Below are positions 1 to 64,000 of a stretch of 64,000 bases of DNA, piece after piece. The stretch is from the NCBI GenBank assembly GCA_900104855.1, contig FNSS01000001.1:3472001-3536000 (forward strand), read 5' to 3'. A program made the translations under genes and the position numbers. The number at the start of each line of letters is the position of its first letter. The first letter of the stretch is position 1. This stretch comes from Rhizobiales bacterium GAS188 (lineage in GTDB: Bacteria > Pseudomonadota > Alphaproteobacteria > Rhizobiales > Beijerinckiaceae). The notes under the pieces are model-generated. The model had not been told where the DNA came from. It saw only the letters and a list, made by a program, of their open reading frames with translations, and ran no database searches.

Positions 1-152
1 CGCCGTAGCCGGGGGCCCGCCTCAGGCTCAATCCAAGGTATAGGGAGTTCAATGACGACTCCGGGAGCTACGCGGATGCAGCGCGCTCCTGCCGTTTCAG
101 CCTTTAGGAGTTTGCCTCGACGATAGCGAACCAAGGGGTGGGACCTGGCGGA

Positions 153-794
153 TCACCATCGTAGCAGGCGAGGTCCGAGCGTCGCTCCAATGAAGGCACA
201 GAGCACAATCGGCACACTGAACCAGATCGCGATGAACGGCAGAGAATCGTCCGGGCAGTGGAATGCGTAAGCGGCAGCGCCAAGCGCTCCGGCGACCAGT
301 CCAGCAATTGCACCGGTTCGCTGCAAATCGGCGGGCGCTGCCTTGCGCAAAGCCCAGATCAGTGCGCCAAACGGCATGACGGCAAAGAGCGGGATGCAGA
401 TTAAGCAGGCTGCCCACTCGGTGCCGACGAGCGTGCTGCTCCAATCCGACGAGTCCGCGCGCGCGAGCGCCACAAGCCCGGCCACAAAGATCGCGACGAA
501 GGGAAGGAAAATGAGGGCGAATGTCTTCCGCCCATCTCGGCCCGGAGACATCGATATGCCCAGAAAAGCTGCACCGGCCGCAACCAAGCCCAACGCAAAC
601 AGGAGCTCCACCGCGAGAAAGGGCAAGTGGGCCCGGCCGGCAACGTCCGGCCGCACACTAACAACTGCCAGCATCAGGCAAAAGGCGGCCAGGCCCGCGA
701 TGACGAGCGCTCCGGCCAGCGTCTTCCCGAGTTGTCCGCGCTTTACCGGCTCCAGGTTCGTGCTGAGTATGCGAATGAGATGGTCGGTCTTCAC
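153..794 (-). CDS. nrsF: NrsF-like anti-sigma factor (DUF1109)
   Basis: This integral membrane protein of about 213 residues should hold the neighbouring ECF sigma factor at the inner membrane until a metal or redox signal releases it. Six hydrophobic segments are visible. Two cysteine sites match the family: one in the segment WAACLICIP and one in the HCPDD motif near the C-terminus, the type of residue implicated in sensing in Caulobacter NrsF. I start it at the GTG at 794 because a GGGAGG ribosome site lies just upstream and because the start overlaps the sigma factor stop as GTGA. The same frame stays open further upstream, but those extra residues fall inside the sigma gene. The pair is certainly co-transcribed. 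Placement in DUF1109 is by recognition of motif and context. Confidence 0.85.
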   Translation of the reverse strand: MKTDHLIRILSTNLEPVKRGQLGKTLAGALVIAGLAAFCLMLAVVSVRPDVAGRAHLPFLAVELLFALGLVAAGAAFLGISMSPGRDGRKTFALIFLPFVAIFVAGLVALARADSSDWSSTLVGTEWAACLICIPLFAVMPFGALIWALRKAAPADLQRTGAIAGLVAGALGAAAYAFHCPDDSLPFIAIWFSVPIVLCAFIGATLGPRLLRW

Positions 795-1354
795 GATCGG
801 CCTCCCTTGTTGATGAGGAGCGCCAAGGCCCTCAGGCCGCGATGCACTGACACCTTCACGGCGGACTCCGACATACCCGATCGCGCGGCCGCCTCGCCCA
901 CGCTCAACCCGTCCAGCTTTACGTCTTGAATAGCCTGCCTCACTTTGGGCGATATACCAGCCATAAGCCTGTCCAGATCGAAAGAGCTTTCGACGCCCGC
1001 GAGATCGTCGCGAGCAACCAACTCCTCTGCCTCTTCGATCGGCACCTCCCTGATCGACGCTTTCGTGCGGCGGAGGTAGTCGACGAATTTGTAGCGCGCG
1101 ATGGCGTATAGCCAAGGGGTGAAAGGTTCCGATGGAATATAGGTATCCCGCCGCGTGTGGATGGCGATCAAGACCTCCTGCACAAGATCCTCCGCCTCGA
1201 CCTGATCTCGGCCGATTCGCTTAAGCCGTCCTTTGAAATAGGCACGCAAATGCCCGCTCAGCTTTGACAGCAACACGCTGTGCGCCACCGCATCGCCTTC
1301 GAAGCTCGCCAGCATAAGAGCTCGGAGCCCGTGCTCGCTTGACTTGACATCCAT
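791..1354 (-). CDS. sigF: ECF-family RNA polymerase sigma factor (SigF/ECF16-like)
   Basis: The 187-residue protein has the two-domain ECF layout. Region 2 spans about residues 25-95, with the signatures DLVQEVLIAIH and PWLYAIARYKFVDYLRR. Region 4 spans about residues 125-180, with the helix-turn-helix SVGEAAARSGMSESAVKVSVHRGLRAL. Pairing with a DUF1109 anti-sigma factor is the hallmark of the group that includes Caulobacter SigF, which answers chromate, cadmium and copper stress. The neighbourhood fits: copper-efflux genes start about 570 bases away on the other strand. The ATG at 1354 is only three bases from the -10-like box described separately, so the message may be leaderless, or translation may begin later, for example at Met14 (1315). 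Confidence 0.88.
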   Translation of the reverse strand: MDVKSSEHGLRALMLASFEGDAVAHSVLLSKLSGHLRAYFKGRLKRIGRDQVEAEDLVQEVLIAIHTRRDTYIPSEPFTPWLYAIARYKFVDYLRRTKASIREVPIEEAEELVARDDLAGVESSFDLDRLMAGISPKVRQAIQDVKLDGLSVGEAAARSGMSESAVKVSVHRGLRALALLINKGGRS

Positions 1355-1357
1355 TAG

Positions 1358-1383
1358 TTCGCGAGTCCTGGGCTGTCGGTTAC
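1358..1383 (-). promoter_or_regulatory. Putative SigF-type autoregulated promoter
   Basis: Read on the minus strand, the sequence is GTAACC (1383-1378), a 16-base spacer, then CGAA (1361-1358). This matches, from memory, the GTAACC-N16-CGAA pattern described for Caulobacter SigF targets. Its position directly before the sigma gene fits autoregulation. The box ends three bases before the proposed ATG. No full match was found upstream of the copper genes; a lone GTAACC at 1807-1812 lacks a correctly spaced CGAA. Confidence 0.6.
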
Positions 1384-1922
1384 AGAACTACGGTGCATTA
1401 TTTCGAGTTCGTGATCATGTTTCTGGCCGGTGACTGCACAAACGCTTGCCATGGCAGTTTACGGGCCTTGGGTGTGTGGCGACCCAAATGCCTGATCGTG
1501 ACGATCCTGTCGAGCGTGCATGTCATCTAGGACGGTCCGTGGTGCCGCCTTAGGCTTCCTTATCACGTGTCCGTCATAGGCACGACCGGAAGCAGCCGCC
1601 CGTCCCGCCGCCGTAGCCCGAGCGAAGTAAAGCATTGCGCTCGCGGCGGATCACGCGCGCAATGCCTGCACGCCGCCCCGATGTCGTCGCGACACCATGG
1701 CATGATGTCGCACATTGTGCCGGGCTGCCCGCGAAAATGCTGTCGGGCCGATCCAGGTCGTTGGTCCAAAGCCAGACCTAAATCCTATTGAGGTTAGAAT
1801 TCCATCGTAACCGTCTGTCATTCTTGCTCCTGATGGAGATGATCGTCTTGGGCTGGCAGCTATTCGGTTTTGTGATCGGCGGCGTCTTTGCAAACTTCGT
1901 CGATTGTGGCAGAGGTAGAGGC
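1384..1922. other. Gene-free divergent region
   Basis: About 540 bases separate the sigma gene from the first copper-related gene. I see no convincing coding sequence. An open frame from 1788 runs into the gene that starts at 1923, but its N-terminal part has no family resemblance and precedes a clear signal peptide. The region holds the sigma promoter at its left end and a possible MerR-type dyad at 1776-1794. Confidence 0.5.
1776..1800 (+). promoter_or_regulatory. Possible MerR-type dyad before copper genes
   Basis: The 19-base stretch ACCTAAATCCTATTGAGGT has outer half-sites ACCT and AGGT and is followed at once by TAGAAT, a good -10 box. MerR-family metal regulators such as CueR bind dyads with these outer half-sites placed between -35 and -10. 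The spacing here is shorter than in classical CueR sites and the -35 is poor, so this is tentative. Confidence 0.3.
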
Positions 1923-2264
1923 GTGAAACTCTCGGCCACCTTGCGCAGAAGCCTCGCCATCATTGTGATGGTTGGGCTTTTGTTCGCGCCGTTCACCTCG
2001 CCAGCCGCAATGGCGTCGATGCCGGCTGATCAGGGCATGAGCATCGGCAGCGATATGCCCTGCTGCCCGGATCCACAGCTGCCGGAGTGCAACAAATCCT
2101 GTCCGTTGATGACACTCTGCGCCGCAAAATGCTTCCCGAACGGCCCGTCCCTGACGACCAGCTTGGTTCTGCGGCCATGGGTTTCGGCGCAGCTTGCCGT
2201 TGCCAATGACGCGGAGCGCGACGGTCTTCCGACAAGACCGCCTCCTCGGCCACCCAAAGCCTAA
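1923..2264 (+). CDS. Small exported Cys-rich putative metal-binding protein
   Basis: The protein has about 113 residues. It begins with a signal peptide (KLSATLRRSLAIIVMVGLLFAP, cleaved near the Ala-rich end) and then carries six cysteines in a short stretch: CCPD, ECNKSC, TLC and AKC. A proline-rich tail (PPPRPP) follows. I do not recognise a named family. The Cys cluster, export signal and position as first gene before the YtkA-like and CusCBA genes suggest a periplasmic metal-binding or metal-buffering protein. I chose the GTG at 1923, preceded by AGAGG, because it places the signal peptide at the N-terminus. A longer in-frame version would start at 1788. Confidence 0.65.
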   Translation: MKLSATLRRSLAIIVMVGLLFAPFTSPAAMASMPADQGMSIGSDMPCCPDPQLPECNKSCPLMTLCAAKCFPNGPSLTTSLVLRPWVSAQLAVANDAERDGLPTRPPPRPPKA

Positions 2265-2380
2265 TTCGAGCCTGGCGCTGACGCGCCAGTTGTCCTCGCG
2301 CGGTTGTCGCCGCGCGAGTGGATTCGCGCGCTGATCCAGCGTCGCAGCTCACTGAACTTAGGACTTTGGAGAATCACTGC

Positions 2381-2785
2381 ATGTCTAAATTCGCTCCCGC
2401 GCGCGCCCTTCGGGCGGCGCTGACGGGCTTTGCCTTGGCGGCGACCACATCCGTCGCCTTTGCCGACGTCAAGAACTACGAGTTTCAGCTCGTGGACCAG
2501 GCCATCAAGGTCGGCCAGAACACCATCACGGTCCGGCTCGTCAACACGCTCACCGGAAAGCCGGTGCCGGACGCCGTCATCTTCGCCACGCGTCTCGATA
2601 TGGGGCCCGAAGGCATGCAGGAGATGACGACGAAGGTGACAGCGGTACCGGGCGAACAGGACGGAACCTATCAGTTCAAAGCCAATCTCAGCATGGCCGG
2701 CGGCTGGGCTTTCTCGCTTGGAGCCAAGGTCCAGGGCGAAACCGGCACCGTCGAGGGCAAGCTCGAACTCAAGGCTCAGAAATGA
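2381..2785 (+). CDS. FixH/YtkA-like periplasmic protein
   Basis: The 134-residue protein has a clear signal peptide ending near SVAFA. The rest is one Ig-like beta domain of the YtkA/FixH type: VGQNTITVRLVNTLTGKPVPDA, the Met-containing LDMGPEGM, then GTYQFKANLSMAGGW. Proteins of this kind often stand before heavy-metal RND efflux genes in rhizobia and may carry or deliver copper. That role is inferred from context. I start at the ATG at 2381, preceded by GGAG, instead of an upstream in-frame ATG at 2318 that has no signal sequence. The next gene starts about 40 bases downstream. Confidence 0.75.
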   Translation: MSKFAPARALRAALTGFALAATTSVAFADVKNYEFQLVDQAIKVGQNTITVRLVNTLTGKPVPDAVIFATRLDMGPEGMQEMTTKVTAVPGEQDGTYQFKANLSMAGGWAFSLGAKVQGETGTVEGKLELKAQK

Positions 2786-2825
2786 GCCGTCCCCCCAAGA
2801 CCTCGACTTGAGAGAAGCGGCCGCC

Positions 2826-4088
2826 ATGCGTGCTCTCATCACTCTCGCCGTTGCAGGAGTTGCTGCTTTGCCAGCGCTTGTGGCGGCCGCTCCCAAACTT
2901 ACCCCAAAACCTCGCCCGCTCGGCGCAACCGTCGCCGAGTTGCTGGCGGTGGCGCGTCAGACCAGCCCCGAGGTCGCTGCGGCGGCGCTCGACGCGGAAG
3001 CTGCCGCGGCGCACATCACCATCGCCGGTGCGTTGCCTGATCCGGTCGCGTCGATCCAGAACGACAATTTCGCGCGACACAGCACATCCGGACAAGGCAC
3101 GACCTTGACCTACAAGGTGATGCAGGAATTCCCGCTCTGGGGAAAACGCCAGTTGAAGGAGGACATAGCGGAGCTCGATGCGAAAGCGGCAGGGTATCGC
3201 CGCAGAAGCGCCGAGCTCGAGCTCGAAACTCGCATCAAGAGCGTGTTCGCCGCCCGCAACGCCACCTTTGTGGCGCTGAGGCTCAATAAGGAAATCCTGA
3301 CTACGGTGGATGCCGCATTGACCACCGCGCGCGACCGCTTCGCCCAGAACGCGGCCACGCAGGAAGATGTGACCAAGCTCGAGATCGAGGCTGCCGATCT
3401 GGAAGCAGAGACGGTCCGCCTCCACGCGCAGACGGTGAAGACGGCGGCTCAGCTCAATGCGCTGTTGAGCCGTCGGCCGGACGCTCCGCTGGCGGTTCCG
3501 GCCGGCTTTCGCCGACTGCCACCGGATACATCCATGACAATGAGCGCTCTCGTGGATCGCGCGGTGCGCGCGAATTCGGACATTGCCGAGGGCGAAGCGA
3601 AGGCGTCGTCCGCCGCGACCAGCTTCGAGCTCGCCAATCGCAACCGCTATCCCGACATCTCGCTCGGTGCCTCCGTCTCGCAGGAAAACGGCCGCTACGG
3701 CAGCTCCGCCATCATGGGCGAGTTCCGCATTCCCTTGCAGTGGGGAGCGAAGGAAGCGGGAGTGCGCGCCGCCGCCGCCGACCAGGCGGCCGCGGAGGCT
3801 CGCCTGCGCGCCTTGAAGCAACGCCTGGGCGGCGAGGTCGCCGGAATGGTCGCCGAATACAAATCCAACGCGAAAGCGCTCGTGATCATGCGCCAGCATC
3901 ATCTTCCAGATGCGCAACTGGCATTGAAATCAGCTCTGGGAATACTGCCGACCCCGTCGGGAAGTCTCGCCGACGTGTTCGCGGCTTCCCAACGGTTGCA
4001 AAGGATTCAACTCGACATCCTGAAGCTCGATACCGAGCAGCAGGTTGCCGTCGCCGAAATCGAGAAGATCATCGGAGGCGATCTATGA
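2826..4088 (+). CDS. cusC: TolC-family outer-membrane efflux protein (CusC-like)
   Basis: The 420-residue product has a signal peptide without a lipobox cysteine and then the two repeated alpha-helical halves of the outer membrane efflux family. Typical segments are VAELLAVARQTSPEVAAA near the start, KVMQEFPLWGKR (about 100), and the second repeat SALVDRAVRANSDIAEGEAKA. It should form the outer-membrane channel of the efflux complex whose fusion protein and pump follow directly. The stop overlaps the next start as ATGA at 4085-4088. Homologues such as E. coli CusC are lipoproteins; this one has no N-terminal cysteine and probably is not. Confidence 0.88.
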   Translation: MRALITLAVAGVAALPALVAAAPKLTPKPRPLGATVAELLAVARQTSPEVAAAALDAEAAAAHITIAGALPDPVASIQNDNFARHSTSGQGTTLTYKVMQEFPLWGKRQLKEDIAELDAKAAGYRRRSAELELETRIKSVFAARNATFVALRLNKEILTTVDAALTTARDRFAQNAATQEDVTKLEIEAADLEAETVRLHAQTVKTAAQLNALLSRRPDAPLAVPAGFRRLPPDTSMTMSALVDRAVRANSDIAEGEAKASSAATSFELANRNRYPDISLGASVSQENGRYGSSAIMGEFRIPLQWGAKEAGVRAAAADQAAAEARLRALKQRLGGEVAGMVAEYKSNAKALVIMRQHHLPDAQLALKSALGILPTPSGSLADVFAASQRLQRIQLDILKLDTEQQVAVAEIEKIIGGDL

Positions 4089-5551
4089 TCCGCAAAATCA
4101 CTCTTGCGGTGCTCGTCATCGCAGCGGTCGGATCGGGCTATTGGGCGGGGACGCATCGCCCCAGCCTCGATCCGTATATCGTGAAGGCATTCTCCTTGAT
4201 ACCGCAGGGCATCGTGCCGACAGCGCTCTCATCTGCGGCGGCCAAACCCCGTATGGGCGCTGTCATCTACTATCGCGATCCGGATGGAAGACCCTTCTAC
4301 TCCCCGGTTCCGAAGAAGACCGACGACGGCAAGGATTTCATCGCGGTTCTCGCCAGCGAGGATGTCAGCTTCGACGATCCCTCCGAGCGGGAAGGCGCCG
4401 AGGCAAAGACTGCGGCCCAGCCGGGCGGAGCCGCACAGCCTGGAAAGCGCATCCGATTTTATCGCAACCCGATGGGTCTCCCGGACACGTCACCGGCGCC
4501 GAAGAAGGATTCGATGGGGATGGCCTACATCCCGGTTTACGAGGGGGACGATGAAGATGGTTCGGCCGTCAAAGTGTCGCCAGGCAAGCTGCAACGGACC
4601 GGCGTGCGTTCGGAGCCCGTGGCCATGCGCAGCTTCGCGCCGCTTGTCCGGGCGCCGGCCACCATTCAACTCGACGAACGCCGCCAGTCCGTCGTGGCCC
4701 TTCGGTTCGAGGCCTATATCGACAAGGTCGAGGACGTGACGACCGGGATGAGCGTGCGTCAGGGCCAGCCCTTGATGCGGCTTTATGGACCCGACCTTGC
4801 CGCCGCGGCCGCTCAATATATTTCGGTGCTCGGATCGGGAAGCAACGCGGTTCAATCCGTCGAGAATGGCGCGCGCCGGCGGTTGGAGAATCTCGGCGTG
4901 CCGGACAGCGTCATTGCCGAGATCACGCGCACACGACAGCTGCCATTGACCTTGACCTGGCCGGCCCCGCGCAGCGGCGTCGTTCTCGAGCGCAGTGTGG
5001 TCGATGGCATGCGGGCAGCACCCGGCGACACCTTGTTTCGCGTCGCCGATACATCGGTCATGTGGGCGCTGGCCGATATCGCCGACAGCGATCTGCCCGC
5101 TATTGCGGTCGGACAATCGGCAACGATCCGACCGCGAGGTCGCTCAGGGCAAGTGTTCAAGGGTCGGATCGCGATCATCTATCCGACGATCAACAAGGCG
5201 ACGCGCACCGCGCGTATCCGCATCGAGCTTGCAAACGCCGATGGCCTCCTGATGCCGGACATGTATGCCGATGTGGAGATCGCCACGGGCAGCGACAAGC
5301 CGGTTCTGGCGGTGCCGGAAAGCTCCGTGCTCGACAGCGGCGACCGGCAAATGGTGATCGTCGACAAGGGCGAGGGGCGTTTCGAGCCGCGCGAAGTCCA
5401 ACTTGGTCAACGCGGAGGCGGCTTCGTCGCGATCCGCAAGGGGATCCAAGATGGCGACAAGGTCGTCGTCTCGGCGAACTTCCTCATCGACGCGGAGAGC
5501 AATTTGAAGGCGGCGCTGCAGGGGCTGGCCAATTCGGGAGAGACGCAATGA
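4085..5551 (+). CDS. cusB: Efflux RND periplasmic adaptor with two heavy-metal-binding motifs (CusB-like)
   Basis: The 488-residue membrane fusion protein links the RND pump to the outer-membrane channel. An N-terminal membrane anchor (about residues 5-22) is followed by two copies of the short heavy-metal-binding domain. The second, YRNPMGLPDTSPAPKKDSMG, is canonical with its SMGM methionines. The first, YYRDPDGRPFYSPVPKK, has TDDGKDF where the methionines should be. After these come the barrel, hairpin and lipoyl-like parts (QSVVALRFEAYIDKV, then VDGMRAAPGDTLFRVADTS) and a C-terminal MPD-type barrel (PMDM-like LLMPDMYADVEI). It overlaps the genes on both sides by four bases, so the three Cus genes form one translationally coupled operon. 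Confidence 0.9.
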   Translation: MIRKITLAVLVIAAVGSGYWAGTHRPSLDPYIVKAFSLIPQGIVPTALSSAAAKPRMGAVIYYRDPDGRPFYSPVPKKTDDGKDFIAVLASEDVSFDDPSEREGAEAKTAAQPGGAAQPGKRIRFYRNPMGLPDTSPAPKKDSMGMAYIPVYEGDDEDGSAVKVSPGKLQRTGVRSEPVAMRSFAPLVRAPATIQLDERRQSVVALRFEAYIDKVEDVTTGMSVRQGQPLMRLYGPDLAAAAAQYISVLGSGSNAVQSVENGARRRLENLGVPDSVIAEITRTRQLPLTLTWPAPRSGVVLERSVVDGMRAAPGDTLFRVADTSVMWALADIADSDLPAIAVGQSATIRPRGRSGQVFKGRIAIIYPTINKATRTARIRIELANADGLLMPDMYADVEIATGSDKPVLAVPESSVLDSGDRQMVIVDKGEGRFEPREVQLGQRGGGFVAIRKGIQDGDKVVVSANFLIDAESNLKAALQGLANSGETQ

Positions 5552-8500
5552 TCGCCCGCCTCATCGCCTGGTCGGCCCGCAACATCATGCTCGTCATGAT
5601 CGCGACGGTGTTCGCGGTCGCCGGCGGCGTCTATGCGGTGCGTCATCTGCCGCTCGATGCGATCCCGGATCTCTCGGATACGCAAGTCATCGTCTACACC
5701 AACTATCCGGGCCAGGCGCCACAAGTGGTCGAGGACCAGGTGACCTATCCTTTGACCACCGCGATGCTGACCGTGCCGAAATCCAAAGTGGTGCGCGGCT
5801 TCTCCTTCTTCGGTGTCTCCTTCGTCTACGTCATCTTCGAGGACGGTACCGACATCTATTGGGCGCGAAGCCGCGTCATCGAATATTTGAACGCCGCGGC
5901 GACAAGGCTCCCGGCCGGCATCACCCCGACGCTCGGGCCGGACGCCACCGGCGTCGGCTGGGTCTATCAATATGCGGTCACCTCGCAGGATCGCAGCCTC
6001 GCGGAGACGAGATCGATCCAGGATTGGACCTTGCGCTACGGCCTCGCCAAGGCCGAGGGCGTGGCGGAGATTGCGAGCGCCGGCGGCTTCGTCAAGCAAT
6101 ACAATGTGGTCGTCGATCCGCAGCGTATGCGCGATCTCGGCATCTCGCTCGACAAGATCCGCGACGTCATCCGCCAGAGCAACGCCGATGTCGGCGGCCG
6201 CACCGTCGAGCTCTCGGAGTTCGAGTTCATCATCCGCGGCAAGGGCTATATCCGCGGCCTCGAGGACCTCGGCGATGTCGTCCTCAAGGTCAATGACGGC
6301 ACGCCTGTCCTGCTGAGGGATGTTGCGCGGATCGAGCTCGGTCCGGACGAGCGGCGCGGCATCACCGAGCTCAACGGCGAAGGCGAGGTTGCGAGCGGCA
6401 TCGCGCTGCAACGCTCGGGGTCGAATGCGCTCGACGTGATCGACAACGTGAAGAAGCGCCTCGTCGAGCTCGCCTCGAGCCTGCCCAAGGGCACCGAGAT
6501 CATCCCGGTCTATGATCGATCGGGCCTGATAAACGCGGCGATCGAGACGCTGAAGCACACGCTTTTCGAAGAGAGCATCGTCGTCGCCCTCGTCTGCGTC
6601 ATCTTCCTTATGCATGTGAGGAGCGCGCTCGTCGCCATCCTCATGCTGCCGGTCGGCATCCTGATGGCGTTCGGCGCGATGCGGCTGCTCGGGCTCGGCG
6701 CCAACATCATGAGTCTGGGCGGCATCGCCATCGCGATCGGCGCCATGGTCGATGCCGCGATCGTCATGATCGAGAATGCGCATAAGCATCTGGAACGCGC
6801 CGAACCCGGCAAGCCGCGTATCGATATCCTGATCGAGGCCGCGAGCCAGGTCGGGCCGGCGCTGTTCTTCAGCCTCCTCATCATCACCGTTTCCTTCCTG
6901 CCGATCTTCACCTTGGAGTCGCAGGAAGGGCGGCTCTTCGGCCCGCTTGCCTTCACCAAGACCTTCTCGATGGCGGCGGCCGCGATCTTGTCGATCACGC
7001 TGGTGCCAGTGCTGATGATCCTGTTCGTGCGCGGCCGCATCGTCCCCGAGCACAAGAATCCGCTGAACCGCGCCTTGATCTTCGTCTACCGGCCGCTGAT
7101 CCGCGGTGTCCTCAAGGCCAAGACGCCGACAATCATCGCGGCGCTTGCGATCCTGGCCGTCACGATCTGGCCGGCCCAGCAACTCGGCAGCGAGTTCATG
7201 CCCAGCCTCGACGAGGGCACCTTGCTCTACATGCCGACCACGCTTCCCGGCATCTCGGTCACCAAGGCGGGCGAGCTGCTGCAGACGCAGGACCGCATCA
7301 TCAAGACCTTCCCGGAGGTCGCCTCGGTCTATGGCAAGGCCGGGCGCGCCGACACCTCGACCGACCCCGCTCCGACGGAGATGTTCGAGACGGTCATCAA
7401 CCTGAAGCCGAAGGATGAATGGCGTCCCGGCGTGACGGTCGAAAGCCTCACCGCCGAGATGGACAAGGCCTTGCAGTTCCCCGGCGTCTCCAATGCCTGG
7501 ACCATGCCGATCAAGGCCCGCATCGACATGCTGGCGACCGGTATCCGCACGCCGATCGGCATCAAGGTGATGGGCAAGGATCTCGGCGAGATGGACCGGC
7601 TTGCCCGCAAGATCGAGGCGGTGGTCCGCAACGTGCCGGGCACGACGAGCGCTTATGCGGAGCGCGTCATCGGCGGCTATTATCTCGACATCGTGCCTGA
7701 TCGCTCGGCACTTGCGCGCTACGGCCTGATGGTCGGCGACTTGCAGAACACCATCGCCATGGCGCTCGGCGGCGAAACCGCGACCACCACCGTGGAAGGG
7801 CGCGAGCGCTATACGGTGAATATCCGCTACCCACGTGACCTGAGAAGCAACCCGCAGGCTATCTCGCGCGACGTCCTTATTCCCATGCCCAGCGGCGGCG
7901 CGGTGCCGCTCGGCGAAGTCGCAAAGGTGCAGCTCGCCCGCGGCCCGACCTCGATCCGCACCGAGAACGGCCAGCTCGCGCTTTACATCTTCGTCGACAT
8001 GCATGACCGCGATCTCGGCGGCTATGTCGCCGATGCCCAGAAGGCGGTGGCCGATAATGTGCAATTCCCGCAAGGCACCTATGTGGTCTGGAGCGGCCAG
8101 TTCGAATATCTCGAACGTGCCGCCGCGAGGCTCAAGATCGTGGTGCCGGTGACGCTGCTGATCATCTTCCTGCTGCTCTATCTGAACTTCGGGCGCCTCA
8201 CAGAGACCCTCATCGTGATGCTCTCTCTGCCCTTCTCGCTGGTGGGAGGCCTGTGGCTCATGTGGTGGCTCGGCTTCAACATGTCGGTCGCGGTCGCGGT
8301 CGGATTTATCGCGCTTGCCGGCGTCGCCGCCGAGACCGGCGTCGTCATGCTCATCTATCTGGATCAGGCCTTGAAGGAGGTGCGCGCGGAGCGCCGGGCA
8401 AATGGCAAGCCATTCACCCGCGCCGACCTGCAAGAGGCGATCATGCTTGGCGCGGTCGAGCGCGTGCGGCCGAAGATGATGACGGTCGTCGCCATCATGG

Positions 8501-8733
8501 CCGGCCTCTTGCCGATCATGTGGAGCACCGGAACCGGCTCCGAGGTCATGCGGCGCATTGCCGTTCCCATGATCGGCGGCATGGTGTCCTCCACCATCCT
8601 CACCTTGATCGTGATCCCGGCCGTCTACGCTCTCATCAAGGGCTATGGCCTGCCGCACGGCGCCGCACTCGCCGACGCAATGGCGCGAACCCCCGAATCC
8701 CGTTCGGGCGAGCGAGCGCTTGCGGCGGAGTAG
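5548..8733 (+). CDS. cusA: Cu(I)/Ag(I) efflux RND pump (CusA/CzcA family)
   Basis: The 1061-residue inner-membrane proton antiporter is full length. It has the heavy-metal RND signatures near the N-terminus (LPLDAIPDLSDTQVIVYTNY) and the TM4 motif GAMVDAAIVMIENAHK, with the proton-relay Asp at residue 402. Three methionines at 562 (LLYMP), 612 (TEMFET) and 661 (RIDML) have the same spacing (50 and 49) as the Met573/623/672 metal site known in E. coli CusA. This supports monovalent copper or silver over Co/Zn/Cd as substrate. The start at 5548 overlaps the cusB stop as ATGA. No regulator of the CusRS type is nearby. Confidence 0.93.
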   Translation: MIARLIAWSARNIMLVMIATVFAVAGGVYAVRHLPLDAIPDLSDTQVIVYTNYPGQAPQVVEDQVTYPLTTAMLTVPKSKVVRGFSFFGVSFVYVIFEDGTDIYWARSRVIEYLNAAATRLPAGITPTLGPDATGVGWVYQYAVTSQDRSLAETRSIQDWTLRYGLAKAEGVAEIASAGGFVKQYNVVVDPQRMRDLGISLDKIRDVIRQSNADVGGRTVELSEFEFIIRGKGYIRGLEDLGDVVLKVNDGTPVLLRDVARIELGPDERRGITELNGEGEVASGIALQRSGSNALDVIDNVKKRLVELASSLPKGTEIIPVYDRSGLINAAIETLKHTLFEESIVVALVCVIFLMHVRSALVAILMLPVGILMAFGAMRLLGLGANIMSLGGIAIAIGAMVDAAIVMIENAHKHLERAEPGKPRIDILIEAASQVGPALFFSLLIITVSFLPIFTLESQEGRLFGPLAFTKTFSMAAAAILSITLVPVLMILFVRGRIVPEHKNPLNRALIFVYRPLIRGVLKAKTPTIIAALAILAVTIWPAQQLGSEFMPSLDEGTLLYMPTTLPGISVTKAGELLQTQDRIIKTFPEVASVYGKAGRADTSTDPAPTEMFETVINLKPKDEWRPGVTVESLTAEMDKALQFPGVSNAWTMPIKARIDMLATGIRTPIGIKVMGKDLGEMDRLARKIEAVVRNVPGTTSAYAERVIGGYYLDIVPDRSALARYGLMVGDLQNTIAMALGGETATTTVEGRERYTVNIRYPRDLRSNPQAISRDVLIPMPSGGAVPLGEVAKVQLARGPTSIRTENGQLALYIFVDMHDRDLGGYVADAQKAVADNVQFPQGTYVVWSGQFEYLERAAARLKIVVPVTLLIIFLLLYLNFGRLTETLIVMLSLPFSLVGGLWLMWWLGFNMSVAVAVGFIALAGVAAETGVVMLIYLDQALKEVRAERRANGKPFTRADLQEAIMLGAVERVRPKMMTVVAIMAGLLPIMWSTGTGSEVMRRIAVPMIGGMVSSTILTLIVIPAVYALIKGYGLPHGAALADAMARTPESRSGERALAAE

Positions 8734-8746
8734 CGGCGGACGGCCG

Positions 8747-8770
8747 ATATGACATAATGCCAATATGACA
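8747..8770 (+). repeat. Short direct repeat at antitoxin start
   Basis: ATATGACA occurs at 8747-8754 and again at 8763-8770, with the second copy covering the antitoxin start codon. Direct or inverted repeats here would fit an autoregulatory operator of a toxin-antitoxin gene, but the 8-base units are short and could be chance. Confidence 0.3.
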
Positions 8771-8986
8771 GCGAAGACCCTGGCATTGGCGATCGACAAG
8801 GCGAATGCGCTCCCCGAGGCGGCGCAGGAGCAGATCGGCCGCGAGCTCCTCGAGCGCATCGACTCGCTCGCCGGCTTGCGTGCCGTGATAGAAGACGGCA
8901 TCCGCGAACTCGACGCGGGGAAAGGCGAGCCGCTCGACATCGAGGATGTTCTCGCGCAAGCGCGCGCGGAGCATGCCAGAGGCTAA
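8765..8986 (+). CDS. Putative type II antitoxin (addiction-module type)
   Basis: The 73-residue acidic protein resembles small antitoxins that pair with ParE/RelE toxins. It has an N-terminal helical part (LALAIDKANALPEAAQEQIGRELL) and a C-terminal toxin-binding tail (RAVIEDGIRELDAGKGEPLD, then IEDVLAQARAE). The start is ATG at 8765, only 31 bases after cusA. The family is assigned by resemblance only. The reading frame of the expected toxin starts inside its 3' end but is truncated, so this looks like an orphan antitoxin left after toxin loss. It might still act as a repressor or neutralise a toxin encoded elsewhere. Confidence 0.6.
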   Translation: MTAKTLALAIDKANALPEAAQEQIGRELLERIDSLAGLRAVIEDGIRELDAGKGEPLDIEDVLAQARAEHARG

Positions 8987-9071
8987 GCACGTCGTCTGGG
9001 CGCGCCCTCTGTCTTGTGGTTCGCAAGAGCGGGCGAGGACGCCCGCGATCCCAATCAGGATGCGACGATGA
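8973..9071 (+). pseudogene. Truncated ParE/RelE-like toxin remnant
   Basis: A 32-codon frame starts at the ATG at 8973, overlapping the antitoxin end by 14 bases, the usual arrangement of antitoxin-toxin pairs. It begins MPEAKHVVWARPL, like the start of ParE-type toxins, then loses resemblance and stops at 9069-9071. A functional toxin would need about 90-100 residues. Its stop overlaps the next start as ATGA. I infer a decayed toxin gene; a chance short frame cannot be excluded. Confidence 0.4.
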
Positions 9072-9550
9072 ACGATCTGCCCAAATCCGCCGACATCAGC
9101 CATGCCGACAGCGACGCGGATCTCGAGCGGGTGAAGGCCTGGTTCGGCGAATTGGCGCGCCATGTGCGTGCGGTCGATTTCGCGGCGGCGCGTCATCTCT
9201 TCGACCAGGATTTCCTCGCCTTCGGCACCTTCAGCAATTTCGTCATCGGGCGCGAGCCGGCCGAACGGGATCAGTGGCGCAAGGTCTGGCCGACCATCGA
9301 TGGCTTCACCTGGAGGCTCGAGGAGGTGAAGGCCCTGGTGTCACCCGACCGCCTGTTCGCGGTCGGCCTCGCGGTCTTCGATTCGACCGGCTATCACGCG
9401 GATGGCCGTCCCTTCGATCGCGCCGGGCGCGCCACCGTGTCCTTCGCGCGCGCTAGGACCGAGGACCCCTTCGTCGCGACCCATACCCATATGTCGCTGT
9501 TCAGGGGCACGCCGGACGTTTCGCACGGCAAGAAGCCGGCGAAGAGCTGA
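9068..9550 (+). CDS. SnoaL-like / NTF2-fold protein of unknown function
   Basis: The 160-residue cytoplasmic protein has the pattern of NTF2-fold ketosteroid-isomerase/SnoaL proteins: a helical start (ADLERVKAWFGELARHVRAVDF) and the conserved LFDQDFLAFGTFSNFVIGRE. The later strands contain FTWRLEEVKALVSPDRLFAVG, DSTGYHADGRPFDRAGRATV and the C-terminal FVATHTHMSLFRG. This type is often annotated DUF4440 or 'nuclear transport factor 2 family'. Members can be enzymes or simple ligand-binding domains, and the sequence alone does not say which. The start at 9068 overlaps the stop of the toxin remnant. No operon partner follows; a repeat element lies downstream. Confidence 0.7.
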   Translation: MNDLPKSADISHADSDADLERVKAWFGELARHVRAVDFAAARHLFDQDFLAFGTFSNFVIGREPAERDQWRKVWPTIDGFTWRLEEVKALVSPDRLFAVGLAVFDSTGYHADGRPFDRAGRATVSFARARTEDPFVATHTHMSLFRGTPDVSHGKKPAKS

Positions 9551-9571
9551 GAGGCGCCGCGCCGACCCCTT

Positions 9572-9769
9572 ACCTCTCCCCTTGTGGGAGAGGTCGGATC
9601 ACGAGCGTAGCGAATGATCCGGGTGAGGGGGCGGCACTGCCTTCGTAAGCTGGGTCAGGCTGCCATTCCGGCCCGAAGCGAGGGGATCTTCCGAGCCGGC
9701 GCTGCCCCCCTCACCCGGCTTCTCTTCGCTTCGCTAATCGAAGCCGACCTCTCCCACAAGGGGAGAGGT
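9572..9769. mobile_element. MITE-like ~200-bp element, copy 1
   Basis: About 60-base inverted ends (starting ACCTCTCCCCTTGTGGGAG and ending with its complement) enclose a core of roughly 75 bases. Each end is itself a hairpin. The core, read in the opposite direction, matches the core of the element at 14247-14448. Two copies in opposite orientation with a shared core suggest a non-autonomous mobile element and not just a palindrome. It carries no gene. Confidence 0.65.
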
Positions 9770-9838
9770 GGGCGTTGGCGCTCAAAAATATATGCATCCG
9801 TAGCCGCAAGCGGGGCGAGGTGAAGGAGCCGCCTCGCC

Positions 9839-10615
9839 TCAGCCGCCGCGGGCGATCGCGAGCGCGTTCTTGGCCGCGTCCTTGATGATGGCGAAATCGC
9901 CGGAGACAGTGATGAGCTGAAATCCCTGCTTGCCCAATTCGGCGGCTTTCGCGGGCGAGATGCCGAAGGCGCCGCAGAACTTGCCGGCCGCCTTGGCGCG
10001 CGCCAGCACGTGTTTGAAGGCCGCATCGACCTCCGCGCTCGCCGGATTGAAGGAGGCGCCGTTCGACAGGGTGATGGACAGGTCCGATGGGCCGACGAAC
10101 ACGCCGTCGAGGCCGGGCACCGCCAGGATGTCGTCGACCGCGGCGATCGCCTCGCGCGTCTCTATCATGGCGATGACGAGCGAGAAGTCGTTCGCCTGCT
10201 TGAAATATTCAGGCGGTGAGAGGCCCGTGAGGGCAAGGGCGCGTGCCGGCCCCCAGGAGCGCTCGCCGACCGGCGGGAATTTGGTGAAGGCCACGAACCG
10301 GCGGGCATCCTCGACCGAATTGATCATCGGCGCGATGACGCCGGTGGCGCCGAGATCGAGGAAGCGCGCCGCAGCTGCGAAATTGCCGACCGGAATGCGC
10401 CCGAGCACCGGCACGCCGATCGAGGAGACGACTGCGAAACCGCGCGCCATGGCGTTGTCGTCGAACATGCCGTGCTGCCCGTCGAACACGACGGCGTCAT
10501 AGCCTTCGCGCGCGAAGATGTCGGCGAGCACCGGTTCGGCGATGCCGAGCCAGGCCACATAGACCGGTGAGCCGGACGAGATCTTCGCCGCGACGTGATA
10601 GGCGCTCGGGATCAT
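9839..10615 (-). CDS. HpcH/HpaI-family aldolase
   Basis: The 258-residue protein belongs to the metal-dependent class II pyruvate aldolases that split 2-keto-3-deoxy acids (HpcH/HpaI, GarL, RhmA). Visible motifs are the catalytic-loop DGQHGMFDDNA (about 45-55), PMINSVEDARRFV (about 96-110), the metal-binding glutamate in IAMIETREAI (about 150), and VFVGPSDLSITL with the second metal ligand Asp. The length is normal for the family. It stands alone between a repeat and the DUF1476 gene, so the natural substrate cannot be inferred from neighbours. Confidence 0.85.
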   Translation of the reverse strand: MIPSAYHVAAKISSGSPVYVAWLGIAEPVLADIFAREGYDAVVFDGQHGMFDDNAMARGFAVVSSIGVPVLGRIPVGNFAAAARFLDLGATGVIAPMINSVEDARRFVAFTKFPPVGERSWGPARALALTGLSPPEYFKQANDFSLVIAMIETREAIAAVDDILAVPGLDGVFVGPSDLSITLSNGASFNPASAEVDAAFKHVLARAKAAGKFCGAFGISPAKAAELGKQGFQLITVSGDFAIIKDAAKNALAIARGG

Positions 10616-10700
10616 GGTGAGCTTCTCTCGAGGGAAAAGGATTGCGGCGGCGGGATCGTGTCGGCAAATTCCAGGGGGCGGTGGCGGAAGGCGCAGGCGT

Positions 10701-11024
10701 CTAGCGTCCGGCTTCGATATCCGTGATCGCCTTCGCCAGCAAATCCCTCATCTGGCCGAGCACGTCCTGAGGCGATCGCTCGATCCCCTTGGCCTTGAGG
10801 TCGGCGACCACCTTGAGCACGAGGCGATCATCCGCCTTGCCGAGATAATCCGGCACCAGCAGCGATTCCGCGTAACTCTCGGCCGGCGACCCCGCCTGGT
10901 CCATCAGCCCGGACGCCCAGGCCGCCAGCAGCTTGTTGCGGCGTGCCAGGCACATGAAGTGGAGTTCCTCGTCATGCGCGAATTTCGCTTCGAAGCCTTC
11001 TTCGCGTTTGTCGAAGGTGGTCAT
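10701..11024 (-). CDS. DUF1476 protein, F1-ATPase zeta-type inhibitor
   Basis: The 107-residue protein matches the alphaproteobacterial zeta subunit that inhibits ATP hydrolysis by F1-ATPase. The N-terminal inhibitory segment TTFDKREEGFEAKFAHDEE is typical. It is followed by the four-helix body (LHFMCLARRNKLLAAWASGLM, then YAESLLVPDYLGKADDRLVLKV). In rhizobia this gene usually lies next to purC, as here, with the two genes facing away from each other across a 580-base gap. The ATG at 11024 starts directly at the conserved MTTF. Confidence 0.87.
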   Translation of the reverse strand: MTTFDKREEGFEAKFAHDEELHFMCLARRNKLLAAWASGLMDQAGSPAESYAESLLVPDYLGKADDRLVLKVVADLKAKGIERSPQDVLGQMRDLLAKAITDIEAGR

Positions 11025-11606
11025 GCAAGAACCTTTCCGGGACGAATCTCTGGCTTGCGGCCGCACGCCTCGCCAGGACAGATCGGCAACGACCGGGGCC
11101 GGCCCAGCCTGGCGCTTCCATCACATGTCGTACGCCACCATATTCATATCAATGAGCGTCGGCCTGCGAAAGCAGGGTTGGGCTCGTGGCCGGCGACCCG
11201 GTTTGCCGGGCGCGGGCGTTTGCGCGCCACGCAGGGCCGAATACCGGAGCTTGGCGGCGCAATGTGAAGCCGATTCGATCCGAATTCCTGTCTATCGCCT
11301 TGTTTCAGCGCGTGAATCTGTCCAATGGCGACGCGGCGCGCCCGGGCCTCGCGGAGGGCTTTGCGGTAGCCCGGGGGGCGGGGCGCGGCCGGACGGCCTG
11401 CTGGCACTTGCGAGCCGCCCGCAGGCCACCAACATTGTGCCTGGAGCCCCGATCGGATAGGTTGAACGCAAGTTTCTAGATTGAGCCGAAGTTCTTGACC
11501 GAGTCGAAGTTTCTTGCGGGGGCGCAGCGCCAATGTAAGGAGGCGCGGCCGCGCACCTGTCCGCCAGGGGCCCGGCGCGTCACGTCAAAGGAGACCCATC
11601 CTTTCC
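11025..11606. other. Gene-free divergent promoter region
   Basis: About 580 bases lie between the DUF1476 gene and purC. Several open frames cross it, but none has a family resemblance or a good start, and all are explained by high GC. It must hold the promoters of both flanking genes, though no clear -35/-10 pair stands out. A short tandem repeat lies at 11467-11516. Confidence 0.45.
11467..11516. repeat. Imperfect 18-19-base tandem repeat upstream of purC
   Basis: Three successive units align as CGCAAGTTTCTAGATTGAG, CCGAAGTTCTTGACCGAG and a partial TCGAAGTTTCTTG. The array ends about 90 bases before purC and is less GC-rich than its surroundings. It may be a binding array or a replication-slippage product. 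Confidence 0.45.
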
Positions 11607-12401
11607 ATGGATTTTCTCAAACCACGGTATGTCCCGATGAATCGCCGCCGCCGCATTTACGAAGGAAAGGCGAAAGTCCTTTTCGAGGGGCCCGAGCCAG
11701 GCACATTGATTCAGCATTTCAAGGATGACGCCACCGCCTTCAATGCCAAGAAGCACGAGGTGATCGACGGCAAAGGGGTTCTCAACAACCGCATCAGCGA
11801 GTTCCTTTTCCAGAATCTCAACGATATCGGGGTGCCGACGCATTTCATGCGGCGCCTGAACATGCGCGAGCAGCTGATCCGCGAGGTCGAGATCATCCCG
11901 CTCGAGGTCGTGGTGCGCAATGTGGCCGCGGGCTCGCTGGCGACCCGGCTCGGCATCGAGGAGGGCACGACGCTGCCGCGCTCGATCATCGAGTTCTACT
12001 ACAAAAACGACGCGCTCAACGACCCGATGGTCTCGGAAGAGCATGTCACGGCCTTCGGCTGGGCCAATCCCCAGGAGATCGACGACATCATGGCGCTCGC
12101 CATCCGCGTCAATGATTTCCTCACCGGCCTCTTCCTTGGCGTCGGTATCCGGCTCGTCGACTTCAAGATGGAGACGGGGCGGCTGTGGGAGAACGACATG
12201 ATGCGCATCGTCGTCGCCGACGAGATCTCCCCGGATTCCTGCCGGCTCTGGGACATGAAGACCAAGGATAAGCTCGACAAGGACCGCTTCCGCCGCGATC
12301 TGGGCGGGGTGATCGAGGCCTATACGGAAGTGGCACGCCGGCTCGGCATCATCGCCGAGAACGAGCCCGTGGTCAGCGCAGGGCCGAAGCTGGTGCAGTG
12401 A
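11607..12401 (+). CDS. purC: Phosphoribosylaminoimidazole-succinocarboxamide synthase (SAICAR synthetase)
   Basis: PurC joins CAIR and aspartate with ATP to give SAICAR in de novo purine synthesis. The signatures are complete: [20 protein letters not shown] with the ATP-binding lysine, [34 protein letters not shown] and [16 protein letters not shown] begin at the ATG at 11607 because an AAAGGAGA ribosome site lies upstream. The ATG at 11637 ([10 protein letters not shown]) gives the start more usual in relatives, but it lacks such a site. A strong terminator follows 30 bases after the stop, so purC is probably not read through efficiently into purS. Confidence 0.93.
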
Positions 12402-12432
12402 TCCGGCGATATCCTCCGGAAAGTCCCGTAGA

Positions 12433-12457
12433 ACGGGGGCGCTGGCGCCCCCGTTTT
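12433..12457 (+). terminator. Rho-independent terminator after purC
   Basis: A perfect 9-base-pair stem (ACGGGGGCG with CGCCCCCGT) around the loop CTGG is followed by four T residues. It starts 31 bases after the purC stop. It lies before the start I prefer for the next gene. Confidence 0.8.
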
Positions 12458-12460
12458 CGC

Positions 12461-13021
12461 GTGGCCCCAAGGATTCGCTTGGTTTTGGGGGCTACAGGCC
12501 TGCTGGCGCTCTGCGCGTCCTGCTCGACCTTCGACACCGGTATCGGCGACCTGCCTTCTGGTTCCGGCTGGAGGCGCCTGCCGACCCATAAATGGCTCCT
12601 GAACGACGGGTTCGGTAAGGCCAATATCATCTACTGCCCGCCCGCCTCCTGCGCCCACCCGGCCGTGGTCGCGACCTTCGAGGCGCAAGGCGAGATGGCG
12701 ACGCGCCTGCTGCGGGCTCTCGCCAACCCGAAATCGCTGCTTGCGGCCAAACGCTTCGAGGTCGCGACCGCGCGCGATCCGCGCTTCAAGCGCAAGCCCG
12801 AAAAGACGCCGCGCAAGAGCAGCGAGCAGGCCGAGCCCGTCGAGGCGGACGGAATCGCCGGCTATCGCGTGACGCTTTCGCCGAAGGAGGCGGATGGGCA
12901 TGCGGCTTATGCGGTGGTGCTGGCGAAGCGCGAGGGCGATACCGTCAAGGCCGCGCTCGCGGTCACGGTCGATCCGCAAGCCGCCCTGCAGCAGGCCCGC
13001 GCGGCGGCCAAGACCTTCTGA
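12461..13021 (+). CDS. Putative secreted lipoprotein of unknown function
   Basis: The 186-residue product begins with a hydrophobic segment ending in LALCASC, an imperfect lipobox, so it is probably exported and may be lipid-anchored. The rest has a basic-rich middle (DPRFKRKPEKTPRK) and a C-terminal domain ending in AALQQARAAAKTF. No known family was recognised. It weakly resembles the product of 26472-27062: both have a C-P-x-CA motif followed by AVV/GVV, a central alanine/asparagine-rich helix, and an ARxxxxxF ending. I use the GTG at 12461 because it lies just after the purC terminator. A GTG at 12398 overlapping the purC stop would place the terminator inside the gene. Confidence 0.6.
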   Translation: MAPRIRLVLGATGLLALCASCSTFDTGIGDLPSGSGWRRLPTHKWLLNDGFGKANIIYCPPASCAHPAVVATFEAQGEMATRLLRALANPKSLLAAKRFEVATARDPRFKRKPEKTPRKSSEQAEPVEADGIAGYRVTLSPKEADGHAAYAVVLAKREGDTVKAALAVTVDPQAALQQARAAAKTF

Positions 13022-13030
13022 GGCGGAAAC

Positions 13031-13115
13031 TTGGACCGCTGGCGTCCCGCCCGCTCTTGCGCAGGGCGAGTGCTCCACGCCGGGAAGAAGGGCCACCAGG
13101 ATGGTGGCGGTCCCA
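13031..13115. repeat. ~85-bp interspersed repeat, copy 1
   Basis: The unit runs from TTGGACCGCTGGCGTCCCGC to GGCGGTCCCA, with near-complementary ends of about 19 bases. It is followed five bases later by a second copy in the same direction. A third copy lies inverted at 40531-40614. It has no coding capacity. Confidence 0.7.
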
Positions 13116-13120
13116 GGGCG

Positions 13121-13206
13121 TTGGGACCGTGGGCGTCCCGCCGGCTCTTGTGCAGGGCGAGCACTCCGCGCCGGGAAGAAGGGCGACCAGGATGGTCGCG
13201 GTCCCA
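13121..13206. repeat. ~85-bp interspersed repeat, copy 2
   Basis: This copy starts TTGGGACCGTGGGCGTCCCG and ends TCGCGGTCCCA. It is about 85-90% identical to copy 1 by eye. The tandem pair fills the gap between the lipoprotein gene and purS. Confidence 0.7.
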
Positions 13207-13277
13207 GGTGCAACTTCCTGCGATCATGCTATAGGGCGAGGTAAGCTCCAACCCTCGGATTCGCCCAGGATTCGCCC

Positions 13278-13520
13278 ATGAAAGCCCGCGTCACCGTCAC
13301 CCTCAAGACCGGCGTCCTCGATCCGCAAGGCAAGGCGATCGAAGGGGCGCTGAAATCGCTCGGCGTCGAGGGTGTCGAGAGCGTGCGGCAAGGCAAGATC
13401 TTCGATGTCGAGATCGCGAGCCTGGATCGAGCGAGGGCCGAGGCGACGCTGAAAGAGGCTTGCGACAAGCTGCTCGCCAATACGGTGATCGAGAATTACC
13501 GCGTCGAGGTCACGAGCTGA
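13278..13520 (+). CDS. purS: Phosphoribosylformylglycinamidine synthase subunit PurS
   Basis: The 80-residue protein has the family pattern KARVTVTLKTGVLDPQGKAI, GVESVRQGKIFDVEI and NTVIENYRVEV. PurS bridges PurQ and PurL in the multi-subunit FGAM synthase and helps carry ammonia between them. Its stop shares one base with the purQ start, so the two are translationally coupled. The upstream gap is filled by the 85-bp repeats, so its promoter must lie in or just after them. Confidence 0.93.
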   Translation: MKARVTVTLKTGVLDPQGKAIEGALKSLGVEGVESVRQGKIFDVEIASLDRARAEATLKEACDKLLANTVIENYRVEVTS

Positions 13521-14221
13521 TGCGCGCCGCGGTCATCCGCTTTCCCGGCATCAACCGCGAGACCGACGCTGCGCGCGCCATCCGGCTCGTCAGCGGGCGC
13601 GAGGCCGCCATGGTCTGGCATGCCGACACCGAGCTGCCCCCCGGGACCGACCTCGTCGTCCTGCCCGGCGGCTTCAGCTATGGCGATTATCTGCGCTGCG
13701 GGGCGATCGCTGCCCGCGCCCCCATCATGGATGCGGTACGCGCCCATGCGGTGCGCGGCGGCCTGGTGCTCGCCATCTGCAACGGCTTCCAGATCGCCTG
13801 CGAGGCGGGGCTGCTGCCCGGCGTGCTGATGCGCAACGCCGCCCTGCATTTCGTCTGCCGCTTCCAGCATCTGCGGGTCGAGCGCAACGACACGCCTTTC
13901 GCCAATGCCTATCGGCAGGGCCAGGCCATCAAGGTCTGCATCGCCCATGGCGAGGGCAATTACGTGGCAGACGCCGCGACCTTGGCGCATATCGAGGCGA
14001 AAGGGCTGATCGCCTTCCGCTATAGCGATGCCGAAGGGAGAGTGAGCGACGAAGCCAACCCCAACGGCGCCGCCGGCGCAATCGCCGGCATCTATTCGGA
14101 CAATCTGCGCGTGCTCGGCCTCATGCCGCATGCCGAGAACCTGGTCGATCCGCTGGTCGGCGGCACCGATGGGCGCGGCCTGTTCGAGAGCCTGACGCGG
14201 GCGTTGGTCGAGGCGGGCTGA
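13520..14221 (+). CDS. purQ: Phosphoribosylformylglycinamidine synthase subunit PurQ (glutaminase)
   Basis: The 233-residue class I glutamine amidotransferase supplies ammonia for FGAM synthesis. Visible are FPGINRETDAARA, the oxyanion strand LPGGFSYGDYLR, the nucleophile cysteine in LAICNGFQI (about residue 92), and the His/Glu pair in LMPHAENLVDP near the C-terminus. The purL gene that usually follows in alphaproteobacteria is not present. A MITE-like element and ileS come next, so the purine operon has been split. Confidence 0.93.
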   Translation: MRAAVIRFPGINRETDAARAIRLVSGREAAMVWHADTELPPGTDLVVLPGGFSYGDYLRCGAIAARAPIMDAVRAHAVRGGLVLAICNGFQIACEAGLLPGVLMRNAALHFVCRFQHLRVERNDTPFANAYRQGQAIKVCIAHGEGNYVADAATLAHIEAKGLIAFRYSDAEGRVSDEANPNGAAGAIAGIYSDNLRVLGLMPHAENLVDPLVGGTDGRGLFESLTRALVEAG

Positions 14222-14246
14222 GCGTTTTCGGTAAGCGCCGGCGCCC

Positions 14247-14448
14247 ACCTCTCCCCTCGTGGGAGAGGTCGGCTTCGAAGAGCGAAGCGATGAGGAGCCG
14301 GGTGAGGGGGGCAGCGCCGGCCCTCGGAGGCCGTCTCACCTCATGCTGGAATGGCTGCTTTGACCTAGCTTGCGGAAGGAGTAGCTGCCCCCCTCACCCG
14401 ATCCTCGCCTAGCGGCTCGGATCGACCTCTCCCACAAGGGGAGAGGTG
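14247..14448. mobile_element. MITE-like ~200-bp element, copy 2
   Basis: Inverted ends of about 60 bases (ACCTCTCCCCTCGTGGGAG and its complement at the right end) surround a core that matches the reverse complement of the core of 9572-9769, for example CTGGAATGG and AGCTTGCGGAAGG. It separates purQ from ileS. The remaining bases up to 14595 hold no gene and should contain the ileS promoter, which I could not pinpoint. Confidence 0.65.
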
Positions 14449-14595
14449 ACGCCAATCGCCTTTCCCCAGACAAAAAGCGGCCGCCCGGCGCCCCGTTCCG
14501 GGCACCTGAGCCCCTCTGCGTCGGGAGCTGCGCATTGACGAGCAGCCTCGCTTCGCCCAAATGAGCGGTTCAACCCAAGCTGTCAGTTTGAACGA

Positions 14596-17500
14596 ATGAA
14601 CGAGCGCGCGCCAACCTATCCGCAGGCCGAGACGAATCCGAGCTTCCCGGCGATCGAGAAGGAGATTCTCGAGCGCTGGAAACGCGACCGCGTCTTCGAG
14701 GCCTCGCTCGCCAACCGGCCGCGGGTCAAGGACGGCAAGTCGAACGAGTTCGTCTTCTATGACGGCCCGCCCTTCGCCAATGGGCTGCCGCATTACGGGC
14801 ATCTCGTCACCGGCTTCGTCAAGGATCTGGTGCCGCGCTACCAGACGATGCGCGGCCATCATGTGGAGCGCCGCTTCGGCTGGGATTGTCACGGCCTGCC
14901 GGCCGAGCTCGAGGTCGAGAAGGAGACGGGCGTCTCCGGGCGCCACGCCATCCTCGACTGGGGCATCGCCAATTTCAACGCGGCCTGCCGCACCTCGGTG
15001 CAACGCTACACCAAGGAATGGGAGTGGTACGTCACGCGCGAGGCCCGCTGGGTCTCCTTCGAGAACGACTACAAGACCATGGACCTCTCCTACATGGAGA
15101 GCGTCATGTGGGCCTTCAAAACGCTTTGGGACAAAGGCCTCGTCTATGAGGGCTATCGTGTGGTGCCCTATTCCTGGGCGGTGCAGACACCGCTTTCGAA
15201 TTTCGAGACCCGGCTCGACAATTCCTATCGCGAGCGCGACGATCCGGCGCTGACCGTCGCCTTCACGCTCAAGCTCGGCAAGGGCGAGACGACACCGCTC
15301 CAGCTGCTCGCCTGGACGACGACGCCCTGGACCTTGCCGTCCAATCTCGCGCTCGCCGTCAACCCGGCGCTCGACTACGCCGTGGTCGAGAAGGATGGCG
15401 AGCGCCTGGTGCTCGCCGTCGATGCCCTCAAGCGCTATGAGCGGGAGCTGAAGAGCTTCGAGCAGGCGGGCACGCTGAAAGGTGCCGAGCTGGTCGGGCG
15501 GAGCTACGAGCCGCTCTTTCCTTATTTCAAGGACACGCCCAACGCCTTCGTGGTGCTGGCGGCCGAATTCGCCAATGCGGAGGACGGCACCGGCATCGTG
15601 CATATGGCGCCGGGCTTCGGCGAGGAAGATCTCGAGCTCTGCAAGGCGCATGGCATCCCGACCGTCGTCCCGGTCGATGTCGCGGGCCGCTTCACTTCCG
15701 AGGTGCCGGACTATGAGGGCCTCAACGTCATCCACGAGGCCAATCCCAAGATCATCAAGGATCTGAAGGCGAAGGGCGTGGTGCTGCGCCATGAGCAGTA
15801 TCGCCACACCTATCCGCATTGCTGGCGCACCGACGAGCCCTTGATCTACAAGGCGGTGAATTCCTGGTATCTCAAGGTCACTGCGTTTCGCGACCGCATG
15901 GTCGAGCTCAATCGCGGCATCGATTGGGTGCCGTCGCATGTGCGTGACGGCCTGTTCGGCAACTGGCTCGCCAATGCGCGCGACTGGAACATCTCGCGCG
16001 ACCGCTTCTGGGGCGCGCCGATCCCGGTGTGGACGAGCGACGACCCGAATTATCCGCGCGTCGACGTCTATGGCTCGCTCGACGAGCTCGAGCGCGATTT
16101 CGGTATCAGGCCGATGGATCTGCACCGGCCGATGATCGACGAGCTGACGCGGCCCAACCCCGACGACCCGACCGGCAAGTCGACGATGCGCCGCGTGCCG
16201 GAGGTGCTCGATTGCTGGTTCGAGTCGGGCTCGATGCCGTTCGCGCAGCTCCATTACCCGTTCGAGAACAAGCAGCGCTTCGACGAGAATTTCCCCGGCG
16301 ACTTCATCGTCGAATATGTGGCGCAGACGCGCGGCTGGTTCTACACGCTGATGGTGCTCTCGACGGCGCTCTTCGACCGCGCGCCTTTCAAGAACTGCAT
16401 CTGCCATGGCGTGGTGCTCGGCGACGACCATCAGAAGATGTCGAAGCGCCTGAAGAACTATCCCGACCCGACCGAGGTCTTCGACACTTATGGGGCCGAC
16501 GCGCTGCGTTGGTATATGCTGTCCTCGCCCGTGATGTCGGGCGGCGATCTCGCCGTCTCGAGGGCCGAGATCGGCAAGGGGATGCGCCAGGCGATCCTGC
16601 CGATCTGGAACGCCTATTATTTCTTCACCCTCTACGCCAATATCGACGGCGTGAAAGCGAAGGCGCGCACCGATCAGACCGGCGTGCTCGATCGCTACAT
16701 CCTGGCGAAGACGCGCGAGATGATCGCCGCCGTCGAGGATCGGCTCGACCATTACGACATCCCGGGCGCCTACAATGCCGTGCCGCCCTTCATCGAAGCC
16801 TTGAACAACTGGTATATCCGCCGCAGCCGCCAGCGCTTCTGGGCGGAAGGCACGGGCGCCGACAAGCAGGACGCCTTCGACACGCTCTACACCGCGCTCA
16901 CCTTGTCGAGCCGGGCGCTGGCGCCGCTGCTGCCCTTCGTAGCCGAGCGTATCTTCACGGCGCTGACCGGCGAGCCGAGCGTGCACCTCGCCGACTGGCC
17001 GGATGTCGCCGAGCTGCCGCAAGAGACCAGGCTGGTGCATCAGATGGACCTGGCGCGTGAGGTCTCCTCGGCGACCTTGATGCTGCGCGAGGCGCGGCGC
17101 CTCAGGGTGCGCCTGCCGCTGCGCAAACTGACGGTCGCCCATCCGGAGGCCTCGATCCTCGAACCCTTCCGCGACATCATCGCCGACGAGGTCAACGTCA
17201 AGGAGGTCGTGCTGTCGGAGGATCCGGCCACGCATGGCAAGCGCGAGCTGAAGGTCAATCCGAAGATCGGCGCCAAGATCGGCGCCAAGATCAAGGATGT
17301 GCTGCCGGCCGCGAAGCTCGGAAACTGGTCCGAGCTGCCGGACGGGCGCGTCGAGATCGCCGGCGTGGTGCTGGACAAGGGCGATTTCGAGATGCGGCTG
17401 ATCACCGCCGAGGGGGTGGCGGCCGAAACCATCGCGCGCGGCCAGGGCCTCGTGGTGCTCGACACGCTGATCGATCCGTCGCTGCAGGACGAGGGCTGGG

Positions 17501-17745
17501 CCCGCGATTTCGTGAGGCTGGTGCAGAATGCCCGCAAGGATGCTGGACTTTCGGTGACCGACCGCATCGCCCTGACGGCGAAGCTCTCAGGCCCGCTCGC
17601 GGACGCGGTGAAGCAGCATGCCGCCTATGTCAGCGGCGAGACCTTGAGTGTCGGGCTCGATTTCGATAGCGAGCCGACCGGCCATCGGGTCGAGGATGAG
17701 ATCGACGGGCACAAGCTCGTCTTCGCGCTGAAGAAGGCGGCGTAG
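14596..17745 (+). CDS. ileS: Isoleucyl-tRNA synthetase, eukaryote-like type 2
   Basis: The 1049-residue class I enzyme charges tRNA-Ile. The ATP-site motif is HYGH (66-69) in GLPHYGHLVTG, and the second motif is KMSKR (614-618) in KMSKRLKNYPDP. The RFGWDCHGLPAELEVEK motif and the absence of a C-terminal cysteine zinc site are features of the eukaryotic/IleRS2 branch. The usual proteobacterial type has HMGHALN and KMSKSLGN. The editing domain lies at about 200-400 (WTTTPWTLPSNLALAV). IleRS2 enzymes are typically insensitive to mupirocin. Whether this is the only ileS in the genome cannot be seen here. Confidence 0.92.
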   Translation: MNERAPTYPQAETNPSFPAIEKEILERWKRDRVFEASLANRPRVKDGKSNEFVFYDGPPFANGLPHYGHLVTGFVKDLVPRYQTMRGHHVERRFGWDCHGLPAELEVEKETGVSGRHAILDWGIANFNAACRTSVQRYTKEWEWYVTREARWVSFENDYKTMDLSYMESVMWAFKTLWDKGLVYEGYRVVPYSWAVQTPLSNFETRLDNSYRERDDPALTVAFTLKLGKGETTPLQLLAWTTTPWTLPSNLALAVNPALDYAVVEKDGERLVLAVDALKRYERELKSFEQAGTLKGAELVGRSYEPLFPYFKDTPNAFVVLAAEFANAEDGTGIVHMAPGFGEEDLELCKAHGIPTVVPVDVAGRFTSEVPDYEGLNVIHEANPKIIKDLKAKGVVLRHEQYRHTYPHCWRTDEPLIYKAVNSWYLKVTAFRDRMVELNRGIDWVPSHVRDGLFGNWLANARDWNISRDRFWGAPIPVWTSDDPNYPRVDVYGSLDELERDFGIRPMDLHRPMIDELTRPNPDDPTGKSTMRRVPEVLDCWFESGSMPFAQLHYPFENKQRFDENFPGDFIVEYVAQTRGWFYTLMVLSTALFDRAPFKNCICHGVVLGDDHQKMSKRLKNYPDPTEVFDTYGADALRWYMLSSPVMSGGDLAVSRAEIGKGMRQAILPIWNAYYFFTLYANIDGVKAKARTDQTGVLDRYILAKTREMIAAVEDRLDHYDIPGAYNAVPPFIEALNNWYIRRSRQRFWAEGTGADKQDAFDTLYTALTLSSRALAPLLPFVAERIFTALTGEPSVHLADWPDVAELPQETRLVHQMDLAREVSSATLMLREARRLRVRLPLRKLTVAHPEASILEPFRDIIADEVNVKEVVLSEDPATHGKRELKVNPKIGAKIGAKIKDVLPAAKLGNWSELPDGRVEIAGVVLDKGDFEMRLITAEGVAAETIARGQGLVVLDTLIDPSLQDEGWARDFVRLVQNARKDAGLSVTDRIALTAKLSGPLADAVKQHAAYVSGETLSVGLDFDSEPTGHRVEDEIDGHKLVFALKKAA

Positions 17746-17751
17746 GCCCTT

Positions 17752-17915
17752 CCCTCTCCCGCGCCCTTCGCGCGGGAGAGGGTGGCGAGACGCAGTCGAG
17801 CCGGGTGAGGGTGGATCACGGCGCCCTCGCGTGTGTGGGCGTGGATGCAGCTCGATCGTCCCTCATCCGCCTCGCAAGAGCTCGGCACCTTCTCCCGCGA
17901 AAGGGCGGGAGAAGG
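17752..17915. repeat. Palindromic repeat pair after ileS
   Basis: The first unit is a 12-base-pair perfect hairpin (CCCTCTCCCGCG, 17752-17763, with 17771-17782) followed by a GGTGAGGG tail. The second, inverted unit ends with CTTCTCCCGCGAAAGGGCGGGAGAAG. The arrangement, two inverted hairpin units facing each other, is the same as at 20224, 26222 and 27261. The hairpins may end transcription from the two convergent genes. Confidence 0.6.
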
Positions 17916-17927
17916 TTGGCGCCATGA

Positions 17928-20069
17928 TCACGCGGCCCGCGCCGCCGCGCCTGGGCTGGGCCAGCCGGTGAGCTCGGCGAGATCCGCGGGCAGGCGCGGC
18001 TTGCTGATCAGGAAGCCCTGCACCTCGTCGCAACCTTCGCCGCGCAAATGCTCGAGCTGCTCGATCGTCTCGACGCCTTCGGCGGTCGTCGCGATGCCGA
18101 GCGCGGTCGCAAGTCCGGTGACGGCCTTGACGATCGACTGGGCGTTGCGGTCATGCAGGTCGCGCACGAAGGAGCGGTCGATCTTGATCTTGTCGAAGGG
18201 AAAGTCGCGCAGATAGCCGAGGCTCGAATAGCCCGTGCCGAAATCATCCATGGCGATCAGCACGCCGCATTCGCGCAGCTTGTGCAGCATCTCGATATTG
18301 CCGGCGGTGTCGTTCAACAGCACGTTCTCGGTGATCTCGAGCTCCAGGCGATGCGCGGGCAGCCCGGCACTGGCGAGCGCCGAGATCACCACCTGCACCA
18401 GGTTGCGGCTGCGGAACTGGACGGGCGAGATGTTGACGGCGAGCTTGACGCTCTCCGGCCAGCGAGCAGCCTCGGCGCAGGCCTGGCGCAACACCCATTC
18501 GCCCAAGGGCACGATGATGCCGGTCTCCTCGGCGAGCGCGATGAAATCGCCGGGCGGCACCAGGCCGCGCCGCGGATGGCGCCAGCGGATCAGCGCCTCG
18601 CAGCAGCAGATGACGCCGCGCGACAGGTCGAAGAGCGGCTGGTAATGCAGCTCGAAGGCGCCCTCGACCAGCGCCTGGCGCAGATCGATCTCGAGGACCC
18701 GCCTCGCCTTCAGCGCCTCGTCCATTCCCGCCTCGAAGAAATGGAAGCCGTTGCGGCCGTCGCTCTTGGTCCGGTAGAGCGCCATATCGGCCTTCTTCAA
18801 GAGCTCGTCGGGATCATCGCCATCGCTCGGCGCGATCGCCATGCCGATGCTCGCCCCGATCACGATCTGATGGCCGGCGAGCTCGAAGGGCTCCGACATC
18901 GAAGCGACGATGCGGCCCGCGAGCCGCCCCGCATCGGCGGGACCCGCAATGCCCATCTGCACCACGGCGAACTCGTCGCCGCCCAGGCGCGCGATCATGT
19001 CGCCGGCGCGCACGCAATGCGTCAACCGCTCGGTCGCCGCCTGCAGCAGCGCATCGCCCGCCGGATGACCCAAAGTGTCGTTGACACTCTTGAAGTTGTC
19101 GAGATCGATGCACAACACGCCGACCTTCGCGTCGCTGCGCTTGCGGCGGCGCAGCGCCGCCTCGAGCTCGAGGCGGAAGGCGAGCCGGTTCGGCAGGTCG
19201 GTCAGGGCGTCGCGATGCGCCATCCGCTCGATGCGCGCCGCCGCGAGCTTCTGCTCGGTGATGTCCTCGGCGACCGTCAGGATCGCGGTCGAGCCGTCAT
19301 CCTCGCCGGCGATCGCGACCTTCCGGGTGCGGATCGTCATCGGCGCGCTGCCCCGGCCGAACACGCCGTCGCGCTCCGAGACCTGGATGGCCTTGGATTC
19401 CATCAATGCCCGGTCCTGCAAGGCGAAGAACTCGGAGTGCTCGGGCGTCATCAGATCATAGATGCGGGCGCCTGCGACCTCCTCGAGGCCGAGCGTCTCC
19501 TTGGCGCTGCGGTTGGCGAGCAGGCAGACGCCGTCCGCCGCGCGCGTCACCGTCACCATGGCGGGCATATGCTCGATGACGGCACCGAGGAAGGCGCGCG
19601 CCTGGTCGGCATCGGCATTGGCATGGGCGAGCCGCAAGGCGAGCGCCCCCATCTCGTCGGCGCGGCGCTGATTCTCCTCGCCGATCATGCGCAACAGCAC
19701 GATCGGCGTGCCGACGCCGAGATAGCGCCCGCCCTCGGTGACGATGAAGCCGCGCAGCAGGTCCGAGGGACGGTCGTTGAGGGCGCGCCGCATGAACTCG
19801 GAGGCATCGGCCTCGGCTTCGACGATCAGCGGATCCTTGTCCATGAGCAAAGAGACGGGACGGCGCGCGAACAGCGCGCGCCCGAATTCGGCCGCCATCT
19901 TGAGCGTGAAGGAATGGCGCTCGATCAGGCCGACCGGGCGGCCATCCTGGCGCAGGATGGCGACTGCGAGCGTATCGGGCTCGCCGCGGAAGCGTTCATA
20001 GAGGGTTTCGCCGATCGCCGTTTCCGGGACGGGCACGCAATCGAGGACAATGCTTCTCAGCTTCGGCAT
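17928..20069 (-). CDS. CBS-PAS-GGDEF-EAL cyclic-di-GMP turnover protein
   Basis: The 713-residue protein should both make and break cyclic di-GMP. In order, it has a CBS-like pair (about 1-130), a helical linker (130-160), a PAS domain (165-275), a diguanylate cyclase domain (285-445) and a phosphodiesterase domain (455-700). The cyclase signature GGDEF is intact at 363-367, with an RxxD inhibitory site at 354-357. The EAL signature is intact at 491-493, and later DDFGTGYSS and TAEGVE are present. No membrane segment was seen, so it is cytosolic and probably regulated by ligands of the CBS and PAS parts. It is monocistronic, convergent with ileS. Confidence 0.92.
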   Translation of the reverse strand: MPKLRSIVLDCVPVPETAIGETLYERFRGEPDTLAVAILRQDGRPVGLIERHSFTLKMAAEFGRALFARRPVSLLMDKDPLIVEAEADASEFMRRALNDRPSDLLRGFIVTEGGRYLGVGTPIVLLRMIGEENQRRADEMGALALRLAHANADADQARAFLGAVIEHMPAMVTVTRAADGVCLLANRSAKETLGLEEVAGARIYDLMTPEHSEFFALQDRALMESKAIQVSERDGVFGRGSAPMTIRTRKVAIAGEDDGSTAILTVAEDITEQKLAAARIERMAHRDALTDLPNRLAFRLELEAALRRRKRSDAKVGVLCIDLDNFKSVNDTLGHPAGDALLQAATERLTHCVRAGDMIARLGGDEFAVVQMGIAGPADAGRLAGRIVASMSEPFELAGHQIVIGASIGMAIAPSDGDDPDELLKKADMALYRTKSDGRNGFHFFEAGMDEALKARRVLEIDLRQALVEGAFELHYQPLFDLSRGVICCCEALIRWRHPRRGLVPPGDFIALAEETGIIVPLGEWVLRQACAEAARWPESVKLAVNISPVQFRSRNLVQVVISALASAGLPAHRLELEITENVLLNDTAGNIEMLHKLRECGVLIAMDDFGTGYSSLGYLRDFPFDKIKIDRSFVRDLHDRNAQSIVKAVTGLATALGIATTAEGVETIEQLEHLRGEGCDEVQGFLISKPRLPADLAELTGWPSPGAAARAA

Positions 20070-20223
20070 AATAATCGCTGGAATTGAAATGACCCGACGA
20101 CTTTTAGGTGGCCACAGATTAAGGGCGAGCTAAGAGCATAGTCACATAAGTGTCACGTTGAGATGTAGTTTTGCCGGGAATTGTTCAATACTTTGTGGCT
20201 TGGGGAGGGCGCCGGGCTCTCTT

Positions 20224-20362
20224 CCTTCTCCCGCCACTTGAGGCGGGAGAAGGTGCCCGAACGGAGTGAGGGCGGATGAGGGGCGCCGGTGAAGCGCTCC
20301 ACCGCCCCTCATCCGCCTCGGCTTCGCCTCGGCACCTTCTCCCGCCCAAGAGCGGGAGAAGG
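20224..20362. repeat. Palindromic repeat pair (CCTTCTCCCGC class)
   Basis: Two inverted units face each other. Each has a hairpin of the form CCTTCTCCCGC...GCGGGAGAAGG followed by GCCCGAACGGAGTGAGGGCGG or its complement. The whole can fold into one long structure. It belongs to the same class as 26222-26357 and 27261-27440. The rest of the 20070-20454 gap holds no gene. Confidence 0.65.
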
Positions 20363-20417
20363 GAAGAACACAGTGGGACGCCGCCCACGAATCCGCTTGC
20401 ACGCTGGGACAAAATGA

Positions 20418-20440
20418 AATAAACATATCCTTATGTCATT
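20418..20440 (+). promoter_or_regulatory. Putative operator of the methionine operon
   Basis: A perfect dyad ACATA-TCCT-TATGT (20423-20436) lies in an AT-rich stretch only about 19 bases before the ArsR-methyltransferase start. ArsR-family regulators bind AT-rich dyads of this kind. Autoregulation and control of metF and metH are therefore likely, by inference. Confidence 0.55.
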
Positions 20441-20454
20441 CTGAGCGGACCGTG

Positions 20455-21462
20455 ATGCGCGCAATCGGATCCCTGGCTTTCGATGCCGTCCTGCCGGTGC
20501 TGCGCACGGCGGGCGAAGAGACGCGGCTGCGCATCCTGGCGCTCTTGGCGGAAGGCGAGCTCACGGTCTCCGACCTGACCGAGATCCTCGGCCAGTCGCA
20601 GCCCAGAATCTCGCGTCATCTCAAGGTGATGGTGGAGGCTGGCCTGCTGGCCCGGCATCGCGAGGGCTCCTGGGTCTATTACCGCCTCGCAGAAGGCACG
20701 CCGGAAGCCGATTTCATGCGCCGCATCGTCGCTTCGCTCGATCGCGCCGATCGCGTGGTCGGGGCGGATCGCGAGCGCTTCGCCACCGTGCGCGCCCAGC
20801 GCTCGGCGGCCGCGCAAGCCTTCTTCGCGAAGCTCGCCCCGCAATGGGACGAGCTGCGTTCCCTGCACGCGCCGGAGCATGCGGTCGAGGACGCCATCAC
20901 GGCCGTAATCGACGAGAAGCCCTTCCGCAGCGTGCTCGATCTCGGCACCGGCACCGGCCAGATCCTGAAGCTCGTGGCGCCGCGCGCCACCCGCGCCGTG
21001 GGCGTCGATGCAAGCCATGCCATGCTCTCGGTGGCGCGCGCCAATATGCAGGCGGCAGGCCTCGTCAATGTCGATCTGCGCCAGGGCGACGTCTATGCCT
21101 TGTCGCTGCCGCGCGACGGCTTCGACCTCGTGGTCATCCACCAGGTGCTGCATTATCTCGACGATCCGCAACGCGCGGTGCTCGAGGCGGCCCGCCTGGT
21201 CGCGCCCGCCGGGCGCCTGCTCGTCGTCGATTTCGCGGCTCATCAGATGGAGCAGCTGCGTGACAGCGCCGGCCATCGCCGGCTCGGCTTCACGCATGAA
21301 CAGATCACCGGCTGGATGCGGGCCGCCGGCCTCGAGGCGAGCTGCGTGCGCGATCTCGCCCCGCCGGACGGTGATCCCGACAAGCTCACCGTGACGCTGT
21401 GGCTCGGGCTCGACCGGCGCTTCGTCGCCGACGCGCCGCCGGCCTTGATGGATGTCGCGTAG
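20455..21462 (+). CDS. ArsR-family regulator fused to SAM-dependent methyltransferase
   Basis: The 335-residue protein has an N-terminal ArsR winged helix (about 10-95: EETRLRILALLAEGELTVSD, then LTEILGQSQPRISRHLKVM and WVYYRL) and a C-terminal class I methyltransferase (about 140-300). The SAM-binding motif is VLDLGTGTGQILKLVAP, and VVIHQVLHYLDDPQ marks the post-motif region. No metal-binding cysteine pair is present in the ArsR part, so it probably senses a metabolite. In alphaproteobacteria this fusion regularly precedes metF and metH, and a response to SAM or S-adenosylhomocysteine is a reasonable inference. The start is ATG 20455; a GTG three bases earlier is possible. metF begins 10 bases after its stop. 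Confidence 0.85.
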   Translation: MRAIGSLAFDAVLPVLRTAGEETRLRILALLAEGELTVSDLTEILGQSQPRISRHLKVMVEAGLLARHREGSWVYYRLAEGTPEADFMRRIVASLDRADRVVGADRERFATVRAQRSAAAQAFFAKLAPQWDELRSLHAPEHAVEDAITAVIDEKPFRSVLDLGTGTGQILKLVAPRATRAVGVDASHAMLSVARANMQAAGLVNVDLRQGDVYALSLPRDGFDLVVIHQVLHYLDDPQRAVLEAARLVAPAGRLLVVDFAAHQMEQLRDSAGHRRLGFTHEQITGWMRAAGLEASCVRDLAPPDGDPDKLTVTLWLGLDRRFVADAPPALMDVA

Positions 21463-21472
21463 GGGTGTGCAG

Positions 21473-22432
21473 ATGACCCAAACCAAGCTGTCCCAAGCCA
21501 AGCCGGCGAAACAAGCCAATGTGCCCGTATCGCGCCTGCCCGGCTCGAACGGCGTCAGCGTGTCCTTCGAGTTCTTTCCGCCCAAGACGCCCGAGATGGA
21601 AACGGCGCTCTGGGAGGCGATCGATCGCCTGGCGCCCTTGTCGCCGGCCTTCGTCTCGGTCACCTATGGGGCAGGCGGCTCGACGCGCGAGCGCACCCAC
21701 GCGACCGTCAAGCGCATGATCGACGAGACGCAGCTGAAGCCCGCCGCCCATCTCACTTGCGTCGCGGCCTCACGCAGCGAGGTGAATGCCATCATCCGCG
21801 ATTATTGGGCGGCAGGCGTCCGCCATATCGTGGCGCTGCGCGGCGATCCGGCCGGCGGCGCGGGCGCCCGCTACGAGCCGCACCCGGAGGGCTATCACTG
21901 GTCGACGGATCTCGTCACCGCCGTCAAGGCGATCGGCGATTTCGAGGTCTCGGTCGGCGCTTATCCGGAGCGTCACCCCGAGAGCCCGACGCTGTTTGCC
22001 GATGTCGAGATGCTCAAGCGCAAGGTCGATGCCGGCGCCGACCGGGCCATCACCCAGTTCTTCTTCGATAACGATGTGTATTTCCGCTATCTCGACGTGG
22101 CGCAGGCGGCCGGCATCACGATCCCGATCGTGCCGGGCATCGTGCCGGTGCAGAACTTCAAGCAGACGGCGAATTTCGCCAAGCGCACCGGGGCGAGCGT
22201 CCCCGACTGGTTCGCCGAGCGCTTCGCCGGGCTCGACGACGATGTGGCGACACGTCGCCTGGTCGCCGCCGCAGTCTGCGCCGAGCAGGTCCTCGACCTG
22301 ATCGACCGGGGCGTGACCCATATCCATTTCTACACCATGAATCGTGCCGATCTCGTCTATGCGATCTGCCATCTGATCGGGCTGCGCCCGGCCTTGGCAT
22401 CCGATGGGACGATCGAGGTCGCGGCAGCGTAA
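21473..22432 (+). CDS. metF: Methylenetetrahydrofolate reductase
   Basis: The 319-residue flavoenzyme reduces 5,10-methylene-THF to 5-methyl-THF, the methyl donor for MetH encoded 15 bases downstream. Signatures are VSFEFFPPKTPEME, FVSVTYGAGGSTRERT, AHLTCVAASRSE, HIVALRGDPAGG and the FAD-contacting DRAITQFFFDNDVYFRY. The start at 21473 is preceded by a GGGG-type ribosome site. An ATG at 21452 inside the preceding gene is possible but less likely. It is the middle gene of the methionine operon. Confidence 0.93.
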   Translation: MTQTKLSQAKPAKQANVPVSRLPGSNGVSVSFEFFPPKTPEMETALWEAIDRLAPLSPAFVSVTYGAGGSTRERTHATVKRMIDETQLKPAAHLTCVAASRSEVNAIIRDYWAAGVRHIVALRGDPAGGAGARYEPHPEGYHWSTDLVTAVKAIGDFEVSVGAYPERHPESPTLFADVEMLKRKVDAGADRAITQFFFDNDVYFRYLDVAQAAGITIPIVPGIVPVQNFKQTANFAKRTGASVPDWFAERFAGLDDDVATRRLVAAAVCAEQVLDLIDRGVTHIHFYTMNRADLVYAICHLIGLRPALASDGTIEVAAA

Positions 22433-22447
22433 CGAGAGAGTCGATCG

Positions 22448-25400
22448 ATGGCCTTCCTACCCAGTCCCTTCGATCCCGCCAGCATTGCGGCTGCGCTCAA
22501 GCGGGCCGCCTCCGAGCGCATCCTGGTGCTCGACGGCGCCATGGGCACCCAGATCCAGGACCTGAAGCTGTCCGAAGAGGATTTCCGTGGCCAGCGCTTC
22601 CGCGACTGGGCGCAGGACCTGAAGGGCAACAACGATCTCCTGGTGCTGACCCAGCCGGAGGCCGTCCGCGACATCCATCTGCGCTATTTCCAGGCCGGCG
22701 CCGACATCGTCGAGACCAACACCTTCTCCTCCACCGCGATCGCCCAGGCCGATTACGGCATGCAAGCCCTGGTGCATGAGCTGAACCTCGAGGCCGCCCG
22801 CATCGCGCGCGAGGCAGCTTGGCTCGCCGAGGCGCAGGACGGGCGCCCGCGCTTCGTCGCCGGCGCGATGGGGCCGACCAACCGCACCGCCTCCATCTCG
22901 CCCGACGTCAACAATCCGGGTTACCGCGCCGTCTCCTTCGACGATCTGCGCCTCGCCTATGGCGAGCAGGCGCGTGGGCTCATCGAGGGCGGCGCGCATC
23001 TCCTGATCGTCGAGACCATCTTCGACACGCTGAACGCCAAGGCTGCGCTGTTCGCCATCGAGGAGGTGTTCGCCGAGAAGGGCGTGCGTTTGCCGGTGAT
23101 CATCTCGGGCACCATCACGGATCTCTCGGGGCGCACTTTGTCCGGCCAGACGCCGACCGCCTTCTGGCATTCGCTCTCGCATGCGCAGCCTTTCGCCATC
23201 GGGCTCAACTGCGCGCTCGGCGCCAAGGAGATGCGGGCCCATATCCAGGAGATCTCGCGCGTCGCGGACACCTTGGTCTGCGCCTATCCGAATGCCGGCC
23301 TGCCGAACGAGTTCGGCCTCTATGACGAGAGCCCGCAGGCGACCGCCGGCATGCTCGGCGAATTCGCCGCCTCCGGCCTCATCAATATCGTGGGCGGCTG
23401 CTGCGGCACGACGCCGGACCATATCCGCGCCGTGGCCGAGGCCGTGAGGGACAAGCCGCCGCGCCGCATCCCCGAGATCGCGCCGGCCATGCGGCTTTCG
23501 GGTCTCGAGCCCTTCGTGCTCACCAAGGATATTCCCTTCGTCAATGTGGGCGAGCGCACCAATGTCACGGGCTCGGCCCGCTTCCGCAAGCTGATCACCT
23601 CCGGCGATTACGCGGCGGCGCTCGACGTGGCGCGCGACCAGGTCGCCAATGGGGCGCAGGTCATCGACATCAACATGGATGAGGGGCTGCTCGATTCGCA
23701 AAAGGCGATGGTCGAGTTCATCAACCTCGTCGCCGCCGAGCCCGATATCTCGCGCGTGCCGGTGATGGTCGATTCCTCGAAATTCTCCGTCATCGAGGCC
23801 GGGCTGAAATGCCTGCAGGGCAAGGGCATCGTCAACTCGATCTCGCTCAAGGAGGGCGAGGAGAAGTTCATCGCCGAGGCGAGGCTGGTGCGCCGCTACG
23901 GGGCGGCCGTCGTGGTCATGGCCTTCGACGAGAAAGGCCAGGCCGACACGGCGGCGCGCAAGATCGCGATTTGCGCGCGCGCCTACAAGATCCTCACCGA
24001 GACTGTGGGTTTCCCGCCGCAGGACATCATCTTCGATCCCAATATCTTCGCGGTCGCGACCGGTATCGAGGAGCACGACAATTACGGCGCAGATTTCATC
24101 GAGGCGGCGCACGCCATCCGCCGGCAGAACCCGCATTCCCATATCTCGGGCGGCGTCTCGAACCTGTCCTTCTCGTTTCGCGGCAACGAGCCGGTGCGCG
24201 AGGCGATGCACGCCGTCTTCCTCTACCACGCCATCAAGGCCGGCATGGATATGGGCATCGTCAATGCCGGTCAGCTCGCCGTCTATGACGAGATCGAGCC
24301 GGAGCTGCGCGAGGCCTGCGAGGACGTCGTGCTCAATCGCCGCCGCGAGGGTGACACGACCAGCAACACCGAGCGGCTGCTGGCGCTCGCCGAGCGCTTC
24401 CGCGGCAAGGGCAAGGTCGCGACCGAGAAGGACCTGACCTGGCGGCAATGGCCGGTCGACAAGCGGCTGGAGCACGGCCTCGTCAACGGCATCACCGATT
24501 TCATCGATGTCGACACCGAGGAGGCGCGCCTCGCCGCGCAGCGTCCCCTGCATGTCATCGAGGGGCCGCTGATGGCCGGCATGAACGTTGTCGGCGACCT
24601 GTTCGGATCCGGCAAGATGTTCCTGCCGCAGGTGGTGAAATCGGCCCGGGTGATGAAGCAGGCCGTCGCCTATCTGATGCCGTTCATGGAGCAGGAGAAG
24701 AAGGATCTCGGGCTCACCGAGCGCACGACCGCCGGGCGCGTCGTCATGGCGACCGTGAAGGGCGACGTGCACGATATCGGCAAGAACATCGTCGGCGTCG
24801 TGCTCCAATGCAATAATTACGAGGTGATCGATCTCGGCGTCATGGTGCCGGCAAGGAAGATCCTCGACACGGCGCGCGAGAAGAAGGCCGACATCATCGG
24901 CCTCTCCGGGCTGATCACGCCGTCGCTCGACGAGATGTGCTTCGTCGGCGCCGAGATGGAGCGCGAGGGCTTCGACATCCCGCTGCTGATCGGCGGGGCG
25001 ACCACGAGCCGCGTGCATACGGCGGTGAAGATCCACCCCAACTACCAGCGCGGCCAGGCGATCTACGTCAATGATGCGAGCCGGGCCGTGGGCGTCGTCT
25101 CGGCGCTACTCTCGCCCGAGCAGAAGGCGCCCTATATGGCGACGGTTCGGGCCGAATACGCCAAGGTCGCCGACGCGCATGCGCGCGCCGAGATCGACAA
25201 GGCGCGCCTGCCGCTCGTCAAGGCGCGCGCCAATGCGCTGAAAGCCGATTGGGCAGCCTACAGGCCGGTGAAGCCTTCCTTCCTCGGCACCCGAATCTGG
25301 CGCAATTTCGACCTCGCCGAGCTGGTGAAGGTGATCGACTGGACGCCCTTCTTCCAGACCTGGGAGCTGCGCGGGCGCTTTCCCGATATCCTCACCGACG

Positions 25401-26212
25401 AGAAACAGGGGAAGGCTGCGCGCGAGCTCTATGAGGATGCGCAGGCGATGCTCGAGCGCATCGTCGCCGAGCGCTGGTTCAACCCCAAGGCCGTCATCGG
25501 CTTCTGGCCGGCGAATGCGGTGGGCGACGACATCGCGCTCTATGCGGGCGAGGCTCGCGACGACGAGATCGCGACGCTGTTCACCTTGCGCCAGCAGCTC
25601 GTCAAGCGCGACGGCCGTCCCAATGTGGCGCTCGCCGATTTCGTGGCGCCGCGCCAGACCGGGCTTGCCGATTATGTCGGCGGCTTCGTCGTCACCGCGG
25701 GCGCCGAGGAGGCGCGCATCGCCGAGCGCTTCGAGCGCGCCAATGACGATTACGCCTCGATCCTGGTCAAGGCGCTCGCCGACCGCATCGCCGAGGCCTT
25801 CGCCGAGCGCCTGCATCAGCTCGTGCGTAAGGAGCTGTGGGGCTATGCGCCTGACGAAGCCTTGTCGGCCGAGGAGCTGATCAAGGAGAGCTATCAGGGC
25901 ATCCGCCCGGCGCCCGGCTATCCGGCCCAGCCCGACCATACCGAAAAGGCGACGCTGTTCCAGCTGCTCGATGCCGAGCGGCGCATCGGCGTGACGCTCA
26001 CCGAAAGCTTCGCCATGTGGCCGGGCTCTTCGGTGTCGGGCCTCTATCTCGCCCATCCGCAGGCGCAATATTTCGGCGTCGCCAAGATCGAGCGCGACCA
26101 GATCGAGGATTATGCGAGGCGCAAGGGCTGGTCGGTGACGGAGGCCGAGCGCTGGCTGGCGCCGATCCTCAATTACGACCCGGCGGCTTATGTGAGGGTC
26201 GCGGCGGAGTAG
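22448..26212 (+). CDS. metH: Cobalamin-dependent methionine synthase
   Basis: The 1254-residue enzyme transfers the methyl group of methyl-THF to homocysteine through B12. All four modules are present. The homocysteine domain has zinc ligands Cys255, Cys318 and Cys319. The pterin-binding domain carries [16 protein letters not shown]. The B12 domain has the cobalt ligand His775 in DVHDIGKN, and the C-terminal reactivation domain carries [15 protein letters not shown]. The length is normal. It is the last gene of the operon; no cobalamin riboswitch was seen. A diverged copy of its last 69 bases occurs at 27184-27251. Confidence 0.95.
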
Positions 26213-26221
26213 GGGCCGCTT

Positions 26222-26357
26222 CCCTTCTCCCGCTCTTCGCGGGAGAAGGTGCCCGAACGTAGTGAGGGCGGATGAGGGACGCCGGTGAAGTGCACGACCG
26301 CCCTCACCCGCCTCGACTGCGTCTCGGCGCCTTCTCCCGCAAGAGCGGGCGAGGGTA
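26222..26357. repeat. Palindromic repeat pair between metH and duplicated gene tail
   Basis: Two inverted units of the CCTTCTCCCGC class lie just after metH, followed by the GAGGGTAAGGGGCCGCCTCA stretch that also precedes the DJ-1 gene end at 27451. The whole is part of the duplicated block. Confidence 0.6.
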
Positions 26358-26367
26358 AGGGGCCGCC

Positions 26368-26475
26368 TCACTACTCGAGACGCTGCTTGGCCCGCATCGC
26401 GGCGTCCCGCGCCGCCGCCAGTACCGCTGCGCGGCGCGAGCGGATATCGCGTGTCAGCTCCTCTCCGACCTTCAA
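26368..26475 (-). pseudogene. Duplicated 3' fragment of the DJ-1/PfpI gene
   Basis: These 108 bases match 27451-27558, the last ~35 codons of the neighbouring DJ-1/PfpI gene, with about ten differences by eye, and similarity stops abruptly at 26475. The stop codon is kept as TGA or shifted by the missing bases around CTACTCGAGACG. No upstream part of the gene is present, so this is a remnant. Confidence 0.7.
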
Positions 26476-27062
26476 TTCGGCGCTTGGTCGTCGATCTCCA
26501 TCGCGTGAGTGAAGTCGTCAAAATTCTTGCGAGCCGTGGCAAGGCTCGTGGACGCCGATGACACCTTCACCAGCAACGCGCCCACAAAAATGCTCGCGCC
26601 GACGACCTGCACAGTCCCGTTGTCGCCTGACAACTCGTTGACATAGCGAAGCGCATGGTAGCCGCGGACCTTGTCGACGCTCGTCGATACGACCTTGGTC
26701 GCGGTGATCTTGCCGCCGGCCTCCACCACTTTGGTGCCCTGCGCTTCAAGGGAAACGCGAAACGCCCCCTTCGCGAAATTCGCAAGGGCAACGGGGTCAG
26801 GATGGGGCGTCGGGTTCTTGCTCATGGTGATTGAGACGACGCCGTTGTCGGCACAAGCCAGCGGCCTGCACTTCCACTCATCTCGGCCGTCGACTCTCTG
26901 AAACGCCCATTTCCCCGGATCCGGGGAATGCGTCCGAATCCCAGTGTGGAAGCCCACCGGCTGATTGGCGCTGACTTGGAGTGAATTGGTGCCGGTTTGC
27001 TGGCATGCAGCGACAAACGCAGGCACGATCATGCCTGCCAGAACGCGTGTGAAAAATCTCAC
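26472..27062 (-). CDS. Putative lipoprotein of unknown function within a duplication
   Basis: The 196-residue product has a clear lipoprotein signal, RVLAGMIVPAFVAAC, with cysteine at residue 20. A mature domain follows with WKCRPLACADNGVVSI, an alanine-rich helix (PDPVALANFAKGAF) and a C-terminal VSSASTSLATARKNFDDF. No named family was recognised. Its spacing of motifs resembles the lipoprotein at 12461-13021. The gene lies between two diverged copies of the metH tail, a palindromic repeat and the DJ-1 tail, so it was probably brought in by an insertion or left between unequal duplicates. Its stop falls at the exact right edge of the DJ-1 fragment. Confidence 0.7.
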   Translation of the reverse strand: MRFFTRVLAGMIVPAFVAACQQTGTNSLQVSANQPVGFHTGIRTHSPDPGKWAFQRVDGRDEWKCRPLACADNGVVSITMSKNPTPHPDPVALANFAKGAFRVSLEAQGTKVVEAGGKITATKVVSTSVDKVRGYHALRYVNELSGDNGTVQVVGASIFVGALLVKVSSASTSLATARKNFDDFTHAMEIDDQAPN

Positions 27063-27183
27063 GAAATGCCCCCACCCAGAGTTGCCGGCGCCTTCTCGGG
27101 CCGATTCAGCGCTGTGTCAAGCTCGATCGGATGATCCTCCATTTCTCATGTTCGAACGGTGCCGCCGCGCTACGGATATCGCA

Positions 27184-27251
27184 GCCGAGCGCTGGCCGGC
27201 GCCGACCTCAATAACGACCCGGCCGCCTATGTGCGGCCCGCGGCGGAGTAA
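27184..27251 (+). pseudogene. Duplicated 3' end of metH
   Basis: The stretch repeats the last 69 bases of metH (26144-26212) with about ten changes and one missing base, which shifts the frame after AERW. It keeps a stop (TAA instead of TAG) and is followed, as after metH, by a palindromic repeat and the DJ-1 gene end. It cannot be expressed as a useful protein. Confidence 0.75.
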
Positions 27252-27260
27252 CACCGGCGC

Positions 27261-27440
27261 CCTCCTTCTCCCGCCATTTGAGGCGGGAGAAGGTGCCCGA
27301 ACGAAGTGAGGGCGGATGAGGGACGGTTGAGCGCTTCACCGACGTCCCTCACCCGCCTCGACCATAGCTGTGAGCGAACGCTCTCAGCGTGCTTCGAGCT
27401 ATGGTCTCGGCACCCTCTCCCGCAAGAGCGGGCGAGGGTA
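27261..27440. repeat. Palindromic repeat pair before DJ-1 gene end
   Basis: It has the same layout as 26222-26357: CCTTCTCCCGCC hairpin, GCCCGAACGAAGTGAGGGCGG, then the inverted unit. A ~40-base insert around 27365-27405 (with TGAGCGAACGCTCTCAGCG, itself partly palindromic) distinguishes it from the other copy. Confidence 0.6.
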
Positions 27441-27450
27441 AGGGGCCGCC

Positions 27451-28257
27451 TCACTTCTCGAGACGCTGCTTGGCGCGCATCGCGGCGTCCCGCGCCGCCG
27501 CCAGTACCGGTGCGCGGCGCGAGCGAATATCGCGCGTCAGCTCCCCTCCGGCCTTCTCGGGCGTGCCGGCCGCAAAGGGCGGCTTCGGGTCGTATTCGAG
27601 CACGAGCTGAATGCGTCTCGCTGTCTCCTCATCTCGCAGCCGCGCCGCGAGCGTCAGCCCGAAATCGAGCCCGGCCGTCACCCCGCCGCCCGTGATGCGG
27701 TTGCGATCCTCCACCACGCGCGCGCTCTCGGCGCTGGCGCCGAACAGGGGCAATAGGTCGCGCACATACCAATGCGAGGTGGCCCGATAGCCCTTGAGCA
27801 GGCCGGCCGCACCGAGCAGGAGCGAGCCGGTGCAGACGGACGTGACGAAGCGCGCCCTGTGGCCGATCTCGGCCAGGAAGGCGCAGGTCGCGGGATCATC
27901 CATGCGCTCGATCGTGCCCTTCAGGCCGCCAGGCACGAAGATGACGTCGAGATCGCGCGGGCAGGTCTCGTAGCTGGCGGACGGCTCGATCGGAATGCCG
28001 ATATCGGTCGCGACCGGTTTGCGATCGCGTCCGACCAGCACGATCTCGGCCATGGCGAGCGACATGACGGTGAGGGGGCCTGCGAGATCGAGAAGGATCA
28101 TGTCCGGATAGACCAGCATGCCGACCTTCGGCCGTTGCTCTGATGTCGCCGTGCCCTGGATTGCCTGGGCGAAGGCGGCCGGGTCTCGCCCCGCGAAAGC
28201 GCCGGCGAATGCGCCGGCGGCCAGGAGCGAAGCGAGATGTCTGCGGTCCAGGGTCAT
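27451..28257 (-). CDS. Exported DJ-1/PfpI-family protein (isonitrile hydratase-like)
   Basis: The 268-residue protein has a Tat-type signal (DRRHLASLLAAGAFAGAF) and a DJ-1/PfpI domain. The conserved nucleophile cysteine lies in VTSVCTGSLLLGAAGLL, followed by the ATSHW motif found in isonitrile-hydratase-like members. VFVPGG and GGGVTAGLDFGL are also typical. Export by Tat of such a domain is not the norm but occurs. The start at 28257 is chosen for its AAAGGAA ribosome site; an upstream ATG at 28290 lacks one. It lies 64 bases downstream of the CopC-CopD gene and may share its transcript. The last 35 codons were duplicated at 26368-26475. Confidence 0.82.
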   Translation of the reverse strand: MTLDRRHLASLLAAGAFAGAFAGRDPAAFAQAIQGTATSEQRPKVGMLVYPDMILLDLAGPLTVMSLAMAEIVLVGRDRKPVATDIGIPIEPSASYETCPRDLDVIFVPGGLKGTIERMDDPATCAFLAEIGHRARFVTSVCTGSLLLGAAGLLKGYRATSHWYVRDLLPLFGASAESARVVEDRNRITGGGVTAGLDFGLTLAARLRDEETARRIQLVLEYDPKPPFAAGTPEKAGGELTRDIRSRRAPVLAAARDAAMRAKQRLEK

Positions 28258-28321
28258 GTCCGATTCCTTTCGTGGCGAAGTTGGCTTCATGAATTGCGGC
28301 CCGTTCGGGAAATCCCCGCTG

Positions 28322-29959
28322 TCACGGCTTGATGTCGATCGCGTCCTCGAGCCGCACCATCTCGAAATCGGAGATCAGGACCTCGACGCGGACGGACCAG
28401 CGTCCGGGCAGCGGAACCGTGAGGTCGCCGACCCGCCAGGCACCGTCATCGGCCTTCATCGCCGGACACCGGATCGGCTCGATGCCGGCATCCGGATTGG
28501 ACAGGATGAGCGTCACCTCCTTGGCGTCGAGCGGCGCGAAATCGCCGGTCATGAGCAGGATCGACGCGCTGACGGGGCCGGCTCGACCGGGAGCGATGCT
28601 CAATTCCGCCATCGCCTTCGCGGTGTGGATATGGATCGCGGCGGGGGCGGCGGCGGCCGCAGCCAGTGCGCGCGGCGGCGGCGTGAAGCGCCAGAGCGCG
28701 GCGACGCCGAAGATCGCGACCACGAGGACCGTCTCGACCGCGATCATGCGGGCGAGACGACGCATGGCGACACGCTCGCCCTGTCGCGCCGGACCGGTGA
28801 GCCGCCAGCGATTGATGGCCGCCAGCACGAGGAGCATGACGACCAGCGCGAGCTTGACCAGGAATACGCGGCCATAGGCCGTGTCGATCAACGCGCTCCA
28901 GCCCTCGAGCTGGACGACGGCCAGCACGATGCCGGCGCCGATCAACGGCACGAGCACGACCGGAATGGCGCGCGAGAAACGGCTCAACGCGATCACGCGG
29001 TCGGGCGATCGCGATGCGAGAAGCGCGCCGAGCGGCCCGAGCGCACCTGCCCAGAAGGCGACCCCGACAGCATGGAGAAAGACGGCCGGCCGGGTGAGCC
29101 ATTGCGGGTGGGCGGCGCTGGCGTGGCCACTTGCCGCGAGGGCTATACCGACGCCCACGATTCCGGCGAGGGATAATATCTTGGCCGTGATATCGTTCCG
29201 GATGGCGAGCGACACCAATGCGAAGACGAGCGCCAACTCAGCGATCGTCGCCGTGATGCCGTAGCTGGTGTCAAATCCAGCCTTCCAGGCGATCGGCTGA
29301 GCGATCCCAGACAGCGGCACACCCAAGGCATCGAGCCCTTGCGGTCCGATCGAGAGCGGGGCGGCGATAAGACCGAGCAGCGTCGCACCGACGACAAATC
29401 CTTTGCCGAAGACCGAGCCGGATGCGAGCCAGGCGCGAAAGAACGCACCGCCGACGCCGAGGAACAGGCCGGCATAGAGCGCGAGCTTCCCCGTCCAGAT
29501 GCCGACGCGCAGCGGCCAGTCGATGGTTTCGGCCGTGTCGGGAAGCGATCCTGTGGTCGGGGCGCCGATCGAGAACAGCACCGATCCGCCGACCGGATGG
29601 CCGTCGGCCGAGATGACCCGCCAGCTCAAGACCTGTGTGCCGTTTCCGAGACCGGTCGGGGCTTCGATCTCGAGCGTCGTGTCATGGAGCGTGTAGCGAT
29701 CGAGCACGAAGGCGGTTCCGTCGGCGTGGATCAGCTTCAGGACGAGCGGCGAGACCGGCTCATTGAAGATCAGCGTCAATCGCTGCGGCGCCGACGGGAC
29801 AACCGATCTGTCGGCTGGCTCGGCGCGCAGCAGCGATGCGTGGGCGAACGCGGCACTGACGGAAAGGAGCATCGCCGTCAGGGCGAGCGCCAACACTGCG
29901 AAGCGTCTCGCCGCGCTCCGGCGCGAGGCCGGCATGGGTTGGTGTTGCGATGTGCTCAC
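28322..29959 (-). CDS. CopC-CopD fusion copper-handling protein (YcnJ-like)
   Basis: The product of about 545 residues has a signal peptide followed by a CopC domain. Its mature N-terminal histidine (AFA, then HASLLRAEPAD) and the histidine in SADGHPVGG are the expected Cu(II) ligands. An eight-helix CopD membrane domain comes next (about 170-440, with SGHASAAHPQW), and a C-terminal periplasmic domain of about 100 residues ends the protein. Such fusions are linked with copper uptake or periplasmic copper control. I use the GTG at 29959, with GAGG upstream; the ATG at 29935 is the alternative. It is preceded by YcnI and DUF2946 genes on the same strand with gaps of about 60 bases, a classical copper cluster. 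Confidence 0.85.
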   Translation of the reverse strand: MSTSQHQPMPASRRSAARRFAVLALALTAMLLSVSAAFAHASLLRAEPADRSVVPSAPQRLTLIFNEPVSPLVLKLIHADGTAFVLDRYTLHDTTLEIEAPTGLGNGTQVLSWRVISADGHPVGGSVLFSIGAPTTGSLPDTAETIDWPLRVGIWTGKLALYAGLFLGVGGAFFRAWLASGSVFGKGFVVGATLLGLIAAPLSIGPQGLDALGVPLSGIAQPIAWKAGFDTSYGITATIAELALVFALVSLAIRNDITAKILSLAGIVGVGIALAASGHASAAHPQWLTRPAVFLHAVGVAFWAGALGPLGALLASRSPDRVIALSRFSRAIPVVLVPLIGAGIVLAVVQLEGWSALIDTAYGRVFLVKLALVVMLLVLAAINRWRLTGPARQGERVAMRRLARMIAVETVLVVAIFGVAALWRFTPPPRALAAAAAAPAAIHIHTAKAMAELSIAPGRAGPVSASILLMTGDFAPLDAKEVTLILSNPDAGIEPIRCPAMKADDGAWRVGDLTVPLPGRWSVRVEVLISDFEMVRLEDAIDIKP

Positions 29960-30018
29960 GCGCTGCGCCTCGCACCGGATGGGAGCGCGCCCATGCGAGG
30001 CGCGCTCCGCGATCATCC

Positions 30019-30546
30019 TTATTTCTTGGGCAGGAGCTTCACGCTCGGGGCGGGCGTCTCGTAATCCTCGGCGGTCTTGCCCTCGGCCGGGATCTCGATC
30101 CAGCGATGGATGCCCTTTTCGCATTCCTGGACCACGGGGAAATAGAGCGTCGTGTCGGGCTTGAGGTCCGGCGTCAGATAGCCGCGCAGCACGAACTCGT
30201 CATAGAACTCGTCCGGCAGCTTGCCGGCGCTCCAGACGACTTCCTTCACGCCCTCGCTCGTCGGCGTTCCATAGTAGTCATAGGTCTTCTCGTATTTGCC
30301 TTTGACGGTTTCGAGCGTCCAGCCGGGTTTCGGCATTGGCTTGACCGAAATCACGCCGGGCGGGATCTGGACGCGAAGCTTGACGGTGGCCGATCCGTCA
30401 CAGCCATGCGGCACGCGGAAGACCGCCTTATAGGCGCCACCCGCAGGGGTCTGCTGGGTCTCGAGTGTGACATGCGCCAGCGCGGCGGTTGCCGATAGCG
30501 CGAGGATTGCGGAGACGCGCAGCGCCCCGCCGAGAATGCGGTTCAT
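30019..30546 (-). CDS. YcnI-like DUF1775 periplasmic copper-binding protein
   Basis: The 175-residue protein has a signal peptide ending ALA and a mature N-terminus starting with His (HVTLETQQ), followed by a beta-sandwich with VFRVPHGCDGSATVKL and KPMPKPGWTLE. In B. subtilis YcnI, the N-terminal histidine and a tryptophan form a mono-histidine copper site; both have likely equivalents here. The ending contains RWIEIPAEGKTAEDY, common in proteobacterial members. It stands between the DUF2946 and CopC-CopD genes and probably hands copper to or from CopCD. Confidence 0.87.
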   Translation of the reverse strand: MNRILGGALRVSAILALSATAALAHVTLETQQTPAGGAYKAVFRVPHGCDGSATVKLRVQIPPGVISVKPMPKPGWTLETVKGKYEKTYDYYGTPTSEGVKEVVWSAGKLPDEFYDEFVLRGYLTPDLKPDTTLYFPVVQECEKGIHRWIEIPAEGKTAEDYETPAPSVKLLPKK

Positions 30547-30607
30547 GTGAAAAATCCCGTGTCTGATCGAAAGGAAGTCTGATCGAAGAGAAAAAGCGAG
30601 GTCTCGA

Positions 30608-30997
30608 TCAGGCGACGGGTGGTGCTCTTGCTTGGAACGCCGAGGCGGATTGCGAGCGCGGCGACGTATTTTGCGTCGATGCCCAGTCGGCGGCAACAGC
30701 CAGGCGCTCGGGCGCCGAAATGGCGGTGGCGGAGCCGGGCGCCGCGGTCGCGAGCTGAACGCAGCAGGCCGCCGTGCAGCACTCATTGCCGTGATGCAGC
30801 GGGATGTTCTGCGAGGAGCTGTCCGAGCCGTCATGGCCGCAGATGAGGCCCGCGAGGTCCGGCTGCACTTCGCTCGCCGCATAGGCGGCAAACAGGCTGA
30901 GCACCTGGGCGTAGGCCGCGATGAGCGCCAGCACGATCGTGCCGAGCCGCCGCCGCCTGTGATCCCTGCCCATGCTCGACTTGTCGAATAGCCGCAT
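30608..30997 (-). CDS. DUF2946-like small copper-cluster protein
   Basis: The 129-residue protein starts with a basic stretch and one hydrophobic segment (IVLALIAAYAQVLSLFAAYA), then a His/Cys-rich part (LICGHDGSDS, HHGNECCTAACC) and a low-complexity tail. This matches DUF2946, small proteins found next to YcnI and CopCD genes, with unknown function. The His/Cys motif suggests metal binding on the periplasmic side. ATG 30997 is taken as the start; ATG 30973 (MGRDHRRRR) is equally possible. It begins only 41 bases after the ThuA gene, so the copper genes may be transcribed from an internal promoter there. Confidence 0.75.
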   Translation of the reverse strand: MRLFDKSSMGRDHRRRRLGTIVLALIAAYAQVLSLFAAYAASEVQPDLAGLICGHDGSDSSSQNIPLHHGNECCTAACCVQLATAAPGSATAISAPERLAVAADWASTQNTSPRSQSASAFQARAPPVA

Positions 30998-31038
30998 GCG
31001 CGTTGCAACGCGGCTCTTTGTCGCGATCGGGTGGTGTC

Positions 31039-31701
31039 CTATCGCGCCGCCCAGACGAGGCCGCGACGCAGGATGGTGCGCATCTCCGGCACCTCGAATT
31101 CCTTGGTCACATGGCCGAGCGAGGAATAGAAAACGCGCCCCTTGCCGTGCCGGCGCTTCCACACCACGGGCATCGCCACGCCCTCGATCCAATCGGCATG
31201 CTCGCCCGAGAAGGTCGTGGTGGCGAGCACCTCGTTCGAGGGGTCGACATGCATGTAATATTGCTCGGAGCGGTAGTCGAAATCCTCGAGGCCCTGCGTG
31301 ATGGGGTCGTCGCGCCGGGTGATGGTGACACGGTAATCGATGATGTTGCCGGGATGGGCGACCCATTGCCCGCCGCACATGAACTGGTAGGCGACCGCCT
31401 CGCGGAAGGCGTCACACATGCCGCCATGGAAGCCGCCGAGCCCGACGCCGCCTTGCACGGCGCGGGTGAGGTTGTCGACCTCCTCCTTCTCGATCTTGGA
31501 CATGGTGTAGATCGGCACGATCAGGCTCATATCGGCGATGGCCGGATCCGCGAAGGCTTCGGTGGTGTTCTCGATATAGACCTTGAAGCCCTCCTCCTCG
31601 AGCATGCCGCCGACGATCTTCGCGCCTTGCTCGGGCTCATGGCCGCTCCATCCGCCCCAGACGATCAGTGCTTCGCGCATATCCGGTCTCGCTTCCTTCA
31701 T
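31039..31701 (-). CDS. thuA: ThuA-domain protein
   Basis: The product of up to 220 residues is a ThuA-type member of the glutamine-amidotransferase-like fold: [20 protein letters not shown] at the start, [17 protein letters not shown] in the middle, and [17 protein letters not shown] later. ThuA in Sinorhizobium works with the ThuB oxidoreductase in use of trehalose and related disaccharides. The preceding gene encodes a Gfo/Idh/MocA enzyme and ends two bases before this start, so the two are coupled. A shorter start at 31680 ([10 protein letters not shown]) fits the usual family N-terminus. Confidence 0.85.
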
Positions 31702-31703
31702 CT

Positions 31704-32801
31704 TCAGTCGAGATGCCCCTGGTCGAGGCGTGTGGGCAACATGGCGGGGCGTTGCGGCCGGCTGGTGATCGCCACATGGCGCCCGCTATCGGAGGATCTC
31801 TGGAAGGCCTGCATGACCTCGAGCACATGGAAGGCGAGATCGCCATTGGCGCGATGCGGCCTGCCGCTGCGGAGCGCATGCGCCATGTCGGCGACGCCCA
31901 TGATGCGGTAATTGCCGTCCGCGTATTTATGCTGCGTCTTGACCTCTTTCCAATCGGTCTTCGCGGTCGCGAGCTCGATCGTGCCGCCGAAATGATTGGG
32001 ATCGGGCACCGAGAGCGTGGCCTCGCTGCCATAGAGCTCGATCGGCCGATGCCGATGGCGGGCGACGTCGAAGCTCATGGCGATGGTCACGATGGCGCCT
32101 GAGGCGAAGACGAGGGAGCCCGCCACATGGGTCGCGGTCTCGACCGGGATCGGCGTGCCGGCGAGCGGCTCGCTGGTGATGAGGCGCTCGCTGCGGATGC
32201 GCGAAGCGGTGCCGGCGACCCGCGCCACCGGCCCCAACAGGTTGACGAGCGCGGTGATGTAATAGGGGCCCATATCGAGCATCGGGCCGCCGCCTGCGAG
32301 ATAATAGAAGGCGGGATTGGGATGCCAGCGCTCATGGCCCGGGCACATGAAGAAGGCGGTGCCGGCGACCGGGGTGCCGATCTTGCCCTCATCGACCAGC
32401 TTGCGGCAGGTCTGGTGCGCCCCGCCCAGAAAAGTGTCGGGCGCCGAGCCGAGGCGCAGCTTCTTCTGGGCCGCCTTCTTGACCAGCGGGCGCGCTTCCT
32501 CCGTGGTGATGCCGAGCGGTTTCTCCGAATGCACATGCTTGCCGGCCTCGAGCGCCCGCATCGTCACCTCCACATGGGCCTTCGGCACGGTGAGATTGAC
32601 GACGATCTCGATCGCAGGATCGGCGAGCAGCTCGTCGACCGAGACGGCGCTGAGGCCGAATTCCTTGGCGCGCGCCTTGGCGGGTTTCGGGTCGATATCC
32701 GCGACGGCGCGGATGTCGAGGATCGGAAATGTGCTCGCGGCCTTGAGATAGGCGCCGCTGATGAAGCCGCAGCCGATGATGCCGATGCCTACCCGTTCCA
32801 T
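31704..32801 (-). CDS. Gfo/Idh/MocA-family sugar oxidoreductase (ThuB-like)
   Basis: The 365-residue enzyme has the NAD(P)-binding fold [17 protein letters not shown] at its start and the catalytic-lysine motif SEKPLG at about residue 95, then the C-terminal alpha/beta domain ([19 protein letters not shown]). Such enzymes oxidise sugars or sugar derivatives; in the Thu system ThuB forms a 3-keto sugar. It is followed by the ThuA gene and preceded by the ROK regulator. Its ribosome site GGGAGAG is duplicated in tandem. Confidence 0.87.
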
Positions 32802-32831
32802 CGTCTCTCCCAAAAGCGTCTCTCCCAAAAG
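32802..32831 (-). repeat. Tandem duplication of a ribosome-binding site
   Basis: The 15-base unit CGTCTCTCCCAAAAG (plus strand) occurs twice in a row, perfectly, at 32802-32816 and 32817-32831. On the coding strand each contains GGGAGAG. The inner copy is at the proper distance from the ATG at 32801, and the outer lies 15 bases further away. Confidence 0.8.
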
Positions 32832-32848
32832 TGTTTTTCTACCGAGAG

Positions 32849-34072
32849 CTATGCCGGCAAGCCGCGCAGTGCCGGACCGGTCGTGTTCCAGGGCGCGCCA
32901 TAAAGGTCGCGCAAGGTCATGGCTGCGGCGCCGCGCGCCCACATATCGTCGTCCCAGCGATGCACCACGATATCGGCGATGTCGGTGAGGCTCGGCGGCA
33001 CGAGGGCGATGGCGCGTTCGCGCAGCGAGGCGAGGAGCGGCGTGTCCGCTTCGAGCACGGCGCCCGTCAGGATCACCTTGGGCGGAGCGAAGAGCGCGAT
33101 CAGGTTGGCGATGGCGAAGCCGAGCGCCGCGCCGGCCTCGGCGAGCACGGACGAGACCCGCTCCTCGCCTTGAGCCGCCAGCGCCAGGACCGTGTCGAGC
33201 CCCTTGCCGCTGCGGAAGGCGAGGTCGTGCTCGCTGCCTTGCAGCAGGGCCTGCGCCTCGGCGAGGATCGCGGCCTCCGACGCCACTGCGCCGAGCCGGC
33301 TGATGCCGCCATTCACGGGCGGGCGCACCAGGAGGTCGCCGAGATCCGGGCTCAGCCCGTTGGCGCCCCGGAACAGCTCGCCATTATGCATGATGCCGAG
33401 GCCGAGATTGGCCTCGACGCTGACCACCAGGAAATTGTCGAGGCCGCGCGCCTGGCCGAACCAATGCTCGGCGAGCGTGACGAGATTGACGTCGCTGTCG
33501 ATGCTCACCGGCACGCCGAGGCGCTGCCGCAGCGCCTCGGCGAAATCCACGTCGCGCTCGCGGAAGATCGGCGATTGCCGCACCCGCCCGGCCGCGCGTT
33601 CGATCACGCCGGGAAGGCCGACACAGACACCACCGATCCGCTCCACCGGCAGGCCGGCATCGGCGGCGCAGCGGCGCACTCCGTCCTCGACGAGATCGGC
33701 GATCACCGTGATCGGCTGGCGGTCGACCCGCACCGGCAGGCTGAGGCTACGCAGCACATCGGCGCGGAAATTCGTGACCGCGACCGTGATGGCCGCGGGG
33801 CCGAGCTTGACGCCGACCGCGAAGGCCGCATCGGGATTGAGCTCGAGCAGCACGCGCGGCCGCCCGCGCGCCGCATCGCGCACGCCGCCGATCTGATGCG
33901 GCACGATCAGCTTGTCATCGAGCAGGGCCGCGGTGATCGCCGACACGGTCGTGGCGCTGAGCTCGGTCAATTCCGAGATCTCGACGCGCGCGATCGGTCC
34001 GCGCCGGCGGATCGTGTCCACGACGAGCAGGCGGTTGATGGCACGCATCAACTCGGGATCGGCGGTCTTCAT
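32849..34072 (-). CDS. ROK-family transcriptional regulator
   Basis: The 407-residue protein has an N-terminal winged helix (about 8-60: NRLLVVDTIRRRGPIARVEI, then SELTELSATTVSAITAALLD) and a ROK domain (GVCVGLPGVIE at about 165; ANLGLGIMHNGELFRGANGL at about 245). The zinc-binding CxCGxxGCxE motif of many ROK repressors is absent, with PPVNGGISRLGAVASEAA in its place, and the glycine-histidine of the usual EIGHM is DLGDLLV. It probably represses the divergent sugar ABC operon and its own operon in response to a sugar. Two TTAAT-ATTAA sites lie in the shared gap. Confidence 0.88.
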   Translation of the reverse strand: MKTADPELMRAINRLLVVDTIRRRGPIARVEISELTELSATTVSAITAALLDDKLIVPHQIGGVRDAARGRPRVLLELNPDAAFAVGVKLGPAAITVAVTNFRADVLRSLSLPVRVDRQPITVIADLVEDGVRRCAADAGLPVERIGGVCVGLPGVIERAAGRVRQSPIFRERDVDFAEALRQRLGVPVSIDSDVNLVTLAEHWFGQARGLDNFLVVSVEANLGLGIMHNGELFRGANGLSPDLGDLLVRPPVNGGISRLGAVASEAAILAEAQALLQGSEHDLAFRSGKGLDTVLALAAQGEERVSSVLAEAGAALGFAIANLIALFAPPKVILTGAVLEADTPLLASLRERAIALVPPSLTDIADIVVHRWDDDMWARGAAAMTLRDLYGAPWNTTGPALRGLPA

Positions 34073-34119
34073 CGTGGTGACGGGCAGCTCCGCGAGGCCC
34101 CTCGAAGCGAAGGGGCATA

Positions 34120-34142
34120 TTTAATTCCTTGTCCGCATTAAA
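34120..34142. promoter_or_regulatory. Putative ROK operator site 1
   Basis: The dyad TTTAAT-N11-ATTAAA lies 48 bases before the ROK gene start. The half-sites match those of site 2. Its position suits autorepression. Confidence 0.45.
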
Positions 34143-34247
34143 GAGCAGTCATATACCCCGTCGTCAAGACGGTCGTCGCCCATATTCGCTATGAAATTCT
34201 TAAAACATGAAGCGACGGGCTTGACATCGGCCGTTTCCGCCGCGAGA

Positions 34248-34271
34248 TTTAATCCGCAATCAAAAATTAAT
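34248..34271. promoter_or_regulatory. Putative ROK operator site 2
   Basis: The dyad TTTAAT-N12-ATTAAT lies 48 bases before the sugar-binding protein gene, mirroring site 1. A TTGACA hexamer at 34221-34226 lies upstream, so the site would overlap the -10 region. Confidence 0.45.
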
Positions 34272-34318
34272 ATGACCCGACGAGCCGGGTCCAGAAGACA
34301 TCATCCGGGAGGACCAAG

Positions 34319-35629
34319 ATGGGCCAGCTGCGCCGTTCCGCCTTGCATGCGCACTCCCGCCTGCGTCGCGCGCTCCTCGCCGCGGCCGTGGCGGCCACGG
34401 GACTCCTCGGCGGCGGCGCGGCGGCGCTCGCCGACACCACCGTCAAATGGCTCTATATCGAGACCAATCCGGAGATCATCCAGTATTGGAAGGATATCAT
34501 CGGCAAGTTCGAGCAGGCCCATCCCGGCGTCAAGGTCGAGACGCAGTTCCTGGAGAACGAGGCCTATAAGGCGAAGCTGCCGACGCTCCTGCAATCCTCC
34601 AACCCGCCCCATATCTTCTACAGCTGGGCCGGCGGCGTGCTGCATGCGCAGGTCGATAGCGGCGTCCTCAAGGACATCACGGCCGAAATGGGCAAGGGCT
34701 GGGGCGAGACCTACAATCCGGCGGCGCTCAAGGCCTTCACCTATAAGGACAAAGTCTGGGGCGTCCCCAACAACCTCTCCGAGGTCGATTTCTACTACAA
34801 CAAGAAGCTGTTCCAGAAGGCCGGCATCGATGCGACGAAGATCGGCAACTGGAGCGACTTGCTCGGCGCCGTGAAGGCGCTGAAGGGGGCGGGCATCACG
34901 CCGATCGCCGTCGGCGGGGCCGATAAATGGCCGGTGCATTTCTACTGGGTGTATCTCGCCATCAGGCAAGGCGGCCTGCCCGCCTTCCAGGATGCGATCG
35001 CTGGAAAGAATGGCGGCTTCGCCGGGCAAAATTTCATCAAGGCGGGTGAGGCCTTCAAGCAGCTCGTCGACCTGCAACCCTTCCAGCCCGGATTCCTCGC
35101 CGCCAAATGGCCGGCCTTCCTCGGCGCTTTCGGCGATGGCCGTGCCGCCATGGTGCTGAGCTTCAGCGCCACGACCCCGAAATTGCAGCGCCTCAATGCG
35201 GCAGACCAGAAGGGCATCGCGCTCGAGGATCTCGGCCTCATGCATTTCCCGGCGCTCGAGGGCGGCGCCGGCAAGCCGACGGACACGATGGGCGGCATCA
35301 ATGGCTGGCTCATCAGCAAGAACGCGCCGCCCGAGGCGGTGGAATTCCTGCGCTTCCTGACCAATGCCGAGAACCAGCGCGAGCTCGCGGCCCGCAACCT
35401 GCAGATCCCGGCCCAGAAGGACGCCCCGCAGGCGGTCACCGATCCGCTCCTCAAGATCGCCGCCCAGTCGCTCGCGGCCTCGACCTACCACCAGAATTTC
35501 TACGATCAGGATCTCGGTCCGGCGATCGGCCGGGTGGTCAATGACGCGACCACCGATCTCGCTTCGGGCGCCACCACGCCAGTGGCGGCCGCTCAGCAGA
35601 TCCAGGACGCCTGGGCGCTGGAGCATTGA
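34319..35629 (+). CDS. Sugar ABC transporter substrate-binding protein
   Basis: The 436-residue periplasmic protein has a signal peptide ending AAALA and the family 1 sugar-binding fold: KWLYIETNPEIIQYWKDIIG, KFEQAHPGVKVETQFLENE, the early PHIFYSWAGG, YNKKLFQKAGID and the C-terminal LRFLTNAENQRELAA. The substrate is unknown; context with ThuA, ThuB-like and ROK suggests a disaccharide or similar glycoside. It is separated from its permease genes by a 153-bp palindromic element. Confidence 0.88.
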   Translation: MGQLRRSALHAHSRLRRALLAAAVAATGLLGGGAAALADTTVKWLYIETNPEIIQYWKDIIGKFEQAHPGVKVETQFLENEAYKAKLPTLLQSSNPPHIFYSWAGGVLHAQVDSGVLKDITAEMGKGWGETYNPAALKAFTYKDKVWGVPNNLSEVDFYYNKKLFQKAGIDATKIGNWSDLLGAVKALKGAGITPIAVGGADKWPVHFYWVYLAIRQGGLPAFQDAIAGKNGGFAGQNFIKAGEAFKQLVDLQPFQPGFLAAKWPAFLGAFGDGRAAMVLSFSATTPKLQRLNAADQKGIALEDLGLMHFPALEGGAGKPTDTMGGINGWLISKNAPPEAVEFLRFLTNAENQRELAARNLQIPAQKDAPQAVTDPLLKIAAQSLAASTYHQNFYDQDLGPAIGRVVNDATTDLASGATTPVAAAQQIQDAWALEH

Positions 35630-35688
35630 GTTGGAGCGCCGGCATGACGGGCGGCTCAACTCCAGATGATCCGGAATTCGCAGCGGAC

Positions 35689-35841
35689 AGGCGTGGATGG
35701 CCGGGCCAAGCCCGGCCAAGACGTGGATGGGTCCACTCGCCTGAACAAAATGACCACAGGATCTTGATTGCGTTTGCCATAGCAACTGCGTCTTGGCCGG
35801 GCCGATTCCTTGCTGAAGATTTGGCCCGGCCATCCACGCCT
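35689..35841. mobile_element. MITE-like 153-bp nested palindrome inside the sugar operon
   Basis: A perfect 21-base inverted repeat forms the ends (35689-35709 with 35821-35841, containing GGATGGCCGGGCCAA). Inside it a second perfect 14-base inverted repeat pairs 35710-35723 with 35789-35802. The remaining gap 35630-35941 has no gene. The element has no coding capacity and may be a small mobile element; its strong hairpins could also affect the transcript between the binding-protein and permease genes. Confidence 0.65.
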
Positions 35842-35941
35842 AATCTCCGATCGATACTTTCCCCGGACAGCTCTGCGCTTCGCGGAGGAGGGATACAGTG
35901 GACACGACTCCCCCTCTAATGACAGTCGGTACTGGCGCCGC

Positions 35942-36892
35942 ATGAGCCCAAATTCTTTCCACGCTTCCCCGGCACCGCGTGCGGCGGCGATCGGCTGGCG
36001 CAGCGGCTCGGCGGTCGCGTCGCGCCGCCGCACGGGCGGGGTGGCGCCGGTCGTCATCCTGTTCCTGCCGCCGGCGCTCCTGCTGTTCACCATTTTCGTG
36101 GTGCTGCCGATCGGCGAGGCCGGCTGGTACAGTTTCTTCAACTGGAACGGCTATGGCGCGCCGACCGAATTCGTCGGCCTGCGCAATTACGAGCTGCTAT
36201 GGCGCACGCCCGCCTTCTTCACGGCTCTGACCAACAACCTCCTGATCATCGCGGTCTCGATCCTGGTGCAGATCCCGCTCGCTCTGTGCCTCGCGACGCT
36301 GCTGTCGAACCGCATCGCCGGCGCCGTGACCTTCCGCCTCGTCTTCTTCCTGCCCTATGTGCTGGCCGATGTGGCGGCGGGCCTGATCTGGCGCTTCGTC
36401 TATGACGGCGATTACGGGCTCGTGGCGGCGGCCGCCAATCTCGTCGGCGTGCAGCCGCCTTATCTGCTCGCCGAGCGAAGCCTCGCCATCTATGCGATCC
36501 TCACCGTCGTGGTGTGGAAATATTTCGGCTTCCACATGATGCTGTTCATCGCCGGGCTGCAGACCATCGACCGCTCATTCTATGAGGCGGCCGAGGTCGA
36601 CGGAGCGACACGCCTGCAGAAATTCCGCTCCATAACCTTGCCGCTCCTGGCGCCGACCATCCGCCTCTCGGTATTCTTCTCGGTGATCGGCTCGCTGCAG
36701 CTCTTCGATCTCATCATGCCGATGACCGGAGGCGGTCCCTCGAACAGCACCCAGACCATGGTCACCTTCCTCTATTCCTTCGGCATCACGCGCATGCGGG
36801 TCGGCTTCGGCAGCGCCGTCGGCGTCGTGCTGTTCGTGATCTGCGTGCTCTTCGCCTTCGGCTATAAGCGGACCTTGATGCGCAATGACTGA
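35942..36892 (+). CDS. Sugar ABC transporter permease (MalF-like)
   Basis: The 316-residue inner-membrane protein has six hydrophobic segments and the binding-protein-dependent EAA loop YEAAEVDGATRLQKFRSITLPLLAPT at about 220. An arginine-rich cytoplasmic N-terminus of 35 residues precedes the first segment. It forms the channel with the permease encoded next, whose start overlaps its stop by eight bases. Confidence 0.9.
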   Translation: MSPNSFHASPAPRAAAIGWRSGSAVASRRRTGGVAPVVILFLPPALLLFTIFVVLPIGEAGWYSFFNWNGYGAPTEFVGLRNYELLWRTPAFFTALTNNLLIIAVSILVQIPLALCLATLLSNRIAGAVTFRLVFFLPYVLADVAAGLIWRFVYDGDYGLVAAAANLVGVQPPYLLAERSLAIYAILTVVVWKYFGFHMMLFIAGLQTIDRSFYEAAEVDGATRLQKFRSITLPLLAPTIRLSVFFSVIGSLQLFDLIMPMTGGGPSNSTQTMVTFLYSFGITRMRVGFGSAVGVVLFVICVLFAFGYKRTLMRND

Positions 36893-37781
36893 CGCGACCC
36901 TCAGCGGCAGGATCTGGCATGGCCGGCCCTCATGGCTTCCCGGGCGCCGCCGCCGCAGGCCAGTCGATGGCGCGCGCCTCACCACCTATGCGATCCTCGT
37001 CGTCGTCGCCGCCATCATCCTGGTGCCGCTCCTCGCCACGGCGCTCGGCGGCTTCAAGACGCTGGGCGGCCTGCGCGCCAATCCCTTCGGCCTGCCGGAG
37101 CAATGGGTGTGGTCGAATTACTGGGATATCCTGTCGAGCTCCCGCTATTGGCGCATGCTCGGCAATTCGCTGGTGATCGCGACGCTGACCGTGTCGCTGG
37201 TGCTGGCCACGGCCTCGATGGCGGCCTTCACCTTCGCGCATCTGCGCTTCTTCGGTTCGGGCTTCCTGCTCAACTATTTCCTGCTCGGGCTGATGTTCCC
37301 GGCGGCGACCGCCATATTGCCGATCTTCATCCGCATCCGCGATCTCGGCCTGCTCGACACCTATTTCGGCGTGGTGCTGCCGCAAGCGGCTTTCGGCCTC
37401 GGCCTCAGCGTCCCGCTGATGCGCAATTACTTCAAGAGCATGCCGCACGAGCTGTTCGACGCGGCCTTCGTCGATGGCTGCGGCTATGCCCAGTATTTCT
37501 GGCACGTCACCTTGCCGCTGGCCCGCCCGATCCTGGCGACGGTCGGCACGGTGAGCTTCGTGTCGAGCTGGAACAATTATCTCCTGCCGCTCATCCTCCT
37601 CAACACCGAGACCAGATATCCCTGGCCGCTCGGCATCATGGTGTATCAGGGAGAGTTCGGCACCGATTGGCAATTGGTGCTGGCCTTCGTCACCTTGACG
37701 ATCCTGCCGACCATCATCGTTTTCTTCGCGGCCCAGAAGCACATCGTCGCCGGGCTGACGGCCGGAGCCGTGAAGGGGTGA
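36885..37781 (+). CDS. Sugar ABC transporter permease (MalG-like)
   Basis: The 298-residue partner permease has six membrane segments and the EAA loop ELFDAAFVDGCGYAQYFWHV at about 190, followed by TLPLARPIL. The N-terminus carries an arginine-rich stretch (PGRRRRRP). No sugar-type ATPase gene follows; the next genes run on the opposite strand and belong to another system, so the ATPase must be encoded elsewhere, perhaps a shared MsmK/UgpC-type subunit. Confidence 0.9.
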   Translation: MTDATLSGRIWHGRPSWLPGRRRRRPVDGARLTTYAILVVVAAIILVPLLATALGGFKTLGGLRANPFGLPEQWVWSNYWDILSSSRYWRMLGNSLVIATLTVSLVLATASMAAFTFAHLRFFGSGFLLNYFLLGLMFPAATAILPIFIRIRDLGLLDTYFGVVLPQAAFGLGLSVPLMRNYFKSMPHELFDAAFVDGCGYAQYFWHVTLPLARPILATVGTVSFVSSWNNYLLPLILLNTETRYPWPLGIMVYQGEFGTDWQLVLAFVTLTILPTIIVFFAAQKHIVAGLTAGAVKG

Positions 37782-37788
37782 GGGAAGA

Positions 37789-38586
37789 TCACCCCTTCGC
37801 CCGCTCGCTCTCGCCGGCGACCGGGCGCCAGCGCAGCAGCTTGTTCTCGACCTTGGTGACGGCGAGATCGAGGATCAGCGCGAAGACGGTGAGCAGCAGG
37901 ATGCCGGCCAGCACCGAGTCGATGTCGAATACGCCTTCGGCCTGCAGGATCAGGTAGCCGACGCCGCGCGCCGAGCCCAGATATTCGCCGATGACGCTGC
38001 CGACGAAGGCGAGGCCGACGGCGTTGTGCAGGCTCGAGAACACCCAGCTCGTCGCCGAGGGCAGATAGACATAGCGCAGCAATTGCCGCCGGTCGGCGCC
38101 CAGCATGCGCGCATTGGCGAGGATCACCGGGCTCACCTCGCGCACGCCCTGGAAGACGTTGAAGAACACCACGAAGAAGACGAGCGTCACGCCGAGCGCC
38201 ACCTTCGACCAGATGCCGAGGCCGAACCATAAGGCGAAGATCGGCGCGAAGATCAGGCGCGGCATGGAGTTCGCCGCCTTGATGAACGGGTCGAGCACGC
38301 GCGCCAGGAAGGGCGTCAGCGCCAGCCACAGCCCGAAGACGAGGCCGAGCACCGTGCCGATCGCGAAGGACAGCAGGGTCTCGATCAGCGTGTTGGCGAG
38401 GTGGATCCAGATCGAGCCGGTGGCGAACCAGGCGAAGAGGCGCTGCAGCACCTTGACCGGATCGCCGAAGAAGAACACCGGCAGGATGCCGAAATGCACC
38501 AGCGCCCACCAAGCAAGGAAGCTCGCGAGCAGGAGCGCGATCTGGGTGGCGAGCACCAGATAGCGGCTGGCTTCACGCTCAGGCAT
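37789..38586 (-). CDS. SsuC/TauC-type ABC transporter permease
   Basis: The 265-residue permease has six hydrophobic segments and the loop ANARMLGADRRQLLRYVYLP, typical of permeases for nitrate, sulfonate, taurine or pyrimidine precursors. The family-specific NSMPRLIFAPIFALWFGLG is present. It overlaps the ATPase gene by eight bases and forms an operon with it and the upstream binding protein gene. Confidence 0.88.
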   Translation of the reverse strand: MPEREASRYLVLATQIALLLASFLAWWALVHFGILPVFFFGDPVKVLQRLFAWFATGSIWIHLANTLIETLLSFAIGTVLGLVFGLWLALTPFLARVLDPFIKAANSMPRLIFAPIFALWFGLGIWSKVALGVTLVFFVVFFNVFQGVREVSPVILANARMLGADRRQLLRYVYLPSATSWVFSSLHNAVGLAFVGSVIGEYLGSARGVGYLILQAEGVFDIDSVLAGILLLTVFALILDLAVTKVENKLLRWRPVAGESERAKG

Positions 38587-39388
38587 CGGCTTGCGCGTGG
38601 CTTCGCACCACCTCCGCCTTCAACACCTGCCAGATGGCGGTGTGCAGCTCGAGAAAGCGCTGGGTGAGACGGATCTCGGCGACCTCGCGCGGTCGCGGAA
38701 GGTCGATCGCAAATTCCGCGATCGGGCGTGCCGCCGGCCCCGCCGAGAGCACCACCACCCGGTCCGAGAGCGCGATCGCCTCTTCGAGATCATGAGTAAC
38801 GAACAGCACCGATTTGCGGTCAGCCGACCAGAGCCGCAACAGCTCGTCCTCCATCAGCTGGCGTGTCTGCACGTCGAGCGCGCTGAAAGGCTCGTCCATC
38901 AAAAGGATCGGTGGATCGAGGATGAGCGCCTGGGCGAGGGCGACGCGCTTGCGCATGCCGCCCGACATCTGATGCGGATAGCGGTGGCCATGGGCCGAAA
39001 GACCGACGCGGCCGAGCCAGTCCTTCGCCTGGCCGAGCGCGGTCGCGCGCGGCACCCGGCGGAAAACGAGGCCGGCCGCGATATTGTCGAGCGCGTTGCG
39101 CCAGGGCATCAGCGCCTCGGCCTGGAACAGATAGGCGGCCTTGCGGTTGAGGCCGGTGAGCGGCTTGCCGAAGACGCTGACCTTGCCCGAGCTCGGCGCG
39201 ATCAGCCCTGCCGCCGTGTTGAGCAAGGTCGACTTGCCGCATCCGGTCGGCCCGACGATCGAGACGAACTCGCCCCGGCGCACCGCGAGGTCGACATCCT
39301 TGATCGCCGTATAGGCCTCGCGGACACGCTCGCCGCCCGCGAAGCGGCAGCTCACTCTGTCGAGATCGAGCGCAGTCTCCGCCATCAT
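38579..39388 (-). CDS. SsuB/TauB-type ABC transporter ATPase
   Basis: The 269-residue ATPase has Walker A GPTGCGKST (about residue 45), the Q-loop YLFQAEALMPW, the signature MSGGMRKRVALAQAL, Walker B ILLMDEPFSALD and the switch VTHDLEEA. The LMPWRNALDNIA part is typical for the nitrate/sulfonate/taurine group. It lies 46 bases after the binding protein gene and overlaps the permease gene. Confidence 0.9.
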   Translation of the reverse strand: MMAETALDLDRVSCRFAGGERVREAYTAIKDVDLAVRRGEFVSIVGPTGCGKSTLLNTAAGLIAPSSGKVSVFGKPLTGLNRKAAYLFQAEALMPWRNALDNIAAGLVFRRVPRATALGQAKDWLGRVGLSAHGHRYPHQMSGGMRKRVALAQALILDPPILLMDEPFSALDVQTRQLMEDELLRLWSADRKSVLFVTHDLEEAIALSDRVVVLSAGPAARPIAEFAIDLPRPREVAEIRLTQRFLELHTAIWQVLKAEVVRSHAQADA

Positions 39389-39434
39389 CGGACTCGGGCT
39401 CGGGCTCGGACGTCGTGCGGCGGGCGCGGCTGCG

Positions 39435-40451
39435 TCAGCGGATCGGCGGGGCGTATTGCAGCCCGCCCTTGTTCCACAGATTGTTCAAGCCGCGCGGCAC
39501 CTTGAGCGGCGAGCCCGCGCCGACATTGCGGTCGAAGGCCTCGCCGTAATTGCCGACCTGCGTCACGATATTGACGACCCAGTCATTGGAGATGCCGAGC
39601 CCTTCGCCGAACTTGCCCTCGACGCCGAGCATGCGCTTGATCTCGGGGTTCGTCGATGTCTTCATCTCGCCGACATTCTTCGAGGTCACGCCGTTCTCCT
39701 CGGCGTCGAGCATCGCGTAATGCACCCAGCGCACGATCGTCGCCCATTGCGAATCGCCCTTGCGCACCACGGAGGCGAGCGGCTCCTTGGAGATGATCTC
39801 CGGCAGGATGATATTGTCCTCGGGCGTGCCGAGCTTCACACGCTGCGAAGCGAGGCCCGAGGCGTCCGTCGTATAGGCATCGCAGCGTCCGGAATCATAG
39901 GCTTTGACGGTCTCGTCATTGTCCTTGAAGGCGACGCCTTCGTATTTCATCTTGTTGCTGCGAAAAAAGTCGGCGAGGTTCAGCTCGGTCGTGGTGCCTT
40001 GCGCCACGCAGATCGATGCTCCGTTCAGTTCGAGCGCCGAGTTGATGTCCATCTTCTTATGGACCATGAACCCCTGGCCGTCATAATAATTGACGGCTTC
40101 GAAATCGAGGCCCTGGCTGGAATCGCGCCCCAATGTCCAGGTGGCGCTGCGCACCAGCACATCGACGGCGCCGGATTTGAGCGCCTCGAAGCGGCTCGCC
40201 GCGTCGAGCGGCACATATTTCACCTTGGTCGCATCGCCGAGCACGGCGGCCGCGATCGCCCGGCAATAATCGACGTCGAGACCGGTCCATTTGCCCTGGG
40301 CATCCGGCAGCGCGAAGCCGGCGAGCCCGACATTGGTGCCGCACAGGAGCTGGCCGCGCTGCTTCACCTGGGCGAGCGTCTCGGCGCTGGCGCCGGTGGC
40401 GGCAAGCGCCAAGGGGATGCCCAAGACGGTCATGGCGATAAGGCGTTTCAT
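39435..40451 (-). CDS. AapJ-like amino-acid ABC transporter binding protein
   Basis: The 338-residue periplasmic protein has a signal peptide ending GASA and matches the general L-amino-acid binding proteins AapJ/BztA: VKQRGQLLCGTNVGLAGFAL, WTGLDVDYCRAIAAAVLGD, VKYVPLDAASRFEALKSGAVDVLVR and NNLWNKGGLQYAPP. The aapQMP genes that normally follow are missing; instead an SsuB-type ATPase and SsuC-type permease follow on the same strand. The ribosome site GGAG lies about ten bases before the start. Confidence 0.88.
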   Translation of the reverse strand: MKRLIAMTVLGIPLALAATGASAETLAQVKQRGQLLCGTNVGLAGFALPDAQGKWTGLDVDYCRAIAAAVLGDATKVKYVPLDAASRFEALKSGAVDVLVRSATWTLGRDSSQGLDFEAVNYYDGQGFMVHKKMDINSALELNGASICVAQGTTTELNLADFFRSNKMKYEGVAFKDNDETVKAYDSGRCDAYTTDASGLASQRVKLGTPEDNIILPEIISKEPLASVVRKGDSQWATIVRWVHYAMLDAEENGVTSKNVGEMKTSTNPEIKRMLGVEGKFGEGLGISNDWVVNIVTQVGNYGEAFDRNVGAGSPLKVPRGLNNLWNKGGLQYAPPIR

Positions 40452-40530
40452 CCCGCGGTCTCCGAGGTGCGATTGAGTTGTCCGCATGTTCACCCGGTTC
40501 GGCTCCGGCGGCAAGTGTCCCACCGCGCTT

Positions 40531-40614
40531 GGGACCGCGAGCGTCTCGGTCGCCCTTCTTCCCGGCGTGGAGCGCTCGCCCTGCGCAAGTGCGGGCGGGA
40601 CGCCCGCGGTCCCA
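40531..40614. repeat. ~85-bp interspersed repeat, copy 3 (inverted)
   Basis: From GGGACCGCGAGCGTCTCGG to CCCGCGGTCCCA, this copy is the reverse complement of the units at 13031 and 13121. Its ends are inverted repeats of about 19 bases with two mismatches. It lies in the divergent gap between the AapJ-like and CoxL-like genes. Confidence 0.7.
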
Positions 40615-40716
40615 GAGATGCGCTCGCGGTTTGAACCCGCCCTCCACGCATGTATGAAGAGCGCGCCGGCCGGCGTGGTCGCGCGCCCCCCACGCGAACG
40701 CATTCGAGCATCACGC

Positions 40717-43077
40717 ATGACGCAAGAAACTGAGCGCGGCCGATCGCGCCTGCGGCGCGAGGATCGACGTTTCCTCGTGGGCGAGGGCCGTTATGTCGAC
40801 GACGCGGCCGAACCCGAGGCGCTGCACGCCCATGTGCTGCGCTCGCCCTTCGGCCATGCGCATATTCGCGGCATCGACGTCTCGGAAGCCGTGGCGATGC
40901 CGGGCGTCGTCGGCGTGCTGACTTCGGCCGATCTCGCCGCGGAAGCGATCGGCGCCTTGCCCTGCTCCCTGCAGCTGCCGATGGTCGAGCCCCTGATCGT
41001 GCCGCCCCGCCCGGCGCTTGCCGAGGCGCGGGTGCGCCATGTCGGCGACCCGGTCGTCTGCGTGGTGGCGGCGAGCCGGCAAGAGGCCCGCGACGCGGCC
41101 GAACGCATCCGGGTCGATTATGAGGATCTGCCCGCCGTGGTCGATGGCGCGGCGGCGCTCGAGCCGGGCGCGCCGCTCCTCTGGGAAGAGGCGCAAGGCA
41201 ATCTCGCCTTCCGCTTCCAGAAGGGCGATCGCGGCGCGGTCGCCGCCGCCTTCGCCAAGGCCGCCACGACGGCCGAGGTCGAGCTCGTCAATAATCGCGT
41301 CGTCGTGGCGCCGATCGAGCCGCGGGCGGCCATCGGCTATTACGACGCGGCAGAGAATGCCTTCCGCCTGGTGCTGAGCGGGCAGGGCGTGCACGGCATC
41401 CGCGACCACCTCGCGCAGAATGTCTTCCGCATGCCGCCCGAGCGCATCCATGTGGTCGCCCCCGATGTCGGCGGCGGCTTCGGCACCAAGAATTTCCTCT
41501 ATCCGGAATTCGTGCTGGTGCTGTTCGCGGCGAGACGCTTCGGCCGCCCGGTGCGCTGGACCTCGGACCGAGGCGAGGATTTCCTCAGCTCCGCCCAGGG
41601 GCGCGACAACCGCACGCGAGCGCGTCTCGCCCTCGATGCGCAAGGACGCTTCCTGGCGCTCGAGGTCGAGACGATCGCCAATATGGGCGCCTATTTGTCG
41701 GCCTTCGGACCGGGCCCGTCGACCAGCTCGGCGGCGACCGCCATGGGCGGCGTCTATGCGATTCCGGCGATCCATATGGATGTGCGCGGCGCCTTCACCA
41801 ACACGGTGCCGACCGATGCCTATCGCGGCGCCGGCAAGCCCGAGGCGAATTACCTGATCGAGAGGCTGGTCGACATCGCGGCCCGCCAGACCAATCGCGA
41901 TCCGGTAGCGCTGCGTCGCCTCAACATCATCTCCACGCTTCCCTATCGCGGCGCGCTCGGCATGACGATCGAGGATGGCGCCTTCGCGGCGAGCCTCGAC
42001 ACGGCTCTGCGCCGTGCCGACCATGCGGGCTTCCCGGCGCGCCGCGCCGAAGCCGCGAAGCGCGGCCGGCTGCGCGGGCTTGGCCTTGCTTTCTATCTCG
42101 AGACCGCCCGCGGCCGGCCGAACGAGATGGCGGCGCTGCGCTTCGAGGTCGGCGGTCAAGAGTCCGATGGCCAAGTGGCGCTCGTGCTCGGCACGCAGTC
42201 GAACGGCCAGGGCCATGAGACGAGCTTTCCGCAGATCGCCGCCGATCTCCTCGGGCTGCCGCCGGAGCGCTTCCGGCTGGTCCAGGCCGATACCAGCCTG
42301 GTGCCGAGCGGCGGCGGCCATGGCGGGGCGCGCTCGCTGCATCAAGGAGGCGCGGCGCTGGTCAAGGCCATCGAGGCAGTGATCGAGAAGGGCCGCCTTG
42401 TCGCGGCGCAGCTCCTGCAATGCCGACCTGAGGAGCTCGGCTTCGCGGACGGTGTCTTCGCCATCGCCGGAAGCCCCGGCCGCAGCGTCGATCTCATGTC
42501 GGTGGCGCGCGCCGCCGCCGACCCCGCGCAAGCTCCGCCTGGTCTGGAGGCGGGCCTTGATTCCCATGTGGACAACCCGCTCGACCTCTTCACCTTCCCC
42601 AATGGCTGCCATGTGGCCGAGGTCGAGATCGATCCGCAGACCGGTCAGGTCAGGCTCGAGCGCTACACCGCGGTCGACGATTTCGGCCGGCTGATCAATC
42701 CGCTCCTGACCGAGGGCCAGGTGCAGGGCGGGCTCGCCCAAGGCATCGGCCAGGCGTTGCATGAGCATGCGGTCTATGAGGAGGGCACCGGCCAGTTTCT
42801 GAGTGCCTCCTTCATGGATTATGGCCTGCCGCGCGCCGACGACCTGCCGGGCTTCGACATCAGCTTCAACGAAGTGCCGACCAATGCCAACCCGCTCGGC
42901 GTCAAGGGCTCGGGGCAGGCGGGCTGCATCGCGGCGCCGCAGACGGTGATGAACGCCGTCCTCGATGCGCTCGCGCCGCTCGGCATCACCCATCTCGACA
43001 TGCCGGCGACGCCGCTGCGCATCTGGGAAGCGATCCGCGGGGCCGGTCATCCCGGACGCGGCGCAGCACGCTTGTGA
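40717..43077 (+). CDS. CoxL-like molybdopterin-binding dehydrogenase subunit, orphan
   Basis: The 786-residue protein belongs to the xanthine dehydrogenase/CO dehydrogenase large-subunit family. Conserved parts are EDRRFLVGEGRYVDD, the small-subunit-contact domain HVLRSPFGHAHI, the Mo-cofactor motif PDVGGGFGTKNFLYPE, and the active-site loop PTDAYRGAGKPEANYLIER. AYRGAGK is the form II pattern, not the AYxCSFR of true CO dehydrogenase. Near the C-terminus the catalytic Glu of GVGEAG is replaced by Gln (GVKGSGQAGCIAAP). No FAD (CoxM) or iron-sulfur (CoxS) subunit genes are adjacent, so partners must come from elsewhere. The start at 40717 leads directly into the conserved N-terminus. Confidence 0.87.
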   Translation: MTQETERGRSRLRREDRRFLVGEGRYVDDAAEPEALHAHVLRSPFGHAHIRGIDVSEAVAMPGVVGVLTSADLAAEAIGALPCSLQLPMVEPLIVPPRPALAEARVRHVGDPVVCVVAASRQEARDAAERIRVDYEDLPAVVDGAAALEPGAPLLWEEAQGNLAFRFQKGDRGAVAAAFAKAATTAEVELVNNRVVVAPIEPRAAIGYYDAAENAFRLVLSGQGVHGIRDHLAQNVFRMPPERIHVVAPDVGGGFGTKNFLYPEFVLVLFAARRFGRPVRWTSDRGEDFLSSAQGRDNRTRARLALDAQGRFLALEVETIANMGAYLSAFGPGPSTSSAATAMGGVYAIPAIHMDVRGAFTNTVPTDAYRGAGKPEANYLIERLVDIAARQTNRDPVALRRLNIISTLPYRGALGMTIEDGAFAASLDTALRRADHAGFPARRAEAAKRGRLRGLGLAFYLETARGRPNEMAALRFEVGGQESDGQVALVLGTQSNGQGHETSFPQIAADLLGLPPERFRLVQADTSLVPSGGGHGGARSLHQGGAALVKAIEAVIEKGRLVAAQLLQCRPEELGFADGVFAIAGSPGRSVDLMSVARAAADPAQAPPGLEAGLDSHVDNPLDLFTFPNGCHVAEVEIDPQTGQVRLERYTAVDDFGRLINPLLTEGQVQGGLAQGIGQALHEHAVYEEGTGQFLSASFMDYGLPRADDLPGFDISFNEVPTNANPLGVKGSGQAGCIAAPQTVMNAVLDALAPLGITHLDMPATPLRIWEAIRGAGHPGRGAARL

Positions 43078-43120
43078 TGCGCCGCTGATCCGGGACCCAT
43101 TCCTTACCTTCTGAACATGG

Positions 43121-43167
43121 ATCCCGTGCCTGCACAGCATCACTGCGTGCTGCAGTGCGCACGGGAT
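43121..43167. terminator. Hairpin between convergent genes
   Basis: ATCCCGTGC (43121-43129) pairs with GCACGGGAT (43159-43167), and the interior can extend the stem through TGCACAGCA and TGCTGCA. It lies between two convergent genes and may end transcription in both directions, although no T-run follows. Confidence 0.4.
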
Positions 43168-43195
43168 GACCCCAATTCTGCGAGGGTCTCGGCTG

Positions 43196-44011
43196 CTATG
43201 GCTCGCGTCGGTCGCGCCAGGCGAGCGCCGCCTGCAGGCCCTCCTCGCGCCGGATCCGGTCGAACTCGGTGCGCCTGGGGCCGCCGGCACACTCGATGAA
43301 GATGTCGGTCTCGAGCGCCTGGGCGAGCGCGGCTCTCAGGCCCATCGCCTCGTAGCTGCGGTTGACGGCGCGCTTCGAGAGCTGGACCGCCATCGGATCG
43401 GCGGCCGCGATGCTCTCGGCGATCGCCAGCGCCTTGGCGAGCTCCTCGCCCGCCGGCACCACATGGTTGACGATGCCGAGCGCCAGGGCCCGCTCGGCGC
43501 TGAGATGGTCGTCGCCGGTGAGCAGGATCTCCTTGGCTGCCTTCGCCCCCGTCACGAAAGGCAGCAGCATGGCGACCGCGCCGGAACCGAACTTCACTTC
43601 GGGCGCACCCAGGCGCGTGCCTGAAGCCGCGACCGTGACGTCGCAGGCGAGCGACAATTCGAAGGCGCCGCCGATGCAATAGCCATGGATGGCCGCGATG
43701 GTCGGCTTCGGGCAGTCCCAGAATGCCATGATGAAATCGAAATCGGCTTCGAGCATACGACGCCACTCGGCGGGCTTGCGCTCGCCGGCCGTGGCCGCCC
43801 CGGCCTTGAGATCGAACCCGGCCGAGAAGGCACGCCCCTCGCCGCGCACCACGATCGCGAGCACATCCTCGTCCGCAGACAGCTCGGCCATCGCCCGCAT
43901 CGTCGCCTCGACCAGGGGGCCGTCGAAGGCATTGAGCACGCGCGGACGGTTGAAGGACAGAATCGCGACGCGACCGCGCCGTTCGATGCCGATCGTATCG
44001 GTGTCCGCCAT
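43196..44011 (-). CDS. Enoyl-CoA hydratase/isomerase family protein
   Basis: The 271-residue crotonase-fold protein shows RVAILSFNRPRVLNAFDGPL, the oxyanion-hole motifs RAFSAGFDLKAG and CIGGAFELSLACDVTVA, and GAPEVKFGSGAVAMLLPFVTG. The first catalytic Glu of enoyl-CoA hydratases corresponds to an E in FELSLA, and the second position has G or S in place of the usual Glu, so isomerase or another crotonase activity is possible. It lies 26 bases after the PuuB-like gene on the same strand and probably works in the same catabolic set. Confidence 0.85.
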   Translation of the reverse strand: MADTDTIGIERRGRVAILSFNRPRVLNAFDGPLVEATMRAMAELSADEDVLAIVVRGEGRAFSAGFDLKAGAATAGERKPAEWRRMLEADFDFIMAFWDCPKPTIAAIHGYCIGGAFELSLACDVTVAASGTRLGAPEVKFGSGAVAMLLPFVTGAKAAKEILLTGDDHLSAERALALGIVNHVVPAGEELAKALAIAESIAAADPMAVQLSKRAVNRSYEAMGLRAALAQALETDIFIECAGGPRRTEFDRIRREEGLQAALAWRDRREP

Positions 44012-44037
44012 CTGATGTTCCCCGTTGAATGCTGGAC

Positions 44038-45321
44038 TTAGGAAAGACCCAGCCGGTCGAGCGCCCGCATCGCCGCGACGGTAGCGGCGACACCGACGCG
44101 CTTCAGCGGCGAGAAGGGGATCGGCACGATCGGCGAAATGGGCAGCACGGGTCGATAAGCCTCGTCTTGCGTGAGGCGCGCGAGCTCGAAGCCGATCGCC
44201 GTCTGCCAGCCGATGCCGCGTCCCTGGCAGCCGATCGCCGCGACCAAGCCCGACTGCGGCCGATGCAGGCGTGGCCAATAGTCGGGATGGATCGCGACGC
44301 GACCGCCCCAGCGATGCGTGAAACCGATCCCGCGTAGCGCCGGATAGAGCTTGCCCACCTCGCGCTTGAGATGCGCCCAGTCGCTCTCGGGCCCAGGCTC
44401 GCGATAGGGGCCGCGCCCGCCCATCAGCAGGCGCCCCTCGGCATCGAGCCGCCAGTAGCGGATCACCTTGCGCGTATCGGAGAGCACCTCGCCGCCCGGC
44501 AGGATCAGCGAACGCAACGTCTCGGGTAGCGGCTCCGTCGCGATTTGCAGCGAGGTGGCGGCGACGATCGAGCGCGGCAGCTCGGGCACGAGCCCGTCCG
44601 CGTAGGCATTGGCGCACAGGAGCACCGTGCCCGCCGTGACTTGCGCTCCCGAGGCAGTCGTTGCGATCCAGGCGCCGCCTCGCCGCGCGAGCGACACGAC
44701 CCGTGACTGGCCATGGAGGCGCGCTCCCGCCGCAATCGCCGCCCGCGCGAGCTCACGCGCATAAGAGAGCGGCTGGATGCAGCCGGCACGGCGATCGACG
44801 AAGGCGCCGACATAGATGCCGGTCCCGGTCAATCGCTCCGCTTCCGCCGCCTCGACATAGGCGACATCGGCGCCGCGCCTCTGCCATTGCTCGGCGCGGG
44901 AACGTGCGAGCCCCGCTGCCCTCTGCGAATGGATGCCCTGGATCCAAGCCGTGCGACGGGCCTGCGCCTCGAGACCGAGCCGTTCGACGAGGCCGAACAC
45001 GAAATCCGCCGTACCGCCGGCGAAGCGCCACAGCCGCTCGCCGCGCTCGCGGCCGAACTTGGCTTCGATCGCGTCGGGATCGTATTTGAGGCCCGGGATG
45101 AGCTGCCCGCCATTGCGGCCGGAAGCGCCAAAGCCCGGCGTCTCGGCCTCGAGGACGACCACGTCGCCTCCGACTTCGGCGATATGAAGCGCTGCCGACA
45201 GGCCGAGATAGCCGGCGCCCACCACCAGCACCGCGGCGCGAACGCTGCCCTCGAGCGGCTCGACCACCGGGGGCGGGACGGCCGTCTCCTCCCAGAGATT
45301 AGCCAAGAGACTCACACTCAT
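44038..45321 (-). CDS. FAD-dependent oxidoreductase (PuuB/DAO family)
   Basis: The 427-residue flavoprotein has the dinucleotide-binding motif VLVVGAGYLGLSAALHIAE, then FGASGRNGGQLIPGLKY, typical for gamma-glutamylputrescine oxidase PuuB and related amine oxidases. The C-terminal part has RWGGRVAIHPDYWPRL and GCQGRGIGWQTAIGFELA, the FAD-binding closing motif. It likely oxidises an amine, giving an aldehyde, ammonia and peroxide. The PuuR-like gene lies upstream on the same strand. Its start region is a tandem array of start codons. Confidence 0.87.
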   Translation of the reverse strand: MSVSLLANLWEETAVPPPVVEPLEGSVRAAVLVVGAGYLGLSAALHIAEVGGDVVVLEAETPGFGASGRNGGQLIPGLKYDPDAIEAKFGRERGERLWRFAGGTADFVFGLVERLGLEAQARRTAWIQGIHSQRAAGLARSRAEQWQRRGADVAYVEAAEAERLTGTGIYVGAFVDRRAGCIQPLSYARELARAAIAAGARLHGQSRVVSLARRGGAWIATTASGAQVTAGTVLLCANAYADGLVPELPRSIVAATSLQIATEPLPETLRSLILPGGEVLSDTRKVIRYWRLDAEGRLLMGGRGPYREPGPESDWAHLKREVGKLYPALRGIGFTHRWGGRVAIHPDYWPRLHRPQSGLVAAIGCQGRGIGWQTAIGFELARLTQDEAYRPVLPISPIVPIPFSPLKRVGVAATVAAMRALDRLGLS

Positions 45322-45367
45322 CGAGTGACGCTCATCGGCTGACGCTCATCGACTGACGCTCATCGAT
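45316..45367 (-). repeat. 14-base tandem repeat carrying start codons
   Basis: Three units of 14 bases (45326-45339, 45340-45353, 45354-45367), preceded by a partial unit at 45316-45325, read on the minus strand as GATGAGCGTCA with variable spacers. Each supplies an ATGAG. Because 14 is not a multiple of three, the extra ATGs lie in different frames. Confidence 0.75.
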
Positions 45368-45387
45368 TGGTGTCCACCGGCCCATGC

Positions 45388-46008
45388 TCAATAGCTCGGC
45401 GGGGTGATCGCCCAGATCACTTCGGCCTCGTCGGGCCCCGGATTGCGGTAGCTGTGCGGCAAGGTGCTCTGGAAGCCGAAACTGTCTCCCGCCTCCAGCA
45501 TCACCGTCCTGCCGTCGACCCATAATTCCAGGCGGCCGCGGATGACGACGCCCGCCTCTTCGCCCGCATGCGTGTAGGGCTCCTCGCCCGACGACGCGCC
45601 CGGAGGAAACCGGCAGGACAGGAGCTCGAGGGCGCCGTTGAGGTTGGGGCTCAACAGCTCGTCGACCAGGCCGGCCGAATAATCGAGCCGCCGCCGCCGT
45701 GCGCGCCGCACCACGAGGTCGCGCTCCTCCTCCGGCACATCGCTCGCCTGGAAAAACCAGCTGATGGTGACGCCGAGCGCACGCGACACGGCATGCAGGG
45801 CCTTGATCGAGGGTGTGGCGCGGTCGCGCTCGAGCAGGCTGAGATAGCCGATCGACAAGCTGCTCGCCTCGGCGAGGCCCGTGAGCGTGAGCCCGCGCGC
45901 CTTGCGGAGCCCACGGATTTCGCTGCCGATCAGGCGAGGCTGGCTCTGATCGGGCGCCTCGACAGGGCTCGAGGCACGGTTACGGGGAAGTGAGGAGCTG
46001 CGATTCAT
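45388..46008 (-). CDS. puuR: XRE-cupin transcriptional regulator (PuuR-like)
   Basis: The 206-residue protein has an XRE helix-turn-helix (about 28-85: LRKARGLTLTGLAEASSLSI, then GYLSLLERDRATPS) and a C-terminal cupin domain (about 120-205: TRAGEEAGVVIRGRLELWVD-like and EAGDSFGFQSTLPHSYRN). This is the layout of PuuR, the putrescine-utilisation repressor. It stands next to a PuuB-like gene and faces an operon with a PotABCD-like transporter, which fits a role as repressor. The symbol is by analogy; the true ligand is unknown. Confidence 0.8.
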   Translation of the reverse strand: MNRSSSLPRNRASSPVEAPDQSQPRLIGSEIRGLRKARGLTLTGLAEASSLSIGYLSLLERDRATPSIKALHAVSRALGVTISWFFQASDVPEEERDLVVRRARRRRLDYSAGLVDELLSPNLNGALELLSCRFPPGASSGEEPYTHAGEEAGVVIRGRLELWVDGRTVMLEAGDSFGFQSTLPHSYRNPGPDEAEVIWAITPPSY

Positions 46009-46026
46009 GGGGCATCACTTTTTCTA

Positions 46027-46056
46027 TTGACAAAAATATCGTACCAAAATTTTAAT
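46027..46056 (+). promoter_or_regulatory. Promoter and possible PuuR-like operator
   Basis: TTGACA (46027-46032) and TTTAAT (46051-46056) are 18 bases apart and make a good housekeeping promoter for the plus-strand operon. The AT-rich stretch between contains AAAATAT, the start of the AAAATATAATGAACA box known for E. coli PuuR, and a loose dyad AAAAT...ATTTT. The region also serves the divergent regulator gene. Confidence 0.5.
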
Positions 46057-46085
46057 GCAAGTGAAGCCAGCAAGGATATTTGCGC

Positions 46086-47669
46086 ATGGCGGAACGATTT
46101 GATGCCATCATCATCGGGGCTGGCCATAACGGCCTGACCTGCGGCGCCTATCTGGCTCGGGCCGGACTGAAGACCCTCGTCCTCGAGCGCCGCCATATCG
46201 TCGGCGGCGCCGCGGTGACCGAAGAGGTGGTGCCGGGCTTCAAGTTCTCGGTGTTCAGCTATCTCATGAGCCTTCTGCATCCGAAGGTGATCGCCGAGCT
46301 CGAGCTTGCGAAATACGGCTATGAAGTCCTGCCAGCGACCGACATGTTCGGCCCACTGCAGGGCAAGGACTACATCGTCTTCGCCGACGATGTCGCCAAG
46401 ACGCAGGCGAGCTTCGCGCGCTTCTCCGCGAAGGACGCGGCGATCTATCCCGAGTTCGACCGCTATCTCATGGATTCGGTCAGGACCATGCGCCAGGTGC
46501 TGCTGGACACTCCGCCCGATCCCTCCTGTCGCGACTGGCGATCCTTCAAGGAGACGGCGAAATTCCTCTGGAAATACCGGCGCGTCGGCGGAAAGCTGTT
46601 CCGTCTCATCGATCTCATGACGATGAGCGCCGACGATTATCTCTCGGAGTGGTTCGAGCGTTCGGAGGTCAAGGCCGTGCTCGCCTATTACAGCGGCATC
46701 GGCACCTTCGTCGGCCCCAAGAGCCCCGGCTCCGCCTATGTGGTGATGCACCACGTCATGGGCGAGCACGCAGGGGCCGGCGGCTGGGGCTTCGTGCGCG
46801 GCGGCATGGGTTCGATCACCCAGGCCATTGCCCGCTCGGGGGCCGAGAAGGGCCTGGTCATCAAGACGGAATGCGAGGTCGCCTCGATCGACACGTCGAA
46901 TGGCCGCGCCACCGGCGTGACCTTGAGCGACGGCACCCGCTACGAGGCCGGCATCATCGCCAGCAATGTCTCGGCCAAGCTGACCTTCCTGAAGTTCCTG
47001 GACAAATCGCAACTCCCCGCGGAGCTGGTGCGCGACGTCGAGACCTATCGGACCTATTCCAGCGCCTTCAAGATCAACATCGCCTGCGAGGCGCTGCCAA
47101 AATATTCCTCGTTCGATCCGCAGGCCTGCGGCTTTGCCTATCCGACCTATGCGCATATCGGCCCGACCATCGAATATCTCGAGAGGGCCTATGACGACGC
47201 AAAATACGGCGACATGTCGCGAGAGCCCTTCGTGACGCCGGTGACGCCGAGCTTCGTCGACGACACCATCGCGCCGCCCGGCAAGCATGTCGTCCATCTC
47301 TTCGGCGGTCATGCCCCCCACACCTTGAAGCAGGGCGATTGGACGACCCGCAAGGACGAGCTGGTGCGCAACGTCATGCGCGTCATGGACGAGCACGCGC
47401 CGGGCTTCTCGAGCGGCATCATCGACATGCAGGTGCTCACCCCACCCGATATCGAGGCCAAGATCGGCTCGCCGCACGGCCATATCTTCCATGGCGAGTT
47501 GCAGATCGACCAGCTCTTCTGGGCAAGGCCCGCTCCGCACTGGGCCGATTACCGCACGCCGATCAAGGGGCTTTACCAATGCGGCTCCTCGGCGCATCCG
47601 GGCGGAGGCGTGGGCGCGGTCGTCGGCCACAACGCCGCCCGCGAGATCCTGCGGGACCGCCGCCGGTGA
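46086..47669 (+). CDS. FAD-dependent oxidoreductase of the phytoene-desaturase/PYROXD2 type
   Basis: The 527-residue protein starts with FDAIIIGAGHNGLTCGAYLA and VLERRHIVGGAAVTEE, the Rossmann and FAD motifs of phytoene-desaturase-like enzymes, and ends with GLYQCGSSAHPGGGVGAVVG, the closing FAD motif. FVRGGMGSITQAIA is also conserved. Such enzymes occur in many catabolic clusters with unknown substrates; no carotenoid gene is nearby. It is the first gene of a tightly packed operon. Its stop overlaps the next start as GTGA. Confidence 0.87.
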   Translation: MAERFDAIIIGAGHNGLTCGAYLARAGLKTLVLERRHIVGGAAVTEEVVPGFKFSVFSYLMSLLHPKVIAELELAKYGYEVLPATDMFGPLQGKDYIVFADDVAKTQASFARFSAKDAAIYPEFDRYLMDSVRTMRQVLLDTPPDPSCRDWRSFKETAKFLWKYRRVGGKLFRLIDLMTMSADDYLSEWFERSEVKAVLAYYSGIGTFVGPKSPGSAYVVMHHVMGEHAGAGGWGFVRGGMGSITQAIARSGAEKGLVIKTECEVASIDTSNGRATGVTLSDGTRYEAGIIASNVSAKLTFLKFLDKSQLPAELVRDVETYRTYSSAFKINIACEALPKYSSFDPQACGFAYPTYAHIGPTIEYLERAYDDAKYGDMSREPFVTPVTPSFVDDTIAPPGKHVVHLFGGHAPHTLKQGDWTTRKDELVRNVMRVMDEHAPGFSSGIIDMQVLTPPDIEAKIGSPHGHIFHGELQIDQLFWARPAPHWADYRTPIKGLYQCGSSAHPGGGVGAVVGHNAAREILRDRRR

Positions 47670-48535
47670 GCGCCGCCGGACGCCGACAGATGCTTCGTGG
47701 CCGAGTCCTTGGCGGCGGCATCGCGGCGCTGCTTCTCGCGCCCGCCTTCGTGATCGTCGCCGCGGGCTTCGTCGCGCCGCTCATCCGCCTCGCGGCCTTG
47801 AGCGTCTCCGCGCCGGAAGGCCCGCTTGCGGCTTATCGCGAGCTCGCCACGGTCGACGTCTACCGCACGGTGCTGCGCAACACCGTCATCCTCGCGCTCG
47901 TGGTGTCGGCCGCGAGCCTCGTCATCGGCTTCGTCCTGGCGCTCGCGCTGACCCGGCTCGAAGCCGGCTGGCGAGCGACGATCTTCGCCTGTGTGGTCCT
48001 GCCTCTTTGGGTCAGCGTCCTGGTGCGGACCTTCTCCTGGATGCTGATCCTGGAGAAGAACGGCCCGCTCAACCGCTTCCTCCTGGCCCTCGGGATTATC
48101 GATCAACCGCTGCCTCTGCTCTTCGCCTTTCCGGGCGTCGTGATCGGCATGGTGCATGTGCTCCTGCCCTATGCGGTGCTGCCGATCTACGCCGCGCTGA
48201 CCCGCATCGATCCGGCCTTGTTGCGCGCCAGCGACGGGCTCGGCGCCTCCCGCGCCACGACCTTTCGGCGCGTGCTGTTGCCGCTCTCCGCGCGCGGCCT
48301 CGCGACGGCCGCGACCTTCACCTTCCTGCTGTCGCTCGGATTTTTCGTGACGCCGGCTTTGCTCGGCGGACCCTCCGACACGACGATCCCGATGCTGATC
48401 GATTCCTTCGTCAACGAGCGCCTCGACTGGCCGCTGGCGGCGGCCGCCTCGATGACGCTGCTCGCCATGGCGCTCGCGGTGATCGGCCTCGCCGGGCGCT
48501 TCGTGCCCGTCGGCGCCTTGGCGGAGGTCGGGTGA
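47666..48535 (+). CDS. Polyamine-type ABC transporter permease (PotB-like)
   Basis: The permease of about 289 residues has six hydrophobic segments and the cytoplasmic loop LLRASDGLGASRATTFRRVL followed by LPLSARGL, typical for the spermidine/putrescine PotB group. VLPLWVSVLVRTFSWM is a family landmark. The GTG at 47666 overlaps the upstream stop; the ATG at 47690 gives a product eight residues shorter. It should pair with the next permease. Confidence 0.88.
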   Translation: MSAAGRRQMLRGRVLGGGIAALLLAPAFVIVAAGFVAPLIRLAALSVSAPEGPLAAYRELATVDVYRTVLRNTVILALVVSAASLVIGFVLALALTRLEAGWRATIFACVVLPLWVSVLVRTFSWMLILEKNGPLNRFLLALGIIDQPLPLLFAFPGVVIGMVHVLLPYAVLPIYAALTRIDPALLRASDGLGASRATTFRRVLLPLSARGLATAATFTFLLSLGFFVTPALLGGPSDTTIPMLIDSFVNERLDWPLAAAASMTLLAMALAVIGLAGRFVPVGALAEVG

Positions 48536-49308
48536 CGCCCGCCGGTGCCTGGACCAAGGCCTTCGCGGCTCTCCTCGCCGCGTTGATCGTCATCCCGGTG
48601 CTTGCGGTCGTGCCGCTCGCCTTCAGCGAGCAGAGCTTCGTGCGCCTGCCGCCGCAGGACTGGTCGCTGCGTTGGTGGCGCGGCTTCTTCGCGGATGCCT
48701 CCTGGCTGCGATCGCTGCTGACCAGCCTCGAGGTCGCGGCGCTGTCCTGCATCCTGTCGGTGGCGGCCGGAACCTCGGCAGCGCTCGGCCTGGCGCGCCT
48801 CGGGCCGCGCCTGAAAGCGCTCGCGAACGGTCTTTTCCTCGGACCGATGGTCGCGCCCGTCATCGTGCTCGCGGTCGGGCTGTACGCGCTGGCGCGCTCG
48901 GTCGGCCTCGTCGGGAGCGTGCCGGGCCTCGTGCTCGCCCATACGATGCTGGCGCTGCCTTATGCGATCTTGAATGTCGGCGTGTCGGTCGCGGCGCTCG
49001 ATCCGCGCCTCGCTCTCGCGGCGAGCGGGCTCGGGGCTGGTCCCTGGCGGGCATTTCGTACGGTGACCTTGCCGTCCATCATGCCCGGCATGCTGGGCGG
49101 CGGCATCTTCGCCTTCGTCACCTCCTTCGACGAAGTGGTGCTGGCGGTCTTCCTCGCGGGCCCGAGCGTGAAGACGCTGCCGGTACGCATCTGGGAGGAG
49201 GTTCGCGTCGAGTACACGCCCATCGTCGCCGTCGCCGCAACGATCATGATCGTGCTTGCCCTCATCGGCTCGGCCATCGGGCGGCTCGCCGCGCGGAGGA
49301 CCGCATGA
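48532..49308 (+). CDS. Polyamine-type ABC transporter permease (PotC-like)
   Basis: The 258-residue permease has six membrane segments, the N-terminal LAFSEQSFVRLPPQDWSLRW (a PotC-like part) and the loop ALAASGLGAGPWRAFRTVTLPSIMPG. FVTSFDEVVLAVFLAGP is strongly typical for this family. It overlaps both neighbours by four bases (GTGA before, ATGA after). Confidence 0.9.
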   Translation: MTPAGAWTKAFAALLAALIVIPVLAVVPLAFSEQSFVRLPPQDWSLRWWRGFFADASWLRSLLTSLEVAALSCILSVAAGTSAALGLARLGPRLKALANGLFLGPMVAPVIVLAVGLYALARSVGLVGSVPGLVLAHTMLALPYAILNVGVSVAALDPRLALAASGLGAGPWRAFRTVTLPSIMPGMLGGGIFAFVTSFDEVVLAVFLAGPSVKTLPVRIWEEVRVEYTPIVAVAATIMIVLALIGSAIGRLAARRTA

Positions 49309-50357
49309 GCGCGGTCGCCTTTCGTGGCGTCGCCAAGCGCTTCGGCGAGATCGAGGCGCTGGCCCCGCTCGATCTCGACATCGCCTCGGGCGAGTTTGTC
49401 AGCCTGCTCGGACCATCGGGCTCGGGCAAGACGACGCTCCTCAATATCTGCGCCGGCTATGTCGAGCCGACGGCGGGCTCGCTGATCGTCGCCGGGCGGG
49501 ACATCACCGCGCTGCCGGCACGCCGGCGCAATATCGGCATGGTGTTCCAGAACTACGCGCTGTTCCCGCATCTCGACGTGTTCGAGAACGTGGCCTACGG
49601 GCTACGGGTCCGCAAGGTGACTGACGTCGAGCTGAGGCGTCGCGTCGCGGAGGCGCTGCGCACCGTGCAGCTCGACGGTTTCGGCAAGCGCGCGGTGCGC
49701 AGCCTGTCGGGCGGCCAGCAGCAGCGCGTGGCGCTGGCGCGCGCCATGGTCATCGAGCCCGACATCCTCCTGATGGACGAACCGCTCGGCGCGCTCGACA
49801 AGCAGTTGCGCAAGGAGGTGCAGATCGAGATCCGGCGTATGCACGTCGCCCGTCCGCGCACGACGCTTTACGTCACGCATGATCAGGAGGAAGCTCTCGT
49901 CATGTCGGACCGCATTGCCGTGATGCGCGCCGGCCGCGTCGTCCAGCTCGGCACGGCGCAGCAGCTTTACAGCCGGCCCGCCGACAGCTTCGTTGCGCGC
50001 TTCCTCGGCGAATCGAATCTCGTCGGCGGTCGCGTTGCGGGGCTGCGGGAGCGCTGCGCGACGCTCGCAGTCGAGGGGTTCGCCGCGCCGATCGAGGGAG
50101 AAGCCGCCCAGGGGTTGCGGATGGCCGATCGCGCTTGCGCGCTCATCCGGCCGGAGAATATCCGGCCGCTCGCCGGCGGCTACCAGGCGCGCATCGTCGA
50201 GCGGATATTCCTTGGAGAGATCGTGGCGCTGCGGCTCGCTTTGCCGAGCGGCATCGAGCTCTGGTCGCGGCTCTTCAGTTCGGACGCGCCGGCCGGCGAC
50301 CAGGTCGAGATCGGCTGGGATCGGGAGCGCGTCTCGATCCTGCCGGAGGCATCGTAA
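49305..50357 (+). CDS. Polyamine-type ABC transporter ATPase (PotA-like)
   Basis: The 350-residue ATPase has Walker A GPSGSGKTT, the Q-loop MVFQNYALFPHLDVFENVAY, signature LSGGQQQRVALARAM, Walker B ILLMDEPLGALD, switch VTHDQEEA and a C-terminal TOBE regulatory domain (about 275-345). The layout matches PotA. It powers uptake through the two permeases encoded upstream. Confidence 0.92.
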   Translation: MSAVAFRGVAKRFGEIEALAPLDLDIASGEFVSLLGPSGSGKTTLLNICAGYVEPTAGSLIVAGRDITALPARRRNIGMVFQNYALFPHLDVFENVAYGLRVRKVTDVELRRRVAEALRTVQLDGFGKRAVRSLSGGQQQRVALARAMVIEPDILLMDEPLGALDKQLRKEVQIEIRRMHVARPRTTLYVTHDQEEALVMSDRIAVMRAGRVVQLGTAQQLYSRPADSFVARFLGESNLVGGRVAGLRERCATLAVEGFAAPIEGEAAQGLRMADRACALIRPENIRPLAGGYQARIVERIFLGEIVALRLALPSGIELWSRLFSSDAPAGDQVEIGWDRERVSILPEAS

Positions 50358-50371
50358 CGGAGGAAAGCACC

Positions 50372-51415
50372 ATGCTGACGAGACGATATCTGATCGCCGC
50401 CGGGGCCGCCGGCGCGATGACGGGCCTCGCGGGGCGGGCTCTGGCCGATGCGACGAAGCTCACCTTCTGCTCCTGGGGCGGAGCGCTCAGCGATCTCGAG
50501 AAATCGGCGCTGCTCGACCCCTTCGGCAAGATCAAGGGATTCGAGGTGGTGCCCGCCTCGCCGACCAATTACGCCAAGCTCAAGGCCATGGTGGAATCGG
50601 GCCCGCCCGAATGGGATCTCGTCGATGTCGGCGGGCGCTTCATCTGGCAGGGCGCCGATCTCCTCGAGACGCTCGACATGTCGCTCATCCCGAACGCCAA
50701 GGCGCTCGACCCGGGTTGGGTCGCGCCGAAAGGCATCTTCACCTCGACGGGCGCCACGGTCGTCGCCTGGAACACCAAATCCTTCCCGGAAGGTCAGGGG
50801 CCAAAATCCTGGAAGGATTTCTGGGACGTCAAAACCTTTCCCGGTCCGCGCGGCCTCTACAAGCCCTTCTACTACAACTACGAGGCGGCGTTGCTCGCTG
50901 CCGGCACGCCGCATGCGGACATCTATCCGGTCACGGAAGACAAGGTGAAGGCCGCCATGGACAAGATCCGCGAGCTGAAGCCGAATGTGAAGGTGTGGTG
51001 GACGGCCGGCGCGCAACCGCCCCAGCTGCTCTCGACCGGCGAGCTCGCCATGTCCTCGGCCTGGTCGGGGCGCGTCCTTGCCATCATGCGCGAGAATGCC
51101 CCCGTCGCCATGACCTATCAGGACGGCATCGCCTGGGGAAATGCCTGGGTCGTCCCGAAGGGCACGCCCAACGCCAAGCTCGCCATGGAGGCGATCAATT
51201 ACGCGCTCTCGCCGGAAGCACAGGCACGGCTCGTCGAATTCGGCACCTATGGGCCGGTGCTGGAGGCGGCGGCGGCGAAAGGCACGCCCGAGCAGCGCAA
51301 GCTCATGGTCACGGCGCCGGAGAACATCAAGACCATGCTCATCCTCAACGAGGAGCAGGCGGCCATCTACTCGGCGAAATACGAGAACGAGTGGAACCGC
51401 ATGCAGCTCGGCTGA
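50372..51415 (+). CDS. Polyamine-type ABC transporter substrate-binding protein (PotD/F-like)
   Basis: The 347-residue binding protein has a Tat-like signal (LTRRYLIAAGAAGAMTGLAG) and the family 1/8 fold: TKLTFCSWGGALSDLEKSAL, PPEWDLVDVGGRFIWQGADL and VKVWWTAGAQPPQLLSTGEL. PotD-type proteins bind polyamines, but this group also includes binders of other cationic or carboxylated compounds. A strong ribosome site, ACGGAGGAAAG, precedes the start. It lies between the ATPase and the acyl-CoA synthetase genes. Confidence 0.88.
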   Translation: MLTRRYLIAAGAAGAMTGLAGRALADATKLTFCSWGGALSDLEKSALLDPFGKIKGFEVVPASPTNYAKLKAMVESGPPEWDLVDVGGRFIWQGADLLETLDMSLIPNAKALDPGWVAPKGIFTSTGATVVAWNTKSFPEGQGPKSWKDFWDVKTFPGPRGLYKPFYYNYEAALLAAGTPHADIYPVTEDKVKAAMDKIRELKPNVKVWWTAGAQPPQLLSTGELAMSSAWSGRVLAIMRENAPVAMTYQDGIAWGNAWVVPKGTPNAKLAMEAINYALSPEAQARLVEFGTYGPVLEAAAAKGTPEQRKLMVTAPENIKTMLILNEEQAAIYSAKYENEWNRMQLG

Positions 51416-51426
51416 GCGGCGCCGAC

Positions 51427-53535
51427 ATGACATCCGCTATGAACGGGCAGCGCCTCGCGCCGCTGCTCGCCCCGCGCAGCATCGCTTTCGTCGGGGCGAG
51501 CGCGCGGCCGAACACGCCGGGCAACGACATGATGCGGATGATCCGCCATGGCGGCTTCACGGGCATCGTCCACGCCGTGAACCCGAACGCCGGAGAGATC
51601 GAGGGCTACCCTTGCGTCGCGACCCTCGCGGATCTCGCGGGCCCGCCCGATCTTGCCGTTCTGTCGGTCAGGAACGAGCGGCTGGAAGGGGCGCTCGCCG
51701 CGGCCATCGCGGCCGGCGCGCGCTCCGCCGTCATTTTCGCCTCCGGCCTCCTGCCGGAGGATGGCGATCCTGCGCTCGCATGGCGGCTCGCTCGCATGGC
51801 CCAACAGGCGGGCATTCCGGTTTGCGGTCCGAACTGCATGGGCTTCTACAATGAGCTCGACCGGGTCTGGGTCTGCGGCTTTCCGAGCCCGCGCCGGCCG
51901 GAGCCCGGCTCGATCGCTTTCATCGCGCATTCCGGCAGCGTCTTCGGCGCGTTGGCGCATAACGATCCGCGGCTGCGTTTCGCGCTCGCGGTCTCGCCCG
52001 GCAGCGAGGCGACGGCGACGGTCGCCGACTATATCGCCTATGCGGTCTCGCGACCTGAGGTGAAGGTGGTCGGGCTGTTCCTCGAGACCGCGCGCGATCC
52101 CACCGGCTTCGCGCGGGCGCTCGAGCTCGCGGCCGAGCGCGGTATTCCGGTGGTGGCGCTGAAGGTCGGCCGCACGGTGGCGGCCGCCGCCGCCGCGCTC
52201 ACCCATACGGGCGCGCTCGCCGGCAGCGACCTTGCCTTTGCGGCGCTCTTCGACCGTTTCGGAGTGATCCGGGTCGAGACTTTGGACGAGCTCGCCGCGA
52301 CCCTGCTGCTCCTGTCGGCCGGCCGTCGCATTGCGCCCGGCGGCCTTGTCGCGATCGGCGATTCCGGCGGCGAGCGCGAGCTGATCATCGACCTTGCTGA
52401 CCGCGCCGGTGTCCCCTTTGCGGCGATCTCGGAGACGACCAGGGCTTCGCTCGCTTCGCGGCTGGAGCCCGGACTCGAGGCTGCCAATCCGCTCGATGCC
52501 TGGGGCACGGGCGCGGATTTCGTGCCGCTTTTCACCAATTGCCTCGGCGATCTCCTCGCCGATCCCGACGCCGCGATCGGGGTGCTCAACGCCGATATCC
52601 GCGACAACTCCTACCTGCATCGGGGCTTCGCCGATGCGGCGCTCGCAGCGGCGCGCGCCTCGGACAAGATCGTCGCGGTCGCGACCAATTACACGCAAGT
52701 CCGTCACGACGAGCTAGCGGCCGAGCTGACGCTCGCGGGCGTGCCCGTGCTCGACGGCACGGTGAACGCGCTCGCGGCGGTGCGCGGCGCCTTCGCGCAC
52801 CGGGATTTTCAGGCGCGGCCCGCCGATCCTCCGCCATTGCCGCCGATCGCGCGCGCATCCGATCGCGAAGCGGCGGGCGCGATGTTGCGCGGGGCTTCCG
52901 GTGCGCTCGACGAGGCGGTGAGCCTCCGGCTGCTGGAAGCCTGGGGCGTGCCAACCATCCCGCATATCCTGGTCGCAAGCCTCGGAGAGGCTCGCGCCGC
53001 GGCGGCGAAGCTCGGCTACCCCGTCGCCTGCAAGACGGCGGAGCCCGGCATCCTGCACAAATCCGATGTCGGCGGGGTGCGGCTCGACCTTGCAGACGAC
53101 CACGCCCTCCGCGAAGCCTATGGGGATTTGGTACTGAGGCTCGGCCCGCGCGCCCTGATTGCGTCCATGGCGGGGCGCGGCGTCGAATTGTCGCTCGGCA
53201 TGATCCGCGATCCGCAATTCGGTCCGATCGTGACCGTCGGCGCGGGCGGCACGCTGGTCGAGCTGTTGGATGATCGGCGCGCCGCGCTCGCGCCGTTCGG
53301 AAAGGCGACGGCACGGCGGCTGCTCGATGGCCTCAAGCTCAGGCGATTGCTCGATGGCTATCGCGGCTCGCGCCCTGTCGACATGGACAGGCTCGCCGAG
53401 ATTGTGGCGCGCTTCTCGGTGCTGGCGGCGGAGCTCGGCGGGCTGATCGCCGAGATCGACGTCAACCCGCTCATTGCCACCGAGGAGATCCTCGCCCTCG
53501 ACGCCCTCATCGTCGCGAAGCCCGGAGCTGCGTGA
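51427..53535 (+). CDS. Acyl-CoA synthetase, ADP-forming type (ACD fusion)
   Basis: The 702-residue protein fuses a CoA-binding domain (about 10-130: LLAPRSIAFVGASARPNTPG), two succinyl-CoA-ligase-like domains (about 150-450: GSIAFIAHSGSVFGALA, then LTHTGALAGSD with the conserved His) and a C-terminal ATP-grasp domain (about 480-695: CKTAEPGILHKSDVGGVRLD). It should make an acyl-CoA from an acid with ATP. It starts 11 bases after the binding protein gene and its stop overlaps the acyl-CoA dehydrogenase start, so it belongs to the same operon. Confidence 0.9.
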   Translation: MTSAMNGQRLAPLLAPRSIAFVGASARPNTPGNDMMRMIRHGGFTGIVHAVNPNAGEIEGYPCVATLADLAGPPDLAVLSVRNERLEGALAAAIAAGARSAVIFASGLLPEDGDPALAWRLARMAQQAGIPVCGPNCMGFYNELDRVWVCGFPSPRRPEPGSIAFIAHSGSVFGALAHNDPRLRFALAVSPGSEATATVADYIAYAVSRPEVKVVGLFLETARDPTGFARALELAAERGIPVVALKVGRTVAAAAAALTHTGALAGSDLAFAALFDRFGVIRVETLDELAATLLLLSAGRRIAPGGLVAIGDSGGERELIIDLADRAGVPFAAISETTRASLASRLEPGLEAANPLDAWGTGADFVPLFTNCLGDLLADPDAAIGVLNADIRDNSYLHRGFADAALAAARASDKIVAVATNYTQVRHDELAAELTLAGVPVLDGTVNALAAVRGAFAHRDFQARPADPPPLPPIARASDREAAGAMLRGASGALDEAVSLRLLEAWGVPTIPHILVASLGEARAAAAKLGYPVACKTAEPGILHKSDVGGVRLDLADDHALREAYGDLVLRLGPRALIASMAGRGVELSLGMIRDPQFGPIVTVGAGGTLVELLDDRRAALAPFGKATARRLLDGLKLRRLLDGYRGSRPVDMDRLAEIVARFSVLAAELGGLIAEIDVNPLIATEEILALDALIVAKPGAA

Positions 53536-54704
53536 TGGACCTTGCTCTACCTCCCGAGGCGCAGGCCTGGCAGCGTCGCGCCAAGACCTTCGCCGAAGAG
53601 CATTTGTTTCCGCATGAAGTCGAGCTCGAGATGCAGGGCGAGCTACCGGCTGCGACCCTCGATCGCCTGCGCCGCGCCGTGCTGGAGCACGGTCTCAACG
53701 GCATCAATCATGCGAAGGATGTCGGGGGGCAGGGCTGCTCGCAGCTCGAATTGACCCTGATCGGCGAGGAACTGGGCAAGGCGACGGGCGCGCTCTGGGC
53801 GATCGTTCCCCATCCGGCCGTGGCGCTGAAGCATGGAACGCGCCGGCAGATCGACGCCTATCTGCGGCCGAGCTGCCTGATGGAGCGGCGCGCCTACGTC
53901 GCCGTCACCGAGCCCGATGCCGGCTCGGATCCGCGCATGGTCCGCACCCGTGCCGACCGCCGCGACGGCCGCTTCGTGATCAACGGGGAAAAATGGTTCG
54001 TGACCTCGGGCGACGTCGCCGACTACATCATCCTCCACGCCAATGTCGACGGCGATGCCGACAAGCCGACCCTGTTCCTGGTCGACAAGGCGCTGCCGGG
54101 CATCCGCATCGGGCGCGAGCCCAAATTCACGCACACCTATGTGTTCGGCCATCCGGAATTCGTGTTCGAGAATGTCGAGGTCGGCGAGGATTGCGTTCTC
54201 GGCCCGATCGGCGGCGGACTCGAGTTGACGAAGGACTGGTTCGTCGAGGCGCGGCTGCAGATCGCAGCCAGCACCCTTGGCGCCGCGATCCGCGCTTTCG
54301 AGCTCGCCAATGCCTGGGCGGGGGAGCGCCGCCAGTTCGGCCGCGCCATTCGCGATTTCCAGGCGATCGAGTTCATGCTCGCCGACATGGCGGTCGAGAT
54401 CATGGCGACGAAGAGCCTCGCCTATCGCATCTCCTGCGAGATCGACAGCGGCCTCGACCGCAAGCTTGTCCATGCGCGGGCGAGCGCGCTGAAGCTGCAG
54501 GCGTCCGAGATGGCCGGCCGCGTGCTCGACAAAGCGGTGCAAATCTTCGGCGGCCGCGGCTATATGCGGGAGAACCCGGTCGAGCGGCTGAACCGCGAGG
54601 TGCGCGTCGACCGCATTTGGGAAGGCACCTCGGAGATCCAGCGGGTGATCATCGGCGGCCAGTTGCGCAAGCGCGGAACCGCCATTTTCACCGGCTGGCG
54701 CTGA
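53535..54704 (+). CDS. Acyl-CoA dehydrogenase
   Basis: The 389-residue flavoprotein has the N-terminal helical domain, the middle FAD domain (AYVAVTEPDAGSDPRMVRTR, then GEKWFVTSGDVADYIIL) and the C-terminal domain (IFGGRGYMRENPVERLNREV followed by IWEGTSEIQRVIIGG with the catalytic glutamate). It oxidises an acyl-CoA to the enoyl-CoA, the step after CoA activation by the upstream enzyme. The ATG at 53535 shares one base with the upstream stop; a GTG at 53532 is possible. Confidence 0.93.
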   Translation: MDLALPPEAQAWQRRAKTFAEEHLFPHEVELEMQGELPAATLDRLRRAVLEHGLNGINHAKDVGGQGCSQLELTLIGEELGKATGALWAIVPHPAVALKHGTRRQIDAYLRPSCLMERRAYVAVTEPDAGSDPRMVRTRADRRDGRFVINGEKWFVTSGDVADYIILHANVDGDADKPTLFLVDKALPGIRIGREPKFTHTYVFGHPEFVFENVEVGEDCVLGPIGGGLELTKDWFVEARLQIAASTLGAAIRAFELANAWAGERRQFGRAIRDFQAIEFMLADMAVEIMATKSLAYRISCEIDSGLDRKLVHARASALKLQASEMAGRVLDKAVQIFGGRGYMRENPVERLNREVRVDRIWEGTSEIQRVIIGGQLRKRGTAIFTGWR

Positions 54705-54794
54705 GAATGCCGGGCGATTGCGATGCAGGCTGCGTCGAGCGGCGAACTGATTTACTCTTGCGCCCGAGAATGGGAGCAGCGTTTGGGGGAGCCG

Positions 54795-55703
54795 ATGATG
54801 ACGCTTGATTTCGCAAGGCAGACGGATCGAATCCCGGCGTCACGGCCGAGGCGGCCCGGTCCTCCGGCGCGATCGGGCCTGGTTCGGCGCGCTTATGGGA
54901 TCGTCGCGATCCTGGCCGCGACCCTGCTCGGGCTCGTGGGCGCGCGGGCCCAGACTCCGGCCGCTCCCCTGCCGGGCGTCGATGCGGCGCTGCTTGAGGA
55001 CATCGTGGTCGGCAGCCGCATCCTGGCCGAGCTCGGCGTCCTCGACGCCTTCGGGCATGTCAGCGCGCGTCATCCCACCAATCCCAATCGCTTCATCATG
55101 TCGCGCTCGCTCGCGCCCGCCCTCGTCACCGCCGACGACATCATGGAGTTCGATCTCGACGGCAACCCGGTCGATGCGCGCGGGCGCGCCGTGTTCCTGG
55201 AACGCTTCATCCATAGCGAAATCTACAAGGCGCGCCCGGACGTGATGTCGGTGGTCCACACGCATTCGCCCGGCGTCATTCCGTTCGGCGTCAGCCGGGT
55301 GCCGTTGCGGCCCATGTATCACAACCCTGCCTTCCTCGGAGCCGGCGTGCCGGTGTTCGACATCCGCACCGAATTCGGCGAAACCGACATGCTGGTGCGC
55401 AACAAGGTGATCGGCAAGGCCCTGGCGCAGACGCTCGGCGACAAGCCCGTGGCGCTGATGCGCGGCCATGGCGATGTGGCGGTCGGACCATCGGTGCATG
55501 TCGCCGTGTTCCGCGCCTATTACACCGACGTCAACGCGCGGCTGCAGGCGCAGGCCATCGCGCTCGGCGGCGAGGTGAACTATCTCACCCCGGAAGAAGC
55601 CGCCAAGGCCGACGCGGTCAATCTGCAAGTGCTCGACCGGGTCTGGAACCTGTGGAAGATGCACATCGTCCCGCAGCTCGCGAAGGGAAGCGACCAGCGC
55701 TGA
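54795..55703 (+). CDS. Exported class II aldolase/adducin-fold protein
   Basis: The 302-residue protein has a basic N-terminus and a hydrophobic segment (GIVAILAATLLGLVGARAQ) that looks like a signal peptide, followed by a class II aldolase domain. Metal ligands are visible in VVHTHSPGVIPFG and ALMRGHGDVAVG, and the catalytic Glu/His region has LGAGVPVFDIRTEFGETDML. Most members are cytoplasmic aldolases or epimerases, so export is unusual. I use ATG 54795 with GGGGGA upstream; ATG 54798 is equally good. It may be transcribed with the operon before it (gap about 90 bases). Confidence 0.8.
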   Translation: MMTLDFARQTDRIPASRPRRPGPPARSGLVRRAYGIVAILAATLLGLVGARAQTPAAPLPGVDAALLEDIVVGSRILAELGVLDAFGHVSARHPTNPNRFIMSRSLAPALVTADDIMEFDLDGNPVDARGRAVFLERFIHSEIYKARPDVMSVVHTHSPGVIPFGVSRVPLRPMYHNPAFLGAGVPVFDIRTEFGETDMLVRNKVIGKALAQTLGDKPVALMRGHGDVAVGPSVHVAVFRAYYTDVNARLQAQAIALGGEVNYLTPEEAAKADAVNLQVLDRVWNLWKMHIVPQLAKGSDQR

Positions 55704-55713
55704 TCGCCTCCCT

Positions 55714-55788
55714 CCGCCACGAAGCCGGCTGGAAGCCGGCGGTCCAAGGAAAGATTGGACCGCCGGCTTCCAGCCGGCTTCGTGGCGG
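55714..55788. repeat. Perfect 34-base-pair hairpin
   Basis: The arms 55714-55747 and 55755-55788 are perfectly complementary, with a 7-base loop GGAAAGA. The arms contain GAAGCCGGCTGGAAGCCGGC. The unit lies 10 bases after the aldolase gene. It may stop or protect the transcript, or be a mobile palindrome of the REP type. Confidence 0.8.
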
Positions 55789-55970
55789 GGGAGGGTACGG
55801 GTTCGGGTACGGGTGGGGGGCGTTTCGACACATGCACCAGCGAAAGCTGGGTTCCGCAAAGGTCTCGCAAGCGGGTAGAGGCGGGGGTACCTCGGGTTCT
55901 CCGACGAAACTCCGAAGACCACGGATGACGAAGTGGCCCGAATCATGCATGATTCTGCTGCGGAGAGATC

Positions 55971-56906
55971 ATGCCCTCACTGACCATCCGGCACGTCACG
56001 ACCTATCGCTACCGGAAACCGGTGGCCTTTGGCGAGCACCGCATGATGCTTCGCCCACGCGACTCCCATGATCAAAGGGTGATCGAGGCGAGAATCGAGA
56101 TCAGCCCGGAGCCGGTAAGCCTGCGCTTCGTTCAGGACGCATTCGGCAATCATGTGGGGATCGCACGGTTTTCGCGCCGCTCGAAAGAGCTGTGCTTCGA
56201 GAGCGTCGTCTGTCTCGAGCATTCGCCCTCGGACGCCGCCAGCCTCGATCTCGAGGAGGCCGCAAAGTCCTTTCCGGTCAACTATAGCGCCGACGAGATG
56301 CCGGACCTCGCCCACTGCATCGAACGCCATCGACCCGATCCGGGCAACGAGGTCGGCCGCTGGGTTCAGCAATTCCTGCCTGTCGGCGGGTCGATCAGCC
56401 CATTCGAGCTTCTCACCCGGCTTTCGCAGGGTATCCATCGAGGCTTCGTCTACCGGCGGCGCGAGGCGAAGGGAATCCAGGAGCCGGTGGAGACGCTCCT
56501 GCTCGGCCATGGCAGCTGCCGCGATTTCGCTTTGCTGATGATCGAGGCGGCGCGCTCGCTCGGTCTCGCGGCGCGCTTTGCCTCCGGTTATCTCACCATC
56601 CCTATCGACGACCCCGACGAGCCCGCAGACAGTTCGGCTCGCGGCTCGACGCATGCCTGGGCGCAAATCTATGTGCCGGGTGCCGGCTGGATCGATTTCG
56701 ACCCCACCAGCGGCAGTGTCGGCAAGGCGGGTCTCGTCACCGTCGCGGTCGTGCGTGATCCGCACCACGCGACCCCGCTGCATGGCACCTTCATCGGATC
56801 TCCGTCGGACCATCTCGGCATGGAGGTGCAAGTGCGCGTCACCTCCGCTGCGCGGGGCCCGATAGGGGTCGCGCGCCAACGTTCCAAATCTCTGCAATTC
56901 GCCTGA
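55971..56906 (+). CDS. Transglutaminase-like cysteine-protease-fold protein
   Basis: The 311-residue protein has an N-terminal beta domain (SLTIRHVTTYRYRKPVAFGE, HRMMLRPRDSHDQR) and a transglutaminase core (about 150-260). The catalytic Cys is in LLGHGSCRDFALLMIEAAR, the His in STHAWAQIY and the Asp in GWIDFDPT, so the triad is complete. Bacterial members are often peptidases or amidases of unknown target, with no evidence here of cross-linking. A second such gene follows 220 bases later. Confidence 0.87.
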   Translation: MPSLTIRHVTTYRYRKPVAFGEHRMMLRPRDSHDQRVIEARIEISPEPVSLRFVQDAFGNHVGIARFSRRSKELCFESVVCLEHSPSDAASLDLEEAAKSFPVNYSADEMPDLAHCIERHRPDPGNEVGRWVQQFLPVGGSISPFELLTRLSQGIHRGFVYRRREAKGIQEPVETLLLGHGSCRDFALLMIEAARSLGLAARFASGYLTIPIDDPDEPADSSARGSTHAWAQIYVPGAGWIDFDPTSGSVGKAGLVTVAVVRDPHHATPLHGTFIGSPSDHLGMEVQVRVTSAARGPIGVARQRSKSLQFA

Positions 56907-57126
56907 TCGACGTCGCGACGCCGACGCTGTAGGTTGGCGAGACGCATCGACATTCGTCGGATCGAGCATCCGGAGCCGGGACTTCGATGTCGGCACCCTC
57001 GCCCAAGCAATCTGCCGCTCGAGGGGCTGATGCCGCCTCGCCGATGGCGCCTCGAACCGTCGCACTGCACCCATTGATGGCGGGGGTTTATTGGCCATCG
57101 GGGCTTCGTGAAAACAGGCATGTCGA

Positions 57127-57933
57127 ATGAAGATTCGTGTGGGCTACGAGATGATCTACGATTTCCCGCAACCCACGCCCATGATCATGGTGCTCGGCAC
57201 GCATTTCACCCGGGCGTCCGATGTCATCGTGCCCGACCACCTGACCACCAGCCCTTCGGTGCCGATCTCTCCTTATCGCGACGTCTTCGGCAATTGGTGC
57301 AGCCGCATCGTCGCTCCCGCCGGCCGCATGCGCCTGTCGGGCGATGGCGTCGTTCGCGATAGCGGCCAGCCGGACGTGGTCGTGCCTTCGGCTTCCCAGC
57401 ATGCGGTGGAGGATTTGCCACCGGACACGCTCAACTACCTCCTCGGCAGTCGCTATTGCGAGACCGACCGCATGTCCGACGTCGCCTGGAGCCTGTTCGA
57501 AAAATCGTCACCGGGATGGCCGCGCGTCCAGGCGATCTGCGATTTCGTGCATCGCCATATCGCCTTCGGTTACGAGCATGCGCGCGCCACCATGACGTCC
57601 TTCGAGGTCTACAATGAGGGCAAGGGTGTGTGCCGCGACTATGCGCACCTCGCCATCACCTTCTGTCGCTGCATGAACATTCCGGCGCGCTACTGCACCG
57701 GCTATCTCGGGGATATCGGCATGCCGCCGCCCTATGGCCCCATGGATTTCGCCGGCTGGTTCGAGGCCTATCTGGGTGGGCGCTGGTACACATTCGACGC
57801 GCGCAACAACATGCCGCGCATAGGCCGCGTGCTGATCGCTCAAGGGCGCGATGCAGCGGACGTGCCGATCACCCATACGTTCGGCGCCAACACGCTGGTC
57901 AGCTTCAAGGTCTGGACGGACGAGGTGAGCTAG
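57127..57933 (+). CDS. Transglutaminase-like protein lacking the usual catalytic His
   Basis: The 268-residue protein has the same two-part plan: KIRVGYEMIYDFPQPTPMI and ISPYRDVFGNWCSRIV at the N-terminus, then the core with Cys in NEGKGVCRDYAHLAI and Asp in GRWYTFDARNNMPR. At the site where HAWxE is expected it has FAGWFEAYLGG, so the His is missing. The DARNN sequence also lacks a neighbouring His that I recall in relatives (DARHN). It may be inactive, or use another His. It lies between the first transglutaminase and the GYD gene. Confidence 0.85.
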   Translation: MKIRVGYEMIYDFPQPTPMIMVLGTHFTRASDVIVPDHLTTSPSVPISPYRDVFGNWCSRIVAPAGRMRLSGDGVVRDSGQPDVVVPSASQHAVEDLPPDTLNYLLGSRYCETDRMSDVAWSLFEKSSPGWPRVQAICDFVHRHIAFGYEHARATMTSFEVYNEGKGVCRDYAHLAITFCRCMNIPARYCTGYLGDIGMPPPYGPMDFAGWFEAYLGGRWYTFDARNNMPRIGRVLIAQGRDAADVPITHTFGANTLVSFKVWTDEVS

Positions 57934-58059
57934 GCCCGTCCGGCCTGGACGCCGGCGGTTCCGTCGGCGGGCCGCGCCGCCCTCGCACTCCTCTGCCGCG
58001 ATGGACTCGCAACACCTGAGGGCGCATACCTCCATCGTCGGCAAAACAGGAGGACTTCA

Positions 58060-58383
58060 ATGGCTAAGTTCCTCATCGAAGCCAGCTATACTGGCGAGGG
58101 CCTGAAGGGCCTGAAGAAAGATACGGCCGTGGGGAGAAAGGCCGCCATCGCCAAGATGGCGAAAGGGTTGGGCGGCAAGCTCGACTCGATGCACTTCGCG
58201 CTCGGCGAGCAGGATGTCTACGTCGTCTTCGACCTTCCCGACACCGTCTCTGCCGCGAGCGCGGCGCTTGCGGCATCGTCGTCGGGGCTGGTTCGCACGA
58301 AGACGACGGCGCTCCTCACGCCTGAGGAAATCGACGAGGCCTTCGCGAAGAAAGTCTCATACAAGGCACCGGGCGAGACCTAG
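58060..58383 (+). CDS. GYD-domain protein
   Basis: The 107-residue protein matches the GYD family of small ferredoxin-like-fold proteins: AKFLIEASYTGEGLKGLKKD, AKGLGGKLDSMHFALGEQDVY and ALAASSSGLVRTKTTALL, then TPEEIDEA. Function is unknown for the family. A strong ribosome site (AGGAGG) precedes the ATG. It may share a transcript with the transglutaminase-like gene 126 bases before it. Confidence 0.83.
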   Translation: MAKFLIEASYTGEGLKGLKKDTAVGRKAAIAKMAKGLGGKLDSMHFALGEQDVYVVFDLPDTVSAASAALAASSSGLVRTKTTALLTPEEIDEAFAKKVSYKAPGET

Positions 58384-58727
58384 TCGGCAAGGCCCGCGCC
58401 GGGCCCGACTGAGCGCATGATCAGCTTGCAGCGCCTGCCCTTCGAGCGGAGGGCGGGAACGACACGTTGGTGTCCGGGCACGATGCTGACCAAGCGTGTC
58501 ATGCCCAGCAAGGCGAGCCAAGTGGGGAATTCGTTCGTCGCGAATCTTCGCAGGATGGGACGAATGAATTCGCTCAAAATATTCGGCACTCGATTTGCTT
58601 ATCGGATGGGTAGGCGAAGCGTTTAATTCTTCATTCAATGCTTTGGCCTAGTCTTGGCAGTCCAGGGATTGGGGAAGCATCGACAAGCTGCCTGGAAGCA
58701 CCGTGTTGCGGACAAGCAAGCTTGAGC
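58384..58727. other. Gene-free region before chemoreceptor
   Basis: The 344 bases hold no convincing gene. A GGCCC-GCGCC-GGGCC hairpin lies just after the GYD stop (about 58390-58405) without a T-run. The AT-rich part around 58590-58640 probably carries the chemoreceptor promoter, but no clear -35/-10 pair was found. Confidence 0.4.
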
Positions 58728-60614
58728 ATGCCGATGATCACGACGGGCAAAGCCTTCTCTCTCGACAATCTGAGGATCAGTCGCAAGCTCGCCATTGCCT
58801 TCGCTCTGCTCGTGGCGATTGCAAGCGCGGCTGGCCTGGCGACCTGGTCGGGCATGGCCTCGATCAGCAGGGCAACCGGGCAGAACGAAGCGGCCTATGC
58901 CCGGCTTGACGCCCTGAACCGCACGCTCTCGGCCCTGGTGGAGGAGCAGAACGCGGTGCGCGGCTTTGTGGCGACGCTCGATCCGTCGTTCCTCACGCGC
59001 ATCAAGGACTTTCACGACAACTACGCCAGCACGCTGACCGGCCTGAAGTCGATCATCGACAATGCGGAAGAACGGAACTTGGCGAACTCCCTCGCCGGTG
59101 CGGTCGAACAGTTCGAGGCCGGCTGCCGGCAACAGGTCGCCGACGCCAGCGCGCCGGCCACGCTCGACAAGGCTCGTGGTGAGATCGACTCCATCGGCCG
59201 GCTGACCGACACGCGCAAATTCGTGAAGGCTATCTCCGATCTCGAGCATGCGCAGCTCGCGAGCCGTTCGGCGGCGCAGCGCCAGGCCTTCGAAGCGGGC
59301 ACCATCATGCTCGCTCTGGGCGGGGCGACGACGATCGGCTTGGCCATATTCATGTGCTGGCTGCTGACGGGCATGATTGCCAAGCCGGTTGCGACGATGA
59401 CGCGGGTCATGCAGCGCCTGGCCGGCGGCGACCATTCGGTGGAGGTCCCGGCTCAGAACCGGCGCGACGAGGTCGGCGAGATGGCCCATGCCGTCGCCCT
59501 CTTCCGCGAAGCCGCCATAGAGAAGCTTCGCCTGGAGAACGAGTCGGCGGAGCTGCGCGAGTTGAGCGAGGGCGAGCGCCGCCAGACCGAACTCGCGCGC
59601 CAGGAGGCCGCCCGCGAGCAGAGCGAGGTGGTCGCCTCCCTGGCGACAGGCCTTGAACGGTTGTCGGGAGGCGACCTGACCTATCGGCTGCGTGGTGATT
59701 TCGCTCCGGCCTACCGCAAGCTTCAGGACGACTTCAACGCCGCCATGAGCCGGTTGCAGGAGACCATGTCGGTGATCGTCGCCAATGCCGGTGGCATCCG
59801 CACCGGGACCGGCGAGATTACCCAGGCGTCCGACAATCTCTCGCGCCGCACCGAGCAGCAAGCCGCGAGTCTCGAAGAGACGGCAGCCGCGCTGGACGAG
59901 ATCACCGCGACGGTGAAGAAGGCGGCCGAAGGCGCGCATCACGCCAACAAGATTGTCGCAGCCGCCAAGGGCGATGCGGGCAAGAGCAGCCTCGTGGTGC
60001 GTCAGGCCGTCGAGGCCATGTCCGAAATCGAGGCGTCCTCGCGCCAGATCGGCCAGATCATCGGCGTGATCGACGAGATCGCCTTCCAGACCAATCTGCT
60101 CGCGCTGAACGCCGGCGTCGAGGCGGCGCGCGCCGGCGAGACAGGGCGCGGCTTCGCGGTCGTCGCCTCTGAAGTGCGGGCGCTGGCCCAGCGCTCGGCC
60201 GAAGCCGCCAAGGAGATCAAGGGCCTGATCTCGACTTCCAGCGAGCAGGTCGGCCGTGGGGTCGATCTCGTGGGGGAGACCGGCAAGTCGCTCGACAGGA
60301 TCCTGGTCCAGGTGAGCGATATCGACAATGTCGTGTCCGAGATCGCAGCGGGCGCCAAGGAGCAGGCCGGCGGGCTGCAGGAGGTCAACACGGCCGTGAA
60401 TCAAATGGACCAGATAACCCAGCAGAACGCCGCCATGGTCGAGGAAGCGACGGCAGCCGCCCATTCGCTGGCCAAGGAAGCCGAGGAGCTGGCACGCCTC
60501 GTCGGGCGCTTCACGATCGAGGTGAAGAATGAGCCGATCCGGCATCTACCGGCGACGACCGGGCCTCGTCCGCAGCCGAAGCTCAAGGCGGCCGCCTCCC
60601 GTGGCGCGGCTTAG
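58728..60614 (+). CDS. Methyl-accepting chemotaxis protein
   Basis: The 628-residue receptor has a first membrane segment (about 20-42), a periplasmic helical domain of about 150 residues with no known ligand motif, a second membrane segment (about 190-212), a HAMP domain (about 213-265), a second HAMP-like linker (SLATGLERLSGGDLTYRL) and the signalling domain (about 380-600). The hairpin tip EIAFQTNLLALNAGVEAARAG, split here to DEIAFQTNLLALNAGVEAA, is canonical. No C-terminal methyltransferase-binding pentapeptide is present. The start at 58728 is weakly supported by TTGAG; ATG 58734 is an alternative. Confidence 0.9.
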   Translation: MPMITTGKAFSLDNLRISRKLAIAFALLVAIASAAGLATWSGMASISRATGQNEAAYARLDALNRTLSALVEEQNAVRGFVATLDPSFLTRIKDFHDNYASTLTGLKSIIDNAEERNLANSLAGAVEQFEAGCRQQVADASAPATLDKARGEIDSIGRLTDTRKFVKAISDLEHAQLASRSAAQRQAFEAGTIMLALGGATTIGLAIFMCWLLTGMIAKPVATMTRVMQRLAGGDHSVEVPAQNRRDEVGEMAHAVALFREAAIEKLRLENESAELRELSEGERRQTELARQEAAREQSEVVASLATGLERLSGGDLTYRLRGDFAPAYRKLQDDFNAAMSRLQETMSVIVANAGGIRTGTGEITQASDNLSRRTEQQAASLEETAAALDEITATVKKAAEGAHHANKIVAAAKGDAGKSSLVVRQAVEAMSEIEASSRQIGQIIGVIDEIAFQTNLLALNAGVEAARAGETGRGFAVVASEVRALAQRSAEAAKEIKGLISTSSEQVGRGVDLVGETGKSLDRILVQVSDIDNVVSEIAAGAKEQAGGLQEVNTAVNQMDQITQQNAAMVEEATAAAHSLAKEAEELARLVGRFTIEVKNEPIRHLPATTGPRPQPKLKAAASRGAA

Positions 60615-60786
60615 CCTCCCCGATAGCTCCATGCGTGCGTTTCTTCGCCCATGCGCTCTGGTTCAACTGAGGGCGGTCCAGGACGCGGCCTTCACGCCTT
60701 TTGTGCTGCACGGACGTGCCGCTTAGGGGAGCAGTAAGGCCTTGATCGACAAGGAACTTATGTCTCGCGGCGATTTTCGGGGGCCT

Positions 60787-60862
60787 TGGTGGAGCTGAGG
60801 GGAGTCGAACCCCTGACCTCTGCAGTGCGATTGCAGCGCTCTCCCAACTGAGCTACAGCCCC
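60787..60862 (-). tRNA. tRNA-Ala (anticodon CGC)
   Basis: The 76-base gene folds into a full cloverleaf with an encoded CCA end. The anticodon stem CTGCA/TGCAG holds the loop ATCGCAC, giving anticodon CGC, which reads GCG. The acceptor stem has the G3-U70 pair that marks alanine tRNAs. The T loop TTCGACT is normal. Confidence 0.95.
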
Positions 60863-60987
60863 GACGGCGGCGCTGTGTAGGCGCTGGCGGCGGCACCTGT
60901 CAACTTCATCATGCGGCCCGGTATGAAGCCGAAGCGCGAGCGAGGTCGCATGAGCGCCCCCGTCACCGTGGCCGAACGGCCCCGCGC

Positions 60988-62706
60988 ATGAGCGCCTCGC
61001 TCACCATCCTCATTCTCGGCGGCTATGGCACCTTCGGTGGGCGCCTGGCGCAGCTTCTGGCGGATGAAGAGCGCCTGCATCTGATCATCGCGGGCCGTTC
61101 GGAGGCAGCCGCGCGCGCCTTCTGCGCCGGCCTTGCGTCGAAAGCGCGCCTTTCGCCGCGGCGTTTCGACCGCGCCGGCGATGTCGAGGCAGAGCTCGCC
61201 GCCATCAAGCCCGATATCGTGGTCGATGCCTCCGGACCCTTCCAGGCTTATGGCCAAGATCCACATGGCGACCCGTATCGCCTGGTGCGCGCCGCGATCG
61301 CGCTCGGCATCGATTATCTCGACCTTGCCGACGGATCGGGCTTCGTCGCCGGCATCGGCGCATTCGACGAGGCGGCGCGCAGCCGCGGCGTCTTCGTGCT
61401 CACGGGCGTGTCGAGCTTCCCGGTGCTGACCGTCGCGGTGCTGCGCCGCCTGTCGCAAGGCCTGACACGGCTCGACAGCGTCGCCGGCGGCATCGCGCCC
61501 TCGCCCTATGCGGGCGTCGGCCTCAACGTCATCCGCGCCGTCGCCTCCTATGCGGGCCAGCGCGTCCGCCTGCGCCGCGATGGGGCAGAGATGTGCGGCT
61601 ATCCGCTGACGGAGACACGCCGGTTCACCGTCGCGCCGCCCGGCCTCCTGCCGCTCAGATCCACCCTGTTCTCGCTGGTCGACGTGCCGGACCTGCAGGT
61701 CGTCCCGGCTTTATGGCCGCAGCTGCGCTCGGTGTGGATCGGCGTCGGACCGGTGCCGGAAACCCTGCATCGCGTCCTGATCCAGCTGGCGCGCCTGGTG
61801 CGGCTCGGCATTCTCCCGACGCTTTCGCCGCTCGCGCCGCTCATGGCCCGCGCCGTCAACATCCTGCGCTTCGGCGAGCATCGCGGCGGCATGTTCGTCA
61901 GCCTCGCCGGGCTTGACCGCGAGGGCAAGCCGATCGAGCGCTCCTGGCATCTCTTGGCCGAAGGCGATGACGGGCCGCTCATCCCCTCGATGGCGGCGGA
62001 AGCCGTCATCCGCCATTGCCTCGCCGGCCATCGCCCTGAGATCGGCGCTCGCGCCGCCACCCACGAGCTGGAGCTCGCCGATTACGAGGCGCTGTTTGCG
62101 CGCCGGCGCCTGTTCACCGGCCTTCGCGACAGTCGCGCCGGCGATGCCGATCTCCCGCTCTATCGCCGCCTTCTGGGCGACAGCTTCGCCTCTTTGCCGG
62201 CGCCGCTGCAGGCCCTGCACGATCCGGATCCGATATCGCGCATCGCCCTGACGGGAGAAGCCGAGGTCGAGCGCGGCTCGAGCCTCCTCTCGCGCCTCGT
62301 CGGCGCCGTGTTCGGCTTTCCGCGGGCGGGGCGCGGCGTCTCGGTGACGGTGCGCATCGAGCGCCACGGTCCGGTGGAGCAGTGGCGGCGGAATTTCGCG
62401 GGCAAATCCTTCGCGAGCCGACAGAGCGCCGGGAGCGGCCGCACCGACAAGCTGCTGCGCGAAAGCTTCGGGCCCTTCGGCTTCGATCTCGCGCTCGTCG
62501 TCGATGGCGGGCGCCTCAGGCTCATCCCGCGCGGCTGGAGCCTCCTCGGCATGCCGCTGCCCTCGGGTCTCGCGCCGCGCGGCGAGGCCTATGAATTCGC
62601 GGAAGGCCGCAAATTCCATTTCCATGTGGAGATCGTATTGCCGCTCATCGGGCTCGTGGTGCGGTATCGTGGTTGGTTGGAGCGAGTAGTGAGTAGTGAG
62701 GAGTGA
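60988..62706 (+). CDS. Saccharopine-dehydrogenase-like protein with C-terminal DUF4166-type domain
   Basis: The 572-residue protein begins with a Rossmann fold (TILILGGYGTFGGRLAQLLA, VVDASGPFQAYGQDP, GIDYLDLADGSGFVAGI) like saccharopine dehydrogenase-type enzymes, and ends with a domain (about 380-565) of the DUF4166 type (LYRRLLGDSFASLPAPLQAL, then HGPVEQWRRNFAGKSFASRQ). Function is unknown. The last residues, VVSSEE, are encoded by the start of a heptamer repeat array that also supplies the stop codon, so the original C-terminus may have been replaced. Confidence 0.82.
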   Translation: MSASLTILILGGYGTFGGRLAQLLADEERLHLIIAGRSEAAARAFCAGLASKARLSPRRFDRAGDVEAELAAIKPDIVVDASGPFQAYGQDPHGDPYRLVRAAIALGIDYLDLADGSGFVAGIGAFDEAARSRGVFVLTGVSSFPVLTVAVLRRLSQGLTRLDSVAGGIAPSPYAGVGLNVIRAVASYAGQRVRLRRDGAEMCGYPLTETRRFTVAPPGLLPLRSTLFSLVDVPDLQVVPALWPQLRSVWIGVGPVPETLHRVLIQLARLVRLGILPTLSPLAPLMARAVNILRFGEHRGGMFVSLAGLDREGKPIERSWHLLAEGDDGPLIPSMAAEAVIRHCLAGHRPEIGARAATHELELADYEALFARRRLFTGLRDSRAGDADLPLYRRLLGDSFASLPAPLQALHDPDPISRIALTGEAEVERGSSLLSRLVGAVFGFPRAGRGVSVTVRIERHGPVEQWRRNFAGKSFASRQSAGSGRTDKLLRESFGPFGFDLALVVDGGRLRLIPRGWSLLGMPLPSGLAPRGEAYEFAEGRKFHFHVEIVLPLIGLVVRYRGWLERVVSSEE

Positions 62707-62786
62707 GGAGTGAGGCGACATCGAATCGACTATTCACTATTCACTATTCACTCCACTGTTCACTACTCACTATTCACTACTCACCC
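62684..62786. repeat. Inverted heptamer arrays between convergent genes
   Basis: A left array of about four GAGTAGT/GAGGAGT units (62684-62715) faces a right array of about eight CTATTCA/CTACTCA units (62730-62786), which are its reverse complement. The RNA could form a long slipped hairpin. The left array overlaps the end of the upstream gene, and the right array reaches the stop of the MoxR gene. Confidence 0.8.
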
Positions 62787-63623
62787 TCACCTGCGCGTGA
62801 GGAAGGCGAGCCGCTCGAAGAGATGCACGTCCTGCTCGTTCTTCAAGAGCGCGCCGTGCAGCGGCGGGATGATCTTGCGCGGGTCGCGCTCGCGCAGCGT
62901 CTCGGGGCCGATATCCTCGTTGAGCAGCAGCTTCAGCCAATCGAGGAGCTCGGAGGTCGAGGGCTTCTTCTTCAGGCCCGGCACATCGCGGACCTCGAAG
63001 AAGATGCGCAGCGCCTCTTCCACCAGCCGCTTCTTGATGCCGGGGAAATGCACCTCGACGATCTCGCGCATGGTCTCGGCGTCGGGGAACTTGATGTAGT
63101 GGAAGAAGCAGCGGCGCAGGAAGGCGTCCGGCAGCTCCTTCTCGTTATTCGAGGTGATGAGCACGATCGGCCGCTTCTCGGCGCGCACCGTCTCGCCCGT
63201 CTCGTAGACATGGAATTCCATGCGGTCGAGCTCGAGCAAAAGGTCGTTCGGAAACTCGATATCGGCCTTGTCGATCTCGTCGATCAGCAGCACCGGCCGC
63301 ACCGGATGGGTGAAGGCCTCCCAGAGCTTGCCGCGCTTGATGTAATGGGCGATGTCGGTGACGCGGGCATCGCCGAGCTGGCTGTCGCGCAGCCGCGAGA
63401 CGGCGTCATATTCGTAGAGGCCCTGCTGCGCCTTGGTGGTCGATTTGATATGCCAGGTCAGAAGCGGCGCGGCGATCGCCTTGGCGATCTCCTCGGCCAG
63501 CACCGTCTTGCCGGTCCCCGGCTCGCCCTTCACCAGCAGCGGACGTTCGAGCACGATCGCCGCATTGACCGCGACCTTCAGGTCTTCGGTGGCGATGTAG
63601 GATTTGGTGCCGGAAAAGCGCAT
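62787..63623 (-). CDS. MoxR-family AAA ATPase
   Basis: The 278-residue ATPase has Walker A GEPGTGKT (about residue 33), Walker B VLLIDEIDKAD, sensor 1 ITSNNEKELPDAFLRRCFFH and the sensor 2 region. It belongs to the group usually found next to a VWA-domain (CoxE-like) gene, with which it forms a chaperone pair. The gene after it on this strand is not a VWA gene but a convergent neighbour, so the partner is not here. It starts directly after the stop of the LysR gene (TAG-ATG), so both share a transcript. Confidence 0.9.
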   Translation of the reverse strand: MRFSGTKSYIATEDLKVAVNAAIVLERPLLVKGEPGTGKTVLAEEIAKAIAAPLLTWHIKSTTKAQQGLYEYDAVSRLRDSQLGDARVTDIAHYIKRGKLWEAFTHPVRPVLLIDEIDKADIEFPNDLLLELDRMEFHVYETGETVRAEKRPIVLITSNNEKELPDAFLRRCFFHYIKFPDAETMREIVEVHFPGIKKRLVEEALRIFFEVRDVPGLKKKPSTSELLDWLKLLLNEDIGPETLRERDPRKIIPPLHGALLKNEQDVHLFERLAFLTRR

Positions 63624-64000
63624 CTAACGGTCCTTGCTGCCGCCCGGATGTCGTCTGGCATGAGCCGTGCCGGGCTGCAAGGGGAGGGGTGGAGGGGTGC
63701 CAAGCGCCATGATGGCGGCGACCACCTCGCGCAGGCCGCGGTCGAGGTGCTTGTCGCGGCGCAGCACCAGGGCGAGCTGGCGGTAGAGGCGCGGCGTCAG
63801 CTGGCGCACCAGGAGCTCCCCGCGCATGCGGGCATCGGCCACCGCCATCAGCGGCAGCACCCCGTAGCCGAGCCCGGCGCCGACCAGCTCCTTGATGGCC
63901 TCGACGCTGCCGAGCTCCATGACCGGCTTCAGCGACACGCCCGAGCGCGCACACCATTGGTCGACGATGCGCCGGGTATGGGCGCCGGGCTTGTAGAGGA
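63624..64000 (-). CDS. LysR-family regulator, C-terminal part (cut by window end)
   Basis: The visible last ~125 residues form the end of a LysR effector-binding domain: LYKPGAHTRRIVDQWCARSG, then VMELGSVEAIKELVGAGLGY and GVLPLMAVADARMRGELLVR, and a proline-rich tail. The DNA-binding N-terminus lies beyond 64000. It is followed without a gap by the MoxR gene. Its ligand and targets cannot be inferred. Confidence 0.87.
   Translation of the reverse strand, partial: LYKPGAHTRRIVDQWCARSGVSLKPVMELGSVEAIKELVGAGLGYGVLPLMAVADARMRGELLVRQLTPRLYRQLALVLRRDKHLDRGLREVVAAIMALGTPPPLPLQPGTAHARRHPGGSKDR

Follow-up and report, generated by a model that had tools for sequence, protein, structure and literature searches.

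What does the divergent block of ten neighboring genes at 43196-54704 do, and on what substrate? The block lies in a 64,000-nucleotide stretch of the Rhizobiales bacterium GAS188 genome, which we call the window. A sequence-only reading had described its parts and divergent arrangement; all of them are present, at or very near the coordinates it gave, and Pfam and NCBIfam bear out the protein families of all ten genes.

A divergent block of ten genes

43196..44011, minus strand: ECH, crotonase-fold, putative enoyl-CoA hydratase; Pfam ECH_1 140 bits (query without the first two residues); ATG start at 44011
44038..45321, minus strand: DAO-type FAD amine/amino-acid oxidase (DAO); Pfam DAO 194.8 bits; NCBIfam AmaA 284.6 of 600
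45388..46008, minus strand: REG, PuuR-like HTH and cupin regulator; HTH_3, Cupin_2; PuuR model 75.7 of 211 bits
46027..46056, plus strand: putative sigma-70-like promoter, TTGACA-18-TTTAAT, in the divergent gap; assigned by eye
46086..47669, plus strand: FAD, CrtI/phytoene-desaturase-type oxidoreductase; Amino_oxidase/NAD_binding_8
47666..48535, plus strand: ABC permease 1, PotB/PotH type; BPD_transp_1; PotH 152 of 489 bits
48532..49308, plus strand: ABC permease 2, PotC type; BPD_transp_1; PotC 136 of 326 bits
49305..50357, plus strand: ABC ATPase, PotA type; ABC_tran, TOBE_2; PotA 331 of 482 bits
50372..51415, plus strand: SBP, periplasmic binding protein of the GABA/opine family; PDB relatives and pocket comparison
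51427..53535, plus strand: ACS, one-chain ADP-forming acyl-CoA synthetase; CoA_binding_2, Succ_CoA_lig, ATP-grasp_5; phospho-His 260
53532..54704, plus strand: ACAD, acyl-CoA dehydrogenase; Acyl-CoA_dh domains; start GTG 53532 or ATG 53535

The plus-strand arm is compact: its intergenic gaps are -4, -4, -4, +14, +11 and -4, so that most junctions (four of six) do overlap. Among the matches listed, at most 25 per protein, no NCBIfam model reached the curated cut-off set for it, whichever of the ten proteins was scanned, and the names PuuR, PuuB and Pot therefore stand for family-level likenesses only. PotA, PotB, PotC and PotD models, for example, gave 331/482, 149/348, 136/326 and 37.9/582 bits, all below cut-off, as did the PuuR model with REG (75.7 of 211) and the best model for DAO, the L-pipecolate oxidase AmaA (284.6 of 600). 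The promoter core TTGACAAA also precedes FAD in L010, L011, L013, L153, L188 and L189 and is absent in L110, as judged by eye. A class II aldolase gene at 54723-55703 starts only 18 bases downstream of the block, but no match to it appeared in the compared loci, and we rejected it as a member of the unit.

The E. coli puu genes encode a gamma-glutamyl ligase and hydrolase and an aldehyde dehydrogenase. The block shares with that pathway a PuuR-like regulator and a DAO-family oxidase, but it has none of those three enzymes and instead carries ABC uptake, a CoA ligase, ACAD and ECH. We therefore reject the Puu pathway, as the sequence-only reading did, on the lack of gamma-glutamyl enzymes among the ten proteins and the low PuuR score.

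The analysis supports a catabolic role for the block, which brings along its transporter and regulator as well as enzymes for CoA activation and beta-oxidation. With a rough probability of 0.42, we propose that the ten genes form one inducible unit that breaks down a small carboxylic acid whose amine is not primary but N-methylated or otherwise substituted; the likeliest class is that of N-methylated omega-amino acids such as gamma-butyrobetaine, dimethylaminobutyrate or delta-valerobetaine. Against this, Pfam and NCBIfam revealed no 3-hydroxyacyl-CoA dehydrogenase, thiolase or aldehyde dehydrogenase among the ten proteins. No description of the ten-gene operon was found in the literature searched, most subscription journals lying outside its scope.

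A conserved core and a variable periphery

We asked which of these genes travel together. Comparison covered 28 of the 64 loci found; the other 36 comprised 23 from Thermococcales and further distant holders. L017 lies on the same contig as L074 and was excluded from locus counts, in which neighbor labels are BLAST labels. All ten genes occur in 4 of 39 ACS loci: L010 (Methylocapsa sp. S129), L110, L188 and L189. Stella vacuolata has nine of them. SBP and ACS occur together in 14 of the 39, and 13 of those 14 also have ACAD; the lone locus without it, L114, is cut by a contig end. Because L015 and L016 look near-identical and several genomes belong to one genus, these counts are not independent events.

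Across 14 block loci of our own choosing, each gene's identity to its window copy rises and falls with the identity of ACS (r 0.93-0.99, with 6 to 14 points for each gene), and this covariation suggests more than chance association. Two class searches of the same 385 genomes found FAD in 19, ACS in 22 and both in 13, where our own arithmetic, ignoring kinship, predicts about 1.1 if the two were independent. Against our reading, 9 of these 13 genomes carry FAD away from ACS.

The sequence-only reading had made conservation of the block, rather than scatter of its parts, the thing to check, and the outcome is divided: the core of transporter and ACS, with ACAD, stays together, whereas FAD, DAO and the regulator come and go. 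The core is spread over scattered proteobacteria. L075 and L190 have transporter, ACS and ACAD without block-type FAD, DAO or ECH (L075 has a DAO-like match, at 29%, 11 kb off), and L193 has them with one DAO and no FAD. Also against our reading, in L074, from a genome of the same genus, neither FAD nor REG lies between permease 1 and DAO. Because the core in L075, L190 and L193 lacks the block-type FAD/DAO pair, it is probably the imported acid itself that is activated with CoA. Of the route first suggested (uptake, removal of the amine, then CoA activation), uptake, CoA activation and beta-oxidation are supported, and the deamination-first order looks quite unlikely.

An altered GABA pocket and the CoA enzymes

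The solved relatives of the binding protein include PDB 4i1d, 9d57/6dgv (a GABA sensor), MotA and Atu4243 (E 3e-54 to 1e-43), and matches to Pf622 (E 2e-51) and Atu4243 (E 1e-43) place it in the GABA-type family. Its N-terminus, MLTRRYLIAAG, looks Tat-like by eye. The GABA pocket consists of W9/T13/F100/Y102/W202/R205/D228/Y264, with D228 hydrogen-bonded to the amino group of GABA (PMC12999171). Block SBPs share the pocket Trp, Trp, Arg and Tyr with Atu4243, Pf622 and MotA, including the GABA-pocket arginine. In contrast, the D228 position is Asn in all 14 distinct block SBPs (15 rows, L199 being the same gene as the L075 SBP) and in none of 25 paralogues. These 25, out of 57 listed, are the ones with a retrieved locus; all keep the Arg, and the residue at the D228 position is D in 15 of them, E in 5, G in 2, S in 2 and T in 1. 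Block SBPs further differ in Ser or Ala for F100, Gly for F102 and a new Trp255.

Because block SBPs have lost the acidic residue that holds a primary ammonium group, polyamines and simple GABA become less likely ligands. Asn for Asp would also suit a nitrogen-free ligand, however, which weighs against our reading.

The same change bears on the order proposed in the sequence-only reading, in which a polyamine-related or amine-linked acid (GABA, 5-aminovalerate or a gamma-glutamyl amine) would be deaminated first and then activated with CoA. The PuuR-like regulator, the PuuB/AmaA-type DAO, the Pot-type transporter and the aminotransferases of sister clusters fit that order. Pseudomonas aeruginosa has binding proteins that we take to belong to the SBP family; they bind GABA and 5-aminovalerate (PMC11113362), a further point in its favor. 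But the ammonium-binding acid is lost in 14/14 distinct block SBPs, L075 and L190 keep the core without block-type FAD or DAO, and the block has no aldehyde dehydrogenase. We consider this order quite unlikely.

ACS has the hallmarks of an ADP-forming acyl-CoA synthetase: CoA-binding, Succ_CoA_lig and ATP-grasp_5 domains and the phospho-His. Its best solved relative aligning in one full-length stretch is the DMSP lyase DddX (7cm9; 264.5 bits over residues 16-701), with which it shares the one-chain architecture, His292 and the cation-pi Trp391 (Trp359 in ACS); the lyase base Glu432 (PMC8163506) is apparently lost and the partner genes differ. Glu432 falls opposite Ser395, in an alignment made uncertain by gaps nearby, and no constant Glu occupies that stretch among block ACS members. 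Trp359 is a weak clue, since nearly the whole ACS subfamily has it, including loci without amine enzymes.

Could ACS then be a DddX-type lyase, cleaving a sulfonium analogue to acryloyl-CoA for ACAD or ECH? The full-length alignment and the retained phospho-His and Trp would suit this, as would the ABC-type betaine/DMSP transporters that DddX neighborhoods can carry (PMC8163506). Nevertheless, the base appears to be missing, amine oxidases would be superfluous, and the ten genes include no dddB/dddC-like dehydrogenase for alcohols or aldehydes; we regard the idea as very improbable.

Catalytic motifs are kept in both beta-oxidation enzymes. ACAD has three ACAD domains and the EGT-motif Glu, and the WEGT motif carrying this usual catalytic residue is present in 23 of 24 homologues; its best solved relatives include 1ukw, the caffeyl-CoA reductase CarC (185.8 bits) and MCADs. 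In ECH, both catalytic Glu positions, which we take to be the E144/E164-type pair, are retained in 16/16 aligned sequences, window included.

Flavin enzymes, genomic partners and a proposed route

The FAD protein scored 272.9 of 1000 bits against CrtO and 114 of 238 against crtI_fam, below both curated cut-offs, and we rejected CrtI-type carotenoid synthesis on that ground. Its model (pLDDT 85.6) is nearest to carotenoid desaturases, then to renalase, putrescine oxidase and MAO; among the folds listed, this did not decide between amine oxidase and desaturase, and amine oxidation by FAD is accordingly putative, a point against our reading.

Genomic partners provide a further clue. Within 6.5 kb of FAD in 36 loci we found a CoA ligase in 19, GcvT in 8 and a Rieske protein in 4, and class III aminotransferases lie by FAD in 6; against our reading, 7 of the 36 have no marked partner in that distance. 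The 8 GcvT neighbors compare with about 0.8 expected by rough arithmetic of our own (13 GcvT-type matches in 9.09 Mb). Pfam/NCBIfam back the GcvT label only in L012, L110, L077 and L117 and the Rieske label only in L153 and L163, and some of the neighbor-locus proteins scanned had coordinates from a poor gene caller. In L012 GcvT and the end of ACAD overlap, and in L110 GcvT adjoins the regulator. Against our reading, the genome that contains the window matches the L012 GcvT at 38% at best, with no match close to the block. GcvT and Rieske genes beside FAD relatives in some loci point to N-demethylation. Sarcosine/dimethylglycine-type demethylation pairs a flavin oxidase with GcvT, and several FAD relatives likewise lie near a gene of this THF-dependent aminomethyltransferase family; here, though, the flavoprotein is CrtI-type and GcvT is a separate protein, absent beside the window's block. 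No paper on a CrtI-type/GcvT N-demethylase was found in the literature searched.

The same genome has a second FAD copy (80%). Its neighbors are a regulator with 71% similarity and a Rieske oxygenase that scores best against the glycine betaine monooxygenase model (146 of 670 bits). The genome's own decarboxylase/DDAH genes accompany this second copy, and we rejected them as block members; they had led us to consider methylated-arginine catabolism, on which the literature searched yielded no paper.

Against our reading, L163 carries, along with an ACS/ACAD/ECH set, a FAD/DAO pair next to four Rieske genes that resemble anthranilate dioxygenase (450-460 of 750 bits), which favors an aromatic compound. 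Under this alternative the imported acid would be aromatic or alicyclic, for instance an aryl-propionate or a phenylpropanoid amine; CoA activation, dehydrogenation and hydration would follow, with the flavin enzymes desaturating or oxidizing ring or side chain. An SBP pocket enlarged and containing Y168, Y170 and W255, the likeness of ACAD to CarC and the desaturase-like fold of FAD are consistent with this, and ADP-forming feruloyl-CoA synthetases exist. However, GcvT and class III aminotransferases recur in 8 and 6 of 36 FAD loci, the block contains DAO, and L163 is one genome whose ACS is only 32% identical. We judge this alternative unlikely.

Human PYROXD2, which we take to be a relative of FAD, has to our knowledge no settled substrate. 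A PYROXD2 missense variant accounts for 50%, 48% and 21% of human plasma variance in N6-methyllysine, dimethyllysine and N-methylpipecolate, respectively (PMC8109053). The last association, if PYROXD2 is indeed kin to FAD, and the best model of DAO, L-pipecolate oxidase, suit a cyclic N-methyl amino acid (N-methylpipecolate or homostachydrine): FAD would demethylate it, an AmaA-like DAO would open the ring, and CoA enzymes would take the glutaryl or adipyl end. But DAO is far below the AmaA cut-off, ACAD reaches only 149.5 of 470 bits against a glutaryl-CoA dehydrogenase model, and no aminoadipate gene occurs among the ten, so that we give this scheme little credence. No paper on the substrate of PYROXD2 was found in the literature searched. 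Should FAD be orthologous to PYROXD2, this orphan enzyme would gain a function that can be tested through the operon. Should the ligand be an N-methylated amino acid, the block would also serve as a bacterial model of the flavoprotein family to which PYROXD2, with its strong metabolite associations, presumably belongs.

From the conserved core, pocket changes, catalytic motifs and genomic partners, all of which are observed, we infer a substrate class, a step order and roles for the two oxidases and the regulator. In the N-methylated omega-amino acid reading, the carboxylate would be bound by the arginine clamp that SBP keeps from the GABA pocket; the site is wider, lined with Trp and Tyr, and has no acidic residue left for NH3+. 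The ABC transporter would then import the compound. ACS would form the CoA thioester via a phospho-histidine, as its family suggests; ACAD would introduce a 2,3-double bond and ECH would hydrate it. Oxidative removal of the N-methyl or amine part, by N-demethylation or deamination, would fall to the two flavin oxidases, CrtI-type FAD and DAO, and in some lineages a GcvT protein may catch the C1 unit on tetrahydrofolate. The PuuR-like protein would repress the divergent promoter until substrate appears. A more specific proposal is doubtful: Alphaproteobacteria, and one MAG labeled Burkholderiales, would have a hitherto undescribed route, aerobic and CoA-dependent, that breaks down dimethylamino acids or N-methylated betaines resembling GABA. 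In it the CrtI-type flavoprotein would act as an N-demethylase, paired with DAO and, in some lineages, a stand-alone GcvT.

Among known gamma-butyrobetaine routes, S. meliloti BcoAB ligates CoA to gamma-butyrobetaine, and breakdown by gut Bbu is CoA-dependent (PMC8364193). Gut breakdown of gamma-butyrobetaine and its kin forms trimethylamine. CoA activation of a GABA-like betaine, proposed here too, resembles the S. meliloti BcoAB / soil strain HK4 route and the gut bbu cluster, the likeness to BcoAB being drawn from descriptions; an ACAD-family enzyme is common to block and Bbu, but the latter works with CoA transferases, takes up its substrate by a BCCT-type transporter and has an ACAD-like enzyme that eliminates TMA (PMC8364193, PMC2131755). 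The block differs in its ligase, which is ADP-forming, in its Pot-type ABC importer and in having two additional flavin oxidases. A search for a betaine/ADP-forming/Pot-type operon found no paper in the literature covered. Because the cassette has its own importer, screening ligands against a single protein could reveal the substrate; if that proves to be an N-methylated amino acid, the known ways of handling gamma-butyrobetaine and related compounds would gain an aerobic CoA route.

Arrangement and conservation of the block

The sequence-only reading had proposed a new catabolic system, and all ten of its genes were located in the window, which belongs to a three-contig genome of 9.09 Mb:

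43196-44011, minus: crotonase-fold enzyme (ECH)
44038-45321, minus: DAO-type FAD oxidase (DAO)
45388-46008, minus: PuuR-like regulator (REG)
46086-47669, plus: CrtI-type FAD oxidoreductase (FAD)
47666-48535, plus: permease 1
48532-49308, plus: permease 2
49305-50357, plus: ATPase
50372-51415, plus: periplasmic binding protein (SBP)
51427-53535, plus: ADP-forming acyl-CoA synthetase (ACS)
53532-54704, plus: acyl-CoA dehydrogenase (ACAD)

Successive intergenic distances on the plus arm are -4, -4, -4, 14, 11 and -4 bases. The 77 base divergent gap between REG and FAD contains a candidate TTGACA/TTTAAT promoter, picked out by eye; a TTGACAAA core, also recognized by eye in an AT-rich region, recurs upstream of FAD in L010, L011, L013, L153, L188 and L189 and is absent in L110 (L numbers denote homologous loci). 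The G+C content of the block is 0.68, versus 0.656 for the remainder of the window. Eighteen bases past ACAD starts an ORF with a hydrophobic N terminus (54723-55703), labeled class II aldolase/adducin-like from its translation, for which no match was shown in the loci compared by tblastn with the block genes. It is followed by two successive plus strand ORFs (55971-57933), presumably of transglutaminase type.

Pfam and NCBIfam assigned all ten proteins to families, but none reached an NCBIfam cut-off among the matches listed, at most 25 per protein; the gene names proposed earlier thus hold at the family level and not beyond it. REG combines an HTH with a cupin (PuuR model, 75.7 of 211 bits). 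Among the matches listed, the nearest model for DAO is the L-pipecolate oxidase AmaA (284.6/600 bits) and the top models for ACAD are acryloyl-CoA reductase (225/640) and FadE (196/600). FAD is CrtI-type (crtI_fam 114/238, CrtO 273/1000), and ACS is a single-chain ADP-forming acyl-CoA synthetase.

When the block genes were compared by tblastn with 28 of the 64 loci of the initial locus list, plus loci from further genomes, the core of the block behaved as a unit. In a later table of 39 loci outside the window with ACS at 45% identity or above, the complete set occurs in four (L010 of Methylocapsa sp. S129, L110, L188 and L189), in L110 as a single row on one strand. SBP and ACS occur jointly in 14 of the 39, and ACAD accompanies them in 13; the remaining locus, L114, stops at a contig edge. 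Transporter, ACS and ACAD are found without block-type FAD, DAO or ECH in L075 and L190, and together with DAO in L193; L015/L016, L112 and L192 have ECH-ACS-ACAD without the transporter. Per-gene identity to the window copy tracks ACS identity (r 0.93-0.99, in 14 chosen block loci with 6 to 14 points per gene).

The distribution of ACS is patchy: counting its own genome, it is present in 4 of 41 relatives (E<=1e-100), 22 of 385 genomes of the class (E<=1e-140) and 9 of 397 of the order (E<=1e-160). Identity to the window copies is 81-92% for the ten genes in Methylocapsa S129, versus 67-83% for the seven found in a same-genus genome (L074), a pattern that would fit horizontal transfer. FAD was detected in 19 of the same 385 class genomes (E<=1e-130, own genome included), and 13 hold both FAD and ACS, versus about 1.1 expected under independence by our own arithmetic, uncorrected for kinship. 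FAD adjoins ACS in only four of the 13 (its own genome, G161, G239 and G265); in the other nine they lie on separate contigs or in separate places, and in L074 neither FAD nor REG was seen between permease 1 and DAO. Scattering in relatives, which would have counted against the earlier proposal, is therefore seen in part for FAD but not for the transporter/CoA core. We conclude that the block is a genuine catabolic cassette, its core conserved and patchy in distribution.

Binding protein and CoA enzymes

The best solved relatives of SBP are 4i1d, the GABA sensors 9d57 and 6dgv, MotA and Atu4243, with PotD-type chains scoring far lower. PMC12999171 gives the GABA site of 9D57 as W9, T13, F100, Y102, W202, R205, D228 and Y264, D228 bonding the amino group. 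By alignment, these map in SBP to W35, L39, S125, G127, W231, R234, N257 and Y293. Asn257 is present in all 14 distinct block SBPs (11 of alignment A1 plus L197, L198 and L200; L199 duplicates L075). Across five genomes 57 paralogues were listed, 25 of which were compared. At this position 15 of the 25 carry D, 5 carry E, 2 each carry G and S, and 1 carries T, with N in none; all 25 keep the pocket Arg. Three SBPs of the second locus, taken up in the last section, have Gly there. Block SBPs additionally carry Trp255, Tyr168 and Tyr170. Because the Arg is kept, the acid is replaced by Asn257 and aromatics are added, the ligand probably sits in a wider pocket lined by aromatic residues, where it offers a carboxylate to the same clamp and no primary ammonium to the position once held by the acid; from the chemistry of the site, the Arg would bind that carboxylate.

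Among solved structures, ACS matched 9y43, a 3-hydroxypropionate CoA ligase, first (269.6 bits, two swapped stretches), then DddX (7cm9; 264.5 bits, a single full-length stretch, residues 16-701) and a 4-hydroxybutyrate CoA ligase (240 bits). DddX is described in passages of PMC8163506 as an ATP-dependent DMSP lyase with His292, the cation-pi Trp391 and the base Glu432. The first two correspond to H260 and W359 of ACS, whereas Glu432 aligns with S395, with gaps close by; the apparent lack of this Glu would suggest a synthetase rather than a lyase. W359 is general in the ACS subfamily, and so only weakly hints at a cationic substrate, and is missing from both own-genome paralogues compared. The EGT-motif Glu of ACAD is kept in 23 of 24 homologues, and both Glu of ECH in 16 of 16 sequences.

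One further locus, L194 (G842:C7, 4962-19590), carries two consecutive CoA clusters: ACAD-ECH-ACS, then a PuuR-like regulator, ACAD-ECH-BKACE and Pot-type transporter genes. The ACAD-ECH pair preceding BKACE is 40%/35% identical to that of the block. The BKACE family cleaves dehydrocarnitine. This is a single case; BKACE genes are common in this set, with at least one in 10 of 11 genomes, and none of the five in the block's own genome is near the block. After ACAD, L108 has a 2OG-Fe(II) oxygenase-like gene (6656-7594), with a clustered homologue at the same place in L107 (6515-7624).

Partners of FAD and a proposed route

Partners were counted within 6.5 kb of FAD homologues at 36 loci outside the window (39% identity or above). 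These were CoA ligase (19 loci), transporter genes (10), GcvT (8), an ALDH-like gene, loosely labeled (8), DAO (7), class III aminotransferase (6), Rieske (4) and class II aldolase (2); seven loci had none of the listed partners within that distance. By our own rough arithmetic, with non-independent loci, chance would place GcvT in about 2% of 15 kb stretches, or about 0.8 of the 36 loci; the own genome has 13 GcvT-type matches in 9.09 Mb. GcvT also overlaps the end of ACAD in L012, where it lies over 6.5 kb away from FAD; in L110 it adjoins REG. A sister row, aminotransferase-FAD-FAD2-GcvT with a nearby ACS, runs unbroken in L076, L077 and L116 and is more loosely spaced in L117, L121 and L122; L179 adds two Rieske-like genes and Pot-type transporter genes. 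Two GcvT-type matches occur with identical scores and identical 2487-base spacing on contigs C1 and C2 of the own genome (C1:7745179-7748703 and C2:304257-307781), probably a stretch duplicated between these contigs. In L163 (G196, 4981-12779), a DAO/FAD pair lies amid four anthranilate-dioxygenase-like Rieske oxygenases, with PPK2 and an ACS/ACAD/ATPase/ECH set.

FAD is presumably related to human PYROXD2. The human genetics of PYROXD2 concern N6-methyllysine, dimethyllysine and N-methylpipecolate, according to passages of PMC8109053. Together with GcvT and the betaine-type Rieske genes, this suggests that the FAD family would carry out N-demethylation. Direct CoA activation of the imported acid is suggested by the transporter-ACS-ACAD core, and the two lines combined suggest an N-methylated omega-amino acid as the substrate of the block. 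On chemical grounds, a flavin amine oxidase would not be expected to act on quaternary ammonium groups; FAD would therefore more likely act directly on an amine with one or two methyl groups, or on a tertiary product formed in a previous step. The best-known N-methylated omega-amino acid is gamma-butyrobetaine; passages of PMC8364193 describe its CoA activation by S. meliloti BcoAB and the release of TMA by the ACAD-like BbuA. The new pathway proposed earlier, with amine removal before CoA activation, survives in outline, but needs revising as above in its uptake, in the class of substrate and in the sequence of its steps.

Second FAD copy

About 130 kb from the block FAD, the genome has a paralogue 80% identical to it (L153, G000:C1:3376000-3395900, outside the window). 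After it come a class II aldolase and a Rieske oxygenase (best model glycine betaine monooxygenase, 146/670 bits); on its other side is a PuuR-like regulator 71% similar to REG. Its neighbors include a 5-guanidino-2-oxopentanoate decarboxylase scoring 657.8 bits against a cut-off of 500, a DDAH-like hydrolase and Pot-type transporter genes, and L153 is probably a further methylated-amine or guanidino catabolic locus. Its twin, L176 (G498, 2-10305), is a compact row of LysR, Pot-type ABC, two uncharacterized genes, class II aldolase, Rieske and FAD. In Methylocapsa, two DDAH-like genes, a LysR and a Pot-type transporter lie past the block, this LysR being 67% identical to that of L153 and 71% to that of L176.
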